Source: Micrococcus porci (lineage in GTDB: Bacteria; Actinomycetota; Actinomycetes; Actinomycetales; Micrococcaceae). From it: a stretch of DNA of 64,000 bases. Under the pieces are notes generated by a model. It was not told the DNA's origin. It made no database searches and saw only the letters and a program-made list of their open reading frames with translations. Both the position numbers and the translations under genes were made by a program. Location of the stretch: NCBI RefSeq assembly GCF_020097155.1, contig NZ_CP083691.1, positions 868,001 to 932,000 on the forward strand, given 5' to 3'. Below, piece after piece: positions 1-64,000 of this stretch. Within the stretch, counting starts at the first letter, position 1. The number at the start of each line of letters is the position of its first letter.

Positions 1-1
1 G

Positions 2-451
2 GGGGCCGTGGCCGCCCGGCACGAATTCCTCGTGGACGAGCTCACCGCCCGCGCGGAGGTGTCCGGGCTCCAGTTCCGCGTCACCGGGTTCGTGCCCGAC
101 GAGGTGCTCGACCCCGCCCTGCGCGCCGCGGCCGTCCCCCTGGCCGCGCACCACAACGTCTCCGCGTCCGGCTCGCTGGCCTCGTGGATGTCCGTGGGGC
201 GCCGGCCGATCGTCCCGGCCGGCCGGTACACGCAGGAGATGGCGCGGCTGCGCCCCGGCACCCTGCGGATCGTGCAGGTGGGCACCTCCGGCCCGGAGTA
301 CGCGCTGGCCGAGGCCGTCGCGGAGGCCGTGGAGGAGCCCTCCCGCACCTGGCAGGCCCGGGGCACGTCCCTGGCACCGGGCCCGCGGGCCTGCGCCCGG
401 ATGCTCGCGGCGGCCCTCGCCGATGTCCACGGGTGGGCCTGGCCGCGATGA
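2..451 (+). CDS. Glycosyltransferase (GT-B fold), C-terminal part
   Basis: The gene enters from outside the window, and the reading frame is open from the first bases. The visible ~149 residues look like the nucleotide-sugar-binding half of a GT-B (GT4-like) glycosyltransferase: a VTGFVPDEVL strand/turn, then PLAAHHNVSASGSLASWM and GRRPIV, matching the usual 'SgSl...a.GrPvv' segment. It probably transfers a sugar from an NDP donor in surface polysaccharide assembly. Its stop overlaps the start of the next glycosyltransferase as ATGA, which implies translational coupling. The GTG at position 8 is probably internal rather than the true start. The specific donor and acceptor cannot be told. Confidence 0.7.
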   Translation, partial: GAVAARHEFLVDELTARAEVSGLQFRVTGFVPDEVLDPALRAAAVPLAAHHNVSASGSLASWMSVGRRPIVPAGRYTQEMARLRPGTLRIVQVGTSGPEYALAEAVAEAVEEPSRTWQARGTSLAPGPRACARMLAAALADVHGWAWPR

Positions 452-1881
452 CCGCGCCCGTGGCCGGCCGGGAGGCCGCCGCCGAGACCGCCGGGCCGGA
501 GGCGTCCGTGCCCGAGGTCTCCGTGGTGGTGCCCCACTACCGGGCGCCCGCGGACCTGGAGCGGGTCGTGGCCGCCCTCGCCGCCCAGGACCACCCCGCC
601 TCCCGCCTGCAGCTGGTGGTGGCCGACGACGGCTCCCCGGAGCCGCCGGTGCTCCCGGCCGGGCTGCCGTTCGAGGCCGTGGTGGTGGCCCAGGAGGACC
701 ACGGGTTCCGGGCCTCGGCGGCCCGCGCCCTGGGGGCGTCGGCCGCGGAGGGGCGGATCCTCGCGTTCCTCGACGGCGACATGCTCCCCGAGCCCGGCTA
801 CCTCACGGCCGCCTGCGCCGCGCCCGCGGCGAGCGTGGACGCCGTGGTGGTGGGCCGGCGTCGTCACCTGGACCCCGCCCTGCTCGAGTCCGGCTGGCGG
901 CCCGGGGAGCCCGTGCCCGAGGCGGCGCGGCTGCCGGAGCCGGCCTGGCTGGCGGAGGCGTACCAGCGCAGCGGGGACCTCGCGGCGGCGGACTCCACGT
1001 CCTACCGGTACGTGATCTCCGCGGTGCTCACCGTGGCCCGGGAGGTCTACGCGGACGCCGGCGGGTTCGACCCGGCGTTCGTCGGCTACGGCGGCGAGGA
1101 CTGGGAGCTGGCCCACCGGCTCTGGCGCGTGGGCGGGGCGTTCCGGCACCAGCCGGCCGCCGTCGCCTGGCAGGCCGGCGAGGACTTCGGTGGCCGGGGC
1201 GACGCCGCGGAGCGCACCGCCGTGAAGCAGCGGGAGGCTCTGCGCCTGGCCGCCCGCATCACCGCGACGACGGCCCGCGGCCACGGCCTGTCCCTGCCCG
1301 GCCCGCTGCGTGTGGGCGCGCGCGTGCGCGCCGAGGCGTCCGGGGACGCGGCCGCCGTCGTCGGGGTGGACGCGCTGCTGGCGGCCGCCCCGGGGGCGCG
1401 GGTCGGTGTGACCGGGCTGGGTTCCGGCGCGGCGCGGGCCGCCCTGGCCGACCCGCGGGTCTGGATCATGGACGGCGGGGGGGAGGCCGCGCGCGCGGAC
1501 CTGCCGCCCGCACCGGCCCGCGGGGACCTGGGGGCGGTGCGCGGGATCCCGGACTGGTCCTGCGACGTCCGCACGCCGCTGCGTCCCGCCGCCCCCGGCG
1601 CCCGCCCCGACGCCGCCCGCGCCGCCGACTGGCTGCTGCGCCTGGAGCGCGCCGGCGTGGAGCGCGTGGAGGTGCTCGGCGAGCCGCAGGCGGCAGAGGA
1701 GCCGGGCGAGGCCGGCCGCGGCGAGCGGCCCGTGCTGGCCGTGCTGACCTGCTCGCGGGCCCTGTGGCGGTCCCGCCGCGGGGGCGACTCCCGCGTGTGG
1801 CGGGTGCCGGCCGCGCGGCTGGGCTGGGCACCGGTCGCCCGCGACGTGGACCTGGAGGCCTGGTGGGGAGGATGGGGATGA
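448..1881 (+). CDS. Family 2 glycosyltransferase with long C-terminal extension
   Basis: 477 residues. The N-terminal half is a GT-A fold. It shows VVVPHYR near residue 27, the nucleotide-binding ADDGS at about 59-63, the metal-binding FLDGD at about 107-111, and the acceptor-side GYGGEDWELAHRL typical of the galactosyltransferase-like (GT7-C) branch. The last ~200 residues are Ala/Arg-rich and match nothing I recognise. Start ATG 448 overlaps the upstream stop (ATGA), and its own stop overlaps the next start in the same way, so three genes form a tight operon. The likely role is cytoplasmic assembly of a surface polysaccharide or glycoconjugate; the substrate is unknown. Confidence 0.85.
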   Translation: MTAPVAGREAAAETAGPEASVPEVSVVVPHYRAPADLERVVAALAAQDHPASRLQLVVADDGSPEPPVLPAGLPFEAVVVAQEDHGFRASAARALGASAAEGRILAFLDGDMLPEPGYLTAACAAPAASVDAVVVGRRRHLDPALLESGWRPGEPVPEAARLPEPAWLAEAYQRSGDLAAADSTSYRYVISAVLTVAREVYADAGGFDPAFVGYGGEDWELAHRLWRVGGAFRHQPAAVAWQAGEDFGGRGDAAERTAVKQREALRLAARITATTARGHGLSLPGPLRVGARVRAEASGDAAAVVGVDALLAAAPGARVGVTGLGSGAARAALADPRVWIMDGGGEAARADLPPAPARGDLGAVRGIPDWSCDVRTPLRPAAPGARPDAARAADWLLRLERAGVERVEVLGEPQAAEEPGEAGRGERPVLAVLTCSRALWRSRRGGDSRVWRVPAARLGWAPVARDVDLEAWWGGWG

Positions 1882-2975
1882 GCGAGGAGACGCCCATGGA
1901 CGATCAGACGAGGACGGCCGGCGCGGAGCCGGGCGACGAGGGCGTGCAGGTGCGCGGGGCGGCCGAGCGGGCGCCGTCGTCGGACCTGCCCGCGGACGAG
2001 GGCCGGCGCCGCCACTACGCGCACTTCTACGGGCTGGAGCCGTTGCCCGAGGGGGAGCTGCTCACGGTGATGGGCGGCTGCCAGGCGGAGGCCACGCGCC
2101 TGCTGCTGTGCGGCGAGCCCGGCCGCGCCGAGGGCGGCACCCCGGCCTCGGTGCGGGTACCCCCGATGTTCGAGCTGGGCCCCGACGACCTGCCGCACCT
2201 GCTCGCGCTGCTGAAGCGCACCACGGTGCTGGTGGTCAAGCCCGTCCGGGACGACTACCAGGGGCTGCCCCTGGGCCTGGGCCAGCTGGAGTCGCTGCTG
2301 CCGGCCGGGGCGCGGTCCATCCGCGTGCCCGCGCTCTACGACTCGTCCCGCTTCCCGTGGCTGGTCACCCTGCGCCACCCCACGCGCCCGTGGGAGGACC
2401 CGCCCGTGGTCCCGTACCACGACCTGCGCACCGTGGCCGAGGCCGCCGCGGAGGCCGGGCTCATCCCGTGGCCGGCGGCGCTGGGCGGCCCGGGGGAGGC
2501 CGGGGCTTACGACGCCGGGCCCCGCCTGCCGCTGTCCGCGGAGGCGCTCCGCGGGCTCGCGGCGGAGTCCGTGGCCCGGCTGCGCGCCCGTGAGGAGCAC
2601 TTCGGCACGGTGCGGGTCTCCGACGCGGTGGCCGACGAGCGCGGGGTCGGGTTCCACACCGTGAACCACCCGGACAACCCGCTGCTGGAGGCCCTGGCCC
2701 GGACCGTCCTGGCCGAACTGGGCGTGGACAAGGAGGTCCACGCCCCGGACCGGCTGCTGCTGGGCCACGTGCTCGCCCCGATCGAGGAGCAGGTCGTGGA
2801 CGCGCTCGGGCTTCAGACGGCCCCGCGTGCGGCCTGGCGCGTGGGCGGGGCCGAGGTCTCCGACGCCGAGGTGCGCCGGGCCCACCTGGGCTGGTTCCGC
2901 GCCAACCCGGAGGCGCTCGCCCCCGGGCTGGAGCGCCACGGCGCGCTCATGCGGGAGCTGGGCCTGCTCGCCTGA
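1878..2975 (+). CDS. WcbI-like polysaccharide biosynthesis protein
   Basis: 365 residues. After a ~45-residue charged, probably disordered leader comes a segment typical of the WcbI family (capsule-associated, SGNH-like putative acyltransferases): a GGCQAE turn close to residue 65, and VGFHTVNHPDN later, the expected His/Asn-bearing block. WcbI is implicated in acetylation of capsular sugars, which fits its place after two glycosyltransferases. I took the ATG at 1878, which overlaps the previous stop. An ATG at 1896 with a GAGGAG six bases upstream is a good alternative and would remove six residues. Family assignment is moderately sure; the reaction is inferred. Confidence 0.65.
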   Translation: MSEETPMDDQTRTAGAEPGDEGVQVRGAAERAPSSDLPADEGRRRHYAHFYGLEPLPEGELLTVMGGCQAEATRLLLCGEPGRAEGGTPASVRVPPMFELGPDDLPHLLALLKRTTVLVVKPVRDDYQGLPLGLGQLESLLPAGARSIRVPALYDSSRFPWLVTLRHPTRPWEDPPVVPYHDLRTVAEAAAEAGLIPWPAALGGPGEAGAYDAGPRLPLSAEALRGLAAESVARLRAREEHFGTVRVSDAVADERGVGFHTVNHPDNPLLEALARTVLAELGVDKEVHAPDRLLLGHVLAPIEEQVVDALGLQTAPRAAWRVGGAEVSDAEVRRAHLGWFRANPEALAPGLERHGALMRELGLLA

Positions 2976-3001
2976 GCCCCCGGTCTTCGGCCCCCGGAGG
3001 G

Positions 3002-3667
3002 TCAGCCGCGCAGCTGCTCCACGTTCGCGGTGGTCGGCAGGGTGCCGTCCAGGCCGCCGAACGGGTGCAGCTCGCCGGTGACCTCCATGCGGATCGACTC
3101 GTCGATCCCGCCGAGCCGCACCGGCGCGAACCCGGCGGCGCGGATGAGGCGCTCGGCCTCGGTGGCGGTGAGGTGGCCGGGCATCGAGCCGAGCGCCGGG
3201 GCCGTCACGGCGCCGCCGGTGCGGGAGAGGTGCCCGTTGCAGCGGAAGCGGTAGAAGAACTCCGTGCCGGCGCGCAGGCCCGTAAGGGTGACGTGCACCG
3301 CGTAGCCCTGGGCGCGCGACGTCGTCGTGGTGCCGGTGCGGACGGTGGAGCGGAAGTCCGCGTGCCGGGACACCTGCCACTCCACGGTGAAGGAGGCGTC
3401 CGGCATGCCGCCGAAGCCGTCCCGGTTCAGGGGCATGGTCGCCAGGCGCGTCCAGATCACGAAGCCGTCCGGCCACGGATCGCCCGAGGCGACCCCCAGC
3501 GTGAAGGGGTTCGGGCCGGCGGCGGCGTGGGCCGTGCCGGCGGGGGTGGAGATCAGCGCGGCGGCGGCCACGCCGAGCGTCCCGGCGGTCAGCAGCGCGC
3601 GGCGGGGGAGGGGTGACGGCTGGAGCGCGGGGCAGTGGCCAGGGCGGTCAGTCCCGCAGTTCGCCAC
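3002..3667 (-). pseudogene. Chimeric remnant: PhoD N-terminus joined to an oxidoreductase C-terminus
   Basis: The frame starts from a GTG inside the end of hipA. It first encodes the RRALLTAG twin-arginine signal region of a PhoD-type alkaline phosphatase and its N-terminal domain (NPFTLGVASGDPWPDGFVIWTRL; GLRAGTEFFYRF). It then switches, near GGAVTAP, to about 70 residues resembling the C-terminus of NADPH/F420-type dinucleotide-binding oxidoreductases (RLIRAAGFAPVRLGGIDESI). The phosphatase catalytic domain and the oxidoreductase Rossmann domain are both absent. No plausible start precedes the signal. I read this as a deletion junction between two unrelated genes. A related phoD fragment lies at about 5235-5466. 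Confidence 0.7.
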
Positions 3668-4835
3668 GCCGGTGCCGCAGCTCGCGCTCCGCCCCGCGCA
3701 GGGGTGATCCCTCGAACGGCAGTGTGCTGAGGTCGATGCGGTCGGCGGCGGCCAGGGCCTTCCGCATGGCGGCGTCCGCGGCGCGCTGGGGGAGTCCGAT
3801 CGCGTCCGCCAGGGCTTCCCAGTGCCGGCGGCGCAGGTCCTCCACGCGGCCGTCCACGCTCAGGGCCATGGTCATGTCCCGGTAGAGAGCGGTGCAGGGA
3901 ACGTCGTAGACCGGGGCGACCTGCCATCGTCCATCGGGGCCCTGCAGCACGGAGACGTTCTTGGCATGGAGGTCGCCGTTGCCGGTCAGCCACGCGAAGA
4001 GGAACTGCAGGTAGAGGTTGCGGGCCGCCACGGGCCTGGCGGCGGCTCGCGCCGCCAGGGCGCTGATCAGGTCCTCGGTGGTGACGTTGTACTTCTGTGC
4101 CGGGTAGACGTCCAGCACCTGGGCGCCGTCTTCGAGGGCGAGGCGATGGACCGTGCCGTCCTCCTGGTGGCGGCGGTCGAAGCGGCCCACGAGCAGTCCT
4201 GGGGTCCCCTTCCGGTCGGTGACGACAGCGTGACCGGAGACTGGAACGCCCAGGCGTGCGGCGGCCGTGAGGTGCAGCGCCTCGTTCTCGACGAGGTGTG
4301 GGTGCTCCGGGGGGTCGAGCTTGAGCAGCGCGCTGCGACCGGCGAGGGTGAGCGGCACGTTGACCATGGATGCGGAGGCCTTGGCCTGGACCCCGGGCAG
4401 TCCGGTCCGGTCGACGCCGCCGGCCAGGGCGGTGAAGTCCAGGTCTGTGGGATTCTCCGCGGCGAGCGGCGCTGGCTCGTGCGGGGTGGTGCCGCCGGGC
4501 ACGATCTGTGTGTCCCCGGGGACGTCGGCGCCGACAGCGAGGAGGAGCGTGAGCTCGTCGTCCAGGGAGGTCTTGGCGGCGGCCCGCAGCACGCTGAGGC
4601 GGTGGCCTTCCGGCAGCAGCCCGGAGAAGAACGTGGGCAGCCCGCCGCCGGGTGCGGTGACGGCGGCGTCCGTGACGGGGAGCGTGGAGGCGACCGGCGG
4701 CCCGTCATAGCCGGGCTGGTAGGCGAAGGCGACGCCGCCCTGGGCGTTCCGCTCCAACGTGCCGGCGAGGTGGCCCGCCTTGTAGACGTCCGCCGTGGTG
4801 ACCCGCTTGAGGCCGCTCAGGTCCGGGGTGCTCAC
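3648..4835 (-). CDS. hipA: HipA-family serine/threonine kinase toxin
   Basis: 395 residues, GTG start overlapping the hipB stop as GTGA. HipA toxins are Ser/Thr kinases; E. coli HipA phosphorylates glutamyl-tRNA synthetase and causes dormancy. Visible hallmarks are GLPGVQAK at about 145-152 (nucleotide-loop region), LLKLDPP and LVGRFDRR in the N-lobe, the catalytic loop GNGDLHAKN with Asp288 and Asn293, and APVYD with Asp311 in the metal-binding position. The kinase core looks complete and near family length, so the toxin is probably active and held by the upstream HipB. It lies between two phoD fragments, suggesting arrival by recombination. Its 3' end overlaps the chimeric remnant by 20 bases. 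Confidence 0.93.
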   Translation of the reverse strand: MSTPDLSGLKRVTTADVYKAGHLAGTLERNAQGGVAFAYQPGYDGPPVASTLPVTDAAVTAPGGGLPTFFSGLLPEGHRLSVLRAAAKTSLDDELTLLLAVGADVPGDTQIVPGGTTPHEPAPLAAENPTDLDFTALAGGVDRTGLPGVQAKASASMVNVPLTLAGRSALLKLDPPEHPHLVENEALHLTAAARLGVPVSGHAVVTDRKGTPGLLVGRFDRRHQEDGTVHRLALEDGAQVLDVYPAQKYNVTTEDLISALAARAAARPVAARNLYLQFLFAWLTGNGDLHAKNVSVLQGPDGRWQVAPVYDVPCTALYRDMTMALSVDGRVEDLRRRHWEALADAIGLPQRAADAAMRKALAAADRIDLSTLPFEGSPLRGAERELRHRRGELRD

Positions 4836-5047
4836 CCGTTCACCTCAAGGTGCAGACCCAGGACCTCGAGAACGGCCATCAGCGAGCCGAGGGTGCCCTT
4901 GCCGGTCCCGTGTTCGATCTGCCGGACAGTGGCGTCCGAGACCCCTGCAAGGTCGGCGAGCTCCTGCTGGGTCAGGCCCATCTCGCGGCGCGCGGCGCGG
5001 ACGCGTTCGCCGACGGGGACCAGGGGGGACGGGTGGGGCTGGGCCAT
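4832..5047 (-). CDS. hipB: HipB-family antitoxin, XRE-type repressor
   Basis: 71 residues: a short leader followed by one Cro/C1-type helix-turn-helix (ERVRAARREMGLTQQELADL, then SDATVRQIEHGTGKG). HipB proteins bind and neutralise HipA and repress their own operon as dimers. The hipA start overlaps this stop by four bases, so the two are coupled. The ATG at 5047 was chosen because the helix-turn-helix begins soon after it and a strong inverted repeat (5071-5098) lies just upstream, the expected place for autoregulation. Confidence 0.92.
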   Translation of the reverse strand: MAQPHPSPLVPVGERVRAARREMGLTQQELADLAGVSDATVRQIEHGTGKGTLGSLMAVLEVLGLHLEVNG

Positions 5048-5070
5048 GCCTCCATGGTCCCAGACCACCC

Positions 5071-5098
5071 ATTCATCCGAAAAATTGTTCGGAAGAAT
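5071..5098. promoter_or_regulatory. Proximal hipBA operator, inverted repeat
   Basis: Arms ATTCATCCGAA and TTCGGAAGAAT are separated by six bases, with one mismatch between the 11-base arms. The element is AT-rich in a GC-rich window and sits 24 bases upstream of the hipB start, overlapping the likely promoter. The inner core ATCCGAA-n6-TTCGGAA recurs at 5197-5216 with the same spacing. Confidence 0.75.
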
Positions 5099-5196
5099 GG
5101 TGGAGCTTGGCGATGGGACCCTGGCGTGCGTCTGAATCCGCACATTTTCTCGGATCCCACCGGGGTGGGGCCAAGGAAGGGGAGGTCGCACGGCGA

Positions 5197-5216
5197 ATCC
5201 GAAGTCTTCTTCGGTT
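5197..5216. promoter_or_regulatory. Distal hipBA operator candidate
   Basis: ATCCGAA, six bases, TTCGGTT: the same half-sites and spacer as the proximal repeat, centred 122 bases further upstream. Matching sequence and spacing argue against chance. Two sites would allow HipB/HipA to bridge DNA, as known for E. coli HipAB, but this is inference. Confidence 0.55.
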
Positions 5217-5234
5217 CCCAGGCTGCATGTGTGA

Positions 5235-5466
5235 CGCCTGGTGCGGCGCGCCGCCGAACCCGTCCGGGTTGAGGAGCCAGGTGTCCAGGCGCGTCCAGAT
5301 CGCGAAGCCGTCCGGCTGCCGATCGCCCGAGGTGACACCCAGCGCGAACGGGTTGGGCCCGGGGGCGGTCCGCGCTGTGTCGACGGTGGCGGAGACGAGC
5401 GTCGCCGCGGCGACGCCGAGCGTCCCGGCGGTCAGCAGCGTGCGGCGGGCGATCGGGGCCGGCGGA
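5235..5466 (-). pseudogene. Second truncated phoD N-terminus
   Basis: On the minus strand this encodes RRTLLTAGTLGVAAATLV, then NPFALGVTSGDRQPDGFAIW and NPDGFGGAP, clearly paralogous to the PhoD signal/N-domain at about 3402-3625. The two copies share a 28-base identical block over the signal peptide. The frame loses similarity after the GGAP segment, and no start codon precedes the twin-arginine motif, so it cannot make a phosphatase. The stretch between hipB (5047) and the PucR remnant otherwise holds only the operator repeats. Confidence 0.65.
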
Positions 5467-6190
5467 GCTCCTCGGCGCGACGACGGGGTTGGCTTCGCAC
5501 GGGTGGTGCGCCCGGGGCGCCGCCGTCGTCGCGCGCTGCCGAGAGCAGGGCCAGGTGGAGGTCGAGCGACCGTGGGGGCGTGTGCCAGTCGGGCCCGAGG
5601 ACGGCGCCGAGCTGCTCCAGTCGCTGAAGGACCGTGTTGCGGTGGAGGAAGAGCCGGCGGGACGTCTCGGCCACGTTCGTTCCGGCGTCCAGGTAGGCCA
5701 GTGCGGTCTCGCGGAGGGCCGAGGCACGCTGGGGCGGCAGGTCGCGCAACGGCGCCAGCGGGCGGGCCGTCACGTCCTTGCTCGCCTCGCCGGCCCCGGC
5801 GAGGACCATGCCCACGGCGCCCACGGTCGACGCGTCCACGGCGTGGAGCCCTCCGGCCACCCGGCTGACGGCGAGGGCGTTCTCGAGCGTGCGGAACGCT
5901 CCCGGCAGATCGCGGAAGTGCTCGCCCGGCCCAAGGAAGGCCATCTGCCATACGGCCTCCGTCGCATGCCGAACTGCCGCCTCCACGCGGGCAGGCACAT
6001 CCGGGCGGTCGCCGACCACGCACCATGTGCCGCCCCACGGAGCGCTGAGGCGCACTCCCGCGACGGGTGAGAGCACTCGCTCGGCGAACTGGGGTTCGGG
6101 TACGGCGGCGAGATCGATGACGACCAAGCTGACCTGTGAATCCTCGCGCAGGCCGAGCTCGGCAAGCGCCCGACGTCGTCGCACGATTCC
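5432..6190 (-). pseudogene. N-terminally truncated PucR/CdaR-type regulator
   Basis: About 250 residues read as the C-terminal part of a PucR-family activator. A GGDEF-like linker (SLVVIDLAAVPEPQFAERVL; GGTWCVVGDRP) precedes the conserved terminal helix-turn-helix (DAGTNVAETSRRLFLHRNTV, then LQRLEQLGAVLG). Such proteins usually have another 150-300 residues carrying the sensory domain; here similarity begins abruptly near 6190 and no credible start is seen. The last ~20 residues read into the phoD fragment, so the 3' end is also rearranged. Its position right before hsdM makes it the probable left edge of the restriction island. Ends are approximate. Confidence 0.6.
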
Positions 6191-6340
6191 CGTGCGTGAG
6201 TCTGGCCGCCGGAGGGCCCGCGCAGCGAACCGAGTCGGAGTGGGGATCGGCCGTGCCGGGTGAGAGCCGAGACCTGGGATGTCGCCGTGCCAGAATGAGG
6301 CCGACTGCCACACCGCCGTGCTCCGAAAGGCTCTGCCACC

Positions 6341-8302
6341 ATGCCCTCTCCCCAGAACCTCTCGAACTTCGTGTGGGGGATCGCGGATCAGCTCCGGGGC
6401 GTGTTCAAGCCGAACCAGTACGGCACGCTCGTCCTTCCGCTCACCATCCTGCGCCGCATGGAGGCGGTCATGGCCCAGCACCGGGAGTTCTTCGCGGAGT
6501 TGGCGGCCAAGGGGCATCCGGACTTCGTCCTGGACAACCTGGTGCAGTCCCGCACGGGCCTGACGTTCTACAACCTCAGCCCCTTCACCCTGGACCGCAT
6601 CCTGCAGGAGCCGGACCTGCTCCGCACCAACCTGCTGGCCTACGTGGACGGGTTCTCCCAGAATGTGGCGGACCTGTTCACCTATTACGAGTTCGACAAG
6701 ACGGTCGCCAAGCTGGACGAGCACGACCGTCTCTTCCTGGTCCTGCAGCAGTTCGCCTCCATCGACCTCTCCCCGGAGACCGTCTCCAACGCGGAGATGG
6801 GCACCCTCTTCGAGGACCTGATCCGCCGCTTCGCCGCCGCCTCCAACGAGACCGCCGGTGAGCACTTCACCCCGCGCGACGCGGTGAAGCTCCTGGTGGA
6901 CCTGCTCACCGCCAACGACGACGACGTCCTCACCGGCTACCCGGTCCGCACCGTCTATGACCCCACGGCCGGCACCGGCGGCATGCTGTCCCTGCTGGAC
7001 GAGCGCCTGCGCCGCATGAACCCGAACGCGGAGGTCCGCCTGTTCGGGCAGGAGCTCAACGACCAGTCCTACGCCATCTGCAAGTCCGAGCTGCTCGGCA
7101 AGGGCCAGGACGCGGACGGCATCGCTCGCGGGGACACCCTCAAGAACGACGCCCACCTGACCGAGCGCTTCGACTACGTCCTCTCCAACCCGCCCTACGG
7201 CGGCGACTGGAAGGCCTCCCGCACCGCGGTGGAGAAGGAGATCGCCGCCGGTGGCGCCACGAACCGCTTCCCGGGCGGCACCCCCGCCATCAGCGACGGC
7301 CAGATGCTGTTCCTCCAGCTCGTCGCCTCGAAGCTCCGCCCGGTCTCGGAGGGCGGCGGTCGGGCCGGCATCGTCCTCAACGGCTCCCCGCTGTTCACGG
7401 GCGGGGCGGGCTCGGGTCCGTCCGAGATCCGCCGCTGGCTGCTGGAATCAGACCTGGTGGATGCGATCGTCGCGCTGCCCACGGACATGTTCTACAACAC
7501 CGGCATCGCCACCTACGTGTGGGTGCTGGACAACAACAAGTCGGCAGAACGCCGCGGCAAGGTGCAGCTGATCGACGCCCGCACCTTCTTCACCAAGCTG
7601 CGCCGCAACGTGGGCTCAAAGAACAAGGAGCTGTCCACGGCGGACCGCCAGCGCGTGCTGGACATCTACCGGGACTTCGACGCCCAGTCCGAGGCCAACG
7701 CCGAGTTCTCCAAGGTCCTCACCGCGCAGGACTTCGGCTACCGGGAGATCACCGTGGAGCGCCCGCTGCAGCTGCGCTTCGAGGTGGAGGACGCCACCAT
7801 CGCGGCGGCGCTCGCCACCAAGCCGGCGGACAAGCTTCCCGTCGACGGCCGCTCGGCTCTCGGGGCCGCCCTCGCCTCCCTGCGTGGCCGGGTGTGGGAT
7901 CACCAGCCCACCTTCGTGCTGGACCTGAAGAAGGCGTTGAAGGAGCATGGCGTGACCGCCGGCGCCCCGCTGGTGAAGGCCCTGACCGGGGCCATCGGCG
8001 TGCACGACCCCAAGGCGGAGGTCGTGATGAACAAGAAGGGTGAGCCGGAGCCGGACGCCTCGCTGCGGGACACCGAACTGGTGCCCTTCGGCCGGGACAT
8101 CCACGAGTACTTCGAGGCCGAGGTCGTCCCCCACGTGTCCGGCGCCTGGATCGACGAGTCCAAGACGAAGATCGGCTACGAGATCCCCTTCACCCGACTC
8201 TTCTACACGTACGTGCCGCCACGCCCGCTCGAAGAGATCGACGCCGAGCTCAAGCAGCTCACGGCCGAGATCATCGAGCTGTTGCAGGAGGTCGAGCGGT
8301 GA
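6341..8302 (+). CDS. hsdM: Type I restriction-modification DNA methyltransferase subunit (HsdM)
   Basis: 653 residues. HsdM binds S-adenosylmethionine and methylates adenine at N6 when complexed with HsdS. The N-terminal helical domain (residues ~1-150) is followed by SAM motif I DPTAGTGG at about 207-214 and catalytic motif IV NPPYGGDW at about 283. Length and motif order are normal and the frame is intact. ATG 6341 has a GAAAGG ten bases upstream. The stop overlaps the hsdS start as GTGA. About 150 bases without a gene lie upstream and should hold the operon promoter. With hsdS broken, methylation by this enzyme may be lost or altered. Confidence 0.95.
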   Translation: MPSPQNLSNFVWGIADQLRGVFKPNQYGTLVLPLTILRRMEAVMAQHREFFAELAAKGHPDFVLDNLVQSRTGLTFYNLSPFTLDRILQEPDLLRTNLLAYVDGFSQNVADLFTYYEFDKTVAKLDEHDRLFLVLQQFASIDLSPETVSNAEMGTLFEDLIRRFAAASNETAGEHFTPRDAVKLLVDLLTANDDDVLTGYPVRTVYDPTAGTGGMLSLLDERLRRMNPNAEVRLFGQELNDQSYAICKSELLGKGQDADGIARGDTLKNDAHLTERFDYVLSNPPYGGDWKASRTAVEKEIAAGGATNRFPGGTPAISDGQMLFLQLVASKLRPVSEGGGRAGIVLNGSPLFTGGAGSGPSEIRRWLLESDLVDAIVALPTDMFYNTGIATYVWVLDNNKSAERRGKVQLIDARTFFTKLRRNVGSKNKELSTADRQRVLDIYRDFDAQSEANAEFSKVLTAQDFGYREITVERPLQLRFEVEDATIAAALATKPADKLPVDGRSALGAALASLRGRVWDHQPTFVLDLKKALKEHGVTAGAPLVKALTGAIGVHDPKAEVVMNKKGEPEPDASLRDTELVPFGRDIHEYFEAEVVPHVSGAWIDESKTKIGYEIPFTRLFYTYVPPRPLEEIDAELKQLTAEIIELLQEVER

Positions 8303-8634
8303 CAGCTCGATCCTCATCCAGGAAGTTCGGGTGGTGCGTTGACCTCGTTACAGACAATGTGCCCGAGGAGTCGGAGTTCCGCGTCGCAGCTGAATCAATG
8401 GTCGGGCATACCGGTCGGCTTGTGACCGATCATCAAATCGACTCGGAGGGGCGCGGCACTTCGTTCCGAGCCGGTGATCTCCTCTTCAGCAAGCTGCGCC
8501 CGTATTTGGCGAAGTCGTGGGTTGCTAATCGTGACGGCGAGGCCCTCGGGGACCTCCATGTGTACCGTCCGGTCGATGAAATGTGGCTCTTCGCCGTTGA
8601 GTGTGGGGGTGTGACGCGCCGGGGCCTGGGGTGA
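8299..8634 (+). pseudogene. hsdS: HsdS specificity subunit, 5' fragment cut by an insertion sequence
   Basis: Starts with GTG overlapping the hsdM stop. The first 95 codons (to 8584) encode the beginning of target-recognition domain 1 (FRAGDLLFSKLRPYLAKSWV; HVYRPVDEM). The frame then runs into the left end of the ISL3-type element and stops at 8632. Removing the element and one copy of the 8-base duplication joins codon 8584/10069 in frame to the fragment at 10065-10967, giving a normal full-length HsdS. So the break is caused solely by the insertion. Confidence 0.9.
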
Positions 8635-10060
8635 GGGCTCGAAAGCGCCGAGGCCCTCGATGATCAGAGGACTCTGACCTCTCCTGATCACAAGGACCTC
8701 GACCATGCCTGAGCCTACGTTGTACTGCCGTGCGCGCGGCGACTACTGCACGTGTTGCGATCTGCTGGTCGGATTGCCCGGGCTGCATGTGCTCACCGCC
8801 GAACGGGATGACCACGACCGGCTGGTGGTGACGGTCGAGTCCGCGCCGGAGCCGATGGGATGCCGCTCCTGCGGGGTGATCGCCCGTGGTCACGGTCGGA
8901 TCGAGGTCAGCCTGGTCGACGCGCCAGCGTTCGGGCGACCGGTGCGGATCATCTGGCGCAAGCGCCGGTGGCTGTGCCCAGATCCAGCCTGCGAGGTCGG
9001 CTCGTTCATCGAGCAGGACGAGAAGGTCGCTGCACCGCGAGCGGTGCTGACGACCCGGGCGTGCCGGTGGGCGATCGAGCAGATCCGCCGAGAGCACGCC
9101 TCCGTCAACGGGATCCGCCGTCAGCTCGGGACAGGATGGCGCACGGTGTGGGACTCGATCCAACCCCTGCTGCAGGCCGCTGACGAGGACCCATCCCGCT
9201 TCGAGGGCGTCGCGATCCTCGGGGTTGACGAGCATGTCTGGCATCACGTCTCGACCAAACCCATCCATCACGGCGGGCGCGGCCCCAAAGAGCTGACCGG
9301 GATGGTCGACCTGACCCGGGACGAGGGCGGGCGCACGAGGGCGCGGTTGCTCGATCTGGTGCCGGGCCGTTCCGGCAGGGTGTACAAGGACTGGCTCGAC
9401 CAGCGCGGCGACGCCTTCCGAGCCCGGATCGAGGTGGCGACCCTGGACCCGTTCCATGGGTACAAGAACGCCATCGATGACCAGCTCGAGGACGCCCGCT
9501 CGGTCCTGGACGCCTTCCATGTGGTCAAGCTGGCCACCACTGTCGTCGATGATGTCCGCCGGCGGGTTCAGCAGCAGATCCACGGCCACCGCGGCCGCAA
9601 GAGCGATCCGCTGTACCGGGTCCGCAACGTCCTGCGCGCCGGCGCGGAGAATCTCACCGATCGGCAACGCGATCGGCTCGAGACGGCCTGGGCCGCTCAC
9701 GAGCAACACATCGAGGTCGAAATCGCGTGGTTGTGCGCCCAGAAGGTTCGCTCCGCCTACCGTCAGGGCACTCATGCCGCCGGGCGAGCAGTCGCCGAGA
9801 AGATCCTCGCCACCTTCACCTCGTGTCCGATCCCCGAGGTCGCACGGCTGGGCAAGACCCTGAACAGATGGCGCCGCGAGTTCCTCGGCTACTTCGACAC
9901 CAACGGCGCCAGCAACGGCGGCACTGAAGCCATCAATGGACTCATCGAACTCCACCGACGCATCGCCCGAGGCTTCCGCAACCGGGACAACTACCGCCTC
10001 CGGATGCTCCTCATCGGCGGCGGGTTAGACATGACACACCACACTCAACGGTGAAGAGCC
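8585..10060 (+). mobile_element. ISL3-family insertion sequence, 1476 bp
   Basis: Both ends are defined by inverted repeats beginning GGCTCTTC. The left reads GGCTCTTCGCCGTTGAGTGT and the right, inward, GGCTCTTCACCGTTGAGTGT, with a repeat of about 24 bases and two mismatches. The element is flanked by a perfect 8-base target duplication TGAAATGT at 8577-8584 and 10061-10068, the length expected for ISL3 elements. One transposase gene fills it. The sharp ends and perfect duplication point to a recent insertion. Confidence 0.96.
8705..10054 (+). CDS. ISL3-family transposase
   Basis: 449 residues. The N-terminus has the Cys-rich zinc-binding segment typical of ISL3 transposases (CTCCDLLVG; CRSCG; CPDPAC), followed by a helix-turn-helix region. 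The DDE catalytic domain shows GVDEHVW (first Asp), ATLDPFHGYKNAI and VLDAFHVVKLA (second Asp region), and SNGGTEAINGLI (Glu). The frame is complete and ends inside the right terminal repeat. It should catalyse cut-and-paste movement of the element at 8585-10060. Confidence 0.95.
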   Translation: MPEPTLYCRARGDYCTCCDLLVGLPGLHVLTAERDDHDRLVVTVESAPEPMGCRSCGVIARGHGRIEVSLVDAPAFGRPVRIIWRKRRWLCPDPACEVGSFIEQDEKVAAPRAVLTTRACRWAIEQIRREHASVNGIRRQLGTGWRTVWDSIQPLLQAADEDPSRFEGVAILGVDEHVWHHVSTKPIHHGGRGPKELTGMVDLTRDEGGRTRARLLDLVPGRSGRVYKDWLDQRGDAFRARIEVATLDPFHGYKNAIDDQLEDARSVLDAFHVVKLATTVVDDVRRRVQQQIHGHRGRKSDPLYRVRNVLRAGAENLTDRQRDRLETAWAAHEQHIEVEIAWLCAQKVRSAYRQGTHAAGRAVAEKILATFTSCPIPEVARLGKTLNRWRREFLGYFDTNGASNGGTEAINGLIELHRRIARGFRNRDNYRLRMLLIGGGLDMTHHTQR

Positions 10061-10064
10061 TGAA

Positions 10065-10967
10065 ATGTGTTCTCGCTACCTCGGGTACCTGGTGCTGAGT
10101 TCCTTCTTCCTGGAACAGGTGAACGCGTCCACGTATGGAACCAAGATGCCGAGGGCAAACTGGGACTTCATCAAGACCATCGAAGTCTGGGCGCCTGACT
10201 TCGACACGCAGCGGTGCATCGCGGACTACCTCGATCGAGAGACCGCCACGATCGACGCCCTCATCGCGAAGCAGGTCGAGCTAATGAACCGGTTGCGCGA
10301 ACGACGTCAGGCAGTCATCGACCGTGCATTTGTCTCCACCTCGGAGATAGTCATTCTTCGACGGCACCTGGTTCTCAATGACTCGGGCGCGTGGGGTGAA
10401 GATCCGACAGGTGCGGACGACGTGGCAGTACTCCGTTCGACGGAGCAGACGGTGGATGGGTACTGGGCCATTAGCGATCCTGCATTGCGAACCTTGTCCC
10501 AGACCGAGCGGCAGAATACCCGACTTCGGGAGGGGGACCTTATCGTGACGAAGACGAGCGGGTCGTTCAAGCATGTTGGGAAGACGACCCTGGTGGACAA
10601 TGAAGTTGCCGAGGGCGGCTACGGGTTCGGAAATTTCATGCAGAGGCTGCGTCTGAAGTCCACGATGATTCCGAAGTTTCTGTGGTGGTTCATGCGGACA
10701 GATCAAGCCCGTAGCTGGATTAATCTGGTCGCGACCACATCTACGGGTCTCATGAACCTCAATGGCTCGACCCTTGGCCGGATGGAGGTTCCGCTGCCTA
10801 GTTTGGTTGAGCAGCGCGAGATCGCCGACCACCTAGACCGCGAGACCGCGAAGATCGACGCACTGATCGCCAAGGCCGAGCGGTTCATCGAGCTCGCCCA
10901 GGAACGCCGTGCCGCCCTGATCACTGCCGCCGTCACCGGCCAGATCGAGATCCCCACGGAGGACTGA
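10065..10967 (+). pseudogene. hsdS: HsdS specificity subunit, 3' fragment
   Basis: 300 residues from an ATG that lies partly in the duplicated target site. It encodes the end of recognition domain 1, the central conserved coiled coil (CIADYLDRETATIDALIAKQ; RLRERRQAV), a complete recognition domain 2 and the terminal conserved coiled coil (REIADHLDRETAKIDALIAK). If translated, this half-plus subunit could still bind HsdM, and half-sized HsdS proteins in other systems can dimerise and recognise new sites; whether it is made here is unknown. Recognition domain 2 is visibly less GC-rich than its neighbours, as is common for exchangeable specificity segments. Confidence 0.85.
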
Positions 10968-10972
10968 CCGCC

Positions 10973-13900
10973 ATGGCCATCCACAACGAGAGCGAGCTCG
11001 AGACCTACATCTGCGAGTACCTGGAGAGGCACGGCTGGCTCTACTCGGCCAACGATGACGGCTACGACCGCAAGAACGCGATCTTCCCCGAGGACGTCCA
11101 CGCCTGGCTGGCCGAGAACCAGCCGGAGGACTACGGGCGTCTCGTGAAGGCCGATGCCCCGGCCTCCGCCCAACAGGCGCAGCGGGACCAGATCACCACC
11201 CGTCTGATCGACGTGCTGAACAAGCCACAGGACACCGGCGTCGGAGGCACCCTCAACGTGCTCCGCAAGGGCTTCAAGGTCGGCACCTCCGCCACCCTGC
11301 GCATGGCCGAGCCGCGGCCGGCCACGAACCTGAACCCAGCTGCCGTCGCCTCCTACGAACACATGCGCCTCCGCGTGATGCGTCAGGTGCACTTCAACCC
11401 GGCCACCAACCAGTCCGTGGACCTGGTGCTGTTCGTCAACGGCCTGCCCGTGGCCACGATCGAGCTGAAGACCGACTCCACCCAGTCCATCGGCCACGCG
11501 AAGAAGCAGTACCGCGAGCGCAACTCGAAGGCCACGCCGCTGTTCGGGTTCGGCACCCGCGCCGTGGTCCACTTCGCCGTCTCCAACCGCGAGGTCTGGA
11601 TGACCACCAAGCTGGCCGGGAAGGACACCTTCTTCCTGCCGTTCAACCAGGGCGACGACGGACACGCAGGCAACCCGCTCAATCCGAACGGCGGTTCCTC
11701 CACGGCCTACCTGTGGGAGCGGATTCTCCAGCGGGACACCTGGCTCGAGATCCTCCAGAAGTTCGTCTTCCTCAAGAAGGAGACCGTGGAGGACGAGTAC
11801 GGCCGCTCGCGCCGGAAGTCCACGCTGATCTTCCCGCGCTTCCACCAGTGGGAGGCCGTCACCACGATGCTCGCCGCCGTCCGCGAGGAGGGCGCCGGGA
11901 AGTCCTACCTGATCGAGCACTCCGCGGGCTCCGGCAAGACCAACACCATCGCCTGGACCGCCCACCGCCTGCTCTCCACCTACGGGGCGGACGAGCAGCG
12001 GGTGTTCGACTCGGTCATCGTGGTCACCGACCGCACCGTGCTGGACGACCAGCTTCAGGAGGCCGTCCGGCAGATCGAGCGGACCTCCGGCACCGTGGTG
12101 GCCGTGGACCGCAAGAACCTCGGCGGAGAGGCCACCAGCAAGTCCGCCCTGGTGAAGCAGACGCTGCTGCAGGGCAACCGGATCATCGTGGTGACGCTGC
12201 AGACCTTCCCCGCCGTGCTTGAGCTCCTCAAAGGTGACTCGACGCTCGCGGGCCGCACATACGCCGTGATCGCGGACGAGGCGCACTCCTCCCAGACCGG
12301 CTCCGCCGCCGCCAAGCTCAAGCGCGTGCTCACCCCGGACGAGCAGGCCGACCTCGAAGACGGGGGAGAGGCGGACACCGAGTCCATCCTCGCCGCCGAG
12401 GTCGCCGCCACCGGACGCCCGGAGAACATCAGCTTCTTCGCCTTCACCGCCACCCCGAAGGACAAGACCCTGCAGATGTTCGGCCGCCCCTCCGGCGAGT
12501 ACGACGAGAAGGGCCAGGAGATCCCGGCCTCCTTCCACCGGTACACCATGCAGCAGGCCATCGAGGAGGAGTTCATCCTCGACGTGCTGAAGAACTTCAC
12601 CAACTACGACACCGCCTTCAAGCTGGCCCTGGCCGGACAGCAGGGCGAGTTCCGTCCCGAAGGCGACCGGGCCGCCGTCGGGAAGCCGACCACCGAAGTG
12701 GACCAGACCGAGGCGAGCAAGAAGCTCATGCGGTGGGTCAAGCTGCACCCGACGAACATCGCGCAGAAGGTCAAGATCATCGTGGAGCACTTCCGCGCCA
12801 ACGTGGCCCACCTGCTCGATGGGCAAGCCAAGGCCATGGTGGTCACCGACTCCCGCGCCGCCGCCGTCCGGTACAAGCGCCAGATGGACCAGTACATCCA
12901 TGACATGGGATACACGGACGTGGGCACCCTGGTGGCCTTCTCAGGCGAGATCACCGACGACGACTTCGGGCTCGAGAAGGTCACCGAACGGTCCATGAAC
13001 CCGTCCGTGACCGGCGACCTGGCGAAGGCGTTCGACGGGGACGGCTACCAGGTGATGATCGTGGCCAACAAGTACCAGACCGGCTTCGACCAGCCGAAGC
13101 TCTGCGCCCTCTACGTGGACAAGAAGCTCTCCGGCGTGCTCGCCGTGCAGACGCTGTCCCGGCTGAACCGCGCGGCGCCCGGCAAGGACACCACTTACGT
13201 ACTGGACTTCGTGAACTCCGAAAACGACATCCAGGCCGCCTTCGAGCCGTACTACGCCGGCGCGAAGCTGGAGACGGTGACGGACCCGAACCTGATCCAT
13301 GACCTGGGGACGAAGCTCGACGCCGCGGGCGTGTACGACTGGGACGAGGTCGACGCGTTCGCCGACGTGTGGGTGGCATGGAAGCCGGGGAGCGGGCAGG
13401 AGGGCCTGCAGGCCGCGCTGGAGCCCGTGGCATACCGGTTCCGCAAGGAGCTGGCGCATGCGCGGATGAACCACGACGAGACGCGCGTGAACGAGCTCGT
13501 GCTGGTGCGCAAGGACATGCGGTCCTTCGTCAGCCTCTACGACTTCCTCTCCCAGATCTACGAGTTCGGGGACACCGAGCACTACAAGCGGGCGCTGTTC
13601 CTGCGGCACCTGGTGCAGCTCGTGGGCGATCAGCCCGGCGGTGAGGAGCTGATCGACCTGAGCGATGTGCAGCTGGTGAGCATCCGGCAGAAGAAGACGT
13701 CCTCGGGGGACATCGGGCTGACCGGTGGGGCCGCGCTGAAGGGGACCACCGCTGTGGGAGGCGGGCAGGCGCGTGAGAAGCAGCGCGGGCCGTTGGAGGA
13801 AGTGATCGAGAAGATCAATGAGATCTTCGCCGGCGAAGGCGTGGATGCGTCCCCGTCCCAGCAGGAGGCGTGGGTGAGTGCCCTCGTGGCGCCGCTCATG

Positions 13901-14239
13901 GAGGACGAGAAGCTGCTGGGGCAGGCCGGAGCGAACTCGCTGGAGCAGTTCCTCGCGAGCCCGAACCTGGAACGGTCAGCGATGGGCGCCGTGTACGCGA
14001 ACGAGGACGCCTTCGCGAAGATGACGGACATCGTGGGCAGGGGCGGGGACCCATCCAAGATGATCGTCGCTGCCATCGGGGAGTACCTGTACTGGAAAGT
14101 GCGGGGCGAGGGGGCTGGGCCGGTGGACGTTGCCCATGGACGGTCCGCCGTTTTCGCTGACGAAACGGCCCCTTCGCAGGGTACTTCCGTCGATGAAAGG
14201 GCGAGTGCGACGCCGTCGCGCGTCCGGAAGGGGAACTGA
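10973..14239 (+). CDS. hsdR: Type I restriction enzyme endonuclease/translocase subunit (HsdR)
   Basis: 1088 residues. The N-terminal PD-(D/E)xK nuclease site is visible as VDLVLF with Asp150 and IELKTD with Glu164 and Lys166. The superfamily 2 motor follows: Walker A HSAGSGKT at about 316-323, Walker B DEAHSS at 435, motif III FTATP at 491, and the later helicase half with KYQTGFDQP and a QTLSRLNR-type motif VI. HsdR pumps DNA by ATP hydrolysis and cuts unmodified DNA in complex with HsdM and HsdS. The frame is intact. It begins six bases after hsdS and is followed after one base by the next gene, so it belongs to one operon. Without an intact HsdS, restriction is probably off. Confidence 0.95.
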   Translation: MAIHNESELETYICEYLERHGWLYSANDDGYDRKNAIFPEDVHAWLAENQPEDYGRLVKADAPASAQQAQRDQITTRLIDVLNKPQDTGVGGTLNVLRKGFKVGTSATLRMAEPRPATNLNPAAVASYEHMRLRVMRQVHFNPATNQSVDLVLFVNGLPVATIELKTDSTQSIGHAKKQYRERNSKATPLFGFGTRAVVHFAVSNREVWMTTKLAGKDTFFLPFNQGDDGHAGNPLNPNGGSSTAYLWERILQRDTWLEILQKFVFLKKETVEDEYGRSRRKSTLIFPRFHQWEAVTTMLAAVREEGAGKSYLIEHSAGSGKTNTIAWTAHRLLSTYGADEQRVFDSVIVVTDRTVLDDQLQEAVRQIERTSGTVVAVDRKNLGGEATSKSALVKQTLLQGNRIIVVTLQTFPAVLELLKGDSTLAGRTYAVIADEAHSSQTGSAAAKLKRVLTPDEQADLEDGGEADTESILAAEVAATGRPENISFFAFTATPKDKTLQMFGRPSGEYDEKGQEIPASFHRYTMQQAIEEEFILDVLKNFTNYDTAFKLALAGQQGEFRPEGDRAAVGKPTTEVDQTEASKKLMRWVKLHPTNIAQKVKIIVEHFRANVAHLLDGQAKAMVVTDSRAAAVRYKRQMDQYIHDMGYTDVGTLVAFSGEITDDDFGLEKVTERSMNPSVTGDLAKAFDGDGYQVMIVANKYQTGFDQPKLCALYVDKKLSGVLAVQTLSRLNRAAPGKDTTYVLDFVNSENDIQAAFEPYYAGAKLETVTDPNLIHDLGTKLDAAGVYDWDEVDAFADVWVAWKPGSGQEGLQAALEPVAYRFRKELAHARMNHDETRVNELVLVRKDMRSFVSLYDFLSQIYEFGDTEHYKRALFLRHLVQLVGDQPGGEELIDLSDVQLVSIRQKKTSSGDIGLTGGAALKGTTAVGGGQAREKQRGPLEEVIEKINEIFAGEGVDASPSQQEAWVSALVAPLMEDEKLLGQAGANSLEQFLASPNLERSAMGAVYANEDAFAKMTDIVGRGGDPSKMIVAAIGEYLYWKVRGEGAGPVDVAHGRSAVFADETAPSQGTSVDERASATPSRVRKGN

Positions 14240-14240
14240 G

Positions 14241-15167
14241 ATGGCACATCCCAAGACACTGCAGGTCTTCCTGATGGACGGTGTACCCACCGGTCGGCTG
14301 AAGTGCACCCTCGACAACTGGACGGGCCTCGTCTACGTGGTGCCACGCACCAGTCTCAACGCGGACGGGCACCCCGAGGCGTTCGAAGGCACCGGTGTGT
14401 ACCTGCTGCTGGGGCAGGACGCCGATTCCGGCGACGACGTCGTCTACGTCGGGCAGGCTGTCGGGCGGGCCAACGGCAACGGCATGGTAGGCAGGATCCG
14501 GGAGCACGTCCGGAAAGAGGCGCACGACTTCTGGAACCGGGCCATTCTCCTCTCCACCCTCGGGGACACCTTCGGCCCCACGGAGGTGACCTACCTGGAG
14601 CACTTCTTCCACCAGGCTGCATCCACGACCGGGCGCTTCACCGTGGACAACGCGGTGGCGCCCTCCCAGGGCAACGTCACTGAGGAGAAGAAGGCGGAGC
14701 TGGAGGAGTACGCCGACAAGGCCAAGATCCTGATCAGTGCCCTGGGGCATCGCGTCTTCGAGAGCGCTGACGGCTCACATGCCGTGGTCGCGGCGGGCCG
14801 GACCACCCAGGCGCCCGAGGCGGTGCCGGAGCGCACCCTGTTCACCATGACGGTCAACGGCGTGGGTGCGCAGGGGCACCCGACGCCGGACGGGTTCGTC
14901 GTCCTGCGGGGCAGTGGTCTCATGGAGGGGCTGCGGCCCAGCGCGCCCGCGGGTGTCCGGGCGAGCCGCGAGCGCTTTGCCGGCCACATCGGCGCTGATG
15001 GGGTGCTGATCGAGGACGTCTCCTTCACCAGCTCCTCGGCCGCGGCCGGATTCGTGGCCGGCGGGAGTATGAGCGGACCGTCCTCATGGCGGGCGCCGGA
15101 CGGGCGCACCCTCGGCGAGGTCGAGGCCGCCTCGGCCAAGACGGTACCCATCGAGGACGACGCCTGA
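14241..15167 (+). CDS. GIY-YIG nuclease-fold protein with C-terminal DUF4357
   Basis: 308 residues. A GIY-YIG domain occupies about residues 25-150: GTGVYLLLG ('GIY'), VVYVGQA ('YIG'), the expected Arg in GRIREH, and the metal-binding Glu in TYLEHFF. All catalytic positions are therefore present. The C-terminal ~90 residues match the DUF4357 pattern (RERFAGHIGADGVLIED, FTSSSAAAGFV, SSWRAPDGRTL). Proteins of this architecture recur beside restriction-modification genes, but their job is unproven. The ATG lies one base after the hsdR stop and its stop overlaps the following start (TGATG). It is probably a DNA nuclease or nicking component of the island. Confidence 0.8.
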   Translation: MAHPKTLQVFLMDGVPTGRLKCTLDNWTGLVYVVPRTSLNADGHPEAFEGTGVYLLLGQDADSGDDVVYVGQAVGRANGNGMVGRIREHVRKEAHDFWNRAILLSTLGDTFGPTEVTYLEHFFHQAASTTGRFTVDNAVAPSQGNVTEEKKAELEEYADKAKILISALGHRVFESADGSHAVVAAGRTTQAPEAVPERTLFTMTVNGVGAQGHPTPDGFVVLRGSGLMEGLRPSAPAGVRASRERFAGHIGADGVLIEDVSFTSSSAAAGFVAGGSMSGPSSWRAPDGRTLGEVEAASAKTVPIEDDA

Positions 15168-16708
15168 TGGAGATGCACTCGACCGCCGCGGATGCCGCCG
15201 TCGACCATCCGTGGGGTGCCCAGAATGACGCCCAAGGGCCGGGGACGGGGCGCTCCGGGTCGTTGACCGCGAACGTCATGACCGTCGCGGACGCACTGCG
15301 TGACCCGCGTCTCCGTGTCCCCGAATATCAGCGTCCCTACACCTGGTCCACGAAGAACGCTGTACAGCTCGTCGAGGACATCCGTCGCTTCCGTGCGGCC
15401 GCGTCCTACCGGATCGGCACCATGATCGTGCACGCCGAGGACGGCTGGCTGGACATCGTTGACGGCCAGCAGCGGTACATGACCTTCGCCCTGATCGCGC
15501 TCGCACTGCAGGAGGTCCTGGGCGACACCGCCGAGCGCGCCGAGCACCAGCGTGCGGCCCTGGACCGCGCGGCGGCCATCGAGCTGCCGCCGGGCCGCCG
15601 GGACGTGTCGGAGCGCCACGTGGTCGAGAACCACCGCCTTATCCTGCAGACGTTCCGGTCCTGGAAGAGCTCCGAGGTCGAGGACTTCGCGGACTACTTC
15701 TTGGACCACTGCACGTTGGTGCGTCTGGTCGTCAACGACCTCGACGCAGCATTCCAGATGTTCGACTCGCAGAACACCCGCGGCCGGGCGCTCCTGCCCA
15801 CCGACCTACTGAAGGCCTACCACCTCCGCGCCTATGGTGAGGCCACATCGGACCGGGCGGCGATCCTCGCGGCCGTGCGGGAGTGGGAAGCTACCCCGCC
15901 GTTCGAGATCCACCATCTCTTCTCGCGTCTGCTCTATCCGATCCTCCGCTGGAGCGCCGGTGAGTCCCTGCCGCGCGACGGCTTCACCGCGTCCCGGATC
16001 GGAGCGTTCAAGGGGATCTCCGCGGGGCCGACGGGCCTCGGCCGACTGCCCTGGGCGCACGGGCTTCTCATGGCCAAGGCCCACGTGGACGACTACAACG
16101 GGCGAAACGCCACGCTGATCGCGCACGGTGCCCTTCCTCCGCTGGAATTCCCGTTCCAGCTGACCCAGCCCGTCATCGACGGCGAGATGTTCTTCCGCCT
16201 CGTGCGCCACTACACCCGGCTCGCGAGGGACCTCGGCGTCTCCGCGACGGACGCGGAGCAGACCGCCGGGGACGACGCCCGTCGTGGAAGGGAGAACGGG
16301 CGATTCCAGACGATCACCCGGCTCGTCCGGGCCACCGGTACCGGCGCTGGCTACCGCTACACACAGGAGCTCTACGGAGCGCTGCTGCTGGCCTACGCGG
16401 ACCGGTTCGGCGACCACGACATCGAGCGCGCCGCTCTCGTGCTCGCACGGCATGCCTTCGCATTGAGAACGCGGTTGACGCGGGTCTACCCGCGTTCCGT
16501 GGAACTTCACGCGCTGGGCCAGCACGGGGCGCCGGACCTGGAGGACCGGGTGAACCTGTTCCGTCTGATGAGGAGCAGCCTGGACCCCGCCGCCGTTACC
16601 GGGCGCGTGGCGGCCCTCCCCGGGCCGTACGTGGACGAGGCCTCCCCGGTGGAGCGTCTCTACTCGGATACGCCCTGGGACACGGAGGAAGCCCACGATG
16701 CAGACTGA
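15167..16708 (+). CDS. DUF262 (GmrS/ParB-like) protein without HNH domain
   Basis: 513 residues. The DUF262 fold is shown by VPEYQRPYTW, the nucleotide-binding DGQQR at 99-103, and FQMFDSQNTRGRALLPTDLL. DUF262 is the NTP-hydrolysing, DNA-engaging half of type IV GmrSD enzymes and of SspE. No DUF1524 HNH nuclease can be seen in the helical C-terminus, so this resembles a stand-alone GmrS. It may depend on the DUF1524 domains of the two following proteins. The start overlaps the preceding stop; a second ATG six bases on is possible. The C-terminus overlaps the next gene by 11 bases. Confidence 0.8.
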   Translation: MEMHSTAADAAVDHPWGAQNDAQGPGTGRSGSLTANVMTVADALRDPRLRVPEYQRPYTWSTKNAVQLVEDIRRFRAAASYRIGTMIVHAEDGWLDIVDGQQRYMTFALIALALQEVLGDTAERAEHQRAALDRAAAIELPPGRRDVSERHVVENHRLILQTFRSWKSSEVEDFADYFLDHCTLVRLVVNDLDAAFQMFDSQNTRGRALLPTDLLKAYHLRAYGEATSDRAAILAAVREWEATPPFEIHHLFSRLLYPILRWSAGESLPRDGFTASRIGAFKGISAGPTGLGRLPWAHGLLMAKAHVDDYNGRNATLIAHGALPPLEFPFQLTQPVIDGEMFFRLVRHYTRLARDLGVSATDAEQTAGDDARRGRENGRFQTITRLVRATGTGAGYRYTQELYGALLLAYADRFGDHDIERAALVLARHAFALRTRLTRVYPRSVELHALGQHGAPDLEDRVNLFRLMRSSLDPAAVTGRVAALPGPYVDEASPVERLYSDTPWDTEEAHDAD

Positions 16709-18755
16709 GAAGCACGTGCCTGAGGCGCTGACGATCGAGGAGGTCTTCACCGCCGCCCGGCACTACCGGGTGCCGGTCTACCAGCGGGCCTACGCCTGGA
16801 CGCAGGTCGAGATCTCGACACTGCTCACGGACGTGCGCCGCGCTCGCCTCGGCTCGGAAAAGCCGGATACGCAGGGAGCCTTGTCCGACTACTACCTCGG
16901 CTCGCTGGTGGTGAACCGAGCCACGACTCCCGAGGACGTGCCGATCGACGAGGTGGTCGACGGGCAGCAGCGCCTGACCACACTGACGGTGCTGGCGGCC
17001 GTCGCGGAGCATGTCATCCGAGCCGGTGTCCTCGACCCCCGGGCGTTGGCCGTCCTGGATTACGAAGGGCGCCCCGAGGCCGGGGAGGACCTCGCGACCC
17101 TCCGCCATCGGGGCGCCCCCGCCGGGACGTCGTTCCAGGTGGACGCCATCGGGGTGGCCGTCGAGACCATCGCTGCGGCCTGCCGGCGGGCCATGGACCG
17201 GCAAACCCCGGCAGACGATCAGGAGGTGATGTTCGACGGCGACGACCTCGCGTACCTCTGGAAGCATGTCCGGTTGCTGCGCACCGAACTTCCGAAGGGC
17301 ACGGACCTCAACCACTATTTCGAGGTGATGAACACCCGCGGTGAGCAGCTCGCCAAGCACGAGATCCTGAAGGCCACATTGATGCGGCCTCTCCAGGACG
17401 CCACGGACCGGAAGGTGTTCGCGCACGTCTGGGACGCCTGCGCCGTTCTGGACCGCCACATCCAGCTCCAGTTCTCGACGGAGCGGCCGAAGGATGGCGG
17501 TGAGGCGGCAAGAGACGCCGTCTTCGGAGCGTCCTGGTCGGCCCTCCTCACACGGGATTTCGCGTCGCTGCGGGCAGCTCTCGCGCCGAGCCTGACCGCG
17601 ACGGTGTCGGGCGCCCGCACCATCATTGGGGCTCTGCGGGCCGCCGGGCAGACCGCCGTGGAGTCCGGGTCCTCGTCCGACCAGCGCCAGGACGACGCCG
17701 ATACCGGCGCCTACGGGACCATCGTCGACTTCCCGAACTTGCTGCTGCATGTGCTGCGCGTGATGCAGGAGAAGGGTGAGGGGGCCGAGCCCGGCCTGCC
17801 GCGGTGGGGCCAGGACTCAACGGGGGCCGTGCGGCTCGAGGACGGCTCCCTGCTGGAGCAGTTCGCCCAGCACGGCCAAGACGACGCGGCCTGGTCTCAG
17901 CGCTTCCTCGTGGCGCTGCTCCGCATGCGCCTTCTGCTGGACACCTATGTGATCAGGACTCTGGCGACGACGGGAACACAGGCGGACGAGGAGAACTGGG
18001 TGCTCAGCCGAGCTCAGAAGCTCGAGACGGAGTCCGGCGAGCGCTCTCCGCGCCGACGGCTGGGTGTGAAGAACACCTTCCAGGATCCGCAGGTCCAGGA
18101 CGCCGTCCGGAACCTTCAGGCCATGTTCCAGGTCACCGACACGCGCCGCACGTCCAAGTACTTCCTGTACCGCATCCTGCGATGGCTGCATGCGCAGCCG
18201 GTGGACAGTGTGGACGGCGTGGCGTTCCAGCACATGCTGGAAAATCTGGCGCGGGAGCGCCTCCGCGCCTACGAGGCGGACAAGACCTGGGATGCCGGCG
18301 TCAACGTCCCCAACTTCGTCTTCAACGCCCTGGACTACATCCTCTGGGACGCAGGCCGGACATCGCCCATGGAACGGGAACATCTGCGGGAGCCCCTCAG
18401 CGATGTCGAACAGGAGGTGCTCCGCCGGCGCGCCGACGCCTTCCGGTTCCGGTACCGAACCTCGGTGGAGCACTTCTACCCCGTGGTTCCGGGTGAGGAA
18501 CAGGAGGTCTTGACCGCGGAGGACGTCAACCGTTTCGGGAACCTATGCATCATGGGCCGACGCGAGAACTCCCAGCGGAACAATCTGATGCCCGTCTCGA
18601 AGGTGAAGCAGTATTCTTCGGACGAGCAGAGCCTCAAGTTCCAGCTCATGGCCGGCATCCTTCACGCCGAGGGCGACTGGGACGTCCCCCAGATCAAGGA
18701 GCACGGGAACAGAATGCGGCGGGTGATCCAAGAGTGGCAGGGCAAGCGGCCCTGA
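16698..18755 (+). CDS. DUF262-DUF1524 (GmrSD-type) type IV restriction protein
   Basis: 685 residues. N-terminal DUF262 has VPVYQRAYAW at 25-34, DGQQR at 88-92 and HYFEVMNTRGEQLAKHEILK. A long helical middle leads to a C-terminal DUF1524 HNH-like nuclease: SVEHFYPV with His592, then NRFGNLCIMGRRENSQRNN. This is the architecture of GmrSD and SspE, which cut or nick foreign DNA carrying unusual modifications (glucosylated hydroxymethylcytosine) or DNA lacking phosphorothioation. Which trigger this one uses is unknown. It overlaps the stand-alone DUF262 gene by 11 bases, indicating joint translation. Confidence 0.85.
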   Translation: MQTEKHVPEALTIEEVFTAARHYRVPVYQRAYAWTQVEISTLLTDVRRARLGSEKPDTQGALSDYYLGSLVVNRATTPEDVPIDEVVDGQQRLTTLTVLAAVAEHVIRAGVLDPRALAVLDYEGRPEAGEDLATLRHRGAPAGTSFQVDAIGVAVETIAAACRRAMDRQTPADDQEVMFDGDDLAYLWKHVRLLRTELPKGTDLNHYFEVMNTRGEQLAKHEILKATLMRPLQDATDRKVFAHVWDACAVLDRHIQLQFSTERPKDGGEAARDAVFGASWSALLTRDFASLRAALAPSLTATVSGARTIIGALRAAGQTAVESGSSSDQRQDDADTGAYGTIVDFPNLLLHVLRVMQEKGEGAEPGLPRWGQDSTGAVRLEDGSLLEQFAQHGQDDAAWSQRFLVALLRMRLLLDTYVIRTLATTGTQADEENWVLSRAQKLETESGERSPRRRLGVKNTFQDPQVQDAVRNLQAMFQVTDTRRTSKYFLYRILRWLHAQPVDSVDGVAFQHMLENLARERLRAYEADKTWDAGVNVPNFVFNALDYILWDAGRTSPMEREHLREPLSDVEQEVLRRRADAFRFRYRTSVEHFYPVVPGEEQEVLTAEDVNRFGNLCIMGRRENSQRNNLMPVSKVKQYSSDEQSLKFQLMAGILHAEGDWDVPQIKEHGNRMRRVIQEWQGKRP

Positions 18756-18800
18756 CACCTCGGGACGATCTGGCCTCAGGGCCCCCGTTAGGCTCGTCCC

Positions 18801-21341
18801 ATGGTCGCCGCGCGTGAAGTCACCCTTCAGGAACTCCTCGGGGGCTCCTACCAGTACACGGTCCCGCTCTATCAGCGGACGTACTCCTGGGGCCGCCCGC
18901 AGTGGCAGCGACTGTGGGAGGACGTCGTGGATGTCGCCGACCACCGGCGGGACAACCCTTCGGCGACTCACTTCATCGGCTCCCTCGTTCTCGCCGGCTT
19001 CCGGGACAACGGGCCCGGTGGCGTCCAGCGGTGGCTCGTGGTGGACGGGCAGCAGCGGCTGACGACGCTGACGCTCCTCCTCGCCGCTGTCCGCGACCAC
19101 CGGGCTGAGCACGAAGGCCCCATGCACGCCGATCGGGTCAACGAGAAGTACCTGGTCAACAAGTGGGAAGACGGCGATCTCCGCTACAAGGTCCTGCCCA
19201 CCCAGGCCGACCGCGCCGCCTACCGCGGGCGGATCGAGCACGCCCCGGACGCTGCCGAAGGCTCCAGGATCAGCGAAGCCCACCAGTTCTTCCTGACGAA
19301 GCTGCTCGGGTTGAGTCAACCGTCTGCCGCCGGTGAAGAGGAGCCGCTGACCTTGGCGGAGGTCGAGTCCGCCGTCGTCGCCGGCCTGTCGATCGTGTCC
19401 GTGACCACCGGGGAGAACGACAACGCCCACCGCATCTTCGAGTCGCTGAACAACACCGGCCTCAAGCTCACCCAGGGCGACCTGCTCAGGAACTACCTGT
19501 TCATGCAGCTGCCCACACGGGCGGATGAGGTCTACACCACCCTGTGGCTCCCGTTGCAGAACCTGCTCTCCAATGAGGAACTGGAGACCCTGTTCTGGCT
19601 CGACCTGGTGCAACAGGATCCCAAGGTCCGCCAGACCGAGATCTACGCGGGGCAGCAGCGTCGCATGCGTGACCTGCAGGACGAGTCGCAGGTCAGGGCG
19701 GAAGTCGGAAGGTTCCTGGCGTTGGGGCGTCTCTACGACGTCATGCTCCGCCCGGAGAAGGAGAAGGACGCCGCAGTGCGCTTCCGCTTGGCACGCCTGC
19801 GCGCCTGGCGCACGACGACGACGTTCCCGATCACACTGCACCTGATGGAGCGCCGGTCCTTGGGGGACATCGATTCGGACGAACTGGCCCGTGCGTTCCT
19901 CTACCTCGAGTCGTACCTGGTCCGACGCCTCGTCTTCGGCCGCTACTCCGACGGTCTCAACACCACCTTGCTCGCGGCCACGGCCGACGTTCAGGGCCAG
20001 GACGATCCGGCGGATGCCCTGCAGCGCTTCCTCTCCACCGGACGGAAGCACTTCGCCTCCGACGATCAGATCCGCCAGGCCGTGATGACGGCACCCTTCT
20101 ACACGACGGGCCGGGCGGCCCACCGGAAGCTGATCCTCCGGTGGATCGAGGAGTCGTACGGCAGCAAGGAGCCGGTGGACCTCGACAGCGCGACCATCGA
20201 GCACGTCATGCCGCAGACCCTCACGGAGGAGTGGGAGCGCGCTCTGGCCGGCCAGCTCGAGGCGCACCAGGACCTTCGAGAAGTGCACACCGAGCTCCTG
20301 CACACCTTGGGCAACCTCACCCTCACCGGGTACAACAGCGAGCTGAGCAACGGGCCCTTCGCGGTCAAGCGTGCGGAGCTGGCCAAGAGCGGCATCCGCA
20401 TGAACCAGGAGATCTCCGCTGAGCCGGTATGGGGTCCCGCGCAGATCCGTGCGCGCGCCGAGCGGCTGGCGGACCGGATCGTCGACATCTGGCCGGGGCC
20501 CTCGGCAGAGGCCGCCTCCGGGGTCGCTCACACGGCCTGGCAGACGCTGACGGATGCCGTCGAGGCCATTCCCGCCGGGTCCTGGACCTCCTACGGCGAA
20601 CTCGCACGGCTGATCGGAAGCCATCCGGTCCCCGTGGGGACCTACCTCGCACGGACGGCCCTGCCGCACGCTCATCGTGTGCTCCAGGCGGGAGGCACCG
20701 TCTCTCCGTCCTTCCGGTGGACCGACGTCCACCGCACGGACGATCCGCACGACGTCCTCGCGGCCGAAGGCGTGCGCTTCTCCGAGGACGGACGTGCCGA
20801 CGGCGGCCAGCGGCTGGTGGCGGAGCAGCTCGCCGAGCTCATCGACGTCGACGTCGACCTGATCGATCCGCGGTCGCTCGCCGCCCCGGGCAACGACCCT
20901 GCGCTGCGGGACCGCTGGGTCGACCGACTGCACGACCACAACGATCCCGAATCGGCCCGCGCACTGATCGAGGTCCAACGAGGCTGGGTCGAGCGCGGTG
21001 GCCGGGCGGAATTCGCGGACAATGCCGCCGGCGGTTGTTTCCTGGTCGTCCCGCGCACGTCAGCACGCGCCATCTGGCCGGTGATCCTGTACCCGACGTA
21101 CGGCGTCGAGGTCGTCTTCTATCACCTGGCGAAGTGGCCTCCCTTCACGGACGAGGCGCTTCTCGACGACTTCCGGGGACGTCTGAATCTCATCCCCGGG
21201 CTGGAATTCGGCCCTGAGGCTCTCCGCCGGCGCCCGAGCATCAGGCCGCAGACCCTTCAGCCGGCCGCGGCGCAGGAGGCGTTCCTCGATGCGCTGGAGT
21301 GGTTCCTGCACACCGTCCAGGAGGACGACAGAAGTGCCTGA
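18801..21341 (+). CDS. DUF262-DUF1524 protein fused to an alkyltransferase-like domain
   Basis: 846 residues. DUF262: VPLYQRTYSW at 21-30, DGQQR at 82-86, and HRIFESLNNTGLKLTQGDLL. DUF1524: IEHVMPQ with His468, then HTLGNLTLTGYN and the downstream Asn. Residues about 579-660 look like an alkyltransferase-like (ATL/MGMT) DNA-binding domain: AIPAGSWTSYGELARLIG, then HAHRVLQAGGTVSP, with Ala where MGMT has the acceptor Cys (PCHRV). ATL proteins bind O6-alkylguanine without repairing it. A further ~180-residue C-terminal domain is unrecognised. The gene follows the previous one after 45 bases, so it may have partly independent expression. It is probably a modification-sensing type IV nuclease. 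Confidence 0.82.
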   Translation: MVAAREVTLQELLGGSYQYTVPLYQRTYSWGRPQWQRLWEDVVDVADHRRDNPSATHFIGSLVLAGFRDNGPGGVQRWLVVDGQQRLTTLTLLLAAVRDHRAEHEGPMHADRVNEKYLVNKWEDGDLRYKVLPTQADRAAYRGRIEHAPDAAEGSRISEAHQFFLTKLLGLSQPSAAGEEEPLTLAEVESAVVAGLSIVSVTTGENDNAHRIFESLNNTGLKLTQGDLLRNYLFMQLPTRADEVYTTLWLPLQNLLSNEELETLFWLDLVQQDPKVRQTEIYAGQQRRMRDLQDESQVRAEVGRFLALGRLYDVMLRPEKEKDAAVRFRLARLRAWRTTTTFPITLHLMERRSLGDIDSDELARAFLYLESYLVRRLVFGRYSDGLNTTLLAATADVQGQDDPADALQRFLSTGRKHFASDDQIRQAVMTAPFYTTGRAAHRKLILRWIEESYGSKEPVDLDSATIEHVMPQTLTEEWERALAGQLEAHQDLREVHTELLHTLGNLTLTGYNSELSNGPFAVKRAELAKSGIRMNQEISAEPVWGPAQIRARAERLADRIVDIWPGPSAEAASGVAHTAWQTLTDAVEAIPAGSWTSYGELARLIGSHPVPVGTYLARTALPHAHRVLQAGGTVSPSFRWTDVHRTDDPHDVLAAEGVRFSEDGRADGGQRLVAEQLAELIDVDVDLIDPRSLAAPGNDPALRDRWVDRLHDHNDPESARALIEVQRGWVERGGRAEFADNAAGGCFLVVPRTSARAIWPVILYPTYGVEVVFYHLAKWPPFTDEALLDDFRGRLNLIPGLEFGPEALRRRPSIRPQTLQPAAAQEAFLDALEWFLHTVQEDDRSA

Positions 21342-21418
21342 CAGCCCTGCCAGGGGCAGGTCCTGGCGAGGCGCTGACCCCCCCCCACCCCCTCCACCCC
21401 ACCCAGTACGCTCGCCCC

Positions 21419-21628
21419 ATGAAGATCGGTCTCCGCAAGCCCAGCCTGAAGAAGTCCATCAAGGCCCGCACCACGGGCCGCGCCAAGCGTGCGATCAAGC
21501 GCAAGGTCATCCCCGGCTACGGCCGCAAGGGGATGGGCTGGCTGCGCGATCCGAAGCGCGCCGCCTACAACGCCGTCTACCGGCGCACCACGGTCGGCCT
21601 GGGTGACGTTCTGAAGATGTTCAAGTGA
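21419..21628 (+). CDS. Small basic protein of unknown function
   Basis: 69 residues, about a third Lys/Arg. The N-terminal part KIGLRKPSLKKSIKARTTGR is followed by YGRKGMGWLRDPKRAAYNAV. It resembles short, highly basic proteins found in many Gram-positive genomes and some phages, whose function I do not know; RNA or DNA binding is plausible from charge alone. The last 30 residues recur almost unchanged at 22583-22669, beyond the enoyl-CoA hydratase gene. The upstream stretch 21375-21418 is C-rich with no clear promoter. Confidence 0.6.
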   Translation: MKIGLRKPSLKKSIKARTTGRAKRAIKRKVIPGYGRKGMGWLRDPKRAAYNAVYRRTTVGLGDVLKMFK

Positions 21629-21718
21629 CCTCCACGCCCTCGCGCACCTGACCGGGGTCGGCCCGGTGGAGGCGCGCCGGCGGCCTGGCCACTCACGGCC
21701 TGGGCCGCGGCCCGCCCC

Positions 21719-22519
21719 TCACCGGCCCGCGAACGCCTCCACCCGCCGCACGGCCTCCGGGTGCTCGGACGCCGCCGCGATCGACGCCGCCTCCTGCCGC
21801 ACGTGCGCGCGCAGCGCCTCGGCGTCGGCCCCGCGCGCCAGCGCCTTGGTCGGCCCATAGGTGTGCGTCGGACCGGCCACCAGCTCGTCCTCGAGCTCCG
21901 TCAGGCGGGCCGCGAACGCGTCGCCGGCCACCGCCTCGGTCGCCAGGCCCCACGCGACGGCCTCGGCCCCGTTCAGGCGCCGCCCGCCGAGCAGCAGCTG
22001 CGTCGCGCGCACCGGCCCGAGCACCCGCGGCAGCCAGTAGGACACGCCCGTGTCCGGTGTCATCCCGAGCGCGGAGAACGCCGTCACCAGCTGCGCGTCC
22101 TCGCGCACCAGCACGACGTCGCCGCCCAGCATGAGCCCGAGCCCCGCCCCGGCGGCCGTCCCGTTGACGCCGGTCAGCACCAGCAGGCGAGAGCCTGTGA
22201 GCGCCACCGCGGCCTCGCCCGCCGCCTCGCCGAGCTCCTGGATCATCGCGCGCCGCTCCGGCCCGGCAGGCGCGGCGGCCATGGCCTGGACGTCCCCGCC
22301 GCCGCAGAAGATCCGTCCGGCGCCGGTCAGCGTGAGCACGTGCACGGACTCGTCCGCCTCGGCCGCGGCGATCGCCGCGAGCACCTCGCGCGCCATCGTC
22401 AGTCCGAGCGCGTTGCCCTTCGCGGGCCGGTTCAGCGTCAGCCGCACGACGCCGGGCCGCGTCTCGACGAGGACGGCGGGGGCGTCGTCGGAGGAAGAAG
22501 GGGTGGGTGCGGTGGTCAT
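21719..22519 (-). CDS. Enoyl-CoA hydratase/isomerase family protein
   Basis: 266 residues, the normal crotonase length. Fold markers are NRPAKGNALGLTM, GAGRIFCGGGDVQAM (first oxyanion-hole loop), and VNGTAAGAGLGLMLGGDVVL (second oxyanion loop). The closest look is the PaaG/PaaB-like hydratase-isomerase branch. It probably hydrates or isomerises 2-enoyl-CoA in fatty- or aromatic-acid breakdown, which fits the acyl-CoA dehydrogenase, CoA ligase and thiolase genes at 23750-27719 on the same strand, though a MarR gene intervenes. ATG 22519 is the only good start. It sits between a small basic gene and that gene's truncated copy. Confidence 0.88.
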   Translation of the reverse strand: MTTAPTPSSSDDAPAVLVETRPGVVRLTLNRPAKGNALGLTMAREVLAAIAAAEADESVHVLTLTGAGRIFCGGGDVQAMAAAPAGPERRAMIQELGEAAGEAAVALTGSRLLVLTGVNGTAAGAGLGLMLGGDVVLVREDAQLVTAFSALGMTPDTGVSYWLPRVLGPVRATQLLLGGRRLNGAEAVAWGLATEAVAGDAFAARLTELEDELVAGPTHTYGPTKALARGADAEALRAHVRQEAASIAAASEHPEAVRRVEAFAGR

Positions 22520-22582
22520 GTCAGCTCCTGGGGTTGGCGGGTGCGGTGCACGGGTGCCGGCCGCGAGGACGGCCGGCCGGGC

Positions 22583-22669
22583 ATGGGGTGGGTGCGCGAT
22601 CCGAAGCGCGCCGCCTACAACGCGGTCTACAAGCGCACCACGTTCAGCGTCTGGGACCTGTTCCGCTGA
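22583..22669 (+). pseudogene. Truncated copy of the small basic protein gene
   Basis: Encodes MGWVRDPKRAAYNAVYKRTT and a divergent tail SVWDLFR. This matches residues 40-60 of the 69-residue protein at 21419, including a 31-base identical stretch (21543-21573 and 22593-22623). The first ~39 residues are missing. It could be translated as a 28-residue peptide but lacks a ribosome binding site. It looks like a remnant of a tandem duplication now split by the hydratase gene. Confidence 0.6.
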
Positions 22670-22678
22670 GTCTGTTCC

Positions 22679-23221
22679 TCACGCGGGCTGGTCCGCCTCG
22701 TCCTCGTCATGCTCCTCCACGCTGCGGATCAGGGCCCGCAGGAACGCGGCCGCGCCGGCGAGCTCGGCCGGGGTGAGGCCCTCCACCGCGGCGAGCATAC
22801 TGCGGTGCATGGCGCCCAGGGTGGCGCGGACCTCGTGGTCCGTCTTGGCCGTCGGCTCCACCACCACGGATCGGCGGTCCTGTGGGTGGGGCGCCCGTCG
22901 GGCGTAGCCGTCTCGGACCAGTCGGTCCACCAGGGCGCTGGCGGAGGCCGGGGTGATCTCCAGGGCGCTGGCCAGATCCCGCTGACGGACCTTGTGGCCG
23001 CGTCGGTCGGCCTGCAGCAGGTAACGCAGGGCTGACAGGTGGGTCTCTCCCATCCCCATGCTGTCCCGGGTGCGGGCGCGCATGCGCCGTTCGGCCTCCC
23101 GGTAGCGTCGCAGCAGGTTGAGCACGTCCACAGGTTCGATCTCGCGGGCGCCGCGGGTGTACCAGTAGCCCGACGTCGGTTCGCCATCCGTGCTGGTCAG
23201 CGTGGTGTGCTCCTCACCCAT
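22679..23221 (-). CDS. MarR-family transcriptional regulator
   Basis: 180 residues. A winged helix-turn-helix is evident: THLSALRYLLQ, VRQRDLASALEITPASASAL with DRLVRDGYARR, and the wing HPQDRRSVVVEPT. MarR dimers repress genes and often respond to small aromatic or acyl ligands. I chose ATG 23221, which has AGGGAGG 11 bases upstream; a GTG at 23245 would add eight residues. A phased set of inverted half-sites (23263-23287) upstream of it and of the divergent gene at 23354 suggests it controls both. A link to the downstream acyl-CoA genes is possible but unproven. Confidence 0.88.
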   Translation of the reverse strand: MGEEHTTLTSTDGEPTSGYWYTRGAREIEPVDVLNLLRRYREAERRMRARTRDSMGMGETHLSALRYLLQADRRGHKVRQRDLASALEITPASASALVDRLVRDGYARRAPHPQDRRSVVVEPTAKTDHEVRATLGAMHRSMLAAVEGLTPAELAGAAAFLRALIRSVEEHDEDEADQPA

Positions 23222-23262
23222 GCGCTCTTGAACCTCCCTGTTCACGTCACCCCGAAAATTTG

Positions 23263-23287
23263 GTTAGTGTTCCTAACGCATAGTTAG
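23263..23287. promoter_or_regulatory. MarR operator candidate: three phased half-sites
   Basis: GTTAG at 23263-23267, CTAAC at 23273-23277 and GTTAG at 23283-23287 start exactly 10 bases apart, giving two overlapping inverted repeats on one DNA face. The surrounding 23255-23297 is the most AT-rich stretch nearby and lies between the divergent marR and 23354 genes, where both promoters must be. Confidence 0.6.
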
Positions 23288-23353
23288 AATAACATTTTCC
23301 AGGTCACAGCGATCTCTGTGAGGGGGCGCCCGGGCCGCGGCGAGAGGAATGTC

Positions 23354-23740
23354 ATGACAGCAACGCTGGAGGCCCCCCAGGCGATGGGGCGGACCCTGTC
23401 CGCCGCCCCGCCCGTCCTCGAGTCCCCGGCGCCGCAGCCCGCCGCCTTCCGTCAGCGCTGCGCCCTCCTGGCCATGAGTGCCGCGCGGGCCGTCACCGTG
23501 TTCCCCGAGGTCGCTGAGGCCAGGTTCGCCATCACCGGCACCCCCTCCGCCCCCGCGCTGGAGGTGGACTGCATCCTGCGGGACGGAGAGGACACCGCGG
23601 CGGTCATCGAGACCATCACGGTGCACCTCGTCGAGGACCTCGAGGAGCTGCTCGGCGCACGGTTCCACGAACGTCGGCTGGAGCTGGTCGTGGACCGCAG
23701 CCTGCCCCGGGTGGGCGTGGGGGTCGTCTCCGCGCCCTGA
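23354..23740 (+). CDS. Hypothetical protein divergent from MarR
   Basis: 128 residues. GAGAGGAA six bases before ATG 23354 fixes the start. After a Pro/Ala-rich leader, residues about 35-128 form an alpha/beta pattern (ARAVTVFPEVAEARFAITG; LEVDCILRD; TVHLVEDLEELLG; RLELVVDR). The strand-helix-strand layout is reminiscent of Asp23/Gls24-type stress proteins, but similarity is too weak to name it. No signal peptide or membrane segment. It is probably regulated by the adjacent MarR through the shared operator region. Confidence 0.6.
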   Translation: MTATLEAPQAMGRTLSAAPPVLESPAPQPAAFRQRCALLAMSAARAVTVFPEVAEARFAITGTPSAPALEVDCILRDGEDTAAVIETITVHLVEDLEELLGARFHERRLELVVDRSLPRVGVGVVSAP

Positions 23741-23749
23741 GGGAGGCGC

Positions 23750-24949
23750 TCACGCGAACGCGCTCATCCCGGTCAGGTCCCGGCCGAGGATCAACGCCTG
23801 CACGGACTCGGTGCCCTCGTAGGTGTGCAGCGCCTCGACGTCGGCGAAGTGCCGCATCACCCGGTGCTCAAGCAGGATGCCGTTGCCGCCGAGCATGTCC
23901 CGGGCGATCTGTGCCACCCGCCGCGCACCCCGCGTGCAGGCGTACTTCAGCAGGGAGGCCTGCTCGTCACGCAGCCGCCCGGCCGCCTGCAGGCGGGCCA
24001 CGACCACGCAGCGGGTCTGCATCGCGGTCACCTCGTCCAGCATCTGCGCGAGCCGTTCCTGCACCATCTGGTGCGCTCCCAGCGGCTTGCCGAACTGCTC
24101 GCGCTGCCGGGCGTAGGCCAGCGCGGCCTCGAACATGGCGGTCGCGTGGCCCAGCGCGGACCAGCCCACGTTCACGCGGGTGGCCACCAGCACGCGCGCG
24201 GCGTCCTTGAACGTCGCCACGCCCGGCAGCCGCGCGTCGTCGCCGACCCGCACGTCGGTCAGCGTGATCTCGGCCTGGTGGATCGCCCGCAGCGCCCCCT
24301 TGCCCGTGATCACCTCGGCCTCGTACCCGGGCGTGGACTGCTCCACCACGAACCCCTTGACCTGCCCGTCCTCGGTGTCCCGCGCCCACACGAAAGTGAT
24401 GCCGCCGGCCGCGCCGTTGCCGATCCACTTCTTGGCGCCGTTCAGCACCCAGCCGCCGGCGCCGTCGGGCCGCGCGGACGTCTCGAGGGACACCGAGTCC
24501 GAGCCGTGCAGCGGCTCCGTGAGCGCGAACCCGCCCGGCAGCGTGCCGCGCGCCACCGGCTCGAGGTACCGCTCCTGCTGCTCCGGGCTCGCGCAGTGCA
24601 CCAGGGCGCGCAGCACGAGCCCGCCCTGCACGGCCGCAGCCGCGGCCATCGATCCGTCCGCCCGGGAGATCTCCATCGCCACCAGGCCCGCGGCCAACGG
24701 GGACATCACCGCGTGCCCCGGCACCTCCAGCCCATCGGTGAGCAGGTCCAGCTCACCCGCCCGCGCCACCAGGTCCAGCGGGTACTCCGCCCGGTCCCAG
24801 TGCCCGTCGATCCGCTCGAGCACCTCGCGGCCGTAGGCGCGGGCGCGGTCCCAGTGCGCGCGGTCCTCCTCGGTGGCCTCCCCGAACGCGTCCAGGTAGT
24901 CCACGTCCAGGGGCGTGACGACGTCGTAGGTCGGCTTCTGCCTGCGCAT
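23750..24949 (-). CDS. Acyl-CoA dehydrogenase, glutaryl-CoA-dehydrogenase-like
   Basis: 399 residues, standard length. FAD-dependent alpha,beta-oxidation of an acyl-CoA is indicated by GGFALTEPLHGSDSVSLET (FAD/substrate loop), KKWIGNGAAGGITFVWARD, RQREQFGKPLGAHQMVQERL, ARDMLGGNGILLEH and the C-terminal LHTYEGTESVQALILGRDL, whose Glu is the catalytic base in the glutaryl-CoA branch. Start ATG 24949 overlaps the stop of the upstream CoA ligase (ATGA), so the two are coupled. With the thiolase they make a short acyl-CoA degradation operon; the actual substrate is not evident. Confidence 0.9.
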   Translation of the reverse strand: MRRQKPTYDVVTPLDVDYLDAFGEATEEDRAHWDRARAYGREVLERIDGHWDRAEYPLDLVARAGELDLLTDGLEVPGHAVMSPLAAGLVAMEISRADGSMAAAAAVQGGLVLRALVHCASPEQQERYLEPVARGTLPGGFALTEPLHGSDSVSLETSARPDGAGGWVLNGAKKWIGNGAAGGITFVWARDTEDGQVKGFVVEQSTPGYEAEVITGKGALRAIHQAEITLTDVRVGDDARLPGVATFKDAARVLVATRVNVGWSALGHATAMFEAALAYARQREQFGKPLGAHQMVQERLAQMLDEVTAMQTRCVVVARLQAAGRLRDEQASLLKYACTRGARRVAQIARDMLGGNGILLEHRVMRHFADVEALHTYEGTESVQALILGRDLTGMSAFA

Positions 24950-26550
24950 CACCGGGCCTCCTGCGTCCGCTCGGCGCGCAGCGCGCGCTTGAGCAGCTTG
25001 CCCGACTGGTTCCGCGGCAGCTCCGCCACGAAGTCCACGCGCTTGGGCACCTTGAAGCCCGCCAGGCGTTCCTTCACATGGGTGCGCACGGTCTCCGCGG
25101 TCAGCTCGGCGCCCTCCTTGAGCACGACGACGGCGGTCACCGCCTCGATCCACCGCTCGTCCGGCAGGCCGATGACGGCGACCTCGGCCACCTCGTCGAG
25201 CTCGTAGATCGCATCCTCGACCTCGCGCGGGGCGACCAGGACGCCGCCCGTGTTGATGACGTCCTTGATGCGGTCCACCACCTGGATGTAGCCGGCCGCG
25301 TCCTGGGTGACCTGGTCGCCGGAGCGGAACCAGCCGTCGTCGGTGAACGCGTCCGCGGTGGCATCCGGGCGGTTCCAGTAACCGGAGAGCAGCTGCGGCG
25401 AGCGGTACTGGATCTCGCCGGGCATGCCGGGCGCGGCGGGGACGCCGTCGGCCGTCATCACCCGCGCCTCCACGTGGAACACGGGGCGGCCGCACGAGGC
25501 CGGCCGCGCGTCGTGCTCCTCGGGGCGCAGCACGGTGCACAGCGGGCCCAGCTCGGACTGGCCGAAGCAGTTGTAGAAGCCGATGCCCGGCTGGCTCTGG
25601 CGCAGTCGCTGCAGCACGGTCACCGGCATGATCGAGGCCCCGTACTGGGCCTTGCGCAGCGAGGAGAGGTCGCGCGTGGCGAGGTCCGGATGGTTCGCCA
25701 GCGGCACCCAGACGGTGGGCGCCAGGAACAGGGAGCCGATGTGCTCGGTCTCCACCAGCTCGAGCATCCGGGGGATGTCCGGGGCGGCCAGCAGGCGCAC
25801 GGTGGCGCCGAGGCTCAGGTAGGGGAGCAGGAACACGTGCATCGCGGCCGAGTGGTACAGCGGCATGGCCACCAGGGGGCGGTCCTCGGCCGTGAAGTCC
25901 AGCGCGATGATCGAGGAGAGGTACTCGGCCACGAGCGCCCGGTGGGACATCATGGCGCCCTTGGGGGTGGAGGTGGTGCCGGAGGTGTAGAGCAGCTGGG
26001 CCAGGTCGGTGGCCGACACCTCCGCCTCCGGCGCGGCGGCGTCCAGCGCCTCGTCCTGGGCGGTCTCCAGCACGGAGGGCTCGGCGTGGCCGGCGGGGAG
26101 CATGGTCCACACGTGCCGCAGAGCCGACGCGCGGCCCTCGGCCCGGACCTGGTCGACGCGCTCGAGCATGCCGGCGTCGGCCACGAGCAGTTCCGTGCCG
26201 GAGTCCTCGAGGGCGTGGGCGAGCTCGCCGCCCTTGAGCGCGAAGTTCACGGGTACGTGCACGTAGCCGGCCGTGACGCAGGCCAGGAAGAGCAGCGCGT
26301 AGGCGTCCGAGTTGGTGGCGTAGGCGGCCACCCGGGTGCCGGCCGGCAGGCCGGTGCCCTGGAGGCGGCGGGCCACGCGGTGCGCTCCGTCCCGCAGCTG
26401 GGCGTAGGTCCAGTCGCGGTCCTCGAAGCGCAGCGCGACGGCCTGCGGGGAGCGGGCGACCGCGCGCGCGAACACGCGGCCGATCGTGTCCTCCGGGGCG
26501 GGGGAGAGGTGGGCGGCGGCGTCGGTGGGGTGGGTGATCTGGTCTGGCAT
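24949..26550 (-). CDS. AMP-dependent acyl-CoA synthetase/ligase
   Basis: 533 residues. It activates a carboxylic acid to acyl-AMP, then acyl-CoA. The adenylate-forming signature YTSGTTSTPKGAMMSHR lies near residue 180, FYNCFGQSELGP follows, then the hinge YIQVVDRIKDVINTGG and the catalytic Lys segment RNQSGKLLKRALR at the C-terminus. All expected motifs are present. ATG 26550 has GGAGGT seven bases upstream. It is followed by the overlapping acyl-CoA dehydrogenase gene and preceded by the thiolase gene. Fatty or aryl acid specificity cannot be decided from sequence. Confidence 0.92.
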   Translation of the reverse strand: MPDQITHPTDAAAHLSPAPEDTIGRVFARAVARSPQAVALRFEDRDWTYAQLRDGAHRVARRLQGTGLPAGTRVAAYATNSDAYALLFLACVTAGYVHVPVNFALKGGELAHALEDSGTELLVADAGMLERVDQVRAEGRASALRHVWTMLPAGHAEPSVLETAQDEALDAAAPEAEVSATDLAQLLYTSGTTSTPKGAMMSHRALVAEYLSSIIALDFTAEDRPLVAMPLYHSAAMHVFLLPYLSLGATVRLLAAPDIPRMLELVETEHIGSLFLAPTVWVPLANHPDLATRDLSSLRKAQYGASIMPVTVLQRLRQSQPGIGFYNCFGQSELGPLCTVLRPEEHDARPASCGRPVFHVEARVMTADGVPAAPGMPGEIQYRSPQLLSGYWNRPDATADAFTDDGWFRSGDQVTQDAAGYIQVVDRIKDVINTGGVLVAPREVEDAIYELDEVAEVAVIGLPDERWIEAVTAVVVLKEGAELTAETVRTHVKERLAGFKVPKRVDFVAELPRNQSGKLLKRALRAERTQEAR

Positions 26551-26570
26551 GGGAACCTCCGGGGGATGGG

Positions 26571-27719
26571 TCAGAGACGTTCGATCACGGTGACGTTGGC
26601 CTGGCCGCCGCCCTCGCACATGGTCTGCAGGCCGTAGCGGCCGCCCGTGCGCTCGAGCTCGTGCAGCAGGGACGTCATCAGGCGGGCACCCGTGGCGCCG
26701 ATGGGGTGGCCCAGGGCGATCGCCCCGCCGTTGACGTTGACCTTCGCGGGGTCCGCGCCGGTCTCGGTCAGCCAGGCCAGCACGACGGCGGCGAACGCCT
26801 CGTTGATCTCCACCAGGTCCATGTCGTCGATGCCCAGCCCCATGCGCCGCAGTGCGAAGGCGGTGGCCGGGATCGGGGCGGAGAGCATCATGACGGGGTC
26901 CGCGCCGCGCGCGGAGAGGTGGTGGATGCGGGCGCGCGGGGTGAGGCCGTGACGACGCACCGCCTCCTCGGAGGCGAGCAGGAGGGCGGCCGCGCCGTCG
27001 GACATCTGCGACGCCGACGCCGCCGTGTGCAGCCCGCCGGGGACGATCGGATCGAGCGAGGCGATCTTCGCGGCGTCCGGGGTGCGCGGCCCCTCGTCCG
27101 CGGTGAGGCCGGCGAGAGGCAGGATCTCGCGGTCGAAGCGACCGTCGGCCTGGGCGGCGAGCGCACGCTCGTGGGAGCGCACCGCGAACTCCTCCAGGGC
27201 GTCACGGTCCAGGTTCCAGTGCCGGGCCATCATCTCGGCCCCGCGGAACTGAGAGATCTCCTCGTCCCCGTAGCGGGCGGCCCAGGACTCGGAGCCGGTG
27301 AACGGGTCGGGGAAGCCGAGCTCGCGGGCGGCCGTGTTGGACCGGGAGAGCGGGATGGCGCTCATGGACTGCACGCCGCCGGCGACGACGAGGTCCGCCG
27401 TCCCGCTCATGACGGCCTGCGCGGCGTAGTGGATCGCCTGCTGGCCCGAGCCGCACTGGCGCTCGATCGTCGAGCCCGGCACGTCCTCCGAGAGCCCCGC
27501 GGCCAGCCAGGCGCTGCGGGCGACGTCCATGGCCTGGGGGCCGAGCTGGTCGATGCAGCCGAGGATGACCTCGTCGTACTCCGCCGAGTCGACGTCCTGC
27601 CGGCCCACCAGCTCCCGGATCGGCGCCGCCGCGAGGTCCAGCGGGTGGACCCCGGCGAGCCCCTTGCCGCGGCGCCCCACCGGGGTCCGCACCGCGTCGA
27701 TGATGTAGGCCTCGCCCAT
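26571..27719 (-). CDS. Acetyl-CoA acyltransferase (thiolase)
   Basis: 382 residues. Catalyses thiolytic cleavage of 3-ketoacyl-CoA (or the reverse). The nucleophile Cys89 is in TIERQCGSGQQA, the substrate loop is GGVQSMSAIPLSR, the catalytic His lies in NGGAIALGHPIGATG, and the second Cys in MCEGGGQANV. Complete and of normal length. First gene of a minus-strand unit with the CoA ligase and acyl-CoA dehydrogenase. The 236-base gap to the divergent gene at 27956 should contain the promoter, but I see no clear boxes. Confidence 0.93.
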   Translation of the reverse strand: MGEAYIIDAVRTPVGRRGKGLAGVHPLDLAAAPIRELVGRQDVDSAEYDEVILGCIDQLGPQAMDVARSAWLAAGLSEDVPGSTIERQCGSGQQAIHYAAQAVMSGTADLVVAGGVQSMSAIPLSRSNTAARELGFPDPFTGSESWAARYGDEEISQFRGAEMMARHWNLDRDALEEFAVRSHERALAAQADGRFDREILPLAGLTADEGPRTPDAAKIASLDPIVPGGLHTAASASQMSDGAAALLLASEEAVRRHGLTPRARIHHLSARGADPVMMLSAPIPATAFALRRMGLGIDDMDLVEINEAFAAVVLAWLTETGADPAKVNVNGGAIALGHPIGATGARLMTSLLHELERTGGRYGLQTMCEGGGQANVTVIERL

Positions 27720-27955
27720 GGGCCGCTCCTTGCTCCGCTTCGAGTGTGACCCGAGACACGTTAGGGAGGGCGGGGGCCCGGGGCAAGGGCCGGCCCGGCA
27801 GATGGACGCGCGGGCCTCGCCGGGGTCGGGAGGGGCCCGGCGTTGAGAGCCGGTACGGCGGCGGCACCCCCGCCCTGGGGCGGGAGGGAGCTGCGCCGAT
27901 AGCGTGGGCGGCAGGCACCCGGGGCCGACAGGCCCAGACCCGAGAGGACACCGCC

Positions 27956-28222
27956 ATGGCCACCCCGCATCACCCTGACCAGCCCGCCGACGCCCACCGC
28001 TCCGACCACCTCGCCCGCGCCACGGACGAGAACTCCGGCCACGCCGTCGCCGGGGACACCCCGCCCGCAGAGGGCCTGGGCGTCGGTCCGACCAACCCCG
28101 GCATGGAGGCCGACAAGTCCGGCGAGGGCGGCATGGGCAGGATCCTGCTCGGCCTGCTCATCGCGCTGGTCGTCATCGGAGTCCTGCTGTTCGTGATCGG
28201 CCGCATCTCCTCCATCGGCTGA
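27956..28222 (+). CDS. Small membrane protein, DUF6480-like
   Basis: 88 residues: a hydrophilic, His/Asp-rich N-terminus with VAGDTPPAEGLGVGPTNP, then one transmembrane helix (ILLGLLIALVVIGVLLFVIG) at the C-terminus. The Pro-rich 'GDTPPAE' segment followed by one helix resembles DUF6480 proteins of actinobacteria, which have no assigned role. GAGAGGAC lies seven bases before ATG 27956. A strong hairpin follows 27 bases after the stop. Confidence 0.65.
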   Translation: MATPHHPDQPADAHRSDHLARATDENSGHAVAGDTPPAEGLGVGPTNPGMEADKSGEGGMGRILLGLLIALVVIGVLLFVIGRISSIG

Positions 28223-28248
28223 GCGCACCACGCGCCCTGAGCACACAA

Positions 28249-28282
28249 CGGGGCGGGCACCGGATCACCGGTGCCCGCCCCG
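28249..28282. terminator. Bidirectional hairpin terminator
   Basis: Perfect 15-base arms (CGGGGCGGGCACCGG and its complement) around a four-base ATCA loop, lying between two convergent genes. The U-tract is weak, as is usual in high-GC actinobacteria. It should stop transcription from both sides. Confidence 0.85.
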
Positions 28283-28299
28283 TCGTCGTCCCGGGACGC

Positions 28300-29826
28300 T
28301 CAGGCGGAGTGCGACCCGCCGCCGTGCCCGCGGCCGGGCCGGTCCGCGTGGTGCAGCTCCTCGCGGGCGCCGGCGCCATGGCCCTGCTCCGTGCGCATGA
28401 GCTCGGCGTCCTCATCGCCCCACAGCGGGACGTTCTTCGCCTCGGGCAGGTCGGCGAGGCGGAAGTGCGGGTCCTCGCCGGCCTTGAGCTTGCGCTCGTA
28501 GTCCTGGAGCAGCTTCACGGCCAGCCCGCCGAGCGGGATGATCGCCACCAGGTTGATCGTCGCCATGAGCGCGGCGAAGGTGTCCGCGAGGTTCCACACC
28601 AGGGACACGGTGCCGAGGGCGCCGCCGACGACGCACAGCAGCACCAGCACGCGGAACGCCGTGATCCACTGCGGAGCGCGCTCCCCGGCCAGGTAGCGGA
28701 TGTTGGCCTCGCCGTAGTAGGTGTTGCCGAGCACGGAGGACCAGGCGAGGAAGAAGATCACCACGGTGAGGAACGGACCCGCCCAGGCGCCCACGGCCTG
28801 CTGGAGCGCATTCTGCGTGACCACCATGCCGAGGGCGTCCGTGTTCCCGTACTCGGGGTTGGAGAGCAGGATGATGAACGCGGTCGCGGAGCAGACCAGC
28901 AGGGTGTCGAAGTACACGCCCAGGGACTGCACGAAGCCCTGCTTGGCCGGGTGGGACACGGCGGCCGCGGCGGCCGCGTTCGGGGCGGAGCCCATGCCGG
29001 CCTCGTTGGAGAACATGCCGCGGCGCACGCCCTGCATCACCATCGCCATGCCGACGGCGGCGCCCGCCACCTGCTCGAACCCGAGCGCGTGGCGCACGAT
29101 CAGCGCGAACATCGCGGGGATCTCCGTGATGTTGATGACCATGACCACCACGGCCAGCAGGACGTAGGCCACGGCCATGACCGGGACGATCACGTTGGTC
29201 ACGGAGGAGAGGCGCTGGACGCCGCCGAAGATGACCAGGGCCGTGATCACGGCCAGCGCGACGCCCACGATCCACGCGGTGGTGGTGGAGGCGCCCCAGT
29301 TGGCCTGCACGGACTCGGAGATCGAGTTGGACTGCACCGCGTTGAACACGAACCCGTAGGTCACCGTGATGGCCACGGCGAACAGGGCCGCCAGCCACTT
29401 CAGGCCCAGGCCGTCCCGGATGTAGTACGCCGGCCCGCCGAAGAAGCCGTCCCTGTCCTTCCGCTTGTACAGCTGCGCCAGCGTGGACTCCACGAACGCG
29501 GTGGCGCCGCCGAGGATCGCCATCACCCACATCCAGAACACGGCGCCGGGGCCGCCGAGCACGATCGCGATGGCCACGCCGGCCACGTTGCCCGTGCCCA
29601 CGCGGGAGGCCGCGGAGATCGTGAACGCGCGGAAGGGGGAGACGCCGTCGTCCGCGCCGCCCTCCGGGCTCTTGGCCGCCACGGAGCGGATCATCTCCGG
29701 GAGCATGCGGACCTGCACGCCCACGGTGCGGACGGTGAACCACACGCCGGCGAACGCCAGCAGGGCCATGACCAGATACCAGTACTTCGAGTTGAACGCG
29801 CTGATCGCGTCGGCGAGGGCTCCCAT
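28300..29826 (-). CDS. Alanine or glycine:cation symporter (AGCS family)
   Basis: 508 residues with about eleven hydrophobic segments. Family marks are SRVGTGNVAGVAIAIVLGGP near residue 75, FFGGPAYYIRDGLG, and the signature GMFSNEAGMGSAPNAAAAA. Members use a sodium gradient to import alanine or glycine. The C-terminal ~45 residues are hydrophilic and end His/Gly-rich, presumably cytoplasmic. I chose ATG 29826; a GTG nine bases upstream in frame is possible, and neither has a clear ribosome binding site. Transcription ends at the shared hairpin 28249-28282. Confidence 0.92.
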   Translation of the reverse strand: MGALADAISAFNSKYWYLVMALLAFAGVWFTVRTVGVQVRMLPEMIRSVAAKSPEGGADDGVSPFRAFTISAASRVGTGNVAGVAIAIVLGGPGAVFWMWVMAILGGATAFVESTLAQLYKRKDRDGFFGGPAYYIRDGLGLKWLAALFAVAITVTYGFVFNAVQSNSISESVQANWGASTTTAWIVGVALAVITALVIFGGVQRLSSVTNVIVPVMAVAYVLLAVVVMVINITEIPAMFALIVRHALGFEQVAGAAVGMAMVMQGVRRGMFSNEAGMGSAPNAAAAAAVSHPAKQGFVQSLGVYFDTLLVCSATAFIILLSNPEYGNTDALGMVVTQNALQQAVGAWAGPFLTVVIFFLAWSSVLGNTYYGEANIRYLAGERAPQWITAFRVLVLLCVVGGALGTVSLVWNLADTFAALMATINLVAIIPLGGLAVKLLQDYERKLKAGEDPHFRLADLPEAKNVPLWGDEDAELMRTEQGHGAGAREELHHADRPGRGHGGGSHSA

Positions 29827-29907
29827 GGTGGCCACGCTACGTCATGGCACCCCGGGACCCGCCCTGGTCGACGCGTCGGGCGGGTGCGGCTCGACGGCGC
29901 CCCGCCC

Positions 29908-31383
29908 CTAGGCCTGGGGGTGCGTGGTGGCGTCCCAGAGCTGCACCACGTGCCGCATGCGGCGGCGCATCTCGTCCGCCGACACCCCGGCGGCGGTGTT
30001 CCGGGCGGCCGAGCGGGCCAGGTCGTCGGCCAGCTCGTTCCCGTGCGTGCCGGCGTGGCCCTTCACCCAGAGGGTGGACACCTCCACCCCGGCAGACCCG
30101 GCCAGGTCCACGGCGGCCAACAGGCGCCGCAGGGCGCGACGGATCCGCTCGCCACGGGCGTCGCCGAGGGTCAGGCGTTCGCGGTGCGCCTCCCGGAGCA
30201 GGGCGAGGGCGGCCCGCGAGTCCGAGTGGATGAGCACCCGCTCATCGGGGGTGCCGGACCACGCCGCCATCAGATGGCCCAGGGTGAGGGCCTCGAGCTC
30301 GGCCTCGAGGGGGATGGTCGCGCCCGGGAGCGCGTGGGCGGCCCACGGGCCGGAGCGGGTGACGGCCGCGGCGCCGCCGGTGCGCGTGCCGCGCAGCACG
30401 GACCCGTCCACGTAGACGTGCCGCACCTCCGCCGGGTCCGTGTAGGACAGGCTGTGCATCAGGTCCGGCACGGAGCGGCGCACGAACCGGTCCACGCGCC
30501 GCCGCGCCAGGAACACCCGGGAGGCCCGTTCCACCTCCGCACTGGCCTGGTGTGCCTCCCGCAGGGTCTCCAGGGGCACCCGCTCCGCTCCGCTGGCGGC
30601 CACCGCCTCGCCGTCCACGTCCGGGAGCAGGTAGCTGGAGCGCTGCGAGCCCACGGGCGACTCGTCCAGCCGGTAGGACACCACCCGCAGCCAGGGCGGG
30701 GCGATCGCCCGCAGCAGGGTCAGCAGCTCGGCGTCGTCGTTGGAGCGCAGCCGCACGATCACGGGCCGCCCCTCGGGCAGGTCCCCGGCCACGGTGTCCC
30801 AGAAGTACCCCAGCCGCGCCGCCGGGACCACGCCCGTCAGCACCAGGCCCTTGACGTCGTCGCCGAGCTCCCGCAGCTCCAGGTGCCGGGAGACGAACAC
30901 GATCCCGTCCCGCACCGGGTGCAGGTCCAGCCGCAACGCCCGCCCGTGGTCGACGCCGGGGAGCATGGCCAGCGGGCGGGCGACCACGCGCACCCCGTCC
31001 TGCCGGACGCGCATCCTGGGCGGAGCCGGCCGGGGGCGGGCGGGACGTGGCAGCGCGAGCCGGTGCGGCACGGGGGACAGGTAGCCGGCCGGCGCCCGCG
31101 CCGCCTCCAGGGCCGCCGACCGGGAACGGTGGGGCATCCCCGGCGGGCCGGGGAGGGTGAAGAGGCTCGTGGCCGCCCGGACCAGTGCCGCCCCGGGGTG
31201 CGCCGGCCGGGCACGACGGGCCAGGACGTCGGCCCCGTCCGGTGCGGGCGCGCCGGCGCGGGAGGCGCGGGGTCCCGTGAAGGCCCACATCGGGTCCAGC
31301 AACGCATCCGGGGAGGAGGCGTCGGTGTCGAAGTGGAGGGACCTCACCTGCCCCTCTCGAGGATGAGTGCTGCTGTTGTCCAT
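29908..31383 (-). CDS. RNase H domain protein with long unknown N-terminus
   Basis: 491 residues. The C-terminal ~165 residues form an RNase HI fold: VYVDGS (Asp326), LEAELEALTLG (Glu), IHSDSRAAL (Asp), and WVKGHAGTHGNELADDLARS (His and final Asp), so the DEDD centre is complete and RNA cleavage in RNA:DNA hybrids is plausible. The first ~320 residues are Arg/Pro-rich with an alpha/beta stretch (VFVSRHLELRELGDDVKGLV, then VIVRLRSNDDAELLTLLRAI) that I cannot place; it is far larger than in ordinary RNase HI. Start taken at ATG 31383; upstream codons look non-coding. Confidence 0.72.
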   Translation of the reverse strand: MDNSSTHPREGQVRSLHFDTDASSPDALLDPMWAFTGPRASRAGAPAPDGADVLARRARPAHPGAALVRAATSLFTLPGPPGMPHRSRSAALEAARAPAGYLSPVPHRLALPRPARPRPAPPRMRVRQDGVRVVARPLAMLPGVDHGRALRLDLHPVRDGIVFVSRHLELRELGDDVKGLVLTGVVPAARLGYFWDTVAGDLPEGRPVIVRLRSNDDAELLTLLRAIAPPWLRVVSYRLDESPVGSQRSSYLLPDVDGEAVAASGAERVPLETLREAHQASAEVERASRVFLARRRVDRFVRRSVPDLMHSLSYTDPAEVRHVYVDGSVLRGTRTGGAAAVTRSGPWAAHALPGATIPLEAELEALTLGHLMAAWSGTPDERVLIHSDSRAALALLREAHRERLTLGDARGERIRRALRRLLAAVDLAGSAGVEVSTLWVKGHAGTHGNELADDLARSAARNTAAGVSADEMRRRMRHVVQLWDATTHPQA

Positions 31384-31571
31384 GAGGCTGCCGGCGGGTT
31401 TGGCGGGGCCGCTCCGGCAGTGGTTCGCCGGGACCGGGGCGGCGGGCTGGCTGGCGACGAGGGCCCGCCCAGGGCGGTGCCCGCGCCGTCCACGTCCCGA
31501 CCACGATAGTGAGCGCCCCCGGCTCAGGGCAGACCTGGTCGCCCGCGCGATGGGCCGCACCGGCGTCCTCC

Positions 31572-32078
31572 TCAGAGCGCTCCGGTGCGCCGTGCCTGGA
31601 CGTCCGGGCCCAGGCGGAGGCCCAGCGCGGCGGCCTGATTCCGCTGCTGGCGCAAGGCGGCGGTGCCCAGCAGGGCGGCCAACGCCCGCTCGCCCTCCTC
31701 GGGCGTGTGGGCGGCGTCGACGAGGAGCCGGTGCAGGCCCAGCCCGCCGAGGCCCAGCGCGAGCGCGGAGAGGACCACGTCCGCGCCGTCGCGGTGGCGC
31801 AGCAGCACGGCCTCCGCCTCCTCCGCCCGGCCGGCGAGGTCCTCCACCCGGCGGGCGGCGCAGGCCCGCTCCACGTCCGCGACGATCCGGTCCGCCACCC
31901 GCGCCAGCAGCGTCTGCTTGTCCGGGACGTGCCAGTACAGGGCGGAGGCCTGCACCCCCAGCATGGAGGCCACCCGCCGCATGGACAGGTCCCCCATGCC
32001 GAAGTCCTGCAGGATCCCCACGGCGGCGTCCACCACGTCCTCCGCGCTCAGGCGGCCGCGGGCGGAGGAGGTGCTCAT
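31572..32078 (-). CDS. TetR-family transcriptional regulator
   Basis: 168 residues, somewhat short for the family. The N-terminal helix-turn-helix is clear: SAEDVVDAAVGILQDFGMG, MRRVASMLGVQASALYWHV, then PDKQTLLARV. The HVPDK arrangement is like the TetR/AcrR type that senses drugs or small metabolites. The remaining helical part is ligand-binding and unassignable. It lies nine bases downstream of the thiamine ABC transporter ATPase on the same strand, so it may be co-transcribed with it. Confidence 0.87.
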   Translation of the reverse strand: MSTSSARGRLSAEDVVDAAVGILQDFGMGDLSMRRVASMLGVQASALYWHVPDKQTLLARVADRIVADVERACAARRVEDLAGRAEEAEAVLLRHRDGADVVLSALALGLGGLGLHRLLVDAAHTPEEGERALAALLGTAALRQQRNQAAALGLRLGPDVQARRTGAL

Positions 32079-32087
32079 GCGGTCACG

Positions 32088-32798
32088 CTACCCGGCGGTC
32101 CGCGCCCCGTCCGCCGCGGCGCCGTGCAGCACGCCGTCGGCCCCCATGCGCACGGTCCGGTCCGCCATGACGGCGGCCTCGGCGGCGTCGTGCGTCACGA
32201 CGACGGCGCTCACCCCCTCCGCGCGCAGCACCGTCCGGATGTCCGCGGCCAGGCGGGTGCGCAGGTCCGCGTCGAGGGCGGAGAGCGGCTCGTCCAGCAG
32301 CAGCACCGCCGGGGACGGAGCCAGCGAGCGCGCCAGGGCGACCCGCTGAGCCTGCCCGCCGGAGAGGGTCTGCACGGGCCGGTCGGCCAGCGCGGCGAGG
32401 TCCACGAGCTCCAGGAGCTCCGCCACGCGGGCGTCCCGGCGGGAGCGGTCCCAGCCGGCGGCCTCCACCCCGTAGGCCACGTTGCGGGCCACCGTGCGGT
32501 GGGGGAACAGCTGCCCGTCCTGGAAGACCATGCCCACGCCGCGCCGGTGCGTGGGCACCGCGGTGACGTCCCGGCCGGCGAGCTCCACGGCGCCCGCGGG
32601 GACGTCCTCCAGGCCGGCGATCCCGCGCAGCACCGTGGACTTCCCCGAGCCCGAGGGCCCCAGGAGGGCCACGATCTCCCCGGGGGCGAGGTCCAGGTCC
32701 GCCCGGGTCACCGGCACGGACCCGTCCGGGTAGGCGACGGCCAGCCCCCGCAGCCGGAGGGCGGGCGCGGCGTCGTGGTGGTGCATGCGGGCGGGCAT
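32088..32798 (-). CDS. thiQ: Thiamine ABC transporter ATP-binding protein
   Basis: 236 residues. Walker A is GPSGSGKST, the Q-loop VFQDGQLFPHRTV, the signature LSGGQAQRVALARSL, Walker B VLLLDEPLSALD, and the switch His VTHDAAE. It powers import through the permease encoded just upstream, with which it overlaps by ATGA. Naming as ThiQ rests on the TPP riboswitch and binding protein at the head of this operon. A second ATG 12 bases downstream is possible. Confidence 0.88.
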   Translation of the reverse strand: MPARMHHHDAAPALRLRGLAVAYPDGSVPVTRADLDLAPGEIVALLGPSGSGKSTVLRGIAGLEDVPAGAVELAGRDVTAVPTHRRGVGMVFQDGQLFPHRTVARNVAYGVEAAGWDRSRRDARVAELLELVDLAALADRPVQTLSGGQAQRVALARSLAPSPAVLLLDEPLSALDADLRTRLAADIRTVLRAEGVSAVVVTHDAAEAAVMADRTVRMGADGVLHGAAADGARTAG

Positions 32799-34540
32799 CA
32801 GAGACCTCCGGAGGGGGCGGCGCCGCGGGGGCGCAGGCGTTCGCAGGCGAGGAGGGCGCCGGCGCTGAGCACGGCGAGCACCACGGCGGCCGCCAGCGCC
32901 ATGCCGTGGTTGTCCGCGCCGGGGCGGCCGATCAGCCGGGCGATCAGCACGGGCAGGGTGGGACGGTCCGCGGCGGCGAGGAAGCTCGTGGCCCCGAACT
33001 CGCCGAGGGACACGGCGAACGCGAAGCCCGCCGCCACCCCCACGCCGCGGGCCAGGAACGGGCCGTCCACGGTGGCGAGCACGCGCCACGGCCCGGCACC
33101 GAGCGTGCGCGCGGCCTCGCGCAGCCGCGGGTCCACGGCCCCGAGCACCGGCACCAGCGCGCGCACCGCCAGGGGGACGGCGATCACGGACTGCGCCAGG
33201 GGCACGAGCGCACCCGACGCCGCCAGGTCGGGGGCCGTGGCGCGCAGCGAGACGATGAACCCGAAGCCCACCGTCACCGCGGACACCCCCAGCGGCAGCA
33301 GCAGCGCCCCGTCCAGGGCCCGCTGGGCCGCGCGCCCCGCCCGGGAGCGCACCGGGCGGGTGAGCACCAGGGCCAGCGGCACGGCCACGACGAGCGTCAC
33401 CACGGTGGCGTCCACGGCGGTGCGCAGGGACTGCTCGAGGGCCTGCGCCGGGGTCACCCCGCCCGCGAAGCCCGTGCCGGGGCTGGTGGCCAGCAGCCGG
33501 TAGTTCCGCAGCCCCCAGCCCTCGGCCGAGTGCAGGGAGCCGGCCAGCAGGGCCAGGATCGGGGCGACCACGAGCGCCAGGACGGCCAGGGTCACGGCCG
33601 CCGGGACGGCGTCGGCCCGGGTGAGCGGGCGCGCAGGGGCCTCCCCGAGGCGGAGGGCGCGGCGGGCCCGCGCGGCGGCGGCGCCCGAGGCGAGGATGGC
33701 CGCCAGCACGACCGCCAGCTGCACCGTGGAGAGCACGGCGGCGGTGCGCAGGTCCAGGTACACGGTGGTCTGCGCCCAGATCTCGGTCTCCAGGGTGCCC
33801 GGCCCGGGCCGGCCGAGCGTCTGCACGATCCCGAACGCGGACGCGCAGAACAGGAACACCAGGGCAGCGGCGCCCGCCACGGCCGGGGCCAGCTGGGGCA
33901 GGGTCACCGTGCGGAACGCCCGCCACGGGGACGCGCCCAGGGTGCGCGCCGCCTCGGCCTGCCGCGGGTCCAGGGCGGCCCACAGGCCGCCCACCTGCCG
34001 CACCACCACGGACACGTTGAAGAACACCATCGCCATCACGACGGCGGTGCTCGTCTGGTCCAGGCCCGTCCACCCGAGGGGGCCGTCGGCGGCCAGCAGC
34101 GCGCGGAACGCGGCGCCGACCACCACGGTGGGGAGCACGAACGGCACCGTCACCACCGCCCGGGCGAGGCCGCGGCCGGGGAACGCGCGGCGGTGCAGCG
34201 CGAACGCCGTGGGCACCCCCAGCGCCACCGAGGCCGCCGTGCCCGCGGCCGCCAGGCCCAGGGTGTTCCCCAGGATCCGCCAGGTGCGGGGCGCGCCCAG
34301 GGTCTGTGCGAAGGCGGACAGGTCCAGGCCGCCGGTCGGGTCGCCGGCGGCGTCCACCGAGGCCACGCCCCGCCACAGCATGGCGGCCACGGGCCAGGCG
34401 AAGAGGACCAGCAGGAACGCGACCGGGACGGCCGCGCTCAGCAGCCACAGCGGAGCGAGGCCGTCCCCGGCGGCGCGTCGGCCCCGCGGCGGACGCAGCG
34501 TCGCGCGCCGCCGCCCGCGTGCGGGAGCCGGGGTCGGCAT
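32798..34540 (-). CDS. thiP: Thiamine ABC transporter permease (fused double permease)
   Basis: 580 residues with about twelve membrane segments in two homologous halves. Each half carries the loop that contacts the ATPase: EAARTLGASPWRAFRTVTLP in the first and EAARTLGAGPWRVLATVDGP in the second. This internal duplication is characteristic of ThiP-type permeases (also found in iron relatives). The start overlaps the binding-protein stop and the stop overlaps the ATPase start, giving tight three-gene coupling. The upstream TPP riboswitch makes thiamine or a phosphorylated thiamine the likely substrate. Confidence 0.9.
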   Translation of the reverse strand: MPTPAPARGRRRATLRPPRGRRAAGDGLAPLWLLSAAVPVAFLLVLFAWPVAAMLWRGVASVDAAGDPTGGLDLSAFAQTLGAPRTWRILGNTLGLAAAGTAASVALGVPTAFALHRRAFPGRGLARAVVTVPFVLPTVVVGAAFRALLAADGPLGWTGLDQTSTAVVMAMVFFNVSVVVRQVGGLWAALDPRQAEAARTLGASPWRAFRTVTLPQLAPAVAGAAALVFLFCASAFGIVQTLGRPGPGTLETEIWAQTTVYLDLRTAAVLSTVQLAVVLAAILASGAAAARARRALRLGEAPARPLTRADAVPAAVTLAVLALVVAPILALLAGSLHSAEGWGLRNYRLLATSPGTGFAGGVTPAQALEQSLRTAVDATVVTLVVAVPLALVLTRPVRSRAGRAAQRALDGALLLPLGVSAVTVGFGFIVSLRATAPDLAASGALVPLAQSVIAVPLAVRALVPVLGAVDPRLREAARTLGAGPWRVLATVDGPFLARGVGVAAGFAFAVSLGEFGATSFLAAADRPTLPVLIARLIGRPGADNHGMALAAAVVLAVLSAGALLACERLRPRGAAPSGGL

Positions 34541-35679
34541 CAGCGGGAGCCCGCCGACTCGGACAGGGCCGTCCACTCCTTGAGCAGGCCCTCCCGCTCG
34601 GTGTCGATCTCGGCGGGGTCGGGGGTGATCGGGTCCTCGACCAGCGGGCCGTTCGCCGCCCACTCGGCGGGCAGCTCCACGGTGTCGTCCACCGGGTACA
34701 TGTACATGTTCTCGGGGATCGCGGCCTGCACGTCCTTCGAGAGCAGGAACTCCACGAAGGCCTTGGCGCCCTCGGGGTTCTCGGCACCGGTCAGCACGCC
34801 CGCGTACTCCACCTGCGGGGTGCAGGAGTCCTCGATGACGGCGGTCTGCGGGGCGAAGGCGGGGGAGGAGGAGTAGGAGAGCACCACCGGGAACTCCCCC
34901 TTGCCCTCGCCGCCGGAGAAGTCCGTGCTGTAGGCGTCGGACCAGGTGGAGTCCACCTTGGCCCCGCCCTTCAGCAGGTCCTCCCACCAGCCCTGCCAGC
35001 CGTCGTCGCCGTACTTCTCCGTGGTGGCGGCCAGGAGGGCCAGGCCCGGGGAGGAGGTGACGGGCGAGGTCACCGCGGTGAGCTTCGCGTACTCCGGGTC
35101 GCGGAGCTGGTCGATCGAGGTCGGCTCGGCCACCCCGTGCTCCGTGAACCACGCGGGGTCCGTGTTGAAGCAGACCTGGCCCTGGTCGACCGGGATCATC
35201 TTCCCGTCCACCACGAGGTCCTCCGCGGAGGCCGGCAGGTCCGCGGGGGCGACGTCCTGGACGGCCCCCTGGTCCACGAGGCGGTGCGCGGAGTGGTTCT
35301 CCACGCCGTACACGCCGTCCGCCACCGGGGCGTCCTTGGACAGCAGCACCTGGCTGACGACGGCGCCCGCGTCGCCCGGCGCGGTGGTCACCAGCCTGTA
35401 GCCGGACTCGGCCTCGAACTGCGCGATCAGCTCCTTCGGCAGGGCGAAGGAGTCGTGCGTCATGATCGTGACGGTCCCCTTCGAGCCGGCGGCGGCGGTC
35501 CCCGAGGCGGAGGTCGAGGACGAGCCCGAAGCGGACGACGGCGCCGCCGAGGAGGACGCCGCGGACGACGACGACCCGGTCGAGGGCGCGGAGACGGAGC
35601 AGCCCGTCAGCGCGAGCGCGGAGAGGCAGGCGGCGGCGAGGACGCCGCGGCGGGTGGTGGCGGTGCGGTGCACGGACAT
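34540..35679 (-). CDS. thiB: Thiamine-binding lipoprotein of ABC transporter
   Basis: 379 residues. A signal peptide ends in the lipobox ALTGCS, giving a lipid-anchored Cys near residue 28, followed by a long Ser/Ala linker. The mature part starts GTVTIMTHDSFALPKELIAQ, typical of ThiB-like binding proteins, with DGVYGVENHSAHRL and TSSPGLALL. ATG 35679 has GGAGGAAC just upstream. It captures thiamine outside the membrane and delivers it to the ThiP permease. Expression should fall when TPP is plentiful, via the riboswitch at 35761-35847. Confidence 0.9.
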   Translation of the reverse strand: MSVHRTATTRRGVLAAACLSALALTGCSVSAPSTGSSSSAASSSAAPSSASGSSSTSASGTAAAGSKGTVTIMTHDSFALPKELIAQFEAESGYRLVTTAPGDAGAVVSQVLLSKDAPVADGVYGVENHSAHRLVDQGAVQDVAPADLPASAEDLVVDGKMIPVDQGQVCFNTDPAWFTEHGVAEPTSIDQLRDPEYAKLTAVTSPVTSSPGLALLAATTEKYGDDGWQGWWEDLLKGGAKVDSTWSDAYSTDFSGGEGKGEFPVVLSYSSSPAFAPQTAVIEDSCTPQVEYAGVLTGAENPEGAKAFVEFLLSKDVQAAIPENMYMYPVDDTVELPAEWAANGPLVEDPITPDPAEIDTEREGLLKEWTALSESAGSR

Positions 35680-35760
35680 GGTTCCTCCAGCGGGGCGGAG
35701 GGGCCGGCCGGCCCGGCCGGGCGGCGGGGGCCGCATCGGCGAGCCGCCCGGGAGGTGGAC

Positions 35761-35847
35761 TCGACTTCCTTCGCCGGCATGACCCGGGCAGGTTCGAGGG
35801 TCTGCGGCGGACCGCACTCTCAGCGCGTGGACGCGCTCCCCTGTCGA
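35761..35847 (-). promoter_or_regulatory. TPP riboswitch (THI element)
   Basis: On the minus strand the conserved THI-box parts are in order: GGGGAGC, then GCGCTGAGAGTGCGG (the CTGAGA core), then ACCCTCGAACCTG and GGGTCATGCCGGCG, then GAAGGAAGTC. The closing P1 stem is TCGAC pairing with GTCGA at the two ends. It lies about 80 bases upstream of the thiamine-binding lipoprotein gene. The intervening GC-rich segment (about 35685-35755) can form a stem near the ribosome binding site, so translational control is likely. Confidence 0.96.
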
Positions 35848-35898
35848 TGTGTGTGAGCCCGAGCATAGCGGGTCCGCCCCCGCCGTACACTCGGCCCC

Positions 35899-37329
35899 GT
35901 GAGCGCATCCGCACCGCCCGCCGTCACCGGCACCTCCACCCCGGCCACCGAGTGGGACAACCGCCGCCCCCATCGCATGTGGCCGCGCATGCTCGTGATC
36001 GTCCTGACCCTGGCCGGCCTCGTGGTCCTGGTCCAGTTCTTCCAGGGCATCGCCTCCATCGCCGCGCCCGTGTTCCTCGGCCTGAACCTGGTGATCGTGG
36101 CCTACCCGCTGCAGGCGTGGCTGATCCGCCGGGGCCTGCACCCCGTGCTCGGGGCCGCCACCACCGTGGTGGTGGTCTGCGCCGTGATCGCCGCGTTCCT
36201 CGGGATGATCGCCTGGTCCGGCATGGAGCTGCTGACGGAGCTGCCCAAGTACGCGGGGCAGTTCCAGCAGATCATGCACGACGCCTCGCAGTGGCTCTCG
36301 GACCACGGCGTCACCCCGGACATGGTGAACCAGCAGCTGGCGTCGGTGGACATGTCCGCGGTCACGGGCGCCGCCGTCAGCGCGCTCACCACGATCGCCA
36401 GCAACCTCTACGCCGTGCTGGGCCTGCTGATCACCGTGATCATGGGCATGTTCTTCCTGGCCATGGACTCGATGGCCGTGGAGCGGCGCGTGCGCCTGCT
36501 CAGCACCGCCCGGCACGAGCTGGGTCAGGCGCTGATCGACTTCGCCGACGGCGTGCGGCGCTACTGGATCGTCACCACCGTGTTCGGGCTGATCGTCGCG
36601 GTGCTGGACATGGTCGCGCTCGTGATCATCGGCGTGCCGCTCGCCCTCGTCTGGGGCGTGCTGAGCTTCCTGACCAACTACATCCCGAATGTCGGGTTCA
36701 TCATCGGCCTGGTCCCGCCGGCCATCCTCGGCCTGGCGGCCGGCGGCTGGCCCGCGTTCCTGTGGGTGGTGGTCAGCTACTCGGTGCTGAACTTCGTCCT
36801 GCAGTCCATCATCCAGCCCAAGGTGGCCGGTGACGCCGTCGGCGTGATCCCCACCGTCAGCTTCCTCTCCCTGCTGTTCTGGGCGTGGGTCCTCGGCCCG
36901 CTCGGCGCCATCCTCGCGCTGCCGTGCACGCTCCTGGTCAAGGCCGTCCTGATCGACGCCGACCCCAACTCCCGCTGGGTGAACTCCCTGATCGCCTCGG
37001 ACCTCAAGGGCATGGAGCGGCGGCAGTCCTCCATGCTGGAGCGGCTCCGGCTGCCCCGGGAGCTGATCCGCCACGGCGGGTCCACCGCGAGCCACGCGAC
37101 GGCCGCGGACGTCCAGGGCGACGACGACGTGGCGCCGGAACGCACCGCGGAGGACGCCGCCCCGGCGCAGGATCGCCGGCGGGTGCGCGCTGCCGCGCAG
37201 GAGGCCCGCCTCGAGGGCCCGCCGCCCTCCACCCTCAGGGCGCCGCGCGTGGACCTTCCGGGTGAGCCGGAGCCGGCGACGGCCGACGGGTCCGCGCCCC
37301 CGGAGGCTGGGGCAGCACCAGGTCGCTGA
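35899..37329 (+). CDS. AI-2E family (PerM-like) transporter
   Basis: 476 residues with about seven or eight membrane helices in the first ~360. Family features are the N-terminal helix pair, the amphipathic central region (SQWLSDHGVTPDMVNQQLAS), and the C-terminal membrane block with NYIPNVGFIIGLVPPAILG and QSIIQPKVAGDAVG. The family includes putative exporters of autoinducer-2 and Na+/H+ antiporters, so the substrate here is open. The last ~110 residues are a charged cytoplasmic tail. GTG start at 35899. The 3' end overlaps the convergent gene below by 95 bases. Confidence 0.85.
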   Translation: MSASAPPAVTGTSTPATEWDNRRPHRMWPRMLVIVLTLAGLVVLVQFFQGIASIAAPVFLGLNLVIVAYPLQAWLIRRGLHPVLGAATTVVVVCAVIAAFLGMIAWSGMELLTELPKYAGQFQQIMHDASQWLSDHGVTPDMVNQQLASVDMSAVTGAAVSALTTIASNLYAVLGLLITVIMGMFFLAMDSMAVERRVRLLSTARHELGQALIDFADGVRRYWIVTTVFGLIVAVLDMVALVIIGVPLALVWGVLSFLTNYIPNVGFIIGLVPPAILGLAAGGWPAFLWVVVSYSVLNFVLQSIIQPKVAGDAVGVIPTVSFLSLLFWAWVLGPLGAILALPCTLLVKAVLIDADPNSRWVNSLIASDLKGMERRQSSMLERLRLPRELIRHGGSTASHATAADVQGDDDVAPERTAEDAAPAQDRRRVRAAAQEARLEGPPPSTLRAPRVDLPGEPEPATADGSAPPEAGAAPGR

Positions 37330-38338
37330 GCGTCCCCAGCAGCCGCAGCAGCGGCGGCCCCGGGAAGGGCACCTGCTCCGCCCCGGGGAACAGCGCGGCC
37401 GCCGCCTCGGCGGTCGCCGCGTCCGCCTCCGGGTCGGCGTGCGCCGGCCGCAGCACCACCCCCGGGGCCAGGGGCAGCAGGTCCAGGGCGGAGAGCGGTC
37501 CGCGGGCCTCGAGGTCCGCGTCTGGTCCGGGCGGCAGCGCGCGCACCGTGCGGACCGAGAGCGCCCGCCCCCGGGCGTCACGGGCGCCGGTGAGCGCGTG
37601 GAGCGCCGCCGCGGACGCGGCGTGGTCCGGGTGCAGCCGACCCGGCTGCCAGTGCACGGCCACCTCGCCGGGCGCGACGAACCGCAGCCACGGGTGCGGG
37701 TGGGGCTGCGCGGCGCCGCCCCCGTCCCACGGCCCGGCGGCGTGCCCCGCGACGGGCGGGAGCCACAGCACCCTCTCCGCCCCGAGCAGTCCGGCCAGCG
37801 CGTCCTCGGCCTGGGCCCGCGTCCACCCCTCGTTCACGGCGGGGTCCAGCAGCGCCGCGGAGACGACGGCGGTGCCGTCCCCGTCCGCGGCCCAGGTCCC
37901 GGCGGGGGCGCTGAACAGCGGCGTCCGCAGGGGCAGCCCGGCGGAGCGGGCCACGGCGTCGGCGGTCGCGGCGGCGCGCCCGGCCGTCCCCGCGGCGTCG
38001 GAGGGGAGGCGCCAGTGGACGGCCTCCACGGACCCGCGGGTCCCGGCGGCGTGCACGAACGTGGGCCCCTCGCGCCCCGGCAGGGGGCTCGCCCCGCGGA
38101 CGGGCACCCGCTCGACCACCCCGGGCAGGAGGCGGGCGGCGTCGGCGTCGTCGGGGTCCGTGAGCACGGCCACGGGCGCGTGCGCGCCGAGGGTCTCGGC
38201 CAGCCCGGCGACGGCGTCCCGCGCCTCGGCGAGCAGCCCCGGCACCGGGTGGACGGCCGGCAGCGCGAGCCACAGGCGCTCCGGCACCTCCCACGGCGCG
38301 GGAGCGCGCGGCGGCTCCGGGACGGCGGGCGTGCTCAT
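37235..38338 (-). CDS. Agmatine-deiminase-like protein lacking catalytic residues
   Basis: 367 residues. The order of segments follows agmatine deiminases: an N-terminal LWLALPAVHPVPG, GREGPTFV where the family has W-x-RD-x-GP, NEGWTRAQAEDALAGLLGAERVLWLPP, and WLRFVAPGEVAV. The Asp of RD, the His of the GHVDN loop and the C-terminal nucleophile Cys (family GG-x-IHC) cannot be found; the tail reads LRLLGTLSDLVLPQPPG. The fold may be kept but hydrolysis of agmatine is unlikely. It is either a decaying gene or a repurposed binding protein. It ends convergently, overlapping the AI-2E-type gene. Confidence 0.55.
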   Translation of the reverse strand: MSTPAVPEPPRAPAPWEVPERLWLALPAVHPVPGLLAEARDAVAGLAETLGAHAPVAVLTDPDDADAARLLPGVVERVPVRGASPLPGREGPTFVHAAGTRGSVEAVHWRLPSDAAGTAGRAAATADAVARSAGLPLRTPLFSAPAGTWAADGDGTAVVSAALLDPAVNEGWTRAQAEDALAGLLGAERVLWLPPVAGHAAGPWDGGGAAQPHPHPWLRFVAPGEVAVHWQPGRLHPDHAASAAALHALTGARDARGRALSVRTVRALPPGPDADLEARGPLSALDLLPLAPGVVLRPAHADPEADAATAEAAAALFPGAEQVPFPGPPLLRLLGTLSDLVLPQPPGARTRRPSPAPAHPEGPRAAP

Positions 38339-38468
38339 GGGCGGCGGCTCCTGGTCGGCGGCGGTGGCCGTCCCACCCTAGTTCTCCCCTCCCGGCCCGC
38401 CCAGGGCGCGACGCCACCCCCCGGCCTGGGGTGACCGGGCTCACGTTCGACCCGGTAGGCTCCGGCCC

Positions 38469-39053
38469 ATGCTCCATCTGCTGCCCCGCACCGCCCTCGT
38501 CGTCGTCCGTGCCCGCCGCCGCCCCCGCCTGGGGATCTGGGAGGCCTCCACCCTGCCGCTGCGCGCCCTGCCCACGGACGTGGACTTCGCGGGGCACATC
38601 AACAACGGCCAGTACTTCGGGCTGTTCGACCTCGGCCGGTTCGACCTCATGGTCCGCGCCGGCGTCTGGGACGGCGCCAAGCGACGCGGCTGGCTGCCCG
38701 TGGTGCAGGCGGAGCAGATCGCGTTCCGCCGTTCCGTGACCCTGGGCACCCGCTTCACCGTGGAGTCCCGGATCATCGGCCTGGATGAGCGGGCCGTCTG
38801 GTTCGAGCAGCGCGCGGTGGTGGACGGGGACGTGGCCGTGCGCGCGTTCATCTGCACCCGCTTGCGCGCGAAGGACGGCACGCCCGTCTCCAACGAGGAC
38901 GTCCGCGACCTGGCCCGCGAGCTCGGCCACGACCTCGCCGCCGAGCCCGTGCTGCCGGAGTGGCTGCACGGCTGGCGCTCCGACATCGCCCTGCCCTCCG
39001 CCCGCACGCCGCTGCCGCACGCGTGGGGGACGCCGGCGCCGGCCGGCGTCTGA
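38469..39053 (+). CDS. Hotdog-fold acyl-CoA thioesterase-like protein
   Basis: 194 residues. The 4-hydroxybenzoyl-CoA-thioesterase type of hotdog is indicated by DVDFAGHINNGQYFGLFDLG (the central-helix region with the His-Asn pair) and FRRSVTLGTRFTVESRIIGL. Such enzymes hydrolyse acyl-CoA thioesters. A short hydrophobic, Arg-rich N-terminus precedes the domain. It is followed after 50 bases by an MFS gene in the same direction. Substrate unknown. Confidence 0.75.
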   Translation: MLHLLPRTALVVVRARRRPRLGIWEASTLPLRALPTDVDFAGHINNGQYFGLFDLGRFDLMVRAGVWDGAKRRGWLPVVQAEQIAFRRSVTLGTRFTVESRIIGLDERAVWFEQRAVVDGDVAVRAFICTRLRAKDGTPVSNEDVRDLARELGHDLAAEPVLPEWLHGWRSDIALPSARTPLPHAWGTPAPAGV

Positions 39054-39103
39054 CCGGGTCCTCCGGCGGTCCCGCCGCCCCCGGCGGACCTACCCTGGGA
39101 GCC

Positions 39104-40354
39104 GTGACCGCCTCCCCGCCCTCCCGCCCGGCCGACCGCGCCCCCGGCACCCTCCTGCTCTGGACGCTGCTGGCCGCCATGGGCGCGGGGCCGGTGTTCA
39201 ACTACGCCGTCTCCACGTCCTCCACCGTGATCATCGAGCGGCTCGGGGTGACCTCCGGCCAGCTCGGCACCGTGATGACGGTGGTGTTCGCGGCGGCCGC
39301 GGTGACCTCCGTGGGACTGGGCCGCGCCGCGGACCGGCTCTCCAGCCGCACTCAGATGGCGATCATCTTCTTCGGCTCCGCCCTCGCCCTCGCGGTCGGC
39401 GGGTTCGCCGGCTCCCTCTGGGCGCTCTACGGCGCGGCCGTGCTGGCCGGCGTCACCCAGACCATCTCCAACCCCACCACCAACCGCATCATCCGCACCT
39501 CGGTGCCCGCGGAGCGGCGCATCGGGTGGATCGGCGTGAAGCAGTCCGGCGTGCAGGCATCCCAGCTGTTCGCCGGGCTGTTCTTCCCGGTGGCCGCGCT
39601 CGGCCTGGGCTGGACGGGGGCCTCCCTCGTGGCCGCCGCGCTCGTGGGGCTGCTCGGCGTCGTCGCGCTCCGGGCCGCCCCGCCCCTGCCCGGCGCCCCC
39701 GCCGCGCCGCCCACGACGACGCCGGACGCCGGCCGTCCCCGGGCCGGGCGGGCGCGGGCCCCGCTGCCGGCCACCGTGTGGTTCTTCGCGGGCATCGCGT
39801 TCCTCACCGGCTTCGGCATGCAGGCCACCAACATGTACCTGCCGCTGTTCGCCGTGGAGTCCCTGGACCAGACCCTCGTGATCGGCGGCGCGGCCGCGGC
39901 CACCTCGGGCGTGATCGGCGTGTTCTCCCGGATCTGGTGGTCTCGGCGGATGGCGGCCGGCCACCGCCCGACCACCCTGCTGGCCGGGATCGCGCTGGGG
40001 GCCGTGGTCGGCGTCGTCGTGTTCCTGGGGGCGGACCTGCTCCACGCCCCGGCGCTGCTGTGGGTGGGCGCGGCCGTGCACGGGCTGACCGTGCTGGGCA
40101 CCAACGTGGTCACCAACGCCGGCCTCATGGACGCGGTGCCCGCCCACCACCTCGGCCGCGCCTCCGGGGTGAACGCCATGGGCATGTACGCCGGCTTCGC
40201 GTGCGGCCCGCTGGTGATGGGCCTGATGCGCGACCTCACCGGGGACTTCCGCGCCGGCTTCCTGGCCGTGGGCGTGTTCTACCTGCTGGCCCTGGCCGTG
40301 GTCGGGCTGCTGCGCCGCCACACGGACCGGCAGGGCGCGCCCCGGGCGGCATGA
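39104..40354 (+). CDS. Major facilitator superfamily transporter
   Basis: 416 residues, about twelve membrane segments. The conserved loop between helices 2 and 3 appears as LGRAADRLSSRTQM. WIGVKQSGVQASQLFAGL and NAMGMYAGFACGPLVMGL are typical drug/metabolite MFS helices. A Pro/Ala-rich loop divides the halves. GTG 39104 was taken as start because the first helix begins soon after. Its stop overlaps the next MFS gene (ATGA), so the two are made together. No substrate can be inferred. Confidence 0.85.
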   Translation: MTASPPSRPADRAPGTLLLWTLLAAMGAGPVFNYAVSTSSTVIIERLGVTSGQLGTVMTVVFAAAAVTSVGLGRAADRLSSRTQMAIIFFGSALALAVGGFAGSLWALYGAAVLAGVTQTISNPTTNRIIRTSVPAERRIGWIGVKQSGVQASQLFAGLFFPVAALGLGWTGASLVAAALVGLLGVVALRAAPPLPGAPAAPPTTTPDAGRPRAGRARAPLPATVWFFAGIAFLTGFGMQATNMYLPLFAVESLDQTLVIGGAAAATSGVIGVFSRIWWSRRMAAGHRPTTLLAGIALGAVVGVVVFLGADLLHAPALLWVGAAVHGLTVLGTNVVTNAGLMDAVPAHHLGRASGVNAMGMYAGFACGPLVMGLMRDLTGDFRAGFLAVGVFYLLALAVVGLLRRHTDRQGAPRAA

Positions 40355-41679
40355 CGGAGAGCCGCACGGGCGCGGCCGCGGGGGAGCGGACGACCGCGGG
40401 GCCGGGCGCCGGGTGGCTGTGGGCGCTGATCGGGGCCGCGGTGCTCACCCAGGCCGCCACGAACCTCGCCCGCCCCGTGACCAGCTACCACCTGCTGTCC
40501 CTCGGCGCCCCGGACGCCGCCGTCGGCCTGGCGACCGCCGCCTATGCCCTGCTGCCTCTGGTGGGCGCCCTGTGGCTGGGCCGGGTGACGGACCGGCTGT
40601 CCTCGGCCGCGCCGCTCGTGGTGGCCGGGGCCGCCGTGGTCGCCGCCGGTGCGGCGGGCCTGGCCCTCGCGACGGACGTGGCCGCCGTGCTGGCCGCCTC
40701 CGCTGTCCTCGGCGTGGGGCACCTGGCGTTCACGATCGCGGGGCAGGCGGCCATCGCGCGCCGGGCGCCCGCGCACCTGCTCGACGGCGCGTTCGGCTGG
40801 TTCACCGCCGCGTTCTCCCTGGGGCAGATGCTCGGCCCGCTGCTCTCCGGAGGGATCCTCACCGCCGTCGGCGGCACCCCGCGCGACGCCACGACGCTGG
40901 CCCTGTGGGTCTCCGCCGGGCTCGCGCTCGCCGGCGCGCTGCCCGTGCTCCTCGCTCCCGGTGCGCCGCCCGGGACGCGGGACCCCGCCGCGCGTGAGGC
41001 GTCTGCCGAGTCCGGTGCCGCCCCGGGTGACGACGCCGGCCGCCCCACCGTCCGGGCGATCCTGGCCCGGCCCGGTGTCGGCTCGGCCATGCTGGCGTCC
41101 CTGGCGCTGCTGGCCGTGCTGGACATCCTCACCGCGTTCCTGCCCGTGGTGGGGGAGCGGCACGGCGTGAGCGCCGCGTGGGTGGGGGCGCTGCTGGCGC
41201 TGCGCGGGGCCGGCTCGCTCGTCTCCCGCGTGTTCCTGCCGCGGCTGCGCCGCCGGTTCTCACGCGAGCTGCTGCTGGCGGTGGCGCTGTGGGCGTCCGC
41301 GGCGACGATCGCGGCGGTGCCCGTGGGGATGACCTCCGGGCTGCTCTGGCTGGCCGCCGCGGCCGCGGTGGCGGGCGGGCTCACCCTGGGCGTCGGGCAG
41401 CCGCTGACGATGTCCGTGATCAGTGAGGCCGTGCCGCACGCCTGGCGCTCCACCGCCCTGGCGGTGCGGCTGATGGGCAACCGGCTGGGCCAGGTGGTGC
41501 TGCCCGCGGCGGCGGGACTGGCGGCGGCGCCCCTGGGCCCGTCCGCCGCGGTGTGGACGGCGTGTGCCGTGCTCGCGGTCTCGGGCGCGGAGCGGGCGGC
41601 GCGCTCGCGACGACGACGGCCCCCGCGCTCCGTGCGGAGTGGCGGGGGCCGTGGTGGATCGGCGTCAGCCGATCAGTGA
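40351..41679 (+). CDS. Second major facilitator superfamily transporter
   Basis: 442 residues, about twelve membrane segments. LGRVTDRLSSAAPLVVAG is the helix 2-3 loop; GAFGWFTAAFSLGQMLGPLL and GVGQPLTMSVISEAVPHAWR are MFS-like. The start overlaps the preceding transporter's stop. Two adjacent, coupled MFS genes of differing sequence could act as a pair or simply be paralogues. The final ~30 codons are Arg/Ser-rich and contain the hairpin (41618-41650) that probably serves as the cspA terminator on the other strand. Confidence 0.85.
   Translation: MTESRTGAAAGERTTAGPGAGWLWALIGAAVLTQAATNLARPVTSYHLLSLGAPDAAVGLATAAYALLPLVGALWLGRVTDRLSSAAPLVVAGAAVVAAGAAGLALATDVAAVLAASAVLGVGHLAFTIAGQAAIARRAPAHLLDGAFGWFTAAFSLGQMLGPLLSGGILTAVGGTPRDATTLALWVSAGLALAGALPVLLAPGAPPGTRDPAAREASAESGAAPGDDAGRPTVRAILARPGVGSAMLASLALLAVLDILTAFLPVVGERHGVSAAWVGALLALRGAGSLVSRVFLPRLRRRFSRELLLAVALWASAATIAAVPVGMTSGLLWLAAAAAVAGGLTLGVGQPLTMSVISEAVPHAWRSTALAVRLMGNRLGQVVLPAAAGLAAAPLGPSAAVWTACAVLAVSGAERAARSRRRRPPRSVRSGGGRGGSASADQ
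41618..41650 (-). terminator. Hairpin, probable cspA terminator
   Basis: Nine-base outer arms GGCCCCCGC and GCGGGGGCC enclose inner CTCCG and CGGAG. It sits 41 bases beyond the cspA stop, inside the end of the convergent MFS gene. Confidence 0.6.
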
Positions 41680-41690
41680 ACCGGTGTGGT

Positions 41691-41894
41691 TCAGAGCTTG
41701 GTGACGTCGGCGGCCTGCAGGCCCTTGGGACCCTGCTGGGTCTCGAACTCGACGCGGTCGTTCTCCTGCAGCTCCTTGAAGCCGTTGCCCTGGATGGCGG
41801 AGAAGTGCACGAAGACGTCGGCGGAGCCGTCCTCGGGGGCGATGAAGCCGTAGCCCTTCTCGGAGTTGAACCACTTGACGGTGCCAACAGCCAT
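41691..41894 (-). CDS. cspA: Cold-shock protein
   Basis: 67 residues, one cold-shock domain. The RNA-binding motifs are [16 protein letters not shown] (RNP1 KGYGFI) and VFVHFSAI (RNP2). These proteins bind single-stranded RNA and act as chaperones. GAAAGGAC lies eight bases before ATG 41894. The gap of about 230 bases upstream contains no gene and is consistent with the long leader usual for csp genes. Confidence 0.97.
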
Positions 41895-42125
41895 GTTGGT
41901 GTCCTTTCGATGTGCCCGCGGTGATGCGGGCGGTTGGGCCGGGTGCGGAGTCGCACACGGGTGAAGCGGTAGAACTGAACCGCCTGCCCAACGCTCATCC
42001 GGATCCGGCGGACCGGCCCGACAAGCAGTGAATTGCGAGATACAGCTGAATCAACTTCAGGCTCCATCATTGCACGGATCTCGCCGACCGGGGACCAGGG
42101 GCTGAAATGTTCACCTGGAGTTCTC

Positions 42126-42650
42126 TCAGAGCGCGCGCAGGCCGTGGAAGAGATTGCGGTGCAGGGCGGCCGGGGGAGCGTCGTCCGTGTGATCCGCGAA
42201 GGCCGTCACCTCCAGCAGCACCACCGTGTGGTCGCCCGCCGGGACCTCGGCGTGCACCCGCGTCTCGAGCCAGAGCGAGGAGCCCCCGATCAGCAGGGCG
42301 TCGTGCGGGCTGCGGTGCACGTCGAGACCGGCGAAGCGGTCGCCCTCGCGGGCGGCCAGCTGACGGCACAGTGGCGTCTGGTCCGCCGCGAGCAGGGAGA
42401 CGCCGATCGCCCCGGCCCGGCGCAGGCGCGGCCAGGTGCGGGAGCTGTTCTGCGCGGAGAAGGACACGAGGGCCGGCTCCCAGGAGATGCCCACGCCGAA
42501 GGAGGAGGACACCATCACCTCGGGGACGTCGTCGGCGAGGCCCGCCAGCGCGACGACCCCGGTGGGGAAGGCCGAGAGGCCGGAGCGGAGGTTGCCGAGG
42601 GACAGGTCGGTGTCCCACGCGGCGGTGTGGGGTGCGTGGATCAGGGTCAT
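42126..42650 (-). CDS. Flavin reductase-like (FMN-binding) protein
   Basis: 174 residues. The split-barrel flavin reductase fold is seen in LRSGLSAFPTGVVALAGL, VMVSSSFGVGISWEPALVSF and GAIGVSLLAADQTPLCRQLA, then FAGLDVHRS. Such proteins use NAD(P)H to reduce FMN or FAD for a partner monooxygenase, or bind FMN themselves. No partner gene lies nearby. An inverted repeat CGCGGATC-n5-GATCCGCG at 42700-42720, 50 bases upstream, may be a regulator site. Confidence 0.85.
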   Translation of the reverse strand: MTLIHAPHTAAWDTDLSLGNLRSGLSAFPTGVVALAGLADDVPEVMVSSSFGVGISWEPALVSFSAQNSSRTWPRLRRAGAIGVSLLAADQTPLCRQLAAREGDRFAGLDVHRSPHDALLIGGSSLWLETRVHAEVPAGDHTVVLLEVTAFADHTDDAPPAALHRNLFHGLRAL

Positions 42651-43106
42651 GGCGCGCGTCCTCTTCCGACGACTGACGCGGCTCCGCAGACAGCGGGAAC
42701 GCGGATCGCCCGGATCCGCGGAGACGCGGTACTTGCCCGCCGGGGTGTCCGAGGGGCCGAATCATCACCTGGAGCACCCCACTACTGCGTGAGAGGGTTG
42801 CCGTCCCGCCGGCCAGGGCCGTGAATGACGGGAACTCGTGATTCTGGGGACCAGCCTACGGAGGGGTCCGTGGGGCGGTCAAAAGCGGTCCGGAGCGTGG
42901 GCGACGCGCGGGGTCGCAGTCGGATGCACCGATCGGGTGGGAGGACGACCCCTCCAGCATCTTCGACGGCGAGGGGGATCACATGAAAATGTGATGCTTG
43001 ACACATGGCACGGCGGGCCATCACGATTCACTTACTCGAGAGGGGGGGGGAGCTCGAGACCGCAGCCCACGGCCCCCGCATACGGTTCTCTGAAAGGGAT
43101 CGAATC
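42651..43106. other. 456-base intergenic region between divergent genes
   Basis: No gene is visible. It holds an inverted repeat at 42700-42720 (8-base arms, 5-base spacer) near the flavin reductase start, and close to its right end a palindrome with a -35-like TTGACA (listed separately) that should drive the secreted-protein gene. The region 42720-42970 shows nothing further. Confidence 0.6.
42978..43003 (+). promoter_or_regulatory. Palindromic operator and -35 box before the secreted-protein operon
   Basis: ATCACAT-GAAA-ATGTGAT (42978-42995) is a perfect seven-base inverted repeat, followed two bases later by TTGACA (42998-43003). A -10 candidate, CACGAT, is at about 43022. The AT-richness and placement suggest a regulated promoter for 43107 and perhaps the genes after it. 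The binding protein is unknown. Confidence 0.5.
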
Positions 43107-43667
43107 ATGCGGATGAATATCAAGAAGAAGCTGGCGGCCCTGGCGTCCGGCACCGTGGTCGCCGCCTCACTGATGGTGGCTCCGGCAGCGGGGGCGGCAA
43201 CGACTCCCGGGGATGGAGAGGCCGTCTCGCCGGACGCGTACTGCGCCGAGGAGTATTGGACGAACACCTCAGTGACGTCGAACACCTTCAAGCAGTCCTA
43301 CTCATCTTATTCTTCGGTGTCCGGGGCGCCTGGTGTGACGCTCACCATCGCCACCGGGCGGACGTTCGGTGTCAGCGGCGACATCACGGGCGAGGTGTCC
43401 GGAGATGTCAGTGCCATCCTCGCGGGGGTCTCCGCGAAGGTCGGCACCCGAGTGGGAGTGAGCTACTCCTCCACCAACACTGTGAGCGGGACATGGAAGG
43501 TGCCCAGCACCTACACGAACGGAGGCAAGCTTGCCATTGGTGCCAAGCGTGCGCAGGGGACGTGGAACCGTCAGATGCTGAACAGGGCCTGCAATGTGGT
43601 CACCCTGCGCAGTGGGTCGTTCTACACCCCGTGGCAGCAGTTCTACTTCCAGCACTACAAGCTCTGA
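43107..43667 (+). CDS. Secreted Ser/Thr/Gly-rich beta-type protein of unknown function
   Basis: 186 residues. A Sec signal peptide (MRMNIKKKLAALASGTVVAA, cleavage likely after AGAATT or nearby) is followed by an exported part with two Cys (YCAEEYW; NRACNVV) that could form one disulphide. The middle is strikingly rich in Gly, Ser, Val and Thr in alternating patterns (GDITGEVSGDVSAILAGVSA; VGVSYSSTNTVSGTW), which suggests amphipathic beta hairpins as in pore-forming or surface-binding proteins. GAAAGGGA precedes ATG 43107. A strong hairpin ends the gene. I do not recognise a family. Confidence 0.65.
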   Translation: MRMNIKKKLAALASGTVVAASLMVAPAAGAATTPGDGEAVSPDAYCAEEYWTNTSVTSNTFKQSYSSYSSVSGAPGVTLTIATGRTFGVSGDITGEVSGDVSAILAGVSAKVGTRVGVSYSSTNTVSGTWKVPSTYTNGGKLAIGAKRAQGTWNRQMLNRACNVVTLRSGSFYTPWQQFYFQHYKL

Positions 43668-43678
43668 TGCGGCGCGTG

Positions 43679-43713
43679 GTCCGGCGTCGGGCGCAGGGCG
43701 CCCGACGCCGGAC
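43679..43713 (+). terminator. Strong hairpin after the secreted-protein gene
   Basis: Perfect 16-base arms starting GTCCGGCGTCGGGCGC with a three-base AGG loop, ending 42 bases before the next start. It probably terminates or attenuates, so the secreted protein may be made in excess over the downstream membrane proteins. Confidence 0.8.
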
Positions 43714-43755
43714 GCCGGACCATCGACTTCTCTTCCCTCGACGAACAGGCCTCCC

Positions 43756-44361
43756 ATGTTTCCGCTCTTCCCACTTTCTCCTTCACGTCGTCTAGCCGCC
43801 CTCGCCGCCGCTGTTCTCGTCGGCGCGACGATCTCCGGGTGCTCCACCTCTCAGGCTGAAAACCCGACCCCCTCGAGCGCGTCCGCAGCTTCTGCAAGTG
43901 CGAGCCCTTCGGCGTCGGCCGCCACGGGCAGCTCCTCCGACGTCGACACTCAGGCCTCGCGTGACGGGGAAGCGTTGCCGGCGGCTCTCTTCCAGGAGGA
44001 TGGGATGACGCTGGAGGAGTACACGCGTCAGAATCCGGACTCTGACTACCTCCATCCGGAGACGGAGTCCGTTCTACAAGAAAAGGTCGGGACGGGCACG
44101 CAGCAGATCACCGTGGACGCTCAGGAGGGCGCAGTCCTGCGCGTCATCCTGCTATGCCCTTCGGATGCGACGGGCAAGACGGACATCCACACCTCGCGGG
44201 GCGCTGAGGGGGAGAAGACCTGGATGGCGGGGTCGGAGGCACTCTGTGGTGGGTGGTCTGCGGCGACCCCTCCCGTGGAGAAGGCCGGACCCATGACCTT
44301 CAGCGCCACCGTGGACAATGACAAGCCCTTCCGCATGGTGCTGACGGCACCCGCGGCGTGA
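43756..44361 (+). CDS. Lipoprotein of unknown function
   Basis: 201 residues. The signal peptide ends in ATISGCST, a lipobox with the anchor Cys near residue 29, followed by a Ser/Ala/Pro linker of about 35 residues. The globular part (MTLEEYTRQNPDSDYLHPET; VLRVILLCPSDATGK; MTFSATVDNDKPFRMVLTAP) has two Cys and an apparent beta-sandwich pattern; no family recognised. Its stop overlaps the start of the large permease as GTGA. It is therefore likely to work outside the membrane with that transporter. Confidence 0.72.
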   Translation: MFPLFPLSPSRRLAALAAAVLVGATISGCSTSQAENPTPSSASAASASASPSASAATGSSSDVDTQASRDGEALPAALFQEDGMTLEEYTRQNPDSDYLHPETESVLQEKVGTGTQQITVDAQEGAVLRVILLCPSDATGKTDIHTSRGAEGEKTWMAGSEALCGGWSAATPPVEKAGPMTFSATVDNDKPFRMVLTAPAA

Positions 44362-47276
44362 GGCCGTCGTCCGGAACGGCCGGGTCGCAACACCCGGTCG
44401 CCAGGGCAGTGCGCAGTCGGCCCTCCCCATCGTGGCCGGCACCGCCGGCCGTGCGGATGCTGAGACTGGTGGCGGGCGCACTCGCGCTGGCAGTGGTCCT
44501 GGGCCTCTTCGTCGAGGCCCAGGCCGCGCGGCGGCTCCGCGACCTGGTTGACTCCTCGTGGCGCGGCTCCTACGACCTGGTGGTCTCCGTGCCGGGGGCG
44601 GCCTCGAGCCCTGCCTCCCTCGGGGCCCCGCTGGACACGGCCGCGTGGACGAGCGCGGCGGAGCGCCTCAGCCCGGCCGACCTCGGCCGCATCCGGGCGG
44701 TGCCCGGTGTCGAGGTGGCCGCCCCGCTCGGGGATTTCGGCGTGCGCAGCGTGGCCAACCAGGACGCCGTCATGATCGGCTACCCGGCGGACGGCAGCGT
44801 CCAGGGTCCCCGTGCATTTGACGTGGACGCGCGCGTCCGCACCGACGACGGGCTCGGACCCCGCCCCGTGCTCGGCATGGACGCCACGCTCATCGGCTCC
44901 TTCTCCGACGGCCCGATCCTGGACGCGCGTCCCTTGCTGGACGACCCGGTCGTCTGCACCCCAGCTCCGCCCGAGCCCGGTCCCTGCACGGACGTCGAGC
45001 TCCCCACCGTCGCCATCGGGCCCCGTGGCCAGACGCCGCCCCCCGCACAGCGCGAGATCCCGGCCGGCACGTATTGGGCCGCCCCGTGGGCGGACCCCGA
45101 CCCGCAGGGGAACCGGATGGTGGTCGTGGACGCGGCCGCTGAGGCTCAGCTCCTGTCCCTCGGCGGGCACCCCGCCGCGGCCGATGCGTTCCGCGTGCTC
45201 GCGCAGTCCTCGCCCGCCGGCTCCCTTCCCGCTGTGGTCGACCGGCTCTCCGGTGCTACAACCGAGGAGGCGGAGGCGCTCCTCGAGGCCAAGGACCGGC
45301 TCCCGGCCTACCTCCAGAACCTTGCAGATGCGGCCGGACGCCCGGTGGAGTCCCTGACCGCCGTCCCGCTGCTCGCCACGAACGTCGGGTCTGCCCCTCT
45401 GTCCCTCGAGGTGCGTGCGACGCCCTACCGCGAGCCGGTCACGCGACTCGACATCCAACAGGGACCGGTGGACCCCCGTGACCCGACCGCACCCCGCGGC
45501 ATCGTGGGGATGCCGGCGTGGGCGCTGCCCGCCGGCGGGACCACGGGGCAGGACGAGGTGTCCACCTCGGACATCTCGGGCCGTTTCGGCGGCCTCGGGC
45601 TCGGGGTCACGGTGGTTCCCCTGCCGGGCCTGGCCACGGGGCAGGACCCGGTCCTGAGCTATGACTCGCCCCGTCTGTCCCTGGTCGAGGAGACGCGGAC
45701 CCTGACCCGGCCGTCATCCGCGGACGGGACCCTGACGGAGGCGGCCTCCGTGGAGACCGCCTCCGGTACGATCCCCGGCCGGCCCGACGTCGCGGTCTCC
45801 CGGGCACTGCCGGCGTCCACGTCCCGGGAGTCCGCGTACTATACGGCCACCGACGACGGGCGCCGCTTCGGCACCGGCGACGCGCCCCTGCTGGTCAGCG
45901 TGGGCACCCTGACCCCGGAGCCGGACACCGCCCTGGCGGGGATCGCCCCGCTGCTCACGGACGTCGAGCTGCCCACGACCCTCGTCGCGGACCCCCGCGG
46001 CACCCCGCAGGACGTGCGGCTGCGCCCCGCCTCCACCGGCTTCGGCCTCGCCAACCAGATGCCCGCCGCCTACGTGGACGCCGCATCGGCGGAGGCCCTC
46101 GGACTGGCGCGGCCCTTCAGCACCGTGCGCGTCCGGGTGGCCGGCGTGGGGGAGGAGCTCACGCCGGAGAACCTCGCGACCATCGACGCCGTGGCCCAGC
46201 GCCTGGAGGAGGCCGGCTTCGCCGCGACCACGGTGGCCGCCTCCAGCCTGGCGCCGCGCGAGATGCAGGTGGTGTCCTACCGGTTCGACTCCACGGACGG
46301 CGAGCCCCGGACGGGTCCGCTCGGCACCGTGCGCCAGCTCGGACCGGAGCTCGCCGCGTCTCAGCGGGTCTCCGCGGCCGTCGGGACCGCCGGGACCTCC
46401 CAGGCGGTGACGGTGGTGGTCCTGCTGACCGTCCTGGCGGGCCTGTGCGTCGCTGCGGCCTTGCGGCCCCGCCGCCGTCGAGCTGGGGTACTCGCCGTCC
46501 AGGGGTGGACACGCGATGCCACGGTGGCCCGCCACCTCCGGGAGGACGCCCCCACGCTGCTCGTGCTCGCCGTGGCCGCGCTCGCCGTCATCGGCATGAT
46601 GTCCGGGCGCCTTGGCGTGGCCGTGCCGCTGGTGGCCGTGGGCCTCGGGACGACGGCGGGGCTCGCCGCAGCCGTGGTGCTTGCGGCGGTGCTCGCGGCC
46701 CGTCCCGCCGCGTCCGCGGTCCGGGAGGGCGGGGACCGGGCGGCCCGACCGGCCCGCACCCCCGCTGCGCTGCTGACCCGATGGACCGCGCGCACCTGGC
46801 CACGGCTGCTCACCGGTGCCGCGTACCGGGCGGCCGTGGCGGTGGGGTCGGGACTGCTCGTGGCCGTCGTCCTGCAGGCCCGCCGGGAGGCCGGAGCCTC
46901 CCTGTTGGCCGGCGAAGCCGTGGCTCAGGACCTGCCGTTCCGCCTGGCCCTCGGGGCGCTGTCCGCCGTCGTGGGGACCGTCCTGCTCGTACAGCTGCAC
47001 CGGGTGGAGGGCCAGGCCGTCCGGGCTGAGGCCACCGTGCTCCTGCTCGCCGGCTGGACCCGCGCCCGGCTGCTGGGGCGGCACGTGCCCGCCCTGGCGG
47101 TGGAGGCGATCACGGCGGCGGTGGTGGCCGGCGTCGTGCCGGCGCTGCTCACCCCGGACCCGGACCTGCCCCTCGTGGCGGGAGCAGCCGGCTTCGCCCT
47201 GCTCCTCACGCTCCTCATCACCCTGCTCACCCGGCGAGCCCAGCTCGCCCGCGCCTGGAAGGGGCAGCCCGCATGA
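44358..47276 (+). CDS. Large FtsX/MacB-like ABC transporter permease
   Basis: 972 residues. The first transmembrane helix (MLRLVAGALALAVVLGLFVE) lies at about 34-53, then roughly 600 residues outside the membrane, then helices near 680-960 (VTVVVLLTVLAGLCVAAA; LLVLAVAALAVIGMM; VPLVAVGLGTTAGLAAAVVL; VVGTVLLVQL; AITAAVVAGVVPALL; FALLLTLLITLL). This is the layout of mechanotransmission (type VII, MacB/FtsX) permeases, which move material in the periplasm or wall rather than pump it across. GTG start overlaps the lipoprotein stop; its stop overlaps the ATPase start. Fewer membrane helices come first than in typical actinobacterial double-FtsX proteins. Confidence 0.8.
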   Translation: MRPSSGTAGSQHPVARAVRSRPSPSWPAPPAVRMLRLVAGALALAVVLGLFVEAQAARRLRDLVDSSWRGSYDLVVSVPGAASSPASLGAPLDTAAWTSAAERLSPADLGRIRAVPGVEVAAPLGDFGVRSVANQDAVMIGYPADGSVQGPRAFDVDARVRTDDGLGPRPVLGMDATLIGSFSDGPILDARPLLDDPVVCTPAPPEPGPCTDVELPTVAIGPRGQTPPPAQREIPAGTYWAAPWADPDPQGNRMVVVDAAAEAQLLSLGGHPAAADAFRVLAQSSPAGSLPAVVDRLSGATTEEAEALLEAKDRLPAYLQNLADAAGRPVESLTAVPLLATNVGSAPLSLEVRATPYREPVTRLDIQQGPVDPRDPTAPRGIVGMPAWALPAGGTTGQDEVSTSDISGRFGGLGLGVTVVPLPGLATGQDPVLSYDSPRLSLVEETRTLTRPSSADGTLTEAASVETASGTIPGRPDVAVSRALPASTSRESAYYTATDDGRRFGTGDAPLLVSVGTLTPEPDTALAGIAPLLTDVELPTTLVADPRGTPQDVRLRPASTGFGLANQMPAAYVDAASAEALGLARPFSTVRVRVAGVGEELTPENLATIDAVAQRLEEAGFAATTVAASSLAPREMQVVSYRFDSTDGEPRTGPLGTVRQLGPELAASQRVSAAVGTAGTSQAVTVVVLLTVLAGLCVAAALRPRRRRAGVLAVQGWTRDATVARHLREDAPTLLVLAVAALAVIGMMSGRLGVAVPLVAVGLGTTAGLAAAVVLAAVLAARPAASAVREGGDRAARPARTPAALLTRWTARTWPRLLTGAAYRAAVAVGSGLLVAVVLQARREAGASLLAGEAVAQDLPFRLALGALSAVVGTVLLVQLHRVEGQAVRAEATVLLLAGWTRARLLGRHVPALAVEAITAAVVAGVVPALLTPDPDLPLVAGAAGFALLLTLLITLLTRRAQLARAWKGQPA

Positions 47277-47968
47277 CCGCGTCCGCGCCCGTGCTCACCC
47301 TCGACCGCGTGCAGGTCGGCTACCGCCATCCCGACGGCGGCACCCGCGTGCTCATCGAGTCGCTGGACCTGACCCTCGCGCCCGGAGAGGTCGTGGGGCT
47401 CTGGGGCCGCTCCGGCACCGGGAAGTCCTCCCTGATCCGCCACCTCGCCGGGCTGTCGCGTCCGCTGGCCGGGCGGATCGCCTACCGCAGCCCCGACGGA
47501 TCGCTGAACGGGGAGGTCGCGGACCTCTCGGCCGGGGACCTCGCCCGGTACCGGCGTGAGCACCTGGGCTACGTGGACCAGTCCTGCGAGCTCATCGGCG
47601 AGCTGTCCGCTCTCGACAATGCCGCGGTATGGATCCATGGTGGGCGCATCGCCGGGTCTGCCTGCGACGCCCAGGAGACGGTGCAGGGCCTGCTCGAGCG
47701 ACTCGGACTGGGACACCGGCTCGGCGCTCCCGCCTCCCGGCTGTCCGGAGGCGAGGCCCAGCGGGTGGCCCTCGTCCGGGCTCTGTCGAAGCGGCCGCAC
47801 CTGATCGTGGCCGACGAGCCCACCGGCCACCTCGACGGGGTGACGGCTCGCGAGGCCATCGCGCTGCTGCGCGAGCACGCCGAGGCCGGGGCCGCCGTGC
47901 TCGTGGCCAGCCACGACCCCCTCGTCCATGCGGCCGTCGACCGGGCTGTCCGAGTCGGGGAGGACTGA
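47273..47968 (+). CDS. ABC transporter ATP-binding protein (LolD/MacB type)
   Basis: 231 residues. Walker A GRSGTGKSS, Q-loop GYVDQSCELIGELSALDN, signature RLSGGEAQRVALVRAL, Walker B LIVADEPTGHLD and switch His ASHDPLVH are all present. The 'DEPTGHLD' and 'LSGGEAQRVA' variants are those of the LolD/MacB class that partners FtsX-like permeases. The start overlaps the permease stop (ATGA). It energises the permease at 44358. Confidence 0.93.
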   Translation: MTASAPVLTLDRVQVGYRHPDGGTRVLIESLDLTLAPGEVVGLWGRSGTGKSSLIRHLAGLSRPLAGRIAYRSPDGSLNGEVADLSAGDLARYRREHLGYVDQSCELIGELSALDNAAVWIHGGRIAGSACDAQETVQGLLERLGLGHRLGAPASRLSGGEAQRVALVRALSKRPHLIVADEPTGHLDGVTAREAIALLREHAEAGAAVLVASHDPLVHAAVDRAVRVGED

Positions 47969-47998
47969 CCCTCGGCCTTGCCAGCAGAGGAGCGACTC

Positions 47999-48220
47999 AT
48001 GCACCGCACCACCATCACGGCACCGACATCGAGCCGACGCCACCGCTCGGCCGGGGTCGCAGTCGGGCTCGCCGTCGTCGGGCTGGTGATGACGGCGTGC
48101 TCCGCCGGCAAGGCGCAGGAGCCGAGGCCGACGACCTCCGCCCACGTCCAGGCCCAGGGCGAGGGGGCGTCACGCCGCTCTCGGAAGTGGAGGGAACCGG
48201 GCCGCTGGTCCACGACCTGA
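47999..48220 (+). CDS. Short lipoprotein, probably frameshifted
   Basis: 73 residues as read. The signal peptide ends in LVMTACSAG, a clear lipobox; AGAGGAG lies nine bases before ATG 47999. After ~25 mature residues the frame becomes Arg/Ser/Trp-rich. In another forward frame the same bases give GGVTPLSEVEGTGPLVHDLT, which looks far more protein-like and stops at 48231. A GGGGG run at about 48163-48167 lies at the switch, so a one- or two-base indel is likely. It may have been a further exported partner of the ABC system. Confidence 0.5.
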   Translation: MHRTTITAPTSSRRHRSAGVAVGLAVVGLVMTACSAGKAQEPRPTTSAHVQAQGEGASRRSRKWREPGRWSTT

Positions 48221-48284
48221 CGGTCGCGTGAGTGACGGCTGAGCCGGCGGCCGTCCTGTCCTGCTCACCCCGCCGCCTGGCTTT

Positions 48285-48341
48285 CCGACGTCCTGCGACA
48301 TCTCCTACGCGGACCGGGGCGGAGAAGTCCCAGGACGTCGG
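48285..48341. repeat. Long-loop inverted repeat
   Basis: CCGACGTCCTG (48285-48295) and CAGGACGTCGG (48331-48341) are perfect complements separated by 35 bases, with outer CTTTCC and GGAAAG also able to pair across a bulge. It lies between the convergent lipoprotein and S4 genes. It may act as a bidirectional terminator despite the long loop. Confidence 0.45.
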
Positions 48342-48363
48342 AGATCCGGAAAGGGAGGGCGGG

Positions 48364-48741
48364 TCAGCCCCGGCCGGTCGAGGCCCGGCCCCGCAGCGCG
48401 TCCAGCTGCCGGCGGTCCCGCTTGGTGGGCCGGCCCGCGCCGCGCTCGCGGTAGGGCACCGCGAGCAGCTCACGCGGCACGGGCGGCGGGGAGTGGTCCA
48501 CGTACTGCTGTCGGGCCACGGGGGCGCCCACCCGCTTGGCGATCAGCCCGGTGACCTCGAGGATCCGCTCGCGTCCGTCCTGGCGCACGCGCACCCGGTT
48601 CCCGACGACGACGGGCGTCGCCGCCTTCACGGGCTCACCGTCGATGCGCACGTGGCCCGCGCGCACGGCCGCCGTCGCGGCGGACCGGGTCTTGTACAGC
48701 CGCACGGCCCACAGCCACGCGTCGATGCGGACGGCGCCCAT
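48364..48741 (-). CDS. S4-domain RNA-binding protein (Hsp15-like)
   Basis: 125 residues. The S4 domain runs from residue 5 to about 65: VRIDAWLWAVRLYKTRSAAT, AVRAGHVRIDGEPVKAATPV, and VGNRVRVRQDGRERILEV. Hsp15-type proteins bind stalled 50S subunits carrying nascent chains. The basic C-terminus (GRPTKRDRRQLDALRGR) is typical. It lies 13 bases downstream of hisD on the same strand and may be co-transcribed. Confidence 0.88.
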   Translation of the reverse strand: MGAVRIDAWLWAVRLYKTRSAATAAVRAGHVRIDGEPVKAATPVVVGNRVRVRQDGRERILEVTGLIAKRVGAPVARQQYVDHSPPPVPRELLAVPYRERGAGRPTKRDRRQLDALRGRASTGRG

Positions 48742-48754
48742 CAGCGAGCCCCGC

Positions 48755-50074
48755 TCACGCGAACCGCGCCCGGACCGCCACGCCGTGGGCGGGCAGGCGC
48801 TCGTCCTCGGCGAGGGCGGAGATGCCGTCCGCGAGCGCCTTCAGCCCGGCCTCGCCGTAGCGGATCAGCTGCTGGGAGCGCAGGAACGTCACGGTGTTGA
48901 GGCCGGAGGAGAAGCGGGCGGTGCCGGAGGTCGGCAGCACGTGGTTGGACCCGGCGGAGTAGTCGCCCAGCGGCACCGGGGAATATGGGCCCACGAACAC
49001 GGCGCCGGCGTTGCGCACGCGGGCGGCCAGGGCGTCGGCGTCGCGGGTGTGGATCTCCAGGTGCTCGGTGGCGTAGAGGTCGGAGACCTCGAGGGCCTGC
49101 TCCATGTCCCGGACCAGCAGCACGCCGGACTGGGGGCCCGTGAGGGCCACGCGGATCTGCTCCTCGTGGAAGGAGCCCGGCACCTGCGCCTCGACGGAGG
49201 CCAGCACGTCGCGCAGGAGGTCCGCGGAGTCGGTGATGAGCACGGACGCGGCCAGCGGGTCGTGCTCGGACTGGCTGATGAGGTCCGCGGCCACCCAGTC
49301 GGCGCGGGCGGTGCCGTCCGCGATCACCGCGATCTCCGAGGGGCCGGCCTCGGCGTCGGTCCCGATCACGCCCTGCAGGGCGCGCTTGGCCGCGGCGACG
49401 TATACGTTGCCCGGCCCCGTGACCATCCGCACGGGCGCGCAGAGCCAGCCGTCGCCGTCGTCCGCGCGGACGCCCAGGGCGAGCATGGCCACGGCCTGGG
49501 CGCCGCCGGCCGCGTAGACCTCGTCCACGCCCAGCAGGGCGCACGCCGCCAGCACCGTGGGGTGGGGCAGGCCGCCGTGGTCCCTCTGCGGCGGGGACGT
49601 CACCACCAGGGACTCGACGCCGGCCGCCTGCGCCGGCACCACGTTCATCACCACGGAGGAGGGGTACACCGCGCGCCCGCCCGGCACGTACAGGCCCACG
49701 CGCTCCACCGGCACCCAGCGGTTCTCGACGACGGCCCCCTCGCCGAGCTCGACCGTGGAGCCGGACGGCACCTGCGCCGCGTGGACCTTCCGGGCGCGCG
49801 CGATCGACTCCTCCAGGGCGGCGCGCACGGCGGGGTCGAGGCCCTCGAGCGCCGCGGTGAGCGCCTCGGCCGGCACGCGCAGGGCCGGCGGACGGACGCC
49901 GTCGAACCGCTCCGCCAGGTCCAGGAGGGTCTGCTCGGAGCCCGTGCGCACCTGCTCGATGATCGGGGCGACCACGGGGACGGTGTAGGCCACGTCCACC
50001 TCGGCGCGCGGGACGATTGCGGACAGGTCGGCGGCGGCGGTGTCCAGCTCGCGCAGGTCGGTCACGGAGAGCAC
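48755..50074 (-). CDS. hisD: Histidinol dehydrogenase
   Basis: 439 residues. Oxidises L-histidinol to L-histidine in two NAD-dependent steps, the last step of histidine synthesis. Signature stretches are GLYVPGGRAVYPSSVVMNVV, GGAQAVAMLALG, GPGNVYVAAAKR, EAGPSEIAVIADG, LISQSEHDPLA (catalytic and zinc-binding residues) and ATEHLEIHT. Complete and of normal length. GTG 50074 was chosen because AGGAGGAA sits just upstream. The remaining his genes are not in this window. Confidence 0.97.
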   Translation of the reverse strand: MLSVTDLRELDTAAADLSAIVPRAEVDVAYTVPVVAPIIEQVRTGSEQTLLDLAERFDGVRPPALRVPAEALTAALEGLDPAVRAALEESIARARKVHAAQVPSGSTVELGEGAVVENRWVPVERVGLYVPGGRAVYPSSVVMNVVPAQAAGVESLVVTSPPQRDHGGLPHPTVLAACALLGVDEVYAAGGAQAVAMLALGVRADDGDGWLCAPVRMVTGPGNVYVAAAKRALQGVIGTDAEAGPSEIAVIADGTARADWVAADLISQSEHDPLAASVLITDSADLLRDVLASVEAQVPGSFHEEQIRVALTGPQSGVLLVRDMEQALEVSDLYATEHLEIHTRDADALAARVRNAGAVFVGPYSPVPLGDYSAGSNHVLPTSGTARFSSGLNTVTFLRSQQLIRYGEAGLKALADGISALAEDERLPAHGVAVRARFA

Positions 50075-50164
50075 GGGTTCCTCCTGGGGGTCGAGGGCGG
50101 TGCGGTCAGCCTCCATTGTGCTCCGTCCCCGGCGGCGTCCCGGCTCCGGTGTCAGACTGTGCGC

Positions 50165-51688
50165 ATGCCGGTCCCCGCACTCCTCCCCGTCCTCGCCCAG
50201 ACCGCCTCCTCGGACGCCGCCCTGTCCGACGCGGTGCTCTCCGCCGCGGACCAGGTGGTCCCCGGCTCCGTGGAGCAGGACGTGCAGCAGGGGGCGTCCG
50301 CGGCGTCGGCCGCGCTGGGCGTGGAGTGGGCCACGGTGGCCGCGGTGCTGGGCGCGTTCCTGGCGGGCGGGCTCGTGGTCCTGGGCGTGTTCCTCGTCGC
50401 CCGGCTGGCGCTGTTCCGCCGGGACCGGCTCAAGGCGGACGCGGCCCGGTTGACGGTGCCCGTCTCCCTGTTCGCGGGCTTCCTCACGGCCCGGGTGGGC
50501 CTGGAGGTCATGGCGCACGGCCAGCCCTGGTTCGAGGCCGCGGCGTTCGTCCTGCTGCTCGCCGTCGCCGCCTCCGCGGCCTGGGCGGCCTGGCGGGTGG
50601 TGGACGTCGTCGAGTCGGGGATCCTGGCCCGCTACCACCAGCCCGGCGTGAACGACCGGCGGGAGCGCAAGATCCGCACCCAGACCATGCTGCTGCGCCG
50701 CGTGCTCAACGCGGTGATCGTGGTGGTGGCCCTCGCCGTCGTGCTGCTGGCCATCCCGCAGGTGCGCTCCCTCGGTGCCGGCCTCCTGGCGTCCGCGGGC
50801 CTGATCTCCGTGATCGCCGGTCTCGCGGTCCAGTCCACGCTGACCAACGTGATCGCCGGCTTCCAGCTGGCGTTCACGGACTCCATCCGGGTCGGCGACG
50901 TGGTGGACATGCAGGGCGTGTTCGGCACCGTGGAGGAGATCACCCTCTCCAACGTGGTGGTCAAGCTCTGGGACGGTCGCCGCATGGTCTACCCGTCCAA
51001 GCACTTCACCAGCGAGCCCTTCGAGAACTGGACCCGTACGGGGGCGGCGGTGGCCGGCGTCGTGGAGATGGACGTGGACTGGCGCGTCCCCATGGACCCG
51101 CTGCGGGCGCGGCTCACCGAGCTGCTCGAGTCCACCGACCTCTGGGACGGCCGGGAGAACGCCATGCAGGTGATCGACGCCGTGGGCGGCATGGTCCGCA
51201 TCCGCGCCGTGGTCTCCGCCAAGAACTCGGGCGAGCTGTGGGATCTGCGCTGCCTCGTGCGCGAGGACCTCGTGGGCTTCCTGCGGGCCGAGTACCCGGA
51301 GGGCATCTACACGCAGCGCCTGGTGGAGCGCCGCCCGTCGGACCCCGCCCCGGAGGCGCACGACGACCCCGCCCCGGACGCGCACGACGACGCCGCCCCC
51401 GCCGCGGCGCCGGCCGCGCCGGCCCCGTCCGATCGGGGCTCCTCCACCCGGGCCGAGCCGACCCCGCAGACCCGTCCCATGCCCACGGTCACCGGCTCGG
51501 TGCCGCTGGCCCGGGCGGGGGAGAACGCCTCCCTCTACACGGGGTCGATCCGCGCCGTGGAGCGGAACCAGGAGATGGACGGCCCCGGCGAGGAGGCCTA
51601 CGCCGAGCGGCGGGCTCGCGCCGCCGAGCGCGAGGACCGCGCGGCCCGCGACGCCGGCCGCGGCGGGGCGCACGCCGCGCGGAGCTGA
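50165..51688 (+). CDS. Small-conductance mechanosensitive channel (MscS family)
   Basis: 507 residues. Helices at about 55-80, 100-115, 120-140 and 175-195 precede the pore helix and beta domain. The MscS core is VRSLGAGLLASAGLISVIAG then LAVQSTLTNVIAGFQLAF and DSIRVGDVV, with GTVEEITLSNVVVKLWDGRR and YPSKHF. It opens on membrane tension to release solutes during osmotic downshock. The C-terminal ~150 residues are an Ala/Pro/Asp-rich cytoplasmic tail with a short repeated PAPEAHDD / PAPDAHDD motif. ATG 50165; a GTG six bases upstream is in frame. Confidence 0.9.
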   Translation: MPVPALLPVLAQTASSDAALSDAVLSAADQVVPGSVEQDVQQGASAASAALGVEWATVAAVLGAFLAGGLVVLGVFLVARLALFRRDRLKADAARLTVPVSLFAGFLTARVGLEVMAHGQPWFEAAAFVLLLAVAASAAWAAWRVVDVVESGILARYHQPGVNDRRERKIRTQTMLLRRVLNAVIVVVALAVVLLAIPQVRSLGAGLLASAGLISVIAGLAVQSTLTNVIAGFQLAFTDSIRVGDVVDMQGVFGTVEEITLSNVVVKLWDGRRMVYPSKHFTSEPFENWTRTGAAVAGVVEMDVDWRVPMDPLRARLTELLESTDLWDGRENAMQVIDAVGGMVRIRAVVSAKNSGELWDLRCLVREDLVGFLRAEYPEGIYTQRLVERRPSDPAPEAHDDPAPDAHDDAAPAAAPAAPAPSDRGSSTRAEPTPQTRPMPTVTGSVPLARAGENASLYTGSIRAVERNQEMDGPGEEAYAERRARAAEREDRAARDAGRGGAHAARS

Positions 51689-51733
51689 GGGCGCCCGCCG
51701 TCGTCCTCCGGCCGGCGTCGGGCCGCCCCTCGG

Positions 51734-52255
51734 TCAGCGGCCGTCGTCGGCGGCGTGCTCGCCCGTGAAGGGGCGCGGGGCGTGCCCCGGCTCGGCGGAC
51801 GGCATCCCGTGGGTGGCGGGGTCCGTCTCCGCCACGGAGCTCACCGCATCCGGGGTGCGGCCGCGGTACTCCTTCACGGCCAGCACGGGCTGGTCGATCA
51901 CCTGCAGCAGCTCGTCGGACACCGAGCCCATGACGAACCGCCCGAACCCGCCGCGGCGGCGCAGCCCGACCACCACGATGGACGGGTCCAGCTCGTCCGC
52001 CACGGACTTCAGCTCGTCGGCGGTGGAGCGCCCGCGCGCGTACTGGCGGAACTCGGCGGAGACGCCGGAGTCGTCCAGGAGGCGCTGGACCTCCTGCTGC
52101 TGCGCCTCCGTCACCAGGGACGGGCTGCGGTGCTCGCCGCCGGGGCCGGCGTTGACCACCACGACGTGCTCGCCGGTCTGACGGGCGACGTCGAGGGCGG
52201 TGGACAGGGCGGCCTTGGCGGTCTCGCTGGGCTTGTAGGCCACGAGGATGGTCAT
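51734..52255 (-). CDS. Universal stress protein (UspA)
   Basis: 173 residues, one Usp domain. Opens TILVAYKPSETAKAALSTAL and ends with the nucleotide-loop pattern VVVGLRRRGGFGRFVMGSVSDELL (G-2x-G-9x-G-S type), so ATP binding is plausible. A Pro/Thr-rich tail of ~30 residues follows. It is likely a stress-induced cytoplasmic protein. It stands alone between convergent and codirectional neighbours. Confidence 0.9.
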   Translation of the reverse strand: MTILVAYKPSETAKAALSTALDVARQTGEHVVVVNAGPGGEHRSPSLVTEAQQQEVQRLLDDSGVSAEFRQYARGRSTADELKSVADELDPSIVVVGLRRRGGFGRFVMGSVSDELLQVIDQPVLAVKEYRGRTPDAVSSVAETDPATHGMPSAEPGHAPRPFTGEHAADDGR

Positions 52256-52340
52256 GCGGGTTCCTTCCGTTCCCGGGGCGGGGGTGTCCCGCCGCGCTCG
52301 CCCGCCACTGTAGACGGGGCCTGCGCGGACCAGGGGGGCG

Positions 52341-53156
52341 TCAGCCGCGGCGCAGGTAGGCCAGGTGCGCCGCGAGCACCTGCTCGGCCACCCGCGCCAC
52401 CTGGCCGGTGACCTCGGGGTAAATCACACCCACGAGCTCGGAGGGGGTGACCATGGCGGCCCGGGCCGGGTCCATGCCGTCCAGGGCGCGGCGGAGCTGG
52501 AAGAGGCGGCCCTCACGGTGGTCGATGTAGTCCCGGGCGATCACGTCGAGCGGCGCCGGCACCGGCCCGTGGGCCGGCAGCACCGTGAGCGGCCCGGCCG
52601 CCTGCAGCCGCGCCAGGGAGGCCAGGTAGTCCGTGAGGGTGCCGTCCGGGTGGTCCAGCATGGTGGTGCCCGCCCCGAGGATGGTGTCCCCCGTGAGCAC
52701 GGCGCCGTGCGGTCCGGACTCGGGTACCGCGAAGGAGTACGAGTCCGAGGTGTGCCCGGGGGTGTGCCACGCCAGGATCCGCACGCCGGCGCGGACGATC
52801 TCCTCGTCCGGGGTCAGCGGCAGCCCGCCCCCGCGGCAGTGCGACGGGTCCGCCGCGCGCACGGGCGCGCCGGTGCCGGCGTGGAACGCGTCGATCCCGC
52901 CGGTGTGGTCCGCGTGCCGGTGGGAGACCAGGACCAGCTCGATCCGCCGCCCCTCCGCCGCCTGCCGCACCCGCTCCAGGTGGCCCTCGGCGTCCTCCGC
53001 GGGCCCGGGGTCCAGGACGACGGCGGCGTCGGCGTCGTCGGCGAACAGCACGTACGTGTTGGTGCCCGCCAGGGTCATCGGGGAGGGGTTCTGGGCGGTC
53101 ACGCAGCGCACCAGCGGGGCGGGCGTGAGGCCGGGCGTGGCGGGGGTCGTCGTCAT
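52341..53156 (-). CDS. Metallo-beta-lactamase fold hydrolase (LACTB2/glyoxalase II-like)
   Basis: 271 residues. The dinuclear metal site is SHRHADHTGG with His79, His81, Asp83 and His84, then WHTPGHTSDS, GDTILG and PAHGP. The C-terminal helical part follows the LACTB2-like pattern. The family includes ribonucleases and thioester hydrolases; substrate not evident. ATG 53156 starts 12 bases from the divergent gene at 53169, so the two promoters overlap the opposite coding regions or the tiny gap. Confidence 0.85.
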   Translation of the reverse strand: MTTTPATPGLTPAPLVRCVTAQNPSPMTLAGTNTYVLFADDADAAVVLDPGPAEDAEGHLERVRQAAEGRRIELVLVSHRHADHTGGIDAFHAGTGAPVRAADPSHCRGGGLPLTPDEEIVRAGVRILAWHTPGHTSDSYSFAVPESGPHGAVLTGDTILGAGTTMLDHPDGTLTDYLASLARLQAAGPLTVLPAHGPVPAPLDVIARDYIDHREGRLFQLRRALDGMDPARAAMVTPSELVGVIYPEVTGQVARVAEQVLAAHLAYLRRG

Positions 53157-53168
53157 AGGCTCGAGTGT

Positions 53169-54320
53169 ATGGAGGATCAGCAGACCGGCCAGGCCGCGGA
53201 CCGCGGCACCATCGACACGCGCGAGGCGCTCACGGGCAACTACGTGCAGTCCGGGGCGGAGTTCACGCGGGACACGGACTACATCGCGGACCGGATCGTG
53301 GCGGACCCGGAGGCCGTGCGGGCACTGCCCGTGGCCGAGCCGTCCACGGTCGGCCGCGTGGGCGGCGGGCTCACCGAGGGGGCCGAGGCGTGGCCCGTCG
53401 AGGCGGGCCGCTACCGGCTCGTGGCGGCGCGGGCATGCCCGTGGGCGAACCGGACGATCATCGTGCGGCGCCTGCTCGGCCTGGAGGACGCGATCTCGCT
53501 GGGCACCCCGGGGCCGACCCACGACGAGCGATCCTGGACCTTCGACCTCGACGCCGGCGGGAAGGACCCCGTGCTCGGCACCGAGCGGCTCCAGGAGAAC
53601 TACTTCACGCGCTTCCCCGACTACCCGCGGGGCATCACCGTCCCGGCGATCGTGGACGTGCCGACGGGCGGCGTCGTGACCAACGACTACCCGCAGATCA
53701 CCCTCGACCTCTCGACGGAGTGGACCGCGTTCCACCGCGACGGCGCCCCGCAGCTGATCCCCGACGCCGGGCCGGAGCGGGACGAGATGTTCGAGGTGAT
53801 CGAGCGCGTGTTCACCGAGGTGAACAACGGCGTGTACCGGTGCGGCTTCGCGGGTTCGCAAGAGGCGTACGACGCCGCGTACGAGCGGCTGTGGGCCGCG
53901 ATGGACTGGCTCGAGGAGCGCCTGACGACGCGCCGCTTCCTGATGGGGGAGCGGATCACCGAGGCCGACGTGCGGCTGTTCACCACGCTGGTGCGGTTCG
54001 ACCCCGTGTACCACGGGCACTTCAAGTGCAACCGGAACAAGCTGACCGAGATGCCGGCGCTGTGGGGCTACGCGCGGGACCTGTTCCAGACCCCGGGCTT
54101 CGGGGACACGATCGACTTCGCCCAGATCAAGGAGCACTACTACGTGGTGCACGAGGACATCAACCCGACGGGCATCGTGCCCGCCGGCCCGGACCTCTCC
54201 GGCTGGACGACCGAGCACGGCCGCGCCGACCTTGGCGGCGACCCCTGGGGCGGCGGCACCGCCCCGGGCCCGGTGCGCGACGACGAGCGGGTCGACCCGG
54301 AGCACACGCCGCTGCGGTGA
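53169..54320 (+). CDS. Glutathionyl-hydroquinone reductase-like (Xi-class GST) protein
   Basis: 383 residues. The thioredoxin-like N-domain carries the nucleophile Cys90 in RACPWANRT, and VPAIVD and NDYPQITLDL follow. The helical C-domain has NGVYRCGFAGSQEAYDAAYE, RRFLMGERITEADVRLFTTL, then FDPVYHGHFKCN, all hallmarks of the YqjG/ECM4 family that reductively removes thiols from quinone conjugates. Actinobacteria use mycothiol instead of glutathione, so the physiological thiol is probably mycothiol (inference). The C-terminal ~35 residues are a Gly/Asp-rich extension. Confidence 0.88.
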   Translation: MEDQQTGQAADRGTIDTREALTGNYVQSGAEFTRDTDYIADRIVADPEAVRALPVAEPSTVGRVGGGLTEGAEAWPVEAGRYRLVAARACPWANRTIIVRRLLGLEDAISLGTPGPTHDERSWTFDLDAGGKDPVLGTERLQENYFTRFPDYPRGITVPAIVDVPTGGVVTNDYPQITLDLSTEWTAFHRDGAPQLIPDAGPERDEMFEVIERVFTEVNNGVYRCGFAGSQEAYDAAYERLWAAMDWLEERLTTRRFLMGERITEADVRLFTTLVRFDPVYHGHFKCNRNKLTEMPALWGYARDLFQTPGFGDTIDFAQIKEHYYVVHEDINPTGIVPAGPDLSGWTTEHGRADLGGDPWGGGTAPGPVRDDERVDPEHTPLR

Positions 54321-54340
54321 GGTCGCTCGGCCCGGCCCGC

Positions 54341-54401
54341 AACGCGGGTTGAGTTATCGCGGGTCCTGGGCGGGAACACCCGCGATAACTCAACCCGCGT
54401 T
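54341..54401. repeat. Perfect 24-base inverted repeat
   Basis: Arms 54341-54364 and 54378-54401 are exact complements around a 13-base loop; the outer half is GC-rich and the inner half contains GAGTTATCGCG. It lies 20 bases after the stop of the preceding gene, so it can terminate it. The length and AT-containing inner part are unlike the other terminators here, so a dispersed repeat element is also possible. Confidence 0.8.
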
Positions 54402-54442
54402 GGCGTGCGGACCGGGTGAGCGCCACGAGGGCGCGCCGTGGA

Positions 54443-54453
54443 TTGTTGAACAA
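54443..54453. promoter_or_regulatory. GntR operator candidate upstream of pxpA
   Basis: TTGTTGAACAA, an odd palindrome 68 bases before the pxpA start. The same sequence in reverse complement (TTGTTCAACAA) occurs upstream of the Nramp-like gene at 61493-61503. The likely reader is the GntR protein encoded at 58718. Confidence 0.65.
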
Positions 54454-54520
54454 CCGCCCCTCATGCCTCAAGATTGTGTGACCGGCACCTCAGCCGGGTC
54501 CGATCCGAGAGGACTGCACT

Positions 54521-55288
54521 GTGTCTCACGCGCCGCAGATCGACCTGAACTCCGACGTCGGCGAGTCCTTCGGCTCGTGGACGATGGGGGACGACGCCGC
54601 CATCATGCCCTCCGTCTCCTCGGCCAACGTCGCCTGCGGGTTCCACGCGGGGGACCCCTCCGGCATCGCCGCGACCTGCCGGGCGGCCGTCGCCGCGGGC
54701 GTCACCATCGGCGCGCACGTGGGCTACCGGGACCTCGCCGGCTTCGGCCGCCGCTTCCTGGACTGCTCGCCCACCGAACTCGCCGACGACGTGCTCTACC
54801 AGATCGGCGCGCTCGAGGCCCTGGCGGGCGCGGCCGGCGCCACCGTGCGCTATGTGAAGCCGCACGGCGCGCTCTACAACACGATCGTCCACCATGAGGA
54901 GCACGCCCAGGCCGTGGTCGACGGCGTCGCCGCCTTCGGCGCGGACCTGCCCCTCCTCCTGCTGCCCGGCTCGGTGGCCCTGGAGAAGGCCGAGAAGGCC
55001 GGCCTGCGCGGGGTGGCCGAGGCCTTCGCCGACCGCGGCTACACCCCGCAGGGCACGCTCGTCTCCCGCCGCGAGCCCGGCGCCGTCCTGCACGACGAGG
55101 ACGAGGTGGCCGCCCGCATGGTGCGCCTGGCCACCGAGGGCGTCGTCACCGCCGTCGACGGCTCGGACGTGCGCGTGGCCGCGGAGAGCATCTGCGTCCA
55201 CGGCGACACGCCCGGTGCCGTGTCCATGGCCGCCGCCGTCCGCCGCGCCCTCGAGGACGCCGGCGTCACGATCGCGTCGTTCGCGTGA
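54521..55288 (+). CDS. pxpA: 5-oxoprolinase subunit A (LamB/YcsF family)
   Basis: 255 residues. ATP-dependent 5-oxoprolinase opens pyroglutamate to glutamate and needs PxpA, PxpB and PxpC. Family marks are [14 protein letters not shown] at the N-terminus, [39 protein letters not shown], and [15 protein letters not shown] 54521 is the start. The stop overlaps the fused pxpBC gene (GTGA). The gene heads a four-gene operon with the subunit fusion, biotin carboxylase and regulator. Confidence 0.95.
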
Positions 55289-56952
55289 GCGGGACGCAGG
55301 CGCCCGGGGCCGCGACGCCCCGCCCGATCCGCGCGGTCGGCACGCAGGCCTTCCTCGTGGAGTGCGCGTCCCTGGCCGACGTCATGGCCGTCCACGCCCA
55401 CCTCGTGGCCCACCCCGAGCGCGGCCAGCGCCAGGTGCTCTCCGCCGCCCGGACCGTGCTGGTGACCTTCACCTCCCAGGCCGCGGCGCAGCACGCCGCG
55501 CCGCGCGTGGCCGCCCTGGACCCGGACGCGCAGGACCGCGACGCCGGGCGGACCGTGGAGATCCCCGTGGTGTACGACGGCGAGGACGTCGCCGAGGTCG
55601 GCCGCCTCACCGGGCTCTCGCCCGAGGCCGTGGTCCGCGCCCACGTGGAGACGGACTGGTTCGCCGCGTTCGGCGGCTTCGCCCCCGGCTTCCTCTACTG
55701 CGCCGCCGAAGCCCCGCCCTTCGACGTGCCTCGCCGGGACTCCCCGCGCACGGCCGTCCCCGCCGGCGCCGTGGCCGTGGCCGGTCAGCTCTCAGCCGTG
55801 TACCCGCGCACCTCGCCCGGCGGCTGGCAGCTGCTCGGGCACACCGACGCCGTGATGTGGGACCTGGGCCGCGAGCGCCCCGCCCTCCTCGAGCCCGGCG
55901 ACCGGGTGCGCTACGTCCCCGTGCGCGCCGAGGCCGTGCGGGGCGCCGCCCCCGCCGCCGAGGCGCCCGCGGAGGACACCCTCGTCGCCGCCCACACCCC
56001 TGACGCCGGTGAAGCCTCCGCCCCCGGCCTCACCGTGGCGGACCCGGGCCTGTTCACGCTGCTGCAGGACCTCGGCCGGCCCGGGCTGGGCGACCTCGGC
56101 GTGGTGGCCTCCGGCGCCGCCGACCGCGACGCCGCCCGCCAGGCCAACCGCCTGGTCGGCAACGCCTCCGGCGAGGCCGTCCTCGAGACCGTCCTCGGCG
56201 GCCTGGCGCTGACCGCCCGCGGGGACCAGGTCCTCGCCCTCGCCGGCGCCGAGGCCACCGGCGTCGTCACCGGGCCCGGGGGCGTCGCCCGTCCGGTCTC
56301 GCCGCGCACCCCGTTCCCGCTCCTGGACGGGGAGACCCTCACCGTGCAGGAGCCGACCGCCGGCCTGCGCGTCTACGTGGGCGTGCGCGGCGGCCTCGAG
56401 GCCCCGCGCACCCTGGGCAGCCGCGCCACGGACACCCTCTCCGGGCTCGGCCCCGCCCCGCTCACCGCCGGCCAGGCCCTGGCCCGCCACGCGGACCTCG
56501 ACGCGCCGCGCGCCGGCGTCGTGCCCGTGGGCGACCCCGAGGCGCCGCTGCGGCCCATGCCCGCACCCGGCGGGACCGCCGTGCTGCGCGTGGTGCCCGG
56601 CCCGCGCGACGACTGGTTCGGCCCGGCCGGCCTCGAGCGGCTGACCGCCCAGGAGTGGGCGGTCAGCCAGCAGACCGACCGGATCGGTGTCCGGCTCACG
56701 GCCGGTGAGGCCGGTCCGCTCGAGCGCATCCGCACCGGGGAGCTCGCCTCCGAGGGCGCCGTGCGCGGGGCGCTCCAGGTGCCCCCGTCCGGCGAGCCCG
56801 TCCTCTTCCTCGCGGACCATCCCGTCACCGGCGGCTACCCGGTGATCGGCGTCGTGGCCCGCGCCGACCTCGGCCTGGCCGCCCAGCTGCCCCCGGGCGC
56901 CCGCGTCCGCTTCGTCCTGCATCCCCAGCCCTCCCAGGAGCCCACCGCATGA
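55285..56952 (+). CDS. pxpBC: Fused 5-oxoprolinase subunits B and C
   Basis: 555 residues. Residues about 15-220 are PxpB/KipI-like ([51 protein letters not shown]). After a ~30-residue Ala/Pro linker, residues about 248-550 are PxpC/KipA-like ([66 protein letters not shown]). In many bacteria these are separate genes. Both halves look complete. The start overlaps pxpA, and the stop overlaps the biotin carboxylase start, so subunit ratios are fixed by coupling. Confidence 0.94.
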
Positions 56953-58721
56953 GCACCCCGTCCACCACAGCCTCCCGCCCCGTCACCCGGGTGCTGATCG
57001 CCAACCGCGGGGAGATCGCCGTGCGCGTGGCCCGCGCCTGCCGGGACCACGGGATCGCCTCGATCGCCGTGTACTCGGACCCGGACGCCCAGGCCATGCA
57101 CGTGGCCGTCGCGGACGAGGCGTACGCGCTGCCGGGTTCCACGTCCGCGGAGACCTACCTGGACATCGCCGCCGTGCTCGACGTGGCCCGCCGCTCCGGC
57201 GCGGACGCCGTGCACCCGGGCTACGGGTTCCTCTCCGAGAACGCGGACTTCGCGCAGGCTGTGATCGACGCCGGCCTCACCTGGATCGGCCCGTCCCCGC
57301 AGGCCATCCGCGACCTGGGCGACAAGATCACCGCCCGCGCGATCGCCCAGCGCGCCGGCGCCCCGCTGGTGCCCGGCTCGGACGGCCCGGTGCCGGACGC
57401 GGCCGCGGCGCGCGCCTTCGCCCAGGAGCACGGCCTGCCGATCGCCATCAAGGCGGCGTTCGGCGGCGGCGGCCGCGGCATCAAGGTGGTCCGCGAGCTC
57501 TCCGAGGTCGAGGACGCCTTCGAGTCGGCCGTCCGCGAGGCCGTGGCCGCGTTCGGCCGCGGGGAGTGCTTCGTGGAGCGGTTCCTGGACCGCCCGCGGC
57601 ATGTGGAGGCGCAGGTGCTCGCCGACGAGCACGGCGCCGTGGCGGTGCTGGGCACCCGTGACTGCTCCCTGCAGCGCCGCAACCAGAAGCTCGTGGAGGA
57701 GGCCCCGGCCCCGTTCCTCACGGACGAGCAGCGGCAGCGCATCCACACCTCGGCCCGGGAGATCTGCCGCGCCGCCGGCTACACCGGCGCCGGCACCGTG
57801 GAGTACCTCGTGGCCCCGGACGGGCTGATCAGCTTCCTCGAGGTGAACACCCGCCTCCAGGTGGAGCACCCCGTCACGGAGGAGGTGTTCGGGGTGGACC
57901 TCGTCCGCGAGCAGTTCCGCATCGCCGCCGGCGAGCCCCTGTCCATCCCGGAGGACCCCGCCCCGCGCGGCCACGCGATCGAGTTCCGCCTCAACGCGGA
58001 GGACCCGGCCCACGGCTTCCTGCCGGTGCCCGGGCCCGTCGAGGCGTTCGAGGCGCCCACCGGCCCCGGCGTGCGCATGGACTCCGGCGTCCGCACCGGC
58101 TCCGTGGTCCCCGGCGAGTACGACTCGCTGCTGGCCAAGCTGATCGTCGTCGGCGAGGACCGCTCCCAGGCGATCGCCCGCGCCCGCGACGCCCTGGCCG
58201 AGCTGCGGATCGAGGGCGTGCCCACGGTGGTGCCCTTCCACCGCGCCGTGCTGGAGGAGGAGGCCTTCACCTCCGCCGAGGCCCTGGGCGTCTACACCAC
58301 GTGGATCGAGTCCGAGTTCGCCGCACCGCTGGCGGCCTCCCCGCACCTGGGCGCCTCGGTGCCCGGCGGCGGCCGCACCACGGTCACGGTGGAGGTGGAC
58401 GGCCGCGCCGTCCGACTCGGCCTGCCCGCGGACCTCCACGCGGCCCTGCTCGGCGGCGGGGGTGCCCGCACCGGGGCCTCCGCCCCGGCGGAGCAGTCCG
58501 TGGACGAGGGCGCCGTGACCTCCCCGGTCACCGGCACGCTCGCGTCATGGAAGGTCGAGGACGGCGCACAGGTGGCTGAAGGTGACACCATCGCCGTCGT
58601 GGAGGCGATGAAGATGGAGACCCCGGTGCGCGCCCCGCGCGCCGGTCGGGTCGAGCGCGCGGCCGGGGACGCCCCGGCCGCCGTGACGCGCGGTCAGGTG
58701 CTCGCCTCCGTGCGCGCATGA
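56949..58721 (+). CDS. Biotin carboxylase with C-terminal biotin carrier domain
   Basis: 590 residues. The biotin carboxylase part (~1-450) has [51 protein letters not shown] (ATP grasp glycine loop) and [20 protein letters not shown]. The last ~75 residues are a biotinyl domain with the EAMKMET attachment site. It resembles AccC/AccB and acyl-CoA carboxylase alpha chains, but no carboxyltransferase is encoded nearby. In other genomes biotin carboxylase genes sit in the same pxp cluster, with an unclear role. Tail Ala-Pro linker precedes the biotinyl domain as usual. The stop overlaps the GntR start. Confidence 0.93.
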
Positions 58722-59365
58722 CCGCGCCCGCCGCGCAGGGTGCGGCGGACGCCCTGCGACGGCGGATCGGCGAGGCGCGTCTGCAGCCCGGCGAGCGACT
58801 GGGCGAGGTCGCGCTGGCGGCCGAGCTCGGTGTGAGCCGCAACAGCCTCCGGGAGGCCTTCTCCGAGCTGGCGGTCGAGGGCCTCGTGGTGCGACGGCCC
58901 CACCGCGGCGTGTTCGTGGCCGCCCCCGGCGCAGAGGACGTCCGCGGTCTCTACCGCACCCGCCGCGTGATCCAGCTCGGCGCCCTGCAGCACGGCTGGC
59001 TCACCCCGGCGGCCGAGGAGCGGATCGGCCGGTCCGCGGAGCTGCTGGGCCGGCCCGAGCCCGCGGTGCGGGAGCTGGGCGACGCGAACCACCTGCTGCA
59101 CCTGGGGATCGTGGACCTGGCCGCCTCGCCCGACCTCAGCAGGGTGATGTCGTCTGTGCTGGCGCGGGTGCGGCTGTCCTTCCTGCCCCTGGACCTGGAG
59201 ACGGGCCTGCACCAGGCGTTCGCCGAGCGCAACCGGTGGATCGCCGGGCGCCTCCTGGCGGGGGACCTGGACGCCGTGCACGCCATGCTGGAGGGCTACC
59301 TCGACGAGGCGGAGGCGTTCGTGCTGCGCCACCTCGACGGCGCCGCCCACGGCCTCCGGGGCTGA
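58718..59365 (+). CDS. GntR-family regulator (FadR/FCD type)
   Basis: 215 residues. The winged helix-turn-helix covers residues ~8-70 ([48 protein letters not shown]), and the FCD ligand-binding helices follow ([30 protein letters not shown]), including the His/Asp positions that hold a metal in this group. ATG overlaps the biotin carboxylase stop. The GTTGTTnAACAAC palindromes upstream of pxpA and of the minus-strand Nramp/YcsI pair make it the probable regulator of the whole locus, likely sensing 5-oxoproline or a carboxylate. Confidence 0.92.
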
Positions 59366-59374
59366 GCGGACCGC

Positions 59375-60160
59375 TCAGGGGATCTGGAACGTCCGGTCCG
59401 GGATGTCGGTGATGAGCATGTGCCCCGGGGCGTGGCTGATCGCCAGCGGCGGGCGCGATTCCATCACCGCGGCCTGCGGAGTCACCCCGCACGCCCAGAA
59501 CACCGGCAGGTGCCCCGGGGGCACCTCGACGGCGTCGCCGAAGTCCGGCGCGGAGAGGTCGGCGATGCCCAATGCGGCCGGGTCGCCCACGTGGACCGGG
59601 GCACCGTGCACCGACGGGTAGCGGGACGTGATCCGGACCGCGTCGGCCACCCGGTCCGCGGGGATGGGCCGCATGGAGACCACCAGCGGCCCGGAGAGTC
59701 GCCCGGCGGGGACGCACCGCCGCGTGGTGCGGTACATGGGCACGTTCACCCCGGCGTCCTGGTGGGCGATGCGGATGCCCTCGGCCACGAGCGCGGACTC
59801 GAAGGTGAAGGAGCAGCCGATCAGGAACGTGACCAGGTCGTCTCGCCACACCTCGAGCAGGTCGGTGGGTCGGCCCACCGGCACGCCGTCCTCGTAGACG
59901 ACGTACTGGGGGACGTCCGTGCGGACGTCCCCGTCGACGGCGGGGCCGCGGACCTCGCCGGCCTCGAGGACGCCCAGCAGGGGCAGGGCCTTGGGGTTGC
60001 GCTGCGCGAACAGCAGGACGTCCCAGGCGAGGTCCTGCGGGACGACCATCAGATTCGCCTGGGCGAACCCGTCGGCGATCCCGGCCGTGGGACGCACCAG
60101 CCCGGCACGGAAGCGCTCGCGCGCCTCGGCCGGGCCGGTGCCGCCGTGGAGGGCGGTCAT
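59375..60160 (-). CDS. YcsI-like putative hydro-lyase (DUF1445, D-glutamate cyclase-related)
   Basis: 261 residues. Family stretches are [60 protein letters not shown] and [14 protein letters not shown] with [10 protein letters not shown] near the C-terminus. The DUF1445 family includes mammalian D-glutamate cyclase, which turns D-glutamate into 5-oxo-D-proline, fitting its place beside the 5-oxoprolinase genes. In Bacillus subtilis ycsI lies in the same type of cluster. The start is three bases downstream of the Nramp-like stop, so the two are co-transcribed. Confidence 0.88.
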
Positions 60161-60162
60161 GC

Positions 60163-61422
60163 TCACGCCCCGGTGATCATCTGGACCATGGGCAGGAAGC
60201 CGCGCACCGCGATGAACACGGACAGGAGCCAGGACAGCGCACCGATCACCAGCAGCCAGGTCGGGTAGCGGTAGCCGCCCAGCAGGTCCCGGCGGCGCCA
60301 CGCCACCCACAGCAGGGCCGCGAAGCCGATCGGCAGGATCATGCCGTTGAACGCGCCGGCGAACACCAGCAGGGTCTGCGGGGTCTGGCGCAGCGCCAGG
60401 TACAGCACGGTGCAGACCACGATGAACGCGACGGTCAGCAGGTTGCGCGTGCGGGTCGTCGTCGTGGACTTCGTCACGAAGCTCACGGAGGTGTAGGACG
60501 CGCCGATCACGGAGGTCAGGGCGGCCGCCCAGAGCACGATGCCGAACATGCGCAGGCCGATGTCGCCGGCGGCGGCCTGGAAGGCGGAGGCCGCCAGGTT
60601 GTCCTTGGCCAGGGCCACGCCGGAGGCGACGACGCCGAGGATCGCCAGGAACAGCAGGACGCGCATGACGCCGGTCACCAGGATGGACAGCACGGAGCTG
60701 CGGGTGATGGCCTCGACGTCGTCCACGCCCTTCACGCCGGAGTCGATCATGCGGTGGGCGCCGGCGTAGGTGATGTAGCCGCCGATGGTGCCGCCCACGA
60801 GGGTGACGATCACGAAGAAGTCGACCTTCTCCGGGAACACGGACTGGCGCAGGGCCTCGCCCACGGGCGGGGCGGAGGTGACGGCCACGTAGAGCATGAG
60901 CAGGATCATGACGGCGCCGAGGACGACGACGATCCGGTCCAGGGCCACACCGGCGCGCTTGGAGAGGAACACCAGCAGGGCGATCACGGCGGAGACGGCG
61001 CCGCCGATCAGCGGGTCCACGCCGAGCATGGCGTTGGCGCCGAGGCCCGTGCCGGCGATGTTGCCGATGTTGAAGACGAGGCCGCCGACGAACACGAGGA
61101 CGGCCAGCACCCAGCCCAGGCCGGGGAGCACGCTGTTGGCCAGCTCCTGCGCGCGCATGCCGGAGACGCCGATCACGCGCCACACGTTCATCTGCACGGC
61201 GATGTCGATCAGGATCGAGACGAGGATCGCGAAGGCGAAGGCGGCGCCGAGCTGGACCGTGAAGGTCGCCGTCTGGGTGATGAAGCCGGGCCCGATCGCC
61301 GAGGTGGCCATGAGGAACATGGCCCCGAGGAGGGCGGTGCGCCGGTTGGACGAGGAGGCCTGGACGGCCTCGCCCGCCGCGGCGTCCCCGCGCGCGTGCG
61401 CGGTGGGATCTGCGTGGGACAC
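60163..61422 (-). CDS. YcsG-like divergent Nramp-family transporter
   Basis: 419 residues, about eleven helices. Nramp relationship is shown by [21 protein letters not shown] in helix 1 and by the overall arrangement, as in B. subtilis YcsG. True metal-transporting Nramps have DPGN in helix 1; here the position reads GPGF, so both metal ligands (Asp and Asn) are absent. The substrate is therefore probably not a divalent metal; 5-oxoproline or a related compound fits the context (inference). GTG 61422 has AGGAG eight bases upstream. Two GntR-type palindromes lie at 61492-61526. Confidence 0.88.
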
Positions 61423-61491
61423 GGTGGTCTCCTGTTCCTGGGGCGCCGGACGTGGTGACGGTCATCACATGACGCTGCGGGAAGCCTACCG

Positions 61492-61526
61492 GTTGTTCAA
61501 CAACAGCGGCAACATCGTTCAACGAT
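61492..61526. promoter_or_regulatory. Two GntR operator candidates upstream of the Nramp-like gene
   Basis: GTTGTTCAACAAC (61492-61504) and ATCGTTCAACGAT (61514-61526) are both perfect odd palindromes sharing the core CGTTCAACG/TGTTCAACA, centred exactly 22 bases (two helical turns) apart. They sit 70-104 bases before the GTG start of the minus-strand unit. Confidence 0.7.
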
Positions 61527-61610
61527 GCGTCCCGGGTGGGCCGGGCGGCCCGGGCGAGGTTGGGCTGTCCTTGGTGGCGGGGGTCCGGGGGCCCGGCCAG
61601 GATGGTGGCC

Positions 61611-62348
61611 ATGTCGCACAGCACCGCCCCGGCCGCCCCCTCCTCCTACCCCGACGAGCCCCACGCCCAGACCGGCGTCCACGCCCGCCTGAACTGGCTG
61701 CGCGCCGGCGTCCTCGGCGCCAACGACGGCATCGTCTCCGTCGCCGCCACCGTGGTGGGCGTAGCCGGCGCGACGACGGCCGTCACCCCCGTCCTGCTGG
61801 CCGGCACGGCCGCCGTCGTCGGCGGCGCCGTGTCCATGGCGCTGGGCGAGTACGTGTCCGTCTCCTCCTCCTCGGACTCCCAGAAGGCGATGATCGCCAA
61901 GGAGCGCCGCGAGCTGGCCGAGGACCCCGAGGGCGAGCTCGAGGAGCTCGTCGGCCTCTACGAGGCCGAGGGCCTCTCCCGCGACACCGCCGAGCAGGTC
62001 GCCCGCGAGCTCACCGCCAACGACCCGGTCACCGCGCACCTGCGCATGGAGCTCGGCATGGCCGAGGAGGACGTGGTCAGCCCCTTGGCCGCTGCCGGCG
62101 CCTCCTTCATCGCGTTCCTGGTGGGCGCGCTGCTGCCGTTCCTGGCGATCCTGCTCTCCCCGGTGGGCGTCCGCGTGCCCGTCACCTTCGGCGTGACCCT
62201 CGTGGCCCTGGCGGTCACCGGCTACCTCGGCGCCTGGCTGGGCAACGCCCCCGCCGTGCGCGCCATGGTGCGCGTCGTCGTCGGCGGCGCCCTGGCCCTG
62301 GCGCTCACCTTCGGCGTGGGCACCTGGCTGGGCGTGGGCGTCGCCTGA
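61611..62348 (+). CDS. VIT1/CCC1-family iron/manganese transporter
   Basis: 245 residues. The family's first helix segment is [24 protein letters not shown], then [21 protein letters not shown] cytoplasmic charged stretch ([20 protein letters not shown], with many Glu) matches the metal-binding domain between helices 2 and 3, and three hydrophobic helices close the protein. Members carry Fe2+ or Mn2+ out of the cytoplasm. ATG 61611 was preferred; an in-frame ATG nine bases earlier is possible. Confidence 0.9.
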
Positions 62349-62370
62349 CCGCGCCCGGGGCCCGATCCGT

Positions 62371-62475
62371 GGCGGAGGGTCACGTGGCGGATGGTGCGGA
62401 GGTGGGCGGCCATCGCCGCTGCGGCGGCCTCGGGGTCCTGGTCGGCCACGGCGTCCAGGATCGCAGCGTGCTCGC
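62371..62475 (-). pseudogene. C-terminal remnant of a GntR/FCD regulator (probable lldR)
   Basis: On the minus strand this reads EHAAILDAVADQDPEAAAAA then MAAHLRTIRHVTL, the last helices of an FCD-domain regulator. Everything upstream (DNA-binding domain and most of FCD) is missing, replaced at about 62476 by the divergent start of an lldD-like gene. FCD regulators commonly sit divergent to lactate dehydrogenase genes. Ends are approximate. Confidence 0.55.
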
Positions 62476-63492
62476 ACCGCTGCTCAAGATCACCCCGCCT
62501 TCCCTCGGCCGCACGGCACGCCTGGCCAAGGCCGCCGACGTCGCGGACCTGCGCCGCATCGCGAAGCGCCGCACCCCGACCGCCGCGTTCGACTACGTGG
62601 ACGGCGCGGCCAAGCGGGAGGTGACCGCGCGCCGCGCCCGTGAGGTCTTCGACTCGGTGGAGCTCCTGCCGCGGATCCTGCACGGGGTGGCGGAGCCGAC
62701 GGCGACCGCTGGTTCCAGCTGTACCTCTGGAAGGACCGCGACCGCGCCCGCGACCTCATCGAGCGCGCCGCGGCGTCCGGCTACACCGCCCTGCTGGTCA
62801 CGGTGGACACCCCCGTGGCGGGCCAGCGCCTGCGGGACGTCCGCAACGGCATGACCATCCCGCCGAAGATCTCGCTCAAGACCGTGCTCGACGCGTCCTA
62901 CCGGCCGGAGTGGTGGTTCGACTTCCTCACCACGGAGCCGCTGACGTTCGCGTCGCTCTCGGACTCGGCCGGGGACCTGCCGAGCATCATCAACGGCATG
63001 TTCGACCCCACGCTGGACCTCCACGACCTCGAGTGGATCCGCTCCGTGTGGCTGGGCAGGCTGATGGTCAAGGGGGTCCTCACCCGCGAGGACACGCGCC
63101 GTGCGCTGGACACCGGGGCGGACGGGCTCGTGGTCTCCAACCACGGCGGGCGGCAGCTGGACCGCGCGCCCGTGTCCCTCCAGGCCCTGCCCGAGGTCCG
63201 CGACGAGGCGGGGCCGGACGTGCCGATCATCCTGGACTCCGGCATCACCACGGGCGAGGACATCGTGGCTGCGCTCGCGCTCGGCGCCGACTTCACGCTG
63301 ATCGGCCGCGCCTACCTCTCCGGCCTCATGGCCGGCGGTCAGGAGGGCGTGCGGCGCGTCATCGAGCTGCTCGCCCAGGAGGTGAGGGTGGCCATGTCCC
63401 TCATGGGCGCCGCGACGACGGCGGACCTCACCCCGGCCAGCGTGCGCGCGCCGTGGCTGCGGGACGGCCAGGTCGTGCGGTCGGGGGACTGA
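62476..63492 (+). pseudogene. lldD: L-lactate dehydrogenase (FMN) remnant with internal deletion
   Basis: The first part, to about 62697, encodes the N-terminus of an FMN-dependent alpha-hydroxy-acid dehydrogenase (ADVADLRRIAKRRTPTAAFD, YVDGAAKREV, VELLPRILHGV). Similarity resumes near 62701 in a different frame with GDRWFQLYLWKDRDRARDLI and runs intact to the stop (DGLVVSNHGGRQLD; IILDSGITTGEDIVAAL; FTLIGRAYL). About 55-60 codons of the FMN-binding barrel are gone and the frame is shifted, and no start codon precedes the N-terminus. The remaining 3' part contains the active-site His region but cannot fold alone. Confidence 0.8.
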
Positions 63493-63645
63493 GGCCGGAC
63501 GGGCTCTGCCGTCTTCGAGCCGATCGCGCCGCTGCGGGAGGACGGGGCCGCGTCCACCGGACCCGGCGCGGACCGGGACTGTCGCGGCGCTGGAAGCCTT
63601 GGGAGAATCGTGCTGGACCCGCTCCACCGACCCCAGGAGGATCCC
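63493..63645. other. Intergenic gap before the alcohol dehydrogenase gene
   Basis: 153 bases without a gene, repeat or recognisable promoter boxes apart from the CCAGGAGGA ribosome binding site at its end. Confidence 0.5.
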
Positions 63646-64000
63646 GTGGTCACCATGCGTGCCGTCCGGTTCGAGGCCTACCAGCAGTTCCCCGCACTCA
63701 AGGACGTCGAGAAGCCTGTCCCCGGGCCGGGCGAGGCCCTCCTGAAGGTGGCCGGCGCCGGCGCCTGCCACTCGGACGTCGCGGTCTACTCCGAGTTCCA
63801 GCCGGGCATGAACCCGCTGATCGACCCGGAGTACACCCTCGGCCACGAGACCTCCGGCTGGGTGGAGGAGCTCGGCGACGGCGTCGTCGGCCTGGAGAAG
63901 GGCGAGGCCATGCTGGTCTACGGCCCCACCGGCTGTGGCCGCTGCCGCGCCTGCTCGCGCGGCCAGGACACCTACTGCGAGAACGTGGCCGCCATGGCCG
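63646..64000 (+). CDS. Zinc-dependent alcohol dehydrogenase, N-terminal part
   Basis: 118 residues are visible before the window ends. The GroES-like domain carries the catalytic zinc Cys in GAGACHSDVAVY and GHETSGWVEELG with the His ligand. The structural zinc site has four Cys in CGRCRACSRGQDTYC. It oxidises alcohols (or reduces aldehydes) with NAD(P). I chose GTG 63646 because GGAGG lies six bases upstream; ATG 63655 is nine bases further. It is not part of the broken lactate locus. Confidence 0.9.
   Translation, partial: MVTMRAVRFEAYQQFPALKDVEKPVPGPGEALLKVAGAGACHSDVAVYSEFQPGMNPLIDPEYTLGHETSGWVEELGDGVVGLEKGEAMLVYGPTGCGRCRACSRGQDTYCENVAAMA

Follow-up and report, generated by a model that had tools for sequence, protein, structure and literature searches.

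Do the four genes that follow hsdR at this locus of Micrococcus porci build one multi-subunit effector, as the original prediction proposed, or are they separate modules gathered beside a type I restriction-modification (RM) operon? Inspection of frames and spacing in the window, that is, the whole stretch of 64,000 nucleotides that was analysed (NZ_CP083691.1, positions 868,001 to 932,000), gave the plus-strand order hsdM, interrupted hsdS, hsdR, GIY, A, B and P5, and all coordinates below refer to the plus strand. The gap between hsdR and GIY is +1 nt, GIY and A have one base in common (TGATG) while A and B have 11, and 45 nt separate B from P5. The coordinates thus bear out four genes reading in one direction after hsdR at the predicted spacings, and the view of a defence-type nuclease set joined to a type I RM operon holds as well. 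All four frames are open, and the catalytic motifs are intact as had been predicted, with the GIY active-site set, DGQQR and H-N-N conserved in alignments. The sequence indicates translational linkage of GIY, A and B. A terminator scan returned three terminator-like sites against 5.9 expected, none of them between GIY, A, B and P5, while a sigma-70 promoter scan found no promoter and likewise missed the motif upstream of P5 that is described below.

The type I operon comprises an intact frame for the methyltransferase gene hsdM (6341..8302; Pfam N6_Mtase E 2.5e-57, HsdM_N E 3e-18; PADLOC MTase_I E 9e-258) and the restriction subunit gene hsdR (10973..14239; HSDR_N E 3e-15, SWI2_SNF2 E 5e-22, NCBIfam hsdR E 1e-57, the latter falling under that model's own cut-off), which is the sole HSDR_N match in the genome. 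The gene hsdS was correctly predicted to be broken. Its 5' part (8299..8584; PADLOC Specificity_I E 4e-8 on the ORF 8299-8634), the frame of which continues into the inserted element, is separated from its 3' part (10065..10967; Methylase_S E 3e-13; 38-44% amino acid identity to the hsdS of five sister genomes) by an ISL3-family insertion sequence (IS) at 8585..10060 (NCBIfam transpos_ISL3 E 7e-83, Pfam DDE_Tnp_ISL3 E 8e-55) with its transposase at 8705-10054. Read by eye, the ends of the IS match and an 8-bp repeat, TGAAATGT, flanks it on both sides; two other copies in the genome are 100% identical (query 8586-10061). A working type I RM system needs intact hsdM, hsdS and hsdR, and here hsdS is split by the IS. 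With hsdS disrupted, the operon probably neither restricts nor methylates, and the nucleases encoded downstream may still be working.

By themselves, A and B form a conserved pair: of 91 A loci, 88 have B behind A, and the remaining three stop at contig edges. The TgvA-like A (15167..16708; GmrSD_N E 1e-25, DUF7834 E 9e-45), for which 15167 or 15173 is the most probable start (the mechanical ORF begins at 15086), encodes about 513 amino acids with a DUF262 (GmrSD_N) domain and DUF7834 at the C-terminus. Its earlier description as a DUF262-only protein stands in so far as Pfam gave neither a nuclease domain nor a DUF1524 match, but not with regard to DUF7834. The TgvB-like B (16698..18755; GmrSD_N E 8e-27) combines DUF262 with a DUF1524 His-Me nuclease domain, the match to which is weak (GmrSD_C E 1e-7). 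Its His-Me residues are H592, N615 and N624; among 90 aligned rows, the window's included, the histidine is present in 85/85 and both asparagines in 84/84 readable rows. DGQQR was found in all 92 readable rows of A (94 rows, window included), and QR, DGQQR and FxxxN occur in both proteins and are invariant in readable rows, except for one N in place of D among 34 B rows.

The layout and motifs of the pair are those of TgvAB, a type IV system of two proteins, as these are described for V. cholerae. According to sections of the TgvAB report (PMC11411939), both systems share a DUF262 gene without a nuclease followed by an adjoining DUF262-DUF1524 gene, DGQQR in both proteins, H-N-N in the second, and a type I RM setting; TgvAB itself sits within a type I RM operon on VPI-2 of V. 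cholerae, and in one strain, according to the legend to Fig. 1, hsdS carries an IS256. Unlike TgvAB as described there, the pair studied here is found downstream of hsdR, between a GIY-YIG gene and a single-chain GmrSD, and in contrast to VC1767/VC1766 of V. cholerae it consists of actinobacterial sequences, whose activity is a predicted one. A Vibrio jasicida locus (hsdR, hsdM-hsdS-A-B) shows the same Pfam families as A-B. GrwAB, in the account given in parts of PMC12409362, likewise consists of two proteins of GmrSD type that each carry DUF262, but GrwB has a C-terminus extended by several unknown domains, whereas A has the single domain DUF7834; an identity of A-B with GrwAB was rejected because the partner architecture is wrong, A with its DUF262 and DUF7834 being devoid of a long multi-domain C-terminus. 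RloF of C. jejuni is, like A, a DUF262 protein within a type I RM locus, although its gene is placed between hsdS and hsdR in the relevant passages of PMC4619093, and an A homologue in Brevibacterium yomogidense carries the database name RloF. It is mainly the DUF262 domain through which A, B and P5 resemble solved structures, and the high rmsd in the structure comparison means that the domain arrangement differs from that of the solved enzymes. A type I gene was present in the examined stretch of at least 13 of 79 GTDB A loci, a lower bound obtained with hsdM/S/R profiles grown from this window. B had matches in 1012 of 72,556 plasmid records, all below 60% identity.

The first of the four genes, GIY (14241..15167; DUF4357 E 2e-11; PADLOC PDC-S14 E 5e-85), is predicted to encode a GIY-YIG nuclease with a C-terminal DUF4357/RAMA-like domain. 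Two alignments, one of 32 and one of 29 sequences with that of the window counted, show residues G52, Y54, G71, R85, H89, E120 and N137 to be invariant and Y69 to be kept in at least 90%; we take Y54, Y69, R85, H89, E120 and N137 to be the GIY-YIG active-site residues. The predicted GIY-YIG/DUF4357 composition is backed by the conserved residue set, but only DUF4357 was returned by Pfam; searches with Pfam and NCBIfam gave nothing else, and a comparison with PDB sequences two rows (E 0.28 and 0.53). With a modest Z, the model of GIY resembles the GIY-YIG domains of UvrC and R.Eco29kI and the RAMA domain of MPND, while a Foldseek search with it gave no match at E <= 0.001. Like the GIY-YIG-RAMA fusions and the wH-GIY-YIG 6mA-dependent enzymes dealt with in portions of PMC11037411, GIY would unite a GIY-YIG nuclease with a candidate modification reader; unlike in those fusions, the reader is DUF4357 in Pfam and RAMA-like in the model only. 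The same portions name prokaryotic GIY-YIG-RAMA fusions as future work, and an excerpt of PMC9963953 reports that binding by MPND is unaffected by 6mA. GIY homologues without A-B adjoin hsdS in 8 of 20 loci examined. Of ten neighbouring genes scanned at six GIY loci without type I genes, those that could be assigned to a family encode, among others, helicases, PhoX, RhuM and an adenine methyltransferase of the D12 type.

P5 (18801..21341; GmrSD_N E 2e-34, GmrSD_C E 2e-28, DNA_binding_1 E 9e-8; PADLOC Orf5 E 3e-142) is a single-chain GmrSD that carries DUF262 with DGQQR and DUF1524 with the His-Me residues in one chain, followed by an alkyltransferase-like domain and a further C-terminal region. 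The acceptor cysteine of O6-alkylguanine methyltransferase lies in the PCHR motif; in 14 readable rows of 15, this position of P5 is occupied by Ala, Gly or another residue and never by Cys. An active repair methyltransferase was thus ruled out, and the MGMT-like domain would act as a reader at most. P5 shares the N-terminal DUF262 with DGQQR and the DUF1524 with its His-Me motif with SspE, DndI (9JFL; PMC11662687), BrxU and Eco94GmrSD, and differs from them by the Cys-less MGMT-like domain and the C-terminal region. That homologues of GmrSD, chiefly from Streptomyces, can carry PF01035 had already been noted in PMC4619093. Six nt before the ATG of P5 lies the -10-like conserved motif TAGGCT (18789..18794), a putative leaderless promoter. 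TA(G/A)GCT-N6-ATG is found in 6/6 P5 copies of the genus, including that of G305, where the upstream DNA differs; it was not seen before the first start codon in 10 P5 loci of more remote origin, for which the real start codon is uncertain. In sister genomes P5 also occurs without the other genes of the block (without A-B in G298, G300 and G303), and it has its own breakpoint along with this promoter-like motif.

It is against this background that a single, so far undescribed effector of four subunits has to be judged. Tight spacing speaks for it, and so does G299, the second genome of the genus with the block, in which all four genes (94-99% amino acid identity; GIY 99, A 97 and B 95%) are collinear at 97% DNA identity (89% over the last 0.9 kb) beside a different hsdR (54% amino acid identity), with an in-frame stop after codon 705 of P5. 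However, the collocation of all four was found in just 1 of 297 genomes of the order and 2 of 11 genomes of the genus, own genome included, a rarity that the original prediction had itself named as refuting and that largely goes against it. Among 79 GTDB A loci, the examined stretch lacked GIY in 77 and a true third DUF262 gene in 78. With A-B pairing by itself in TgvAB architecture and GIY and P5 occurring without it, we rejected the four-subunit effector on co-occurrence and breakpoints and regard it as most improbable. A unit of GIY and P5 fared no better; both are present in four of the 297 order genomes (G000, G029, G181, G215) and are close only in G000, whereas the others have them 0.46 Mb from each other or on separate contigs. 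That GIY-A-B is a three-gene functional unit next to an independent P5 is quite improbable, although all three are apparently translationally coupled, occur together in G000 and G299, and locus L003 shows hsdR-GIY-A as far as the contig extends. No case is seen outside this lineage, GIY is near A only at L003 and L046 of the 79 loci (about 0.9 kb off in the latter), and GIY and A share a genome in 2 of 297 cases, lying 1.6 Mb apart in G029. More specifically, GIY-A-B might be a type IV system of three proteins, where a TgvAB-type enzyme would gain a second nuclease and a reader of adenine methylation from the GIY-YIG-RAMA protein, and might move as a cassette onto different type I RM operons, cued by the HsdM mark state (6mA present or lost); we consider this very unlikely.

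The IS in hsdS might also be polar and leave little expressed beyond it. The upstream position of the element, its identical copies elsewhere and the empty sigma-70 scan favour such a silent block, but the leaderless-type motif of P5 kept throughout the genus and the intact frames and motifs of all four genes point the other way, as does the transposase, whose direction is that of the block, so that read-through is possible. A silent block therefore seems unlikely to us.

We consider it highly likely that the locus is a modular restriction island, in which a type I RM operon is stacked with separate, probably modification-dependent (type IV-like) nucleases, namely the TgvAB-type A and B, GIY and P5. 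Gene order, the A-B pairing, the intact motifs, GIY and P5 without A-B, and the swapping of modules round hsdR are observed features of it. NTP use, modification sensing, cleavage and phage defence would be expected by analogy with relatives. The type I operon would cut unmethylated DNA, whereas A and B would work jointly as a TgvAB-type enzyme, the DUF262 domains of both binding and hydrolysing NTP and sensing modified phage DNA that is cut by the DUF1524 domain of B. P5 would do the same in one chain, with an alkyltransferase-like base reader in addition, and GIY would cut DNA bearing the modification recognised by its RAMA-like domain. Because P5 adjoins A-B in 3/3 genus genomes with A-B, and a third GmrSD follows A-B in two genomes of another genus, cooperation is possible. 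The A-B pairs of two clades adjoin one GmrSD gene in the genus comparison. Some observations speak against this reading: GIY, A and B are coupled by overlaps, G299 retains all four genes beside a different hsdR, the domain arrangement departs from that of the solved enzymes, and seven of the eight closest GIY homologues examined (37-45%) have no type I gene nearby. In a third genome of the genus, the place of GIY-A-B is taken by Mrr and a helicase resembling that of Mokosh, and in G304 a 290-aa ORF that matched no family adjoins hsdR.

The finding shifts the locus from an undescribed four-part effector to known, testable parts. A-B would put TgvAB-type enzymes in Actinobacteria, and the C-terminal part of a TgvA-type partner, the role of which is left open in the sections of PMC11411939 concerned, is the probable place of DUF7834. 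The comparison within the genus reveals that restriction modules are exchanged beside hsdR.

The arrangement behind the original prediction, four genes following a type I restriction-modification operon in one direction, was verified in the window, which covers positions 868001-932000 of the single 2.65 Mb contig of this genome. On the + strand, hsdM, an interrupted hsdS and hsdR are followed by genes for a GIY-YIG/DUF4357 protein (GIY, 14241-15167), a DUF262 protein (A, 15167-16708), a DUF262-DUF1524 protein (B, 16698-18755) and a single-chain GmrSD (P5, 18801-21341), with a spacing of +1 between hsdR and GIY, overlaps of one base (GIY/A) and 11 bases (A/B), and 45 bases between B and P5. The hsdS gene is disrupted by an ISL3-family element with two further identical copies elsewhere in the genome, in which the window's hsdR gives the only HSDR_N match. 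A HipA-like kinase gene (3648-4835, - strand; HipA_C, E 2e-41) marks the left edge of the island, and its right-hand flank includes an enoyl-CoA hydratase gene.

A and B form one system. The A profile gave 79 distinct loci from the best 80 of 545 relatives retained in the GTDB species set and 12 non-own loci from 15 matching genomes among 297 of the same order, after removal of our own genome and of two (G279 and G110) in which the profile had hit the DUF262 part of a different gene; where one genome gave a second match, this was a fragment of A or came from the DUF262 domain of B. Four loci were common to both sets. B lies downstream of A on the same strand, with frame ends at most 900 nt apart, in 88 of 91 A loci, and the other three (L003, L014 and L061) are cut by a contig edge. 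A carries DUF262 and DUF7834 (Pfam), and B carries DUF262 and a weak DUF1524 match. Residues H592, N615 and N624 of B do not vary, either across an alignment of 34 sequences or across the readable rows of a 90-row set that includes the window's copy. The closest named relatives of B belong to Micrococcus luteus (96 and 91% identity), which makes Micrococcus the probable host.

The published description of TgvAB, a two-protein type IV system of V. cholerae, gives the same layout, a requirement for both proteins, for DGQQR in each and for the His-Me residues of TgvB, and phages with modified cytosines as targets (PMC11411939). A Vibrio jasicida locus has hsdR and, 1.35 kb further, hsdM-hsdS-A-B with the same Pfam domains as here. 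Based on the conserved pair, this shared layout and the V. jasicida locus, we name A-B TgvAB-like. The A model could be aligned to SspE (rmsd 17.6), DndI (7.0) and BrxU (13.2), values that show its domains to be arranged differently. Some pairs look broken, A being split into two open frames in L058 and L063 and B in L033. Beside another A-B pair, a 1851-aa frame (L164 11087-16639, - strand) combines helicase domains and an MTES_1575 nuclease domain with a C-terminal DUF4357 match below cut-off. In the plasmid collection, 1012 records carry matches to B with less than 60% identity, and Klebsiella accounts for 900 of these records.

P5 is a third enzyme that occurs without A-B. Relatives (E <= 1e-20) were found in 61 of the 297 order genomes, own included. 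The 10 best loci among all order matches outside our own genome were retrieved, and none of them has the A-B pair or GIY near P5; L192 contains fragments of hsdM together with a further DUF262 gene, and in L198 P5 is broken. Orthologues with 76-98% amino acid identity are present in 6 of 11 genomes of the genus, own included, while the GmrSD genes of G297 and G301 share just 28-31% with P5. Its DUF262-DUF1524 part is followed by an MGMT-like DNA-binding domain without the acceptor Cys in the 14 readable rows of 15. TA(G/A)GCT-N6-ATG, a usual leaderless promoter layout in actinobacteria, is conserved in all six genus copies, including that of G305 despite differing upstream DNA; in the 10 more distant loci, no such motif was found ahead of the first start codon. 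The GIY protein matches DUF4357 (Pfam, E 2e-11) and the PADLOC candidate family PDC-S14 (E 5e-85), and its GIY-YIG residues are kept in alignments.

Within the genus, restriction modules are swapped around hsdR. G299 is collinear with window 14232-21622 at 97% (89% in the last 0.9 kb), and the hsdR preceding this block has 54% protein identity to ours. The G303 hsdR matches ours at 97.6% identity across 1056 aa, with an MkoC-like helicase and an Mrr endonuclease between it and P5. Upstream of P5, G298 encodes a PDC-S14/RAMA protein and an MmeI-type enzyme, and no relative of the window hsdR was found in that genome. DNA homology of G298, G300 and G303 to the window starts at 18747-18749, immediately 5' of P5, and in G304 a 290-aa ORF without family match separates hsdR from the right flank. 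G305 has the order P5-A-B (L219 10006-16469), with A and B only 48 and 46% identical to our pair and A grouping with that of G029 (support 100/99); since this pair belongs to a different clade, A-B probably arrived beside P5 at least twice. A contig labelled Brevibacterium senegalense MAG (L003 1-3579), 95.4% identical to window 13013-16591 across its whole length, is probably a misbinned Micrococcus contig.

Given that A-B is a pair by itself, that P5 is found without it and that modules are exchanged, one undescribed multi-subunit effector, as originally proposed, is unsupported. A functional link among the genes, for example through complementary spectra, is possible: GIY, A and B are translationally coupled, G299 keeps all four genes together, P5 adjoins A-B in all three genus genomes having the pair, and two genomes from a different genus carry a third GmrSD after A-B (G104, L169 12699-14840, with a C-terminal RAMA/DUF4357 domain; G294, L168 5163-7298). 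However, the reading frame of P5 in G299 (L217/L218) is closed by a stop after codon 705, though homology runs on to residue 843. We regard the four genes as stacked, complementary restriction layers rather than one complex. No paper on the GIY-A-B-P5 set was found in the part of open-licence PMC covered by our literature search, and the stack of A-B with GIY and P5 is unusual. The locus comprises a TgvAB-like pair and two other nucleases in a swappable island with an hsdS-broken type I system, and its nucleases are probably modification-dependent.
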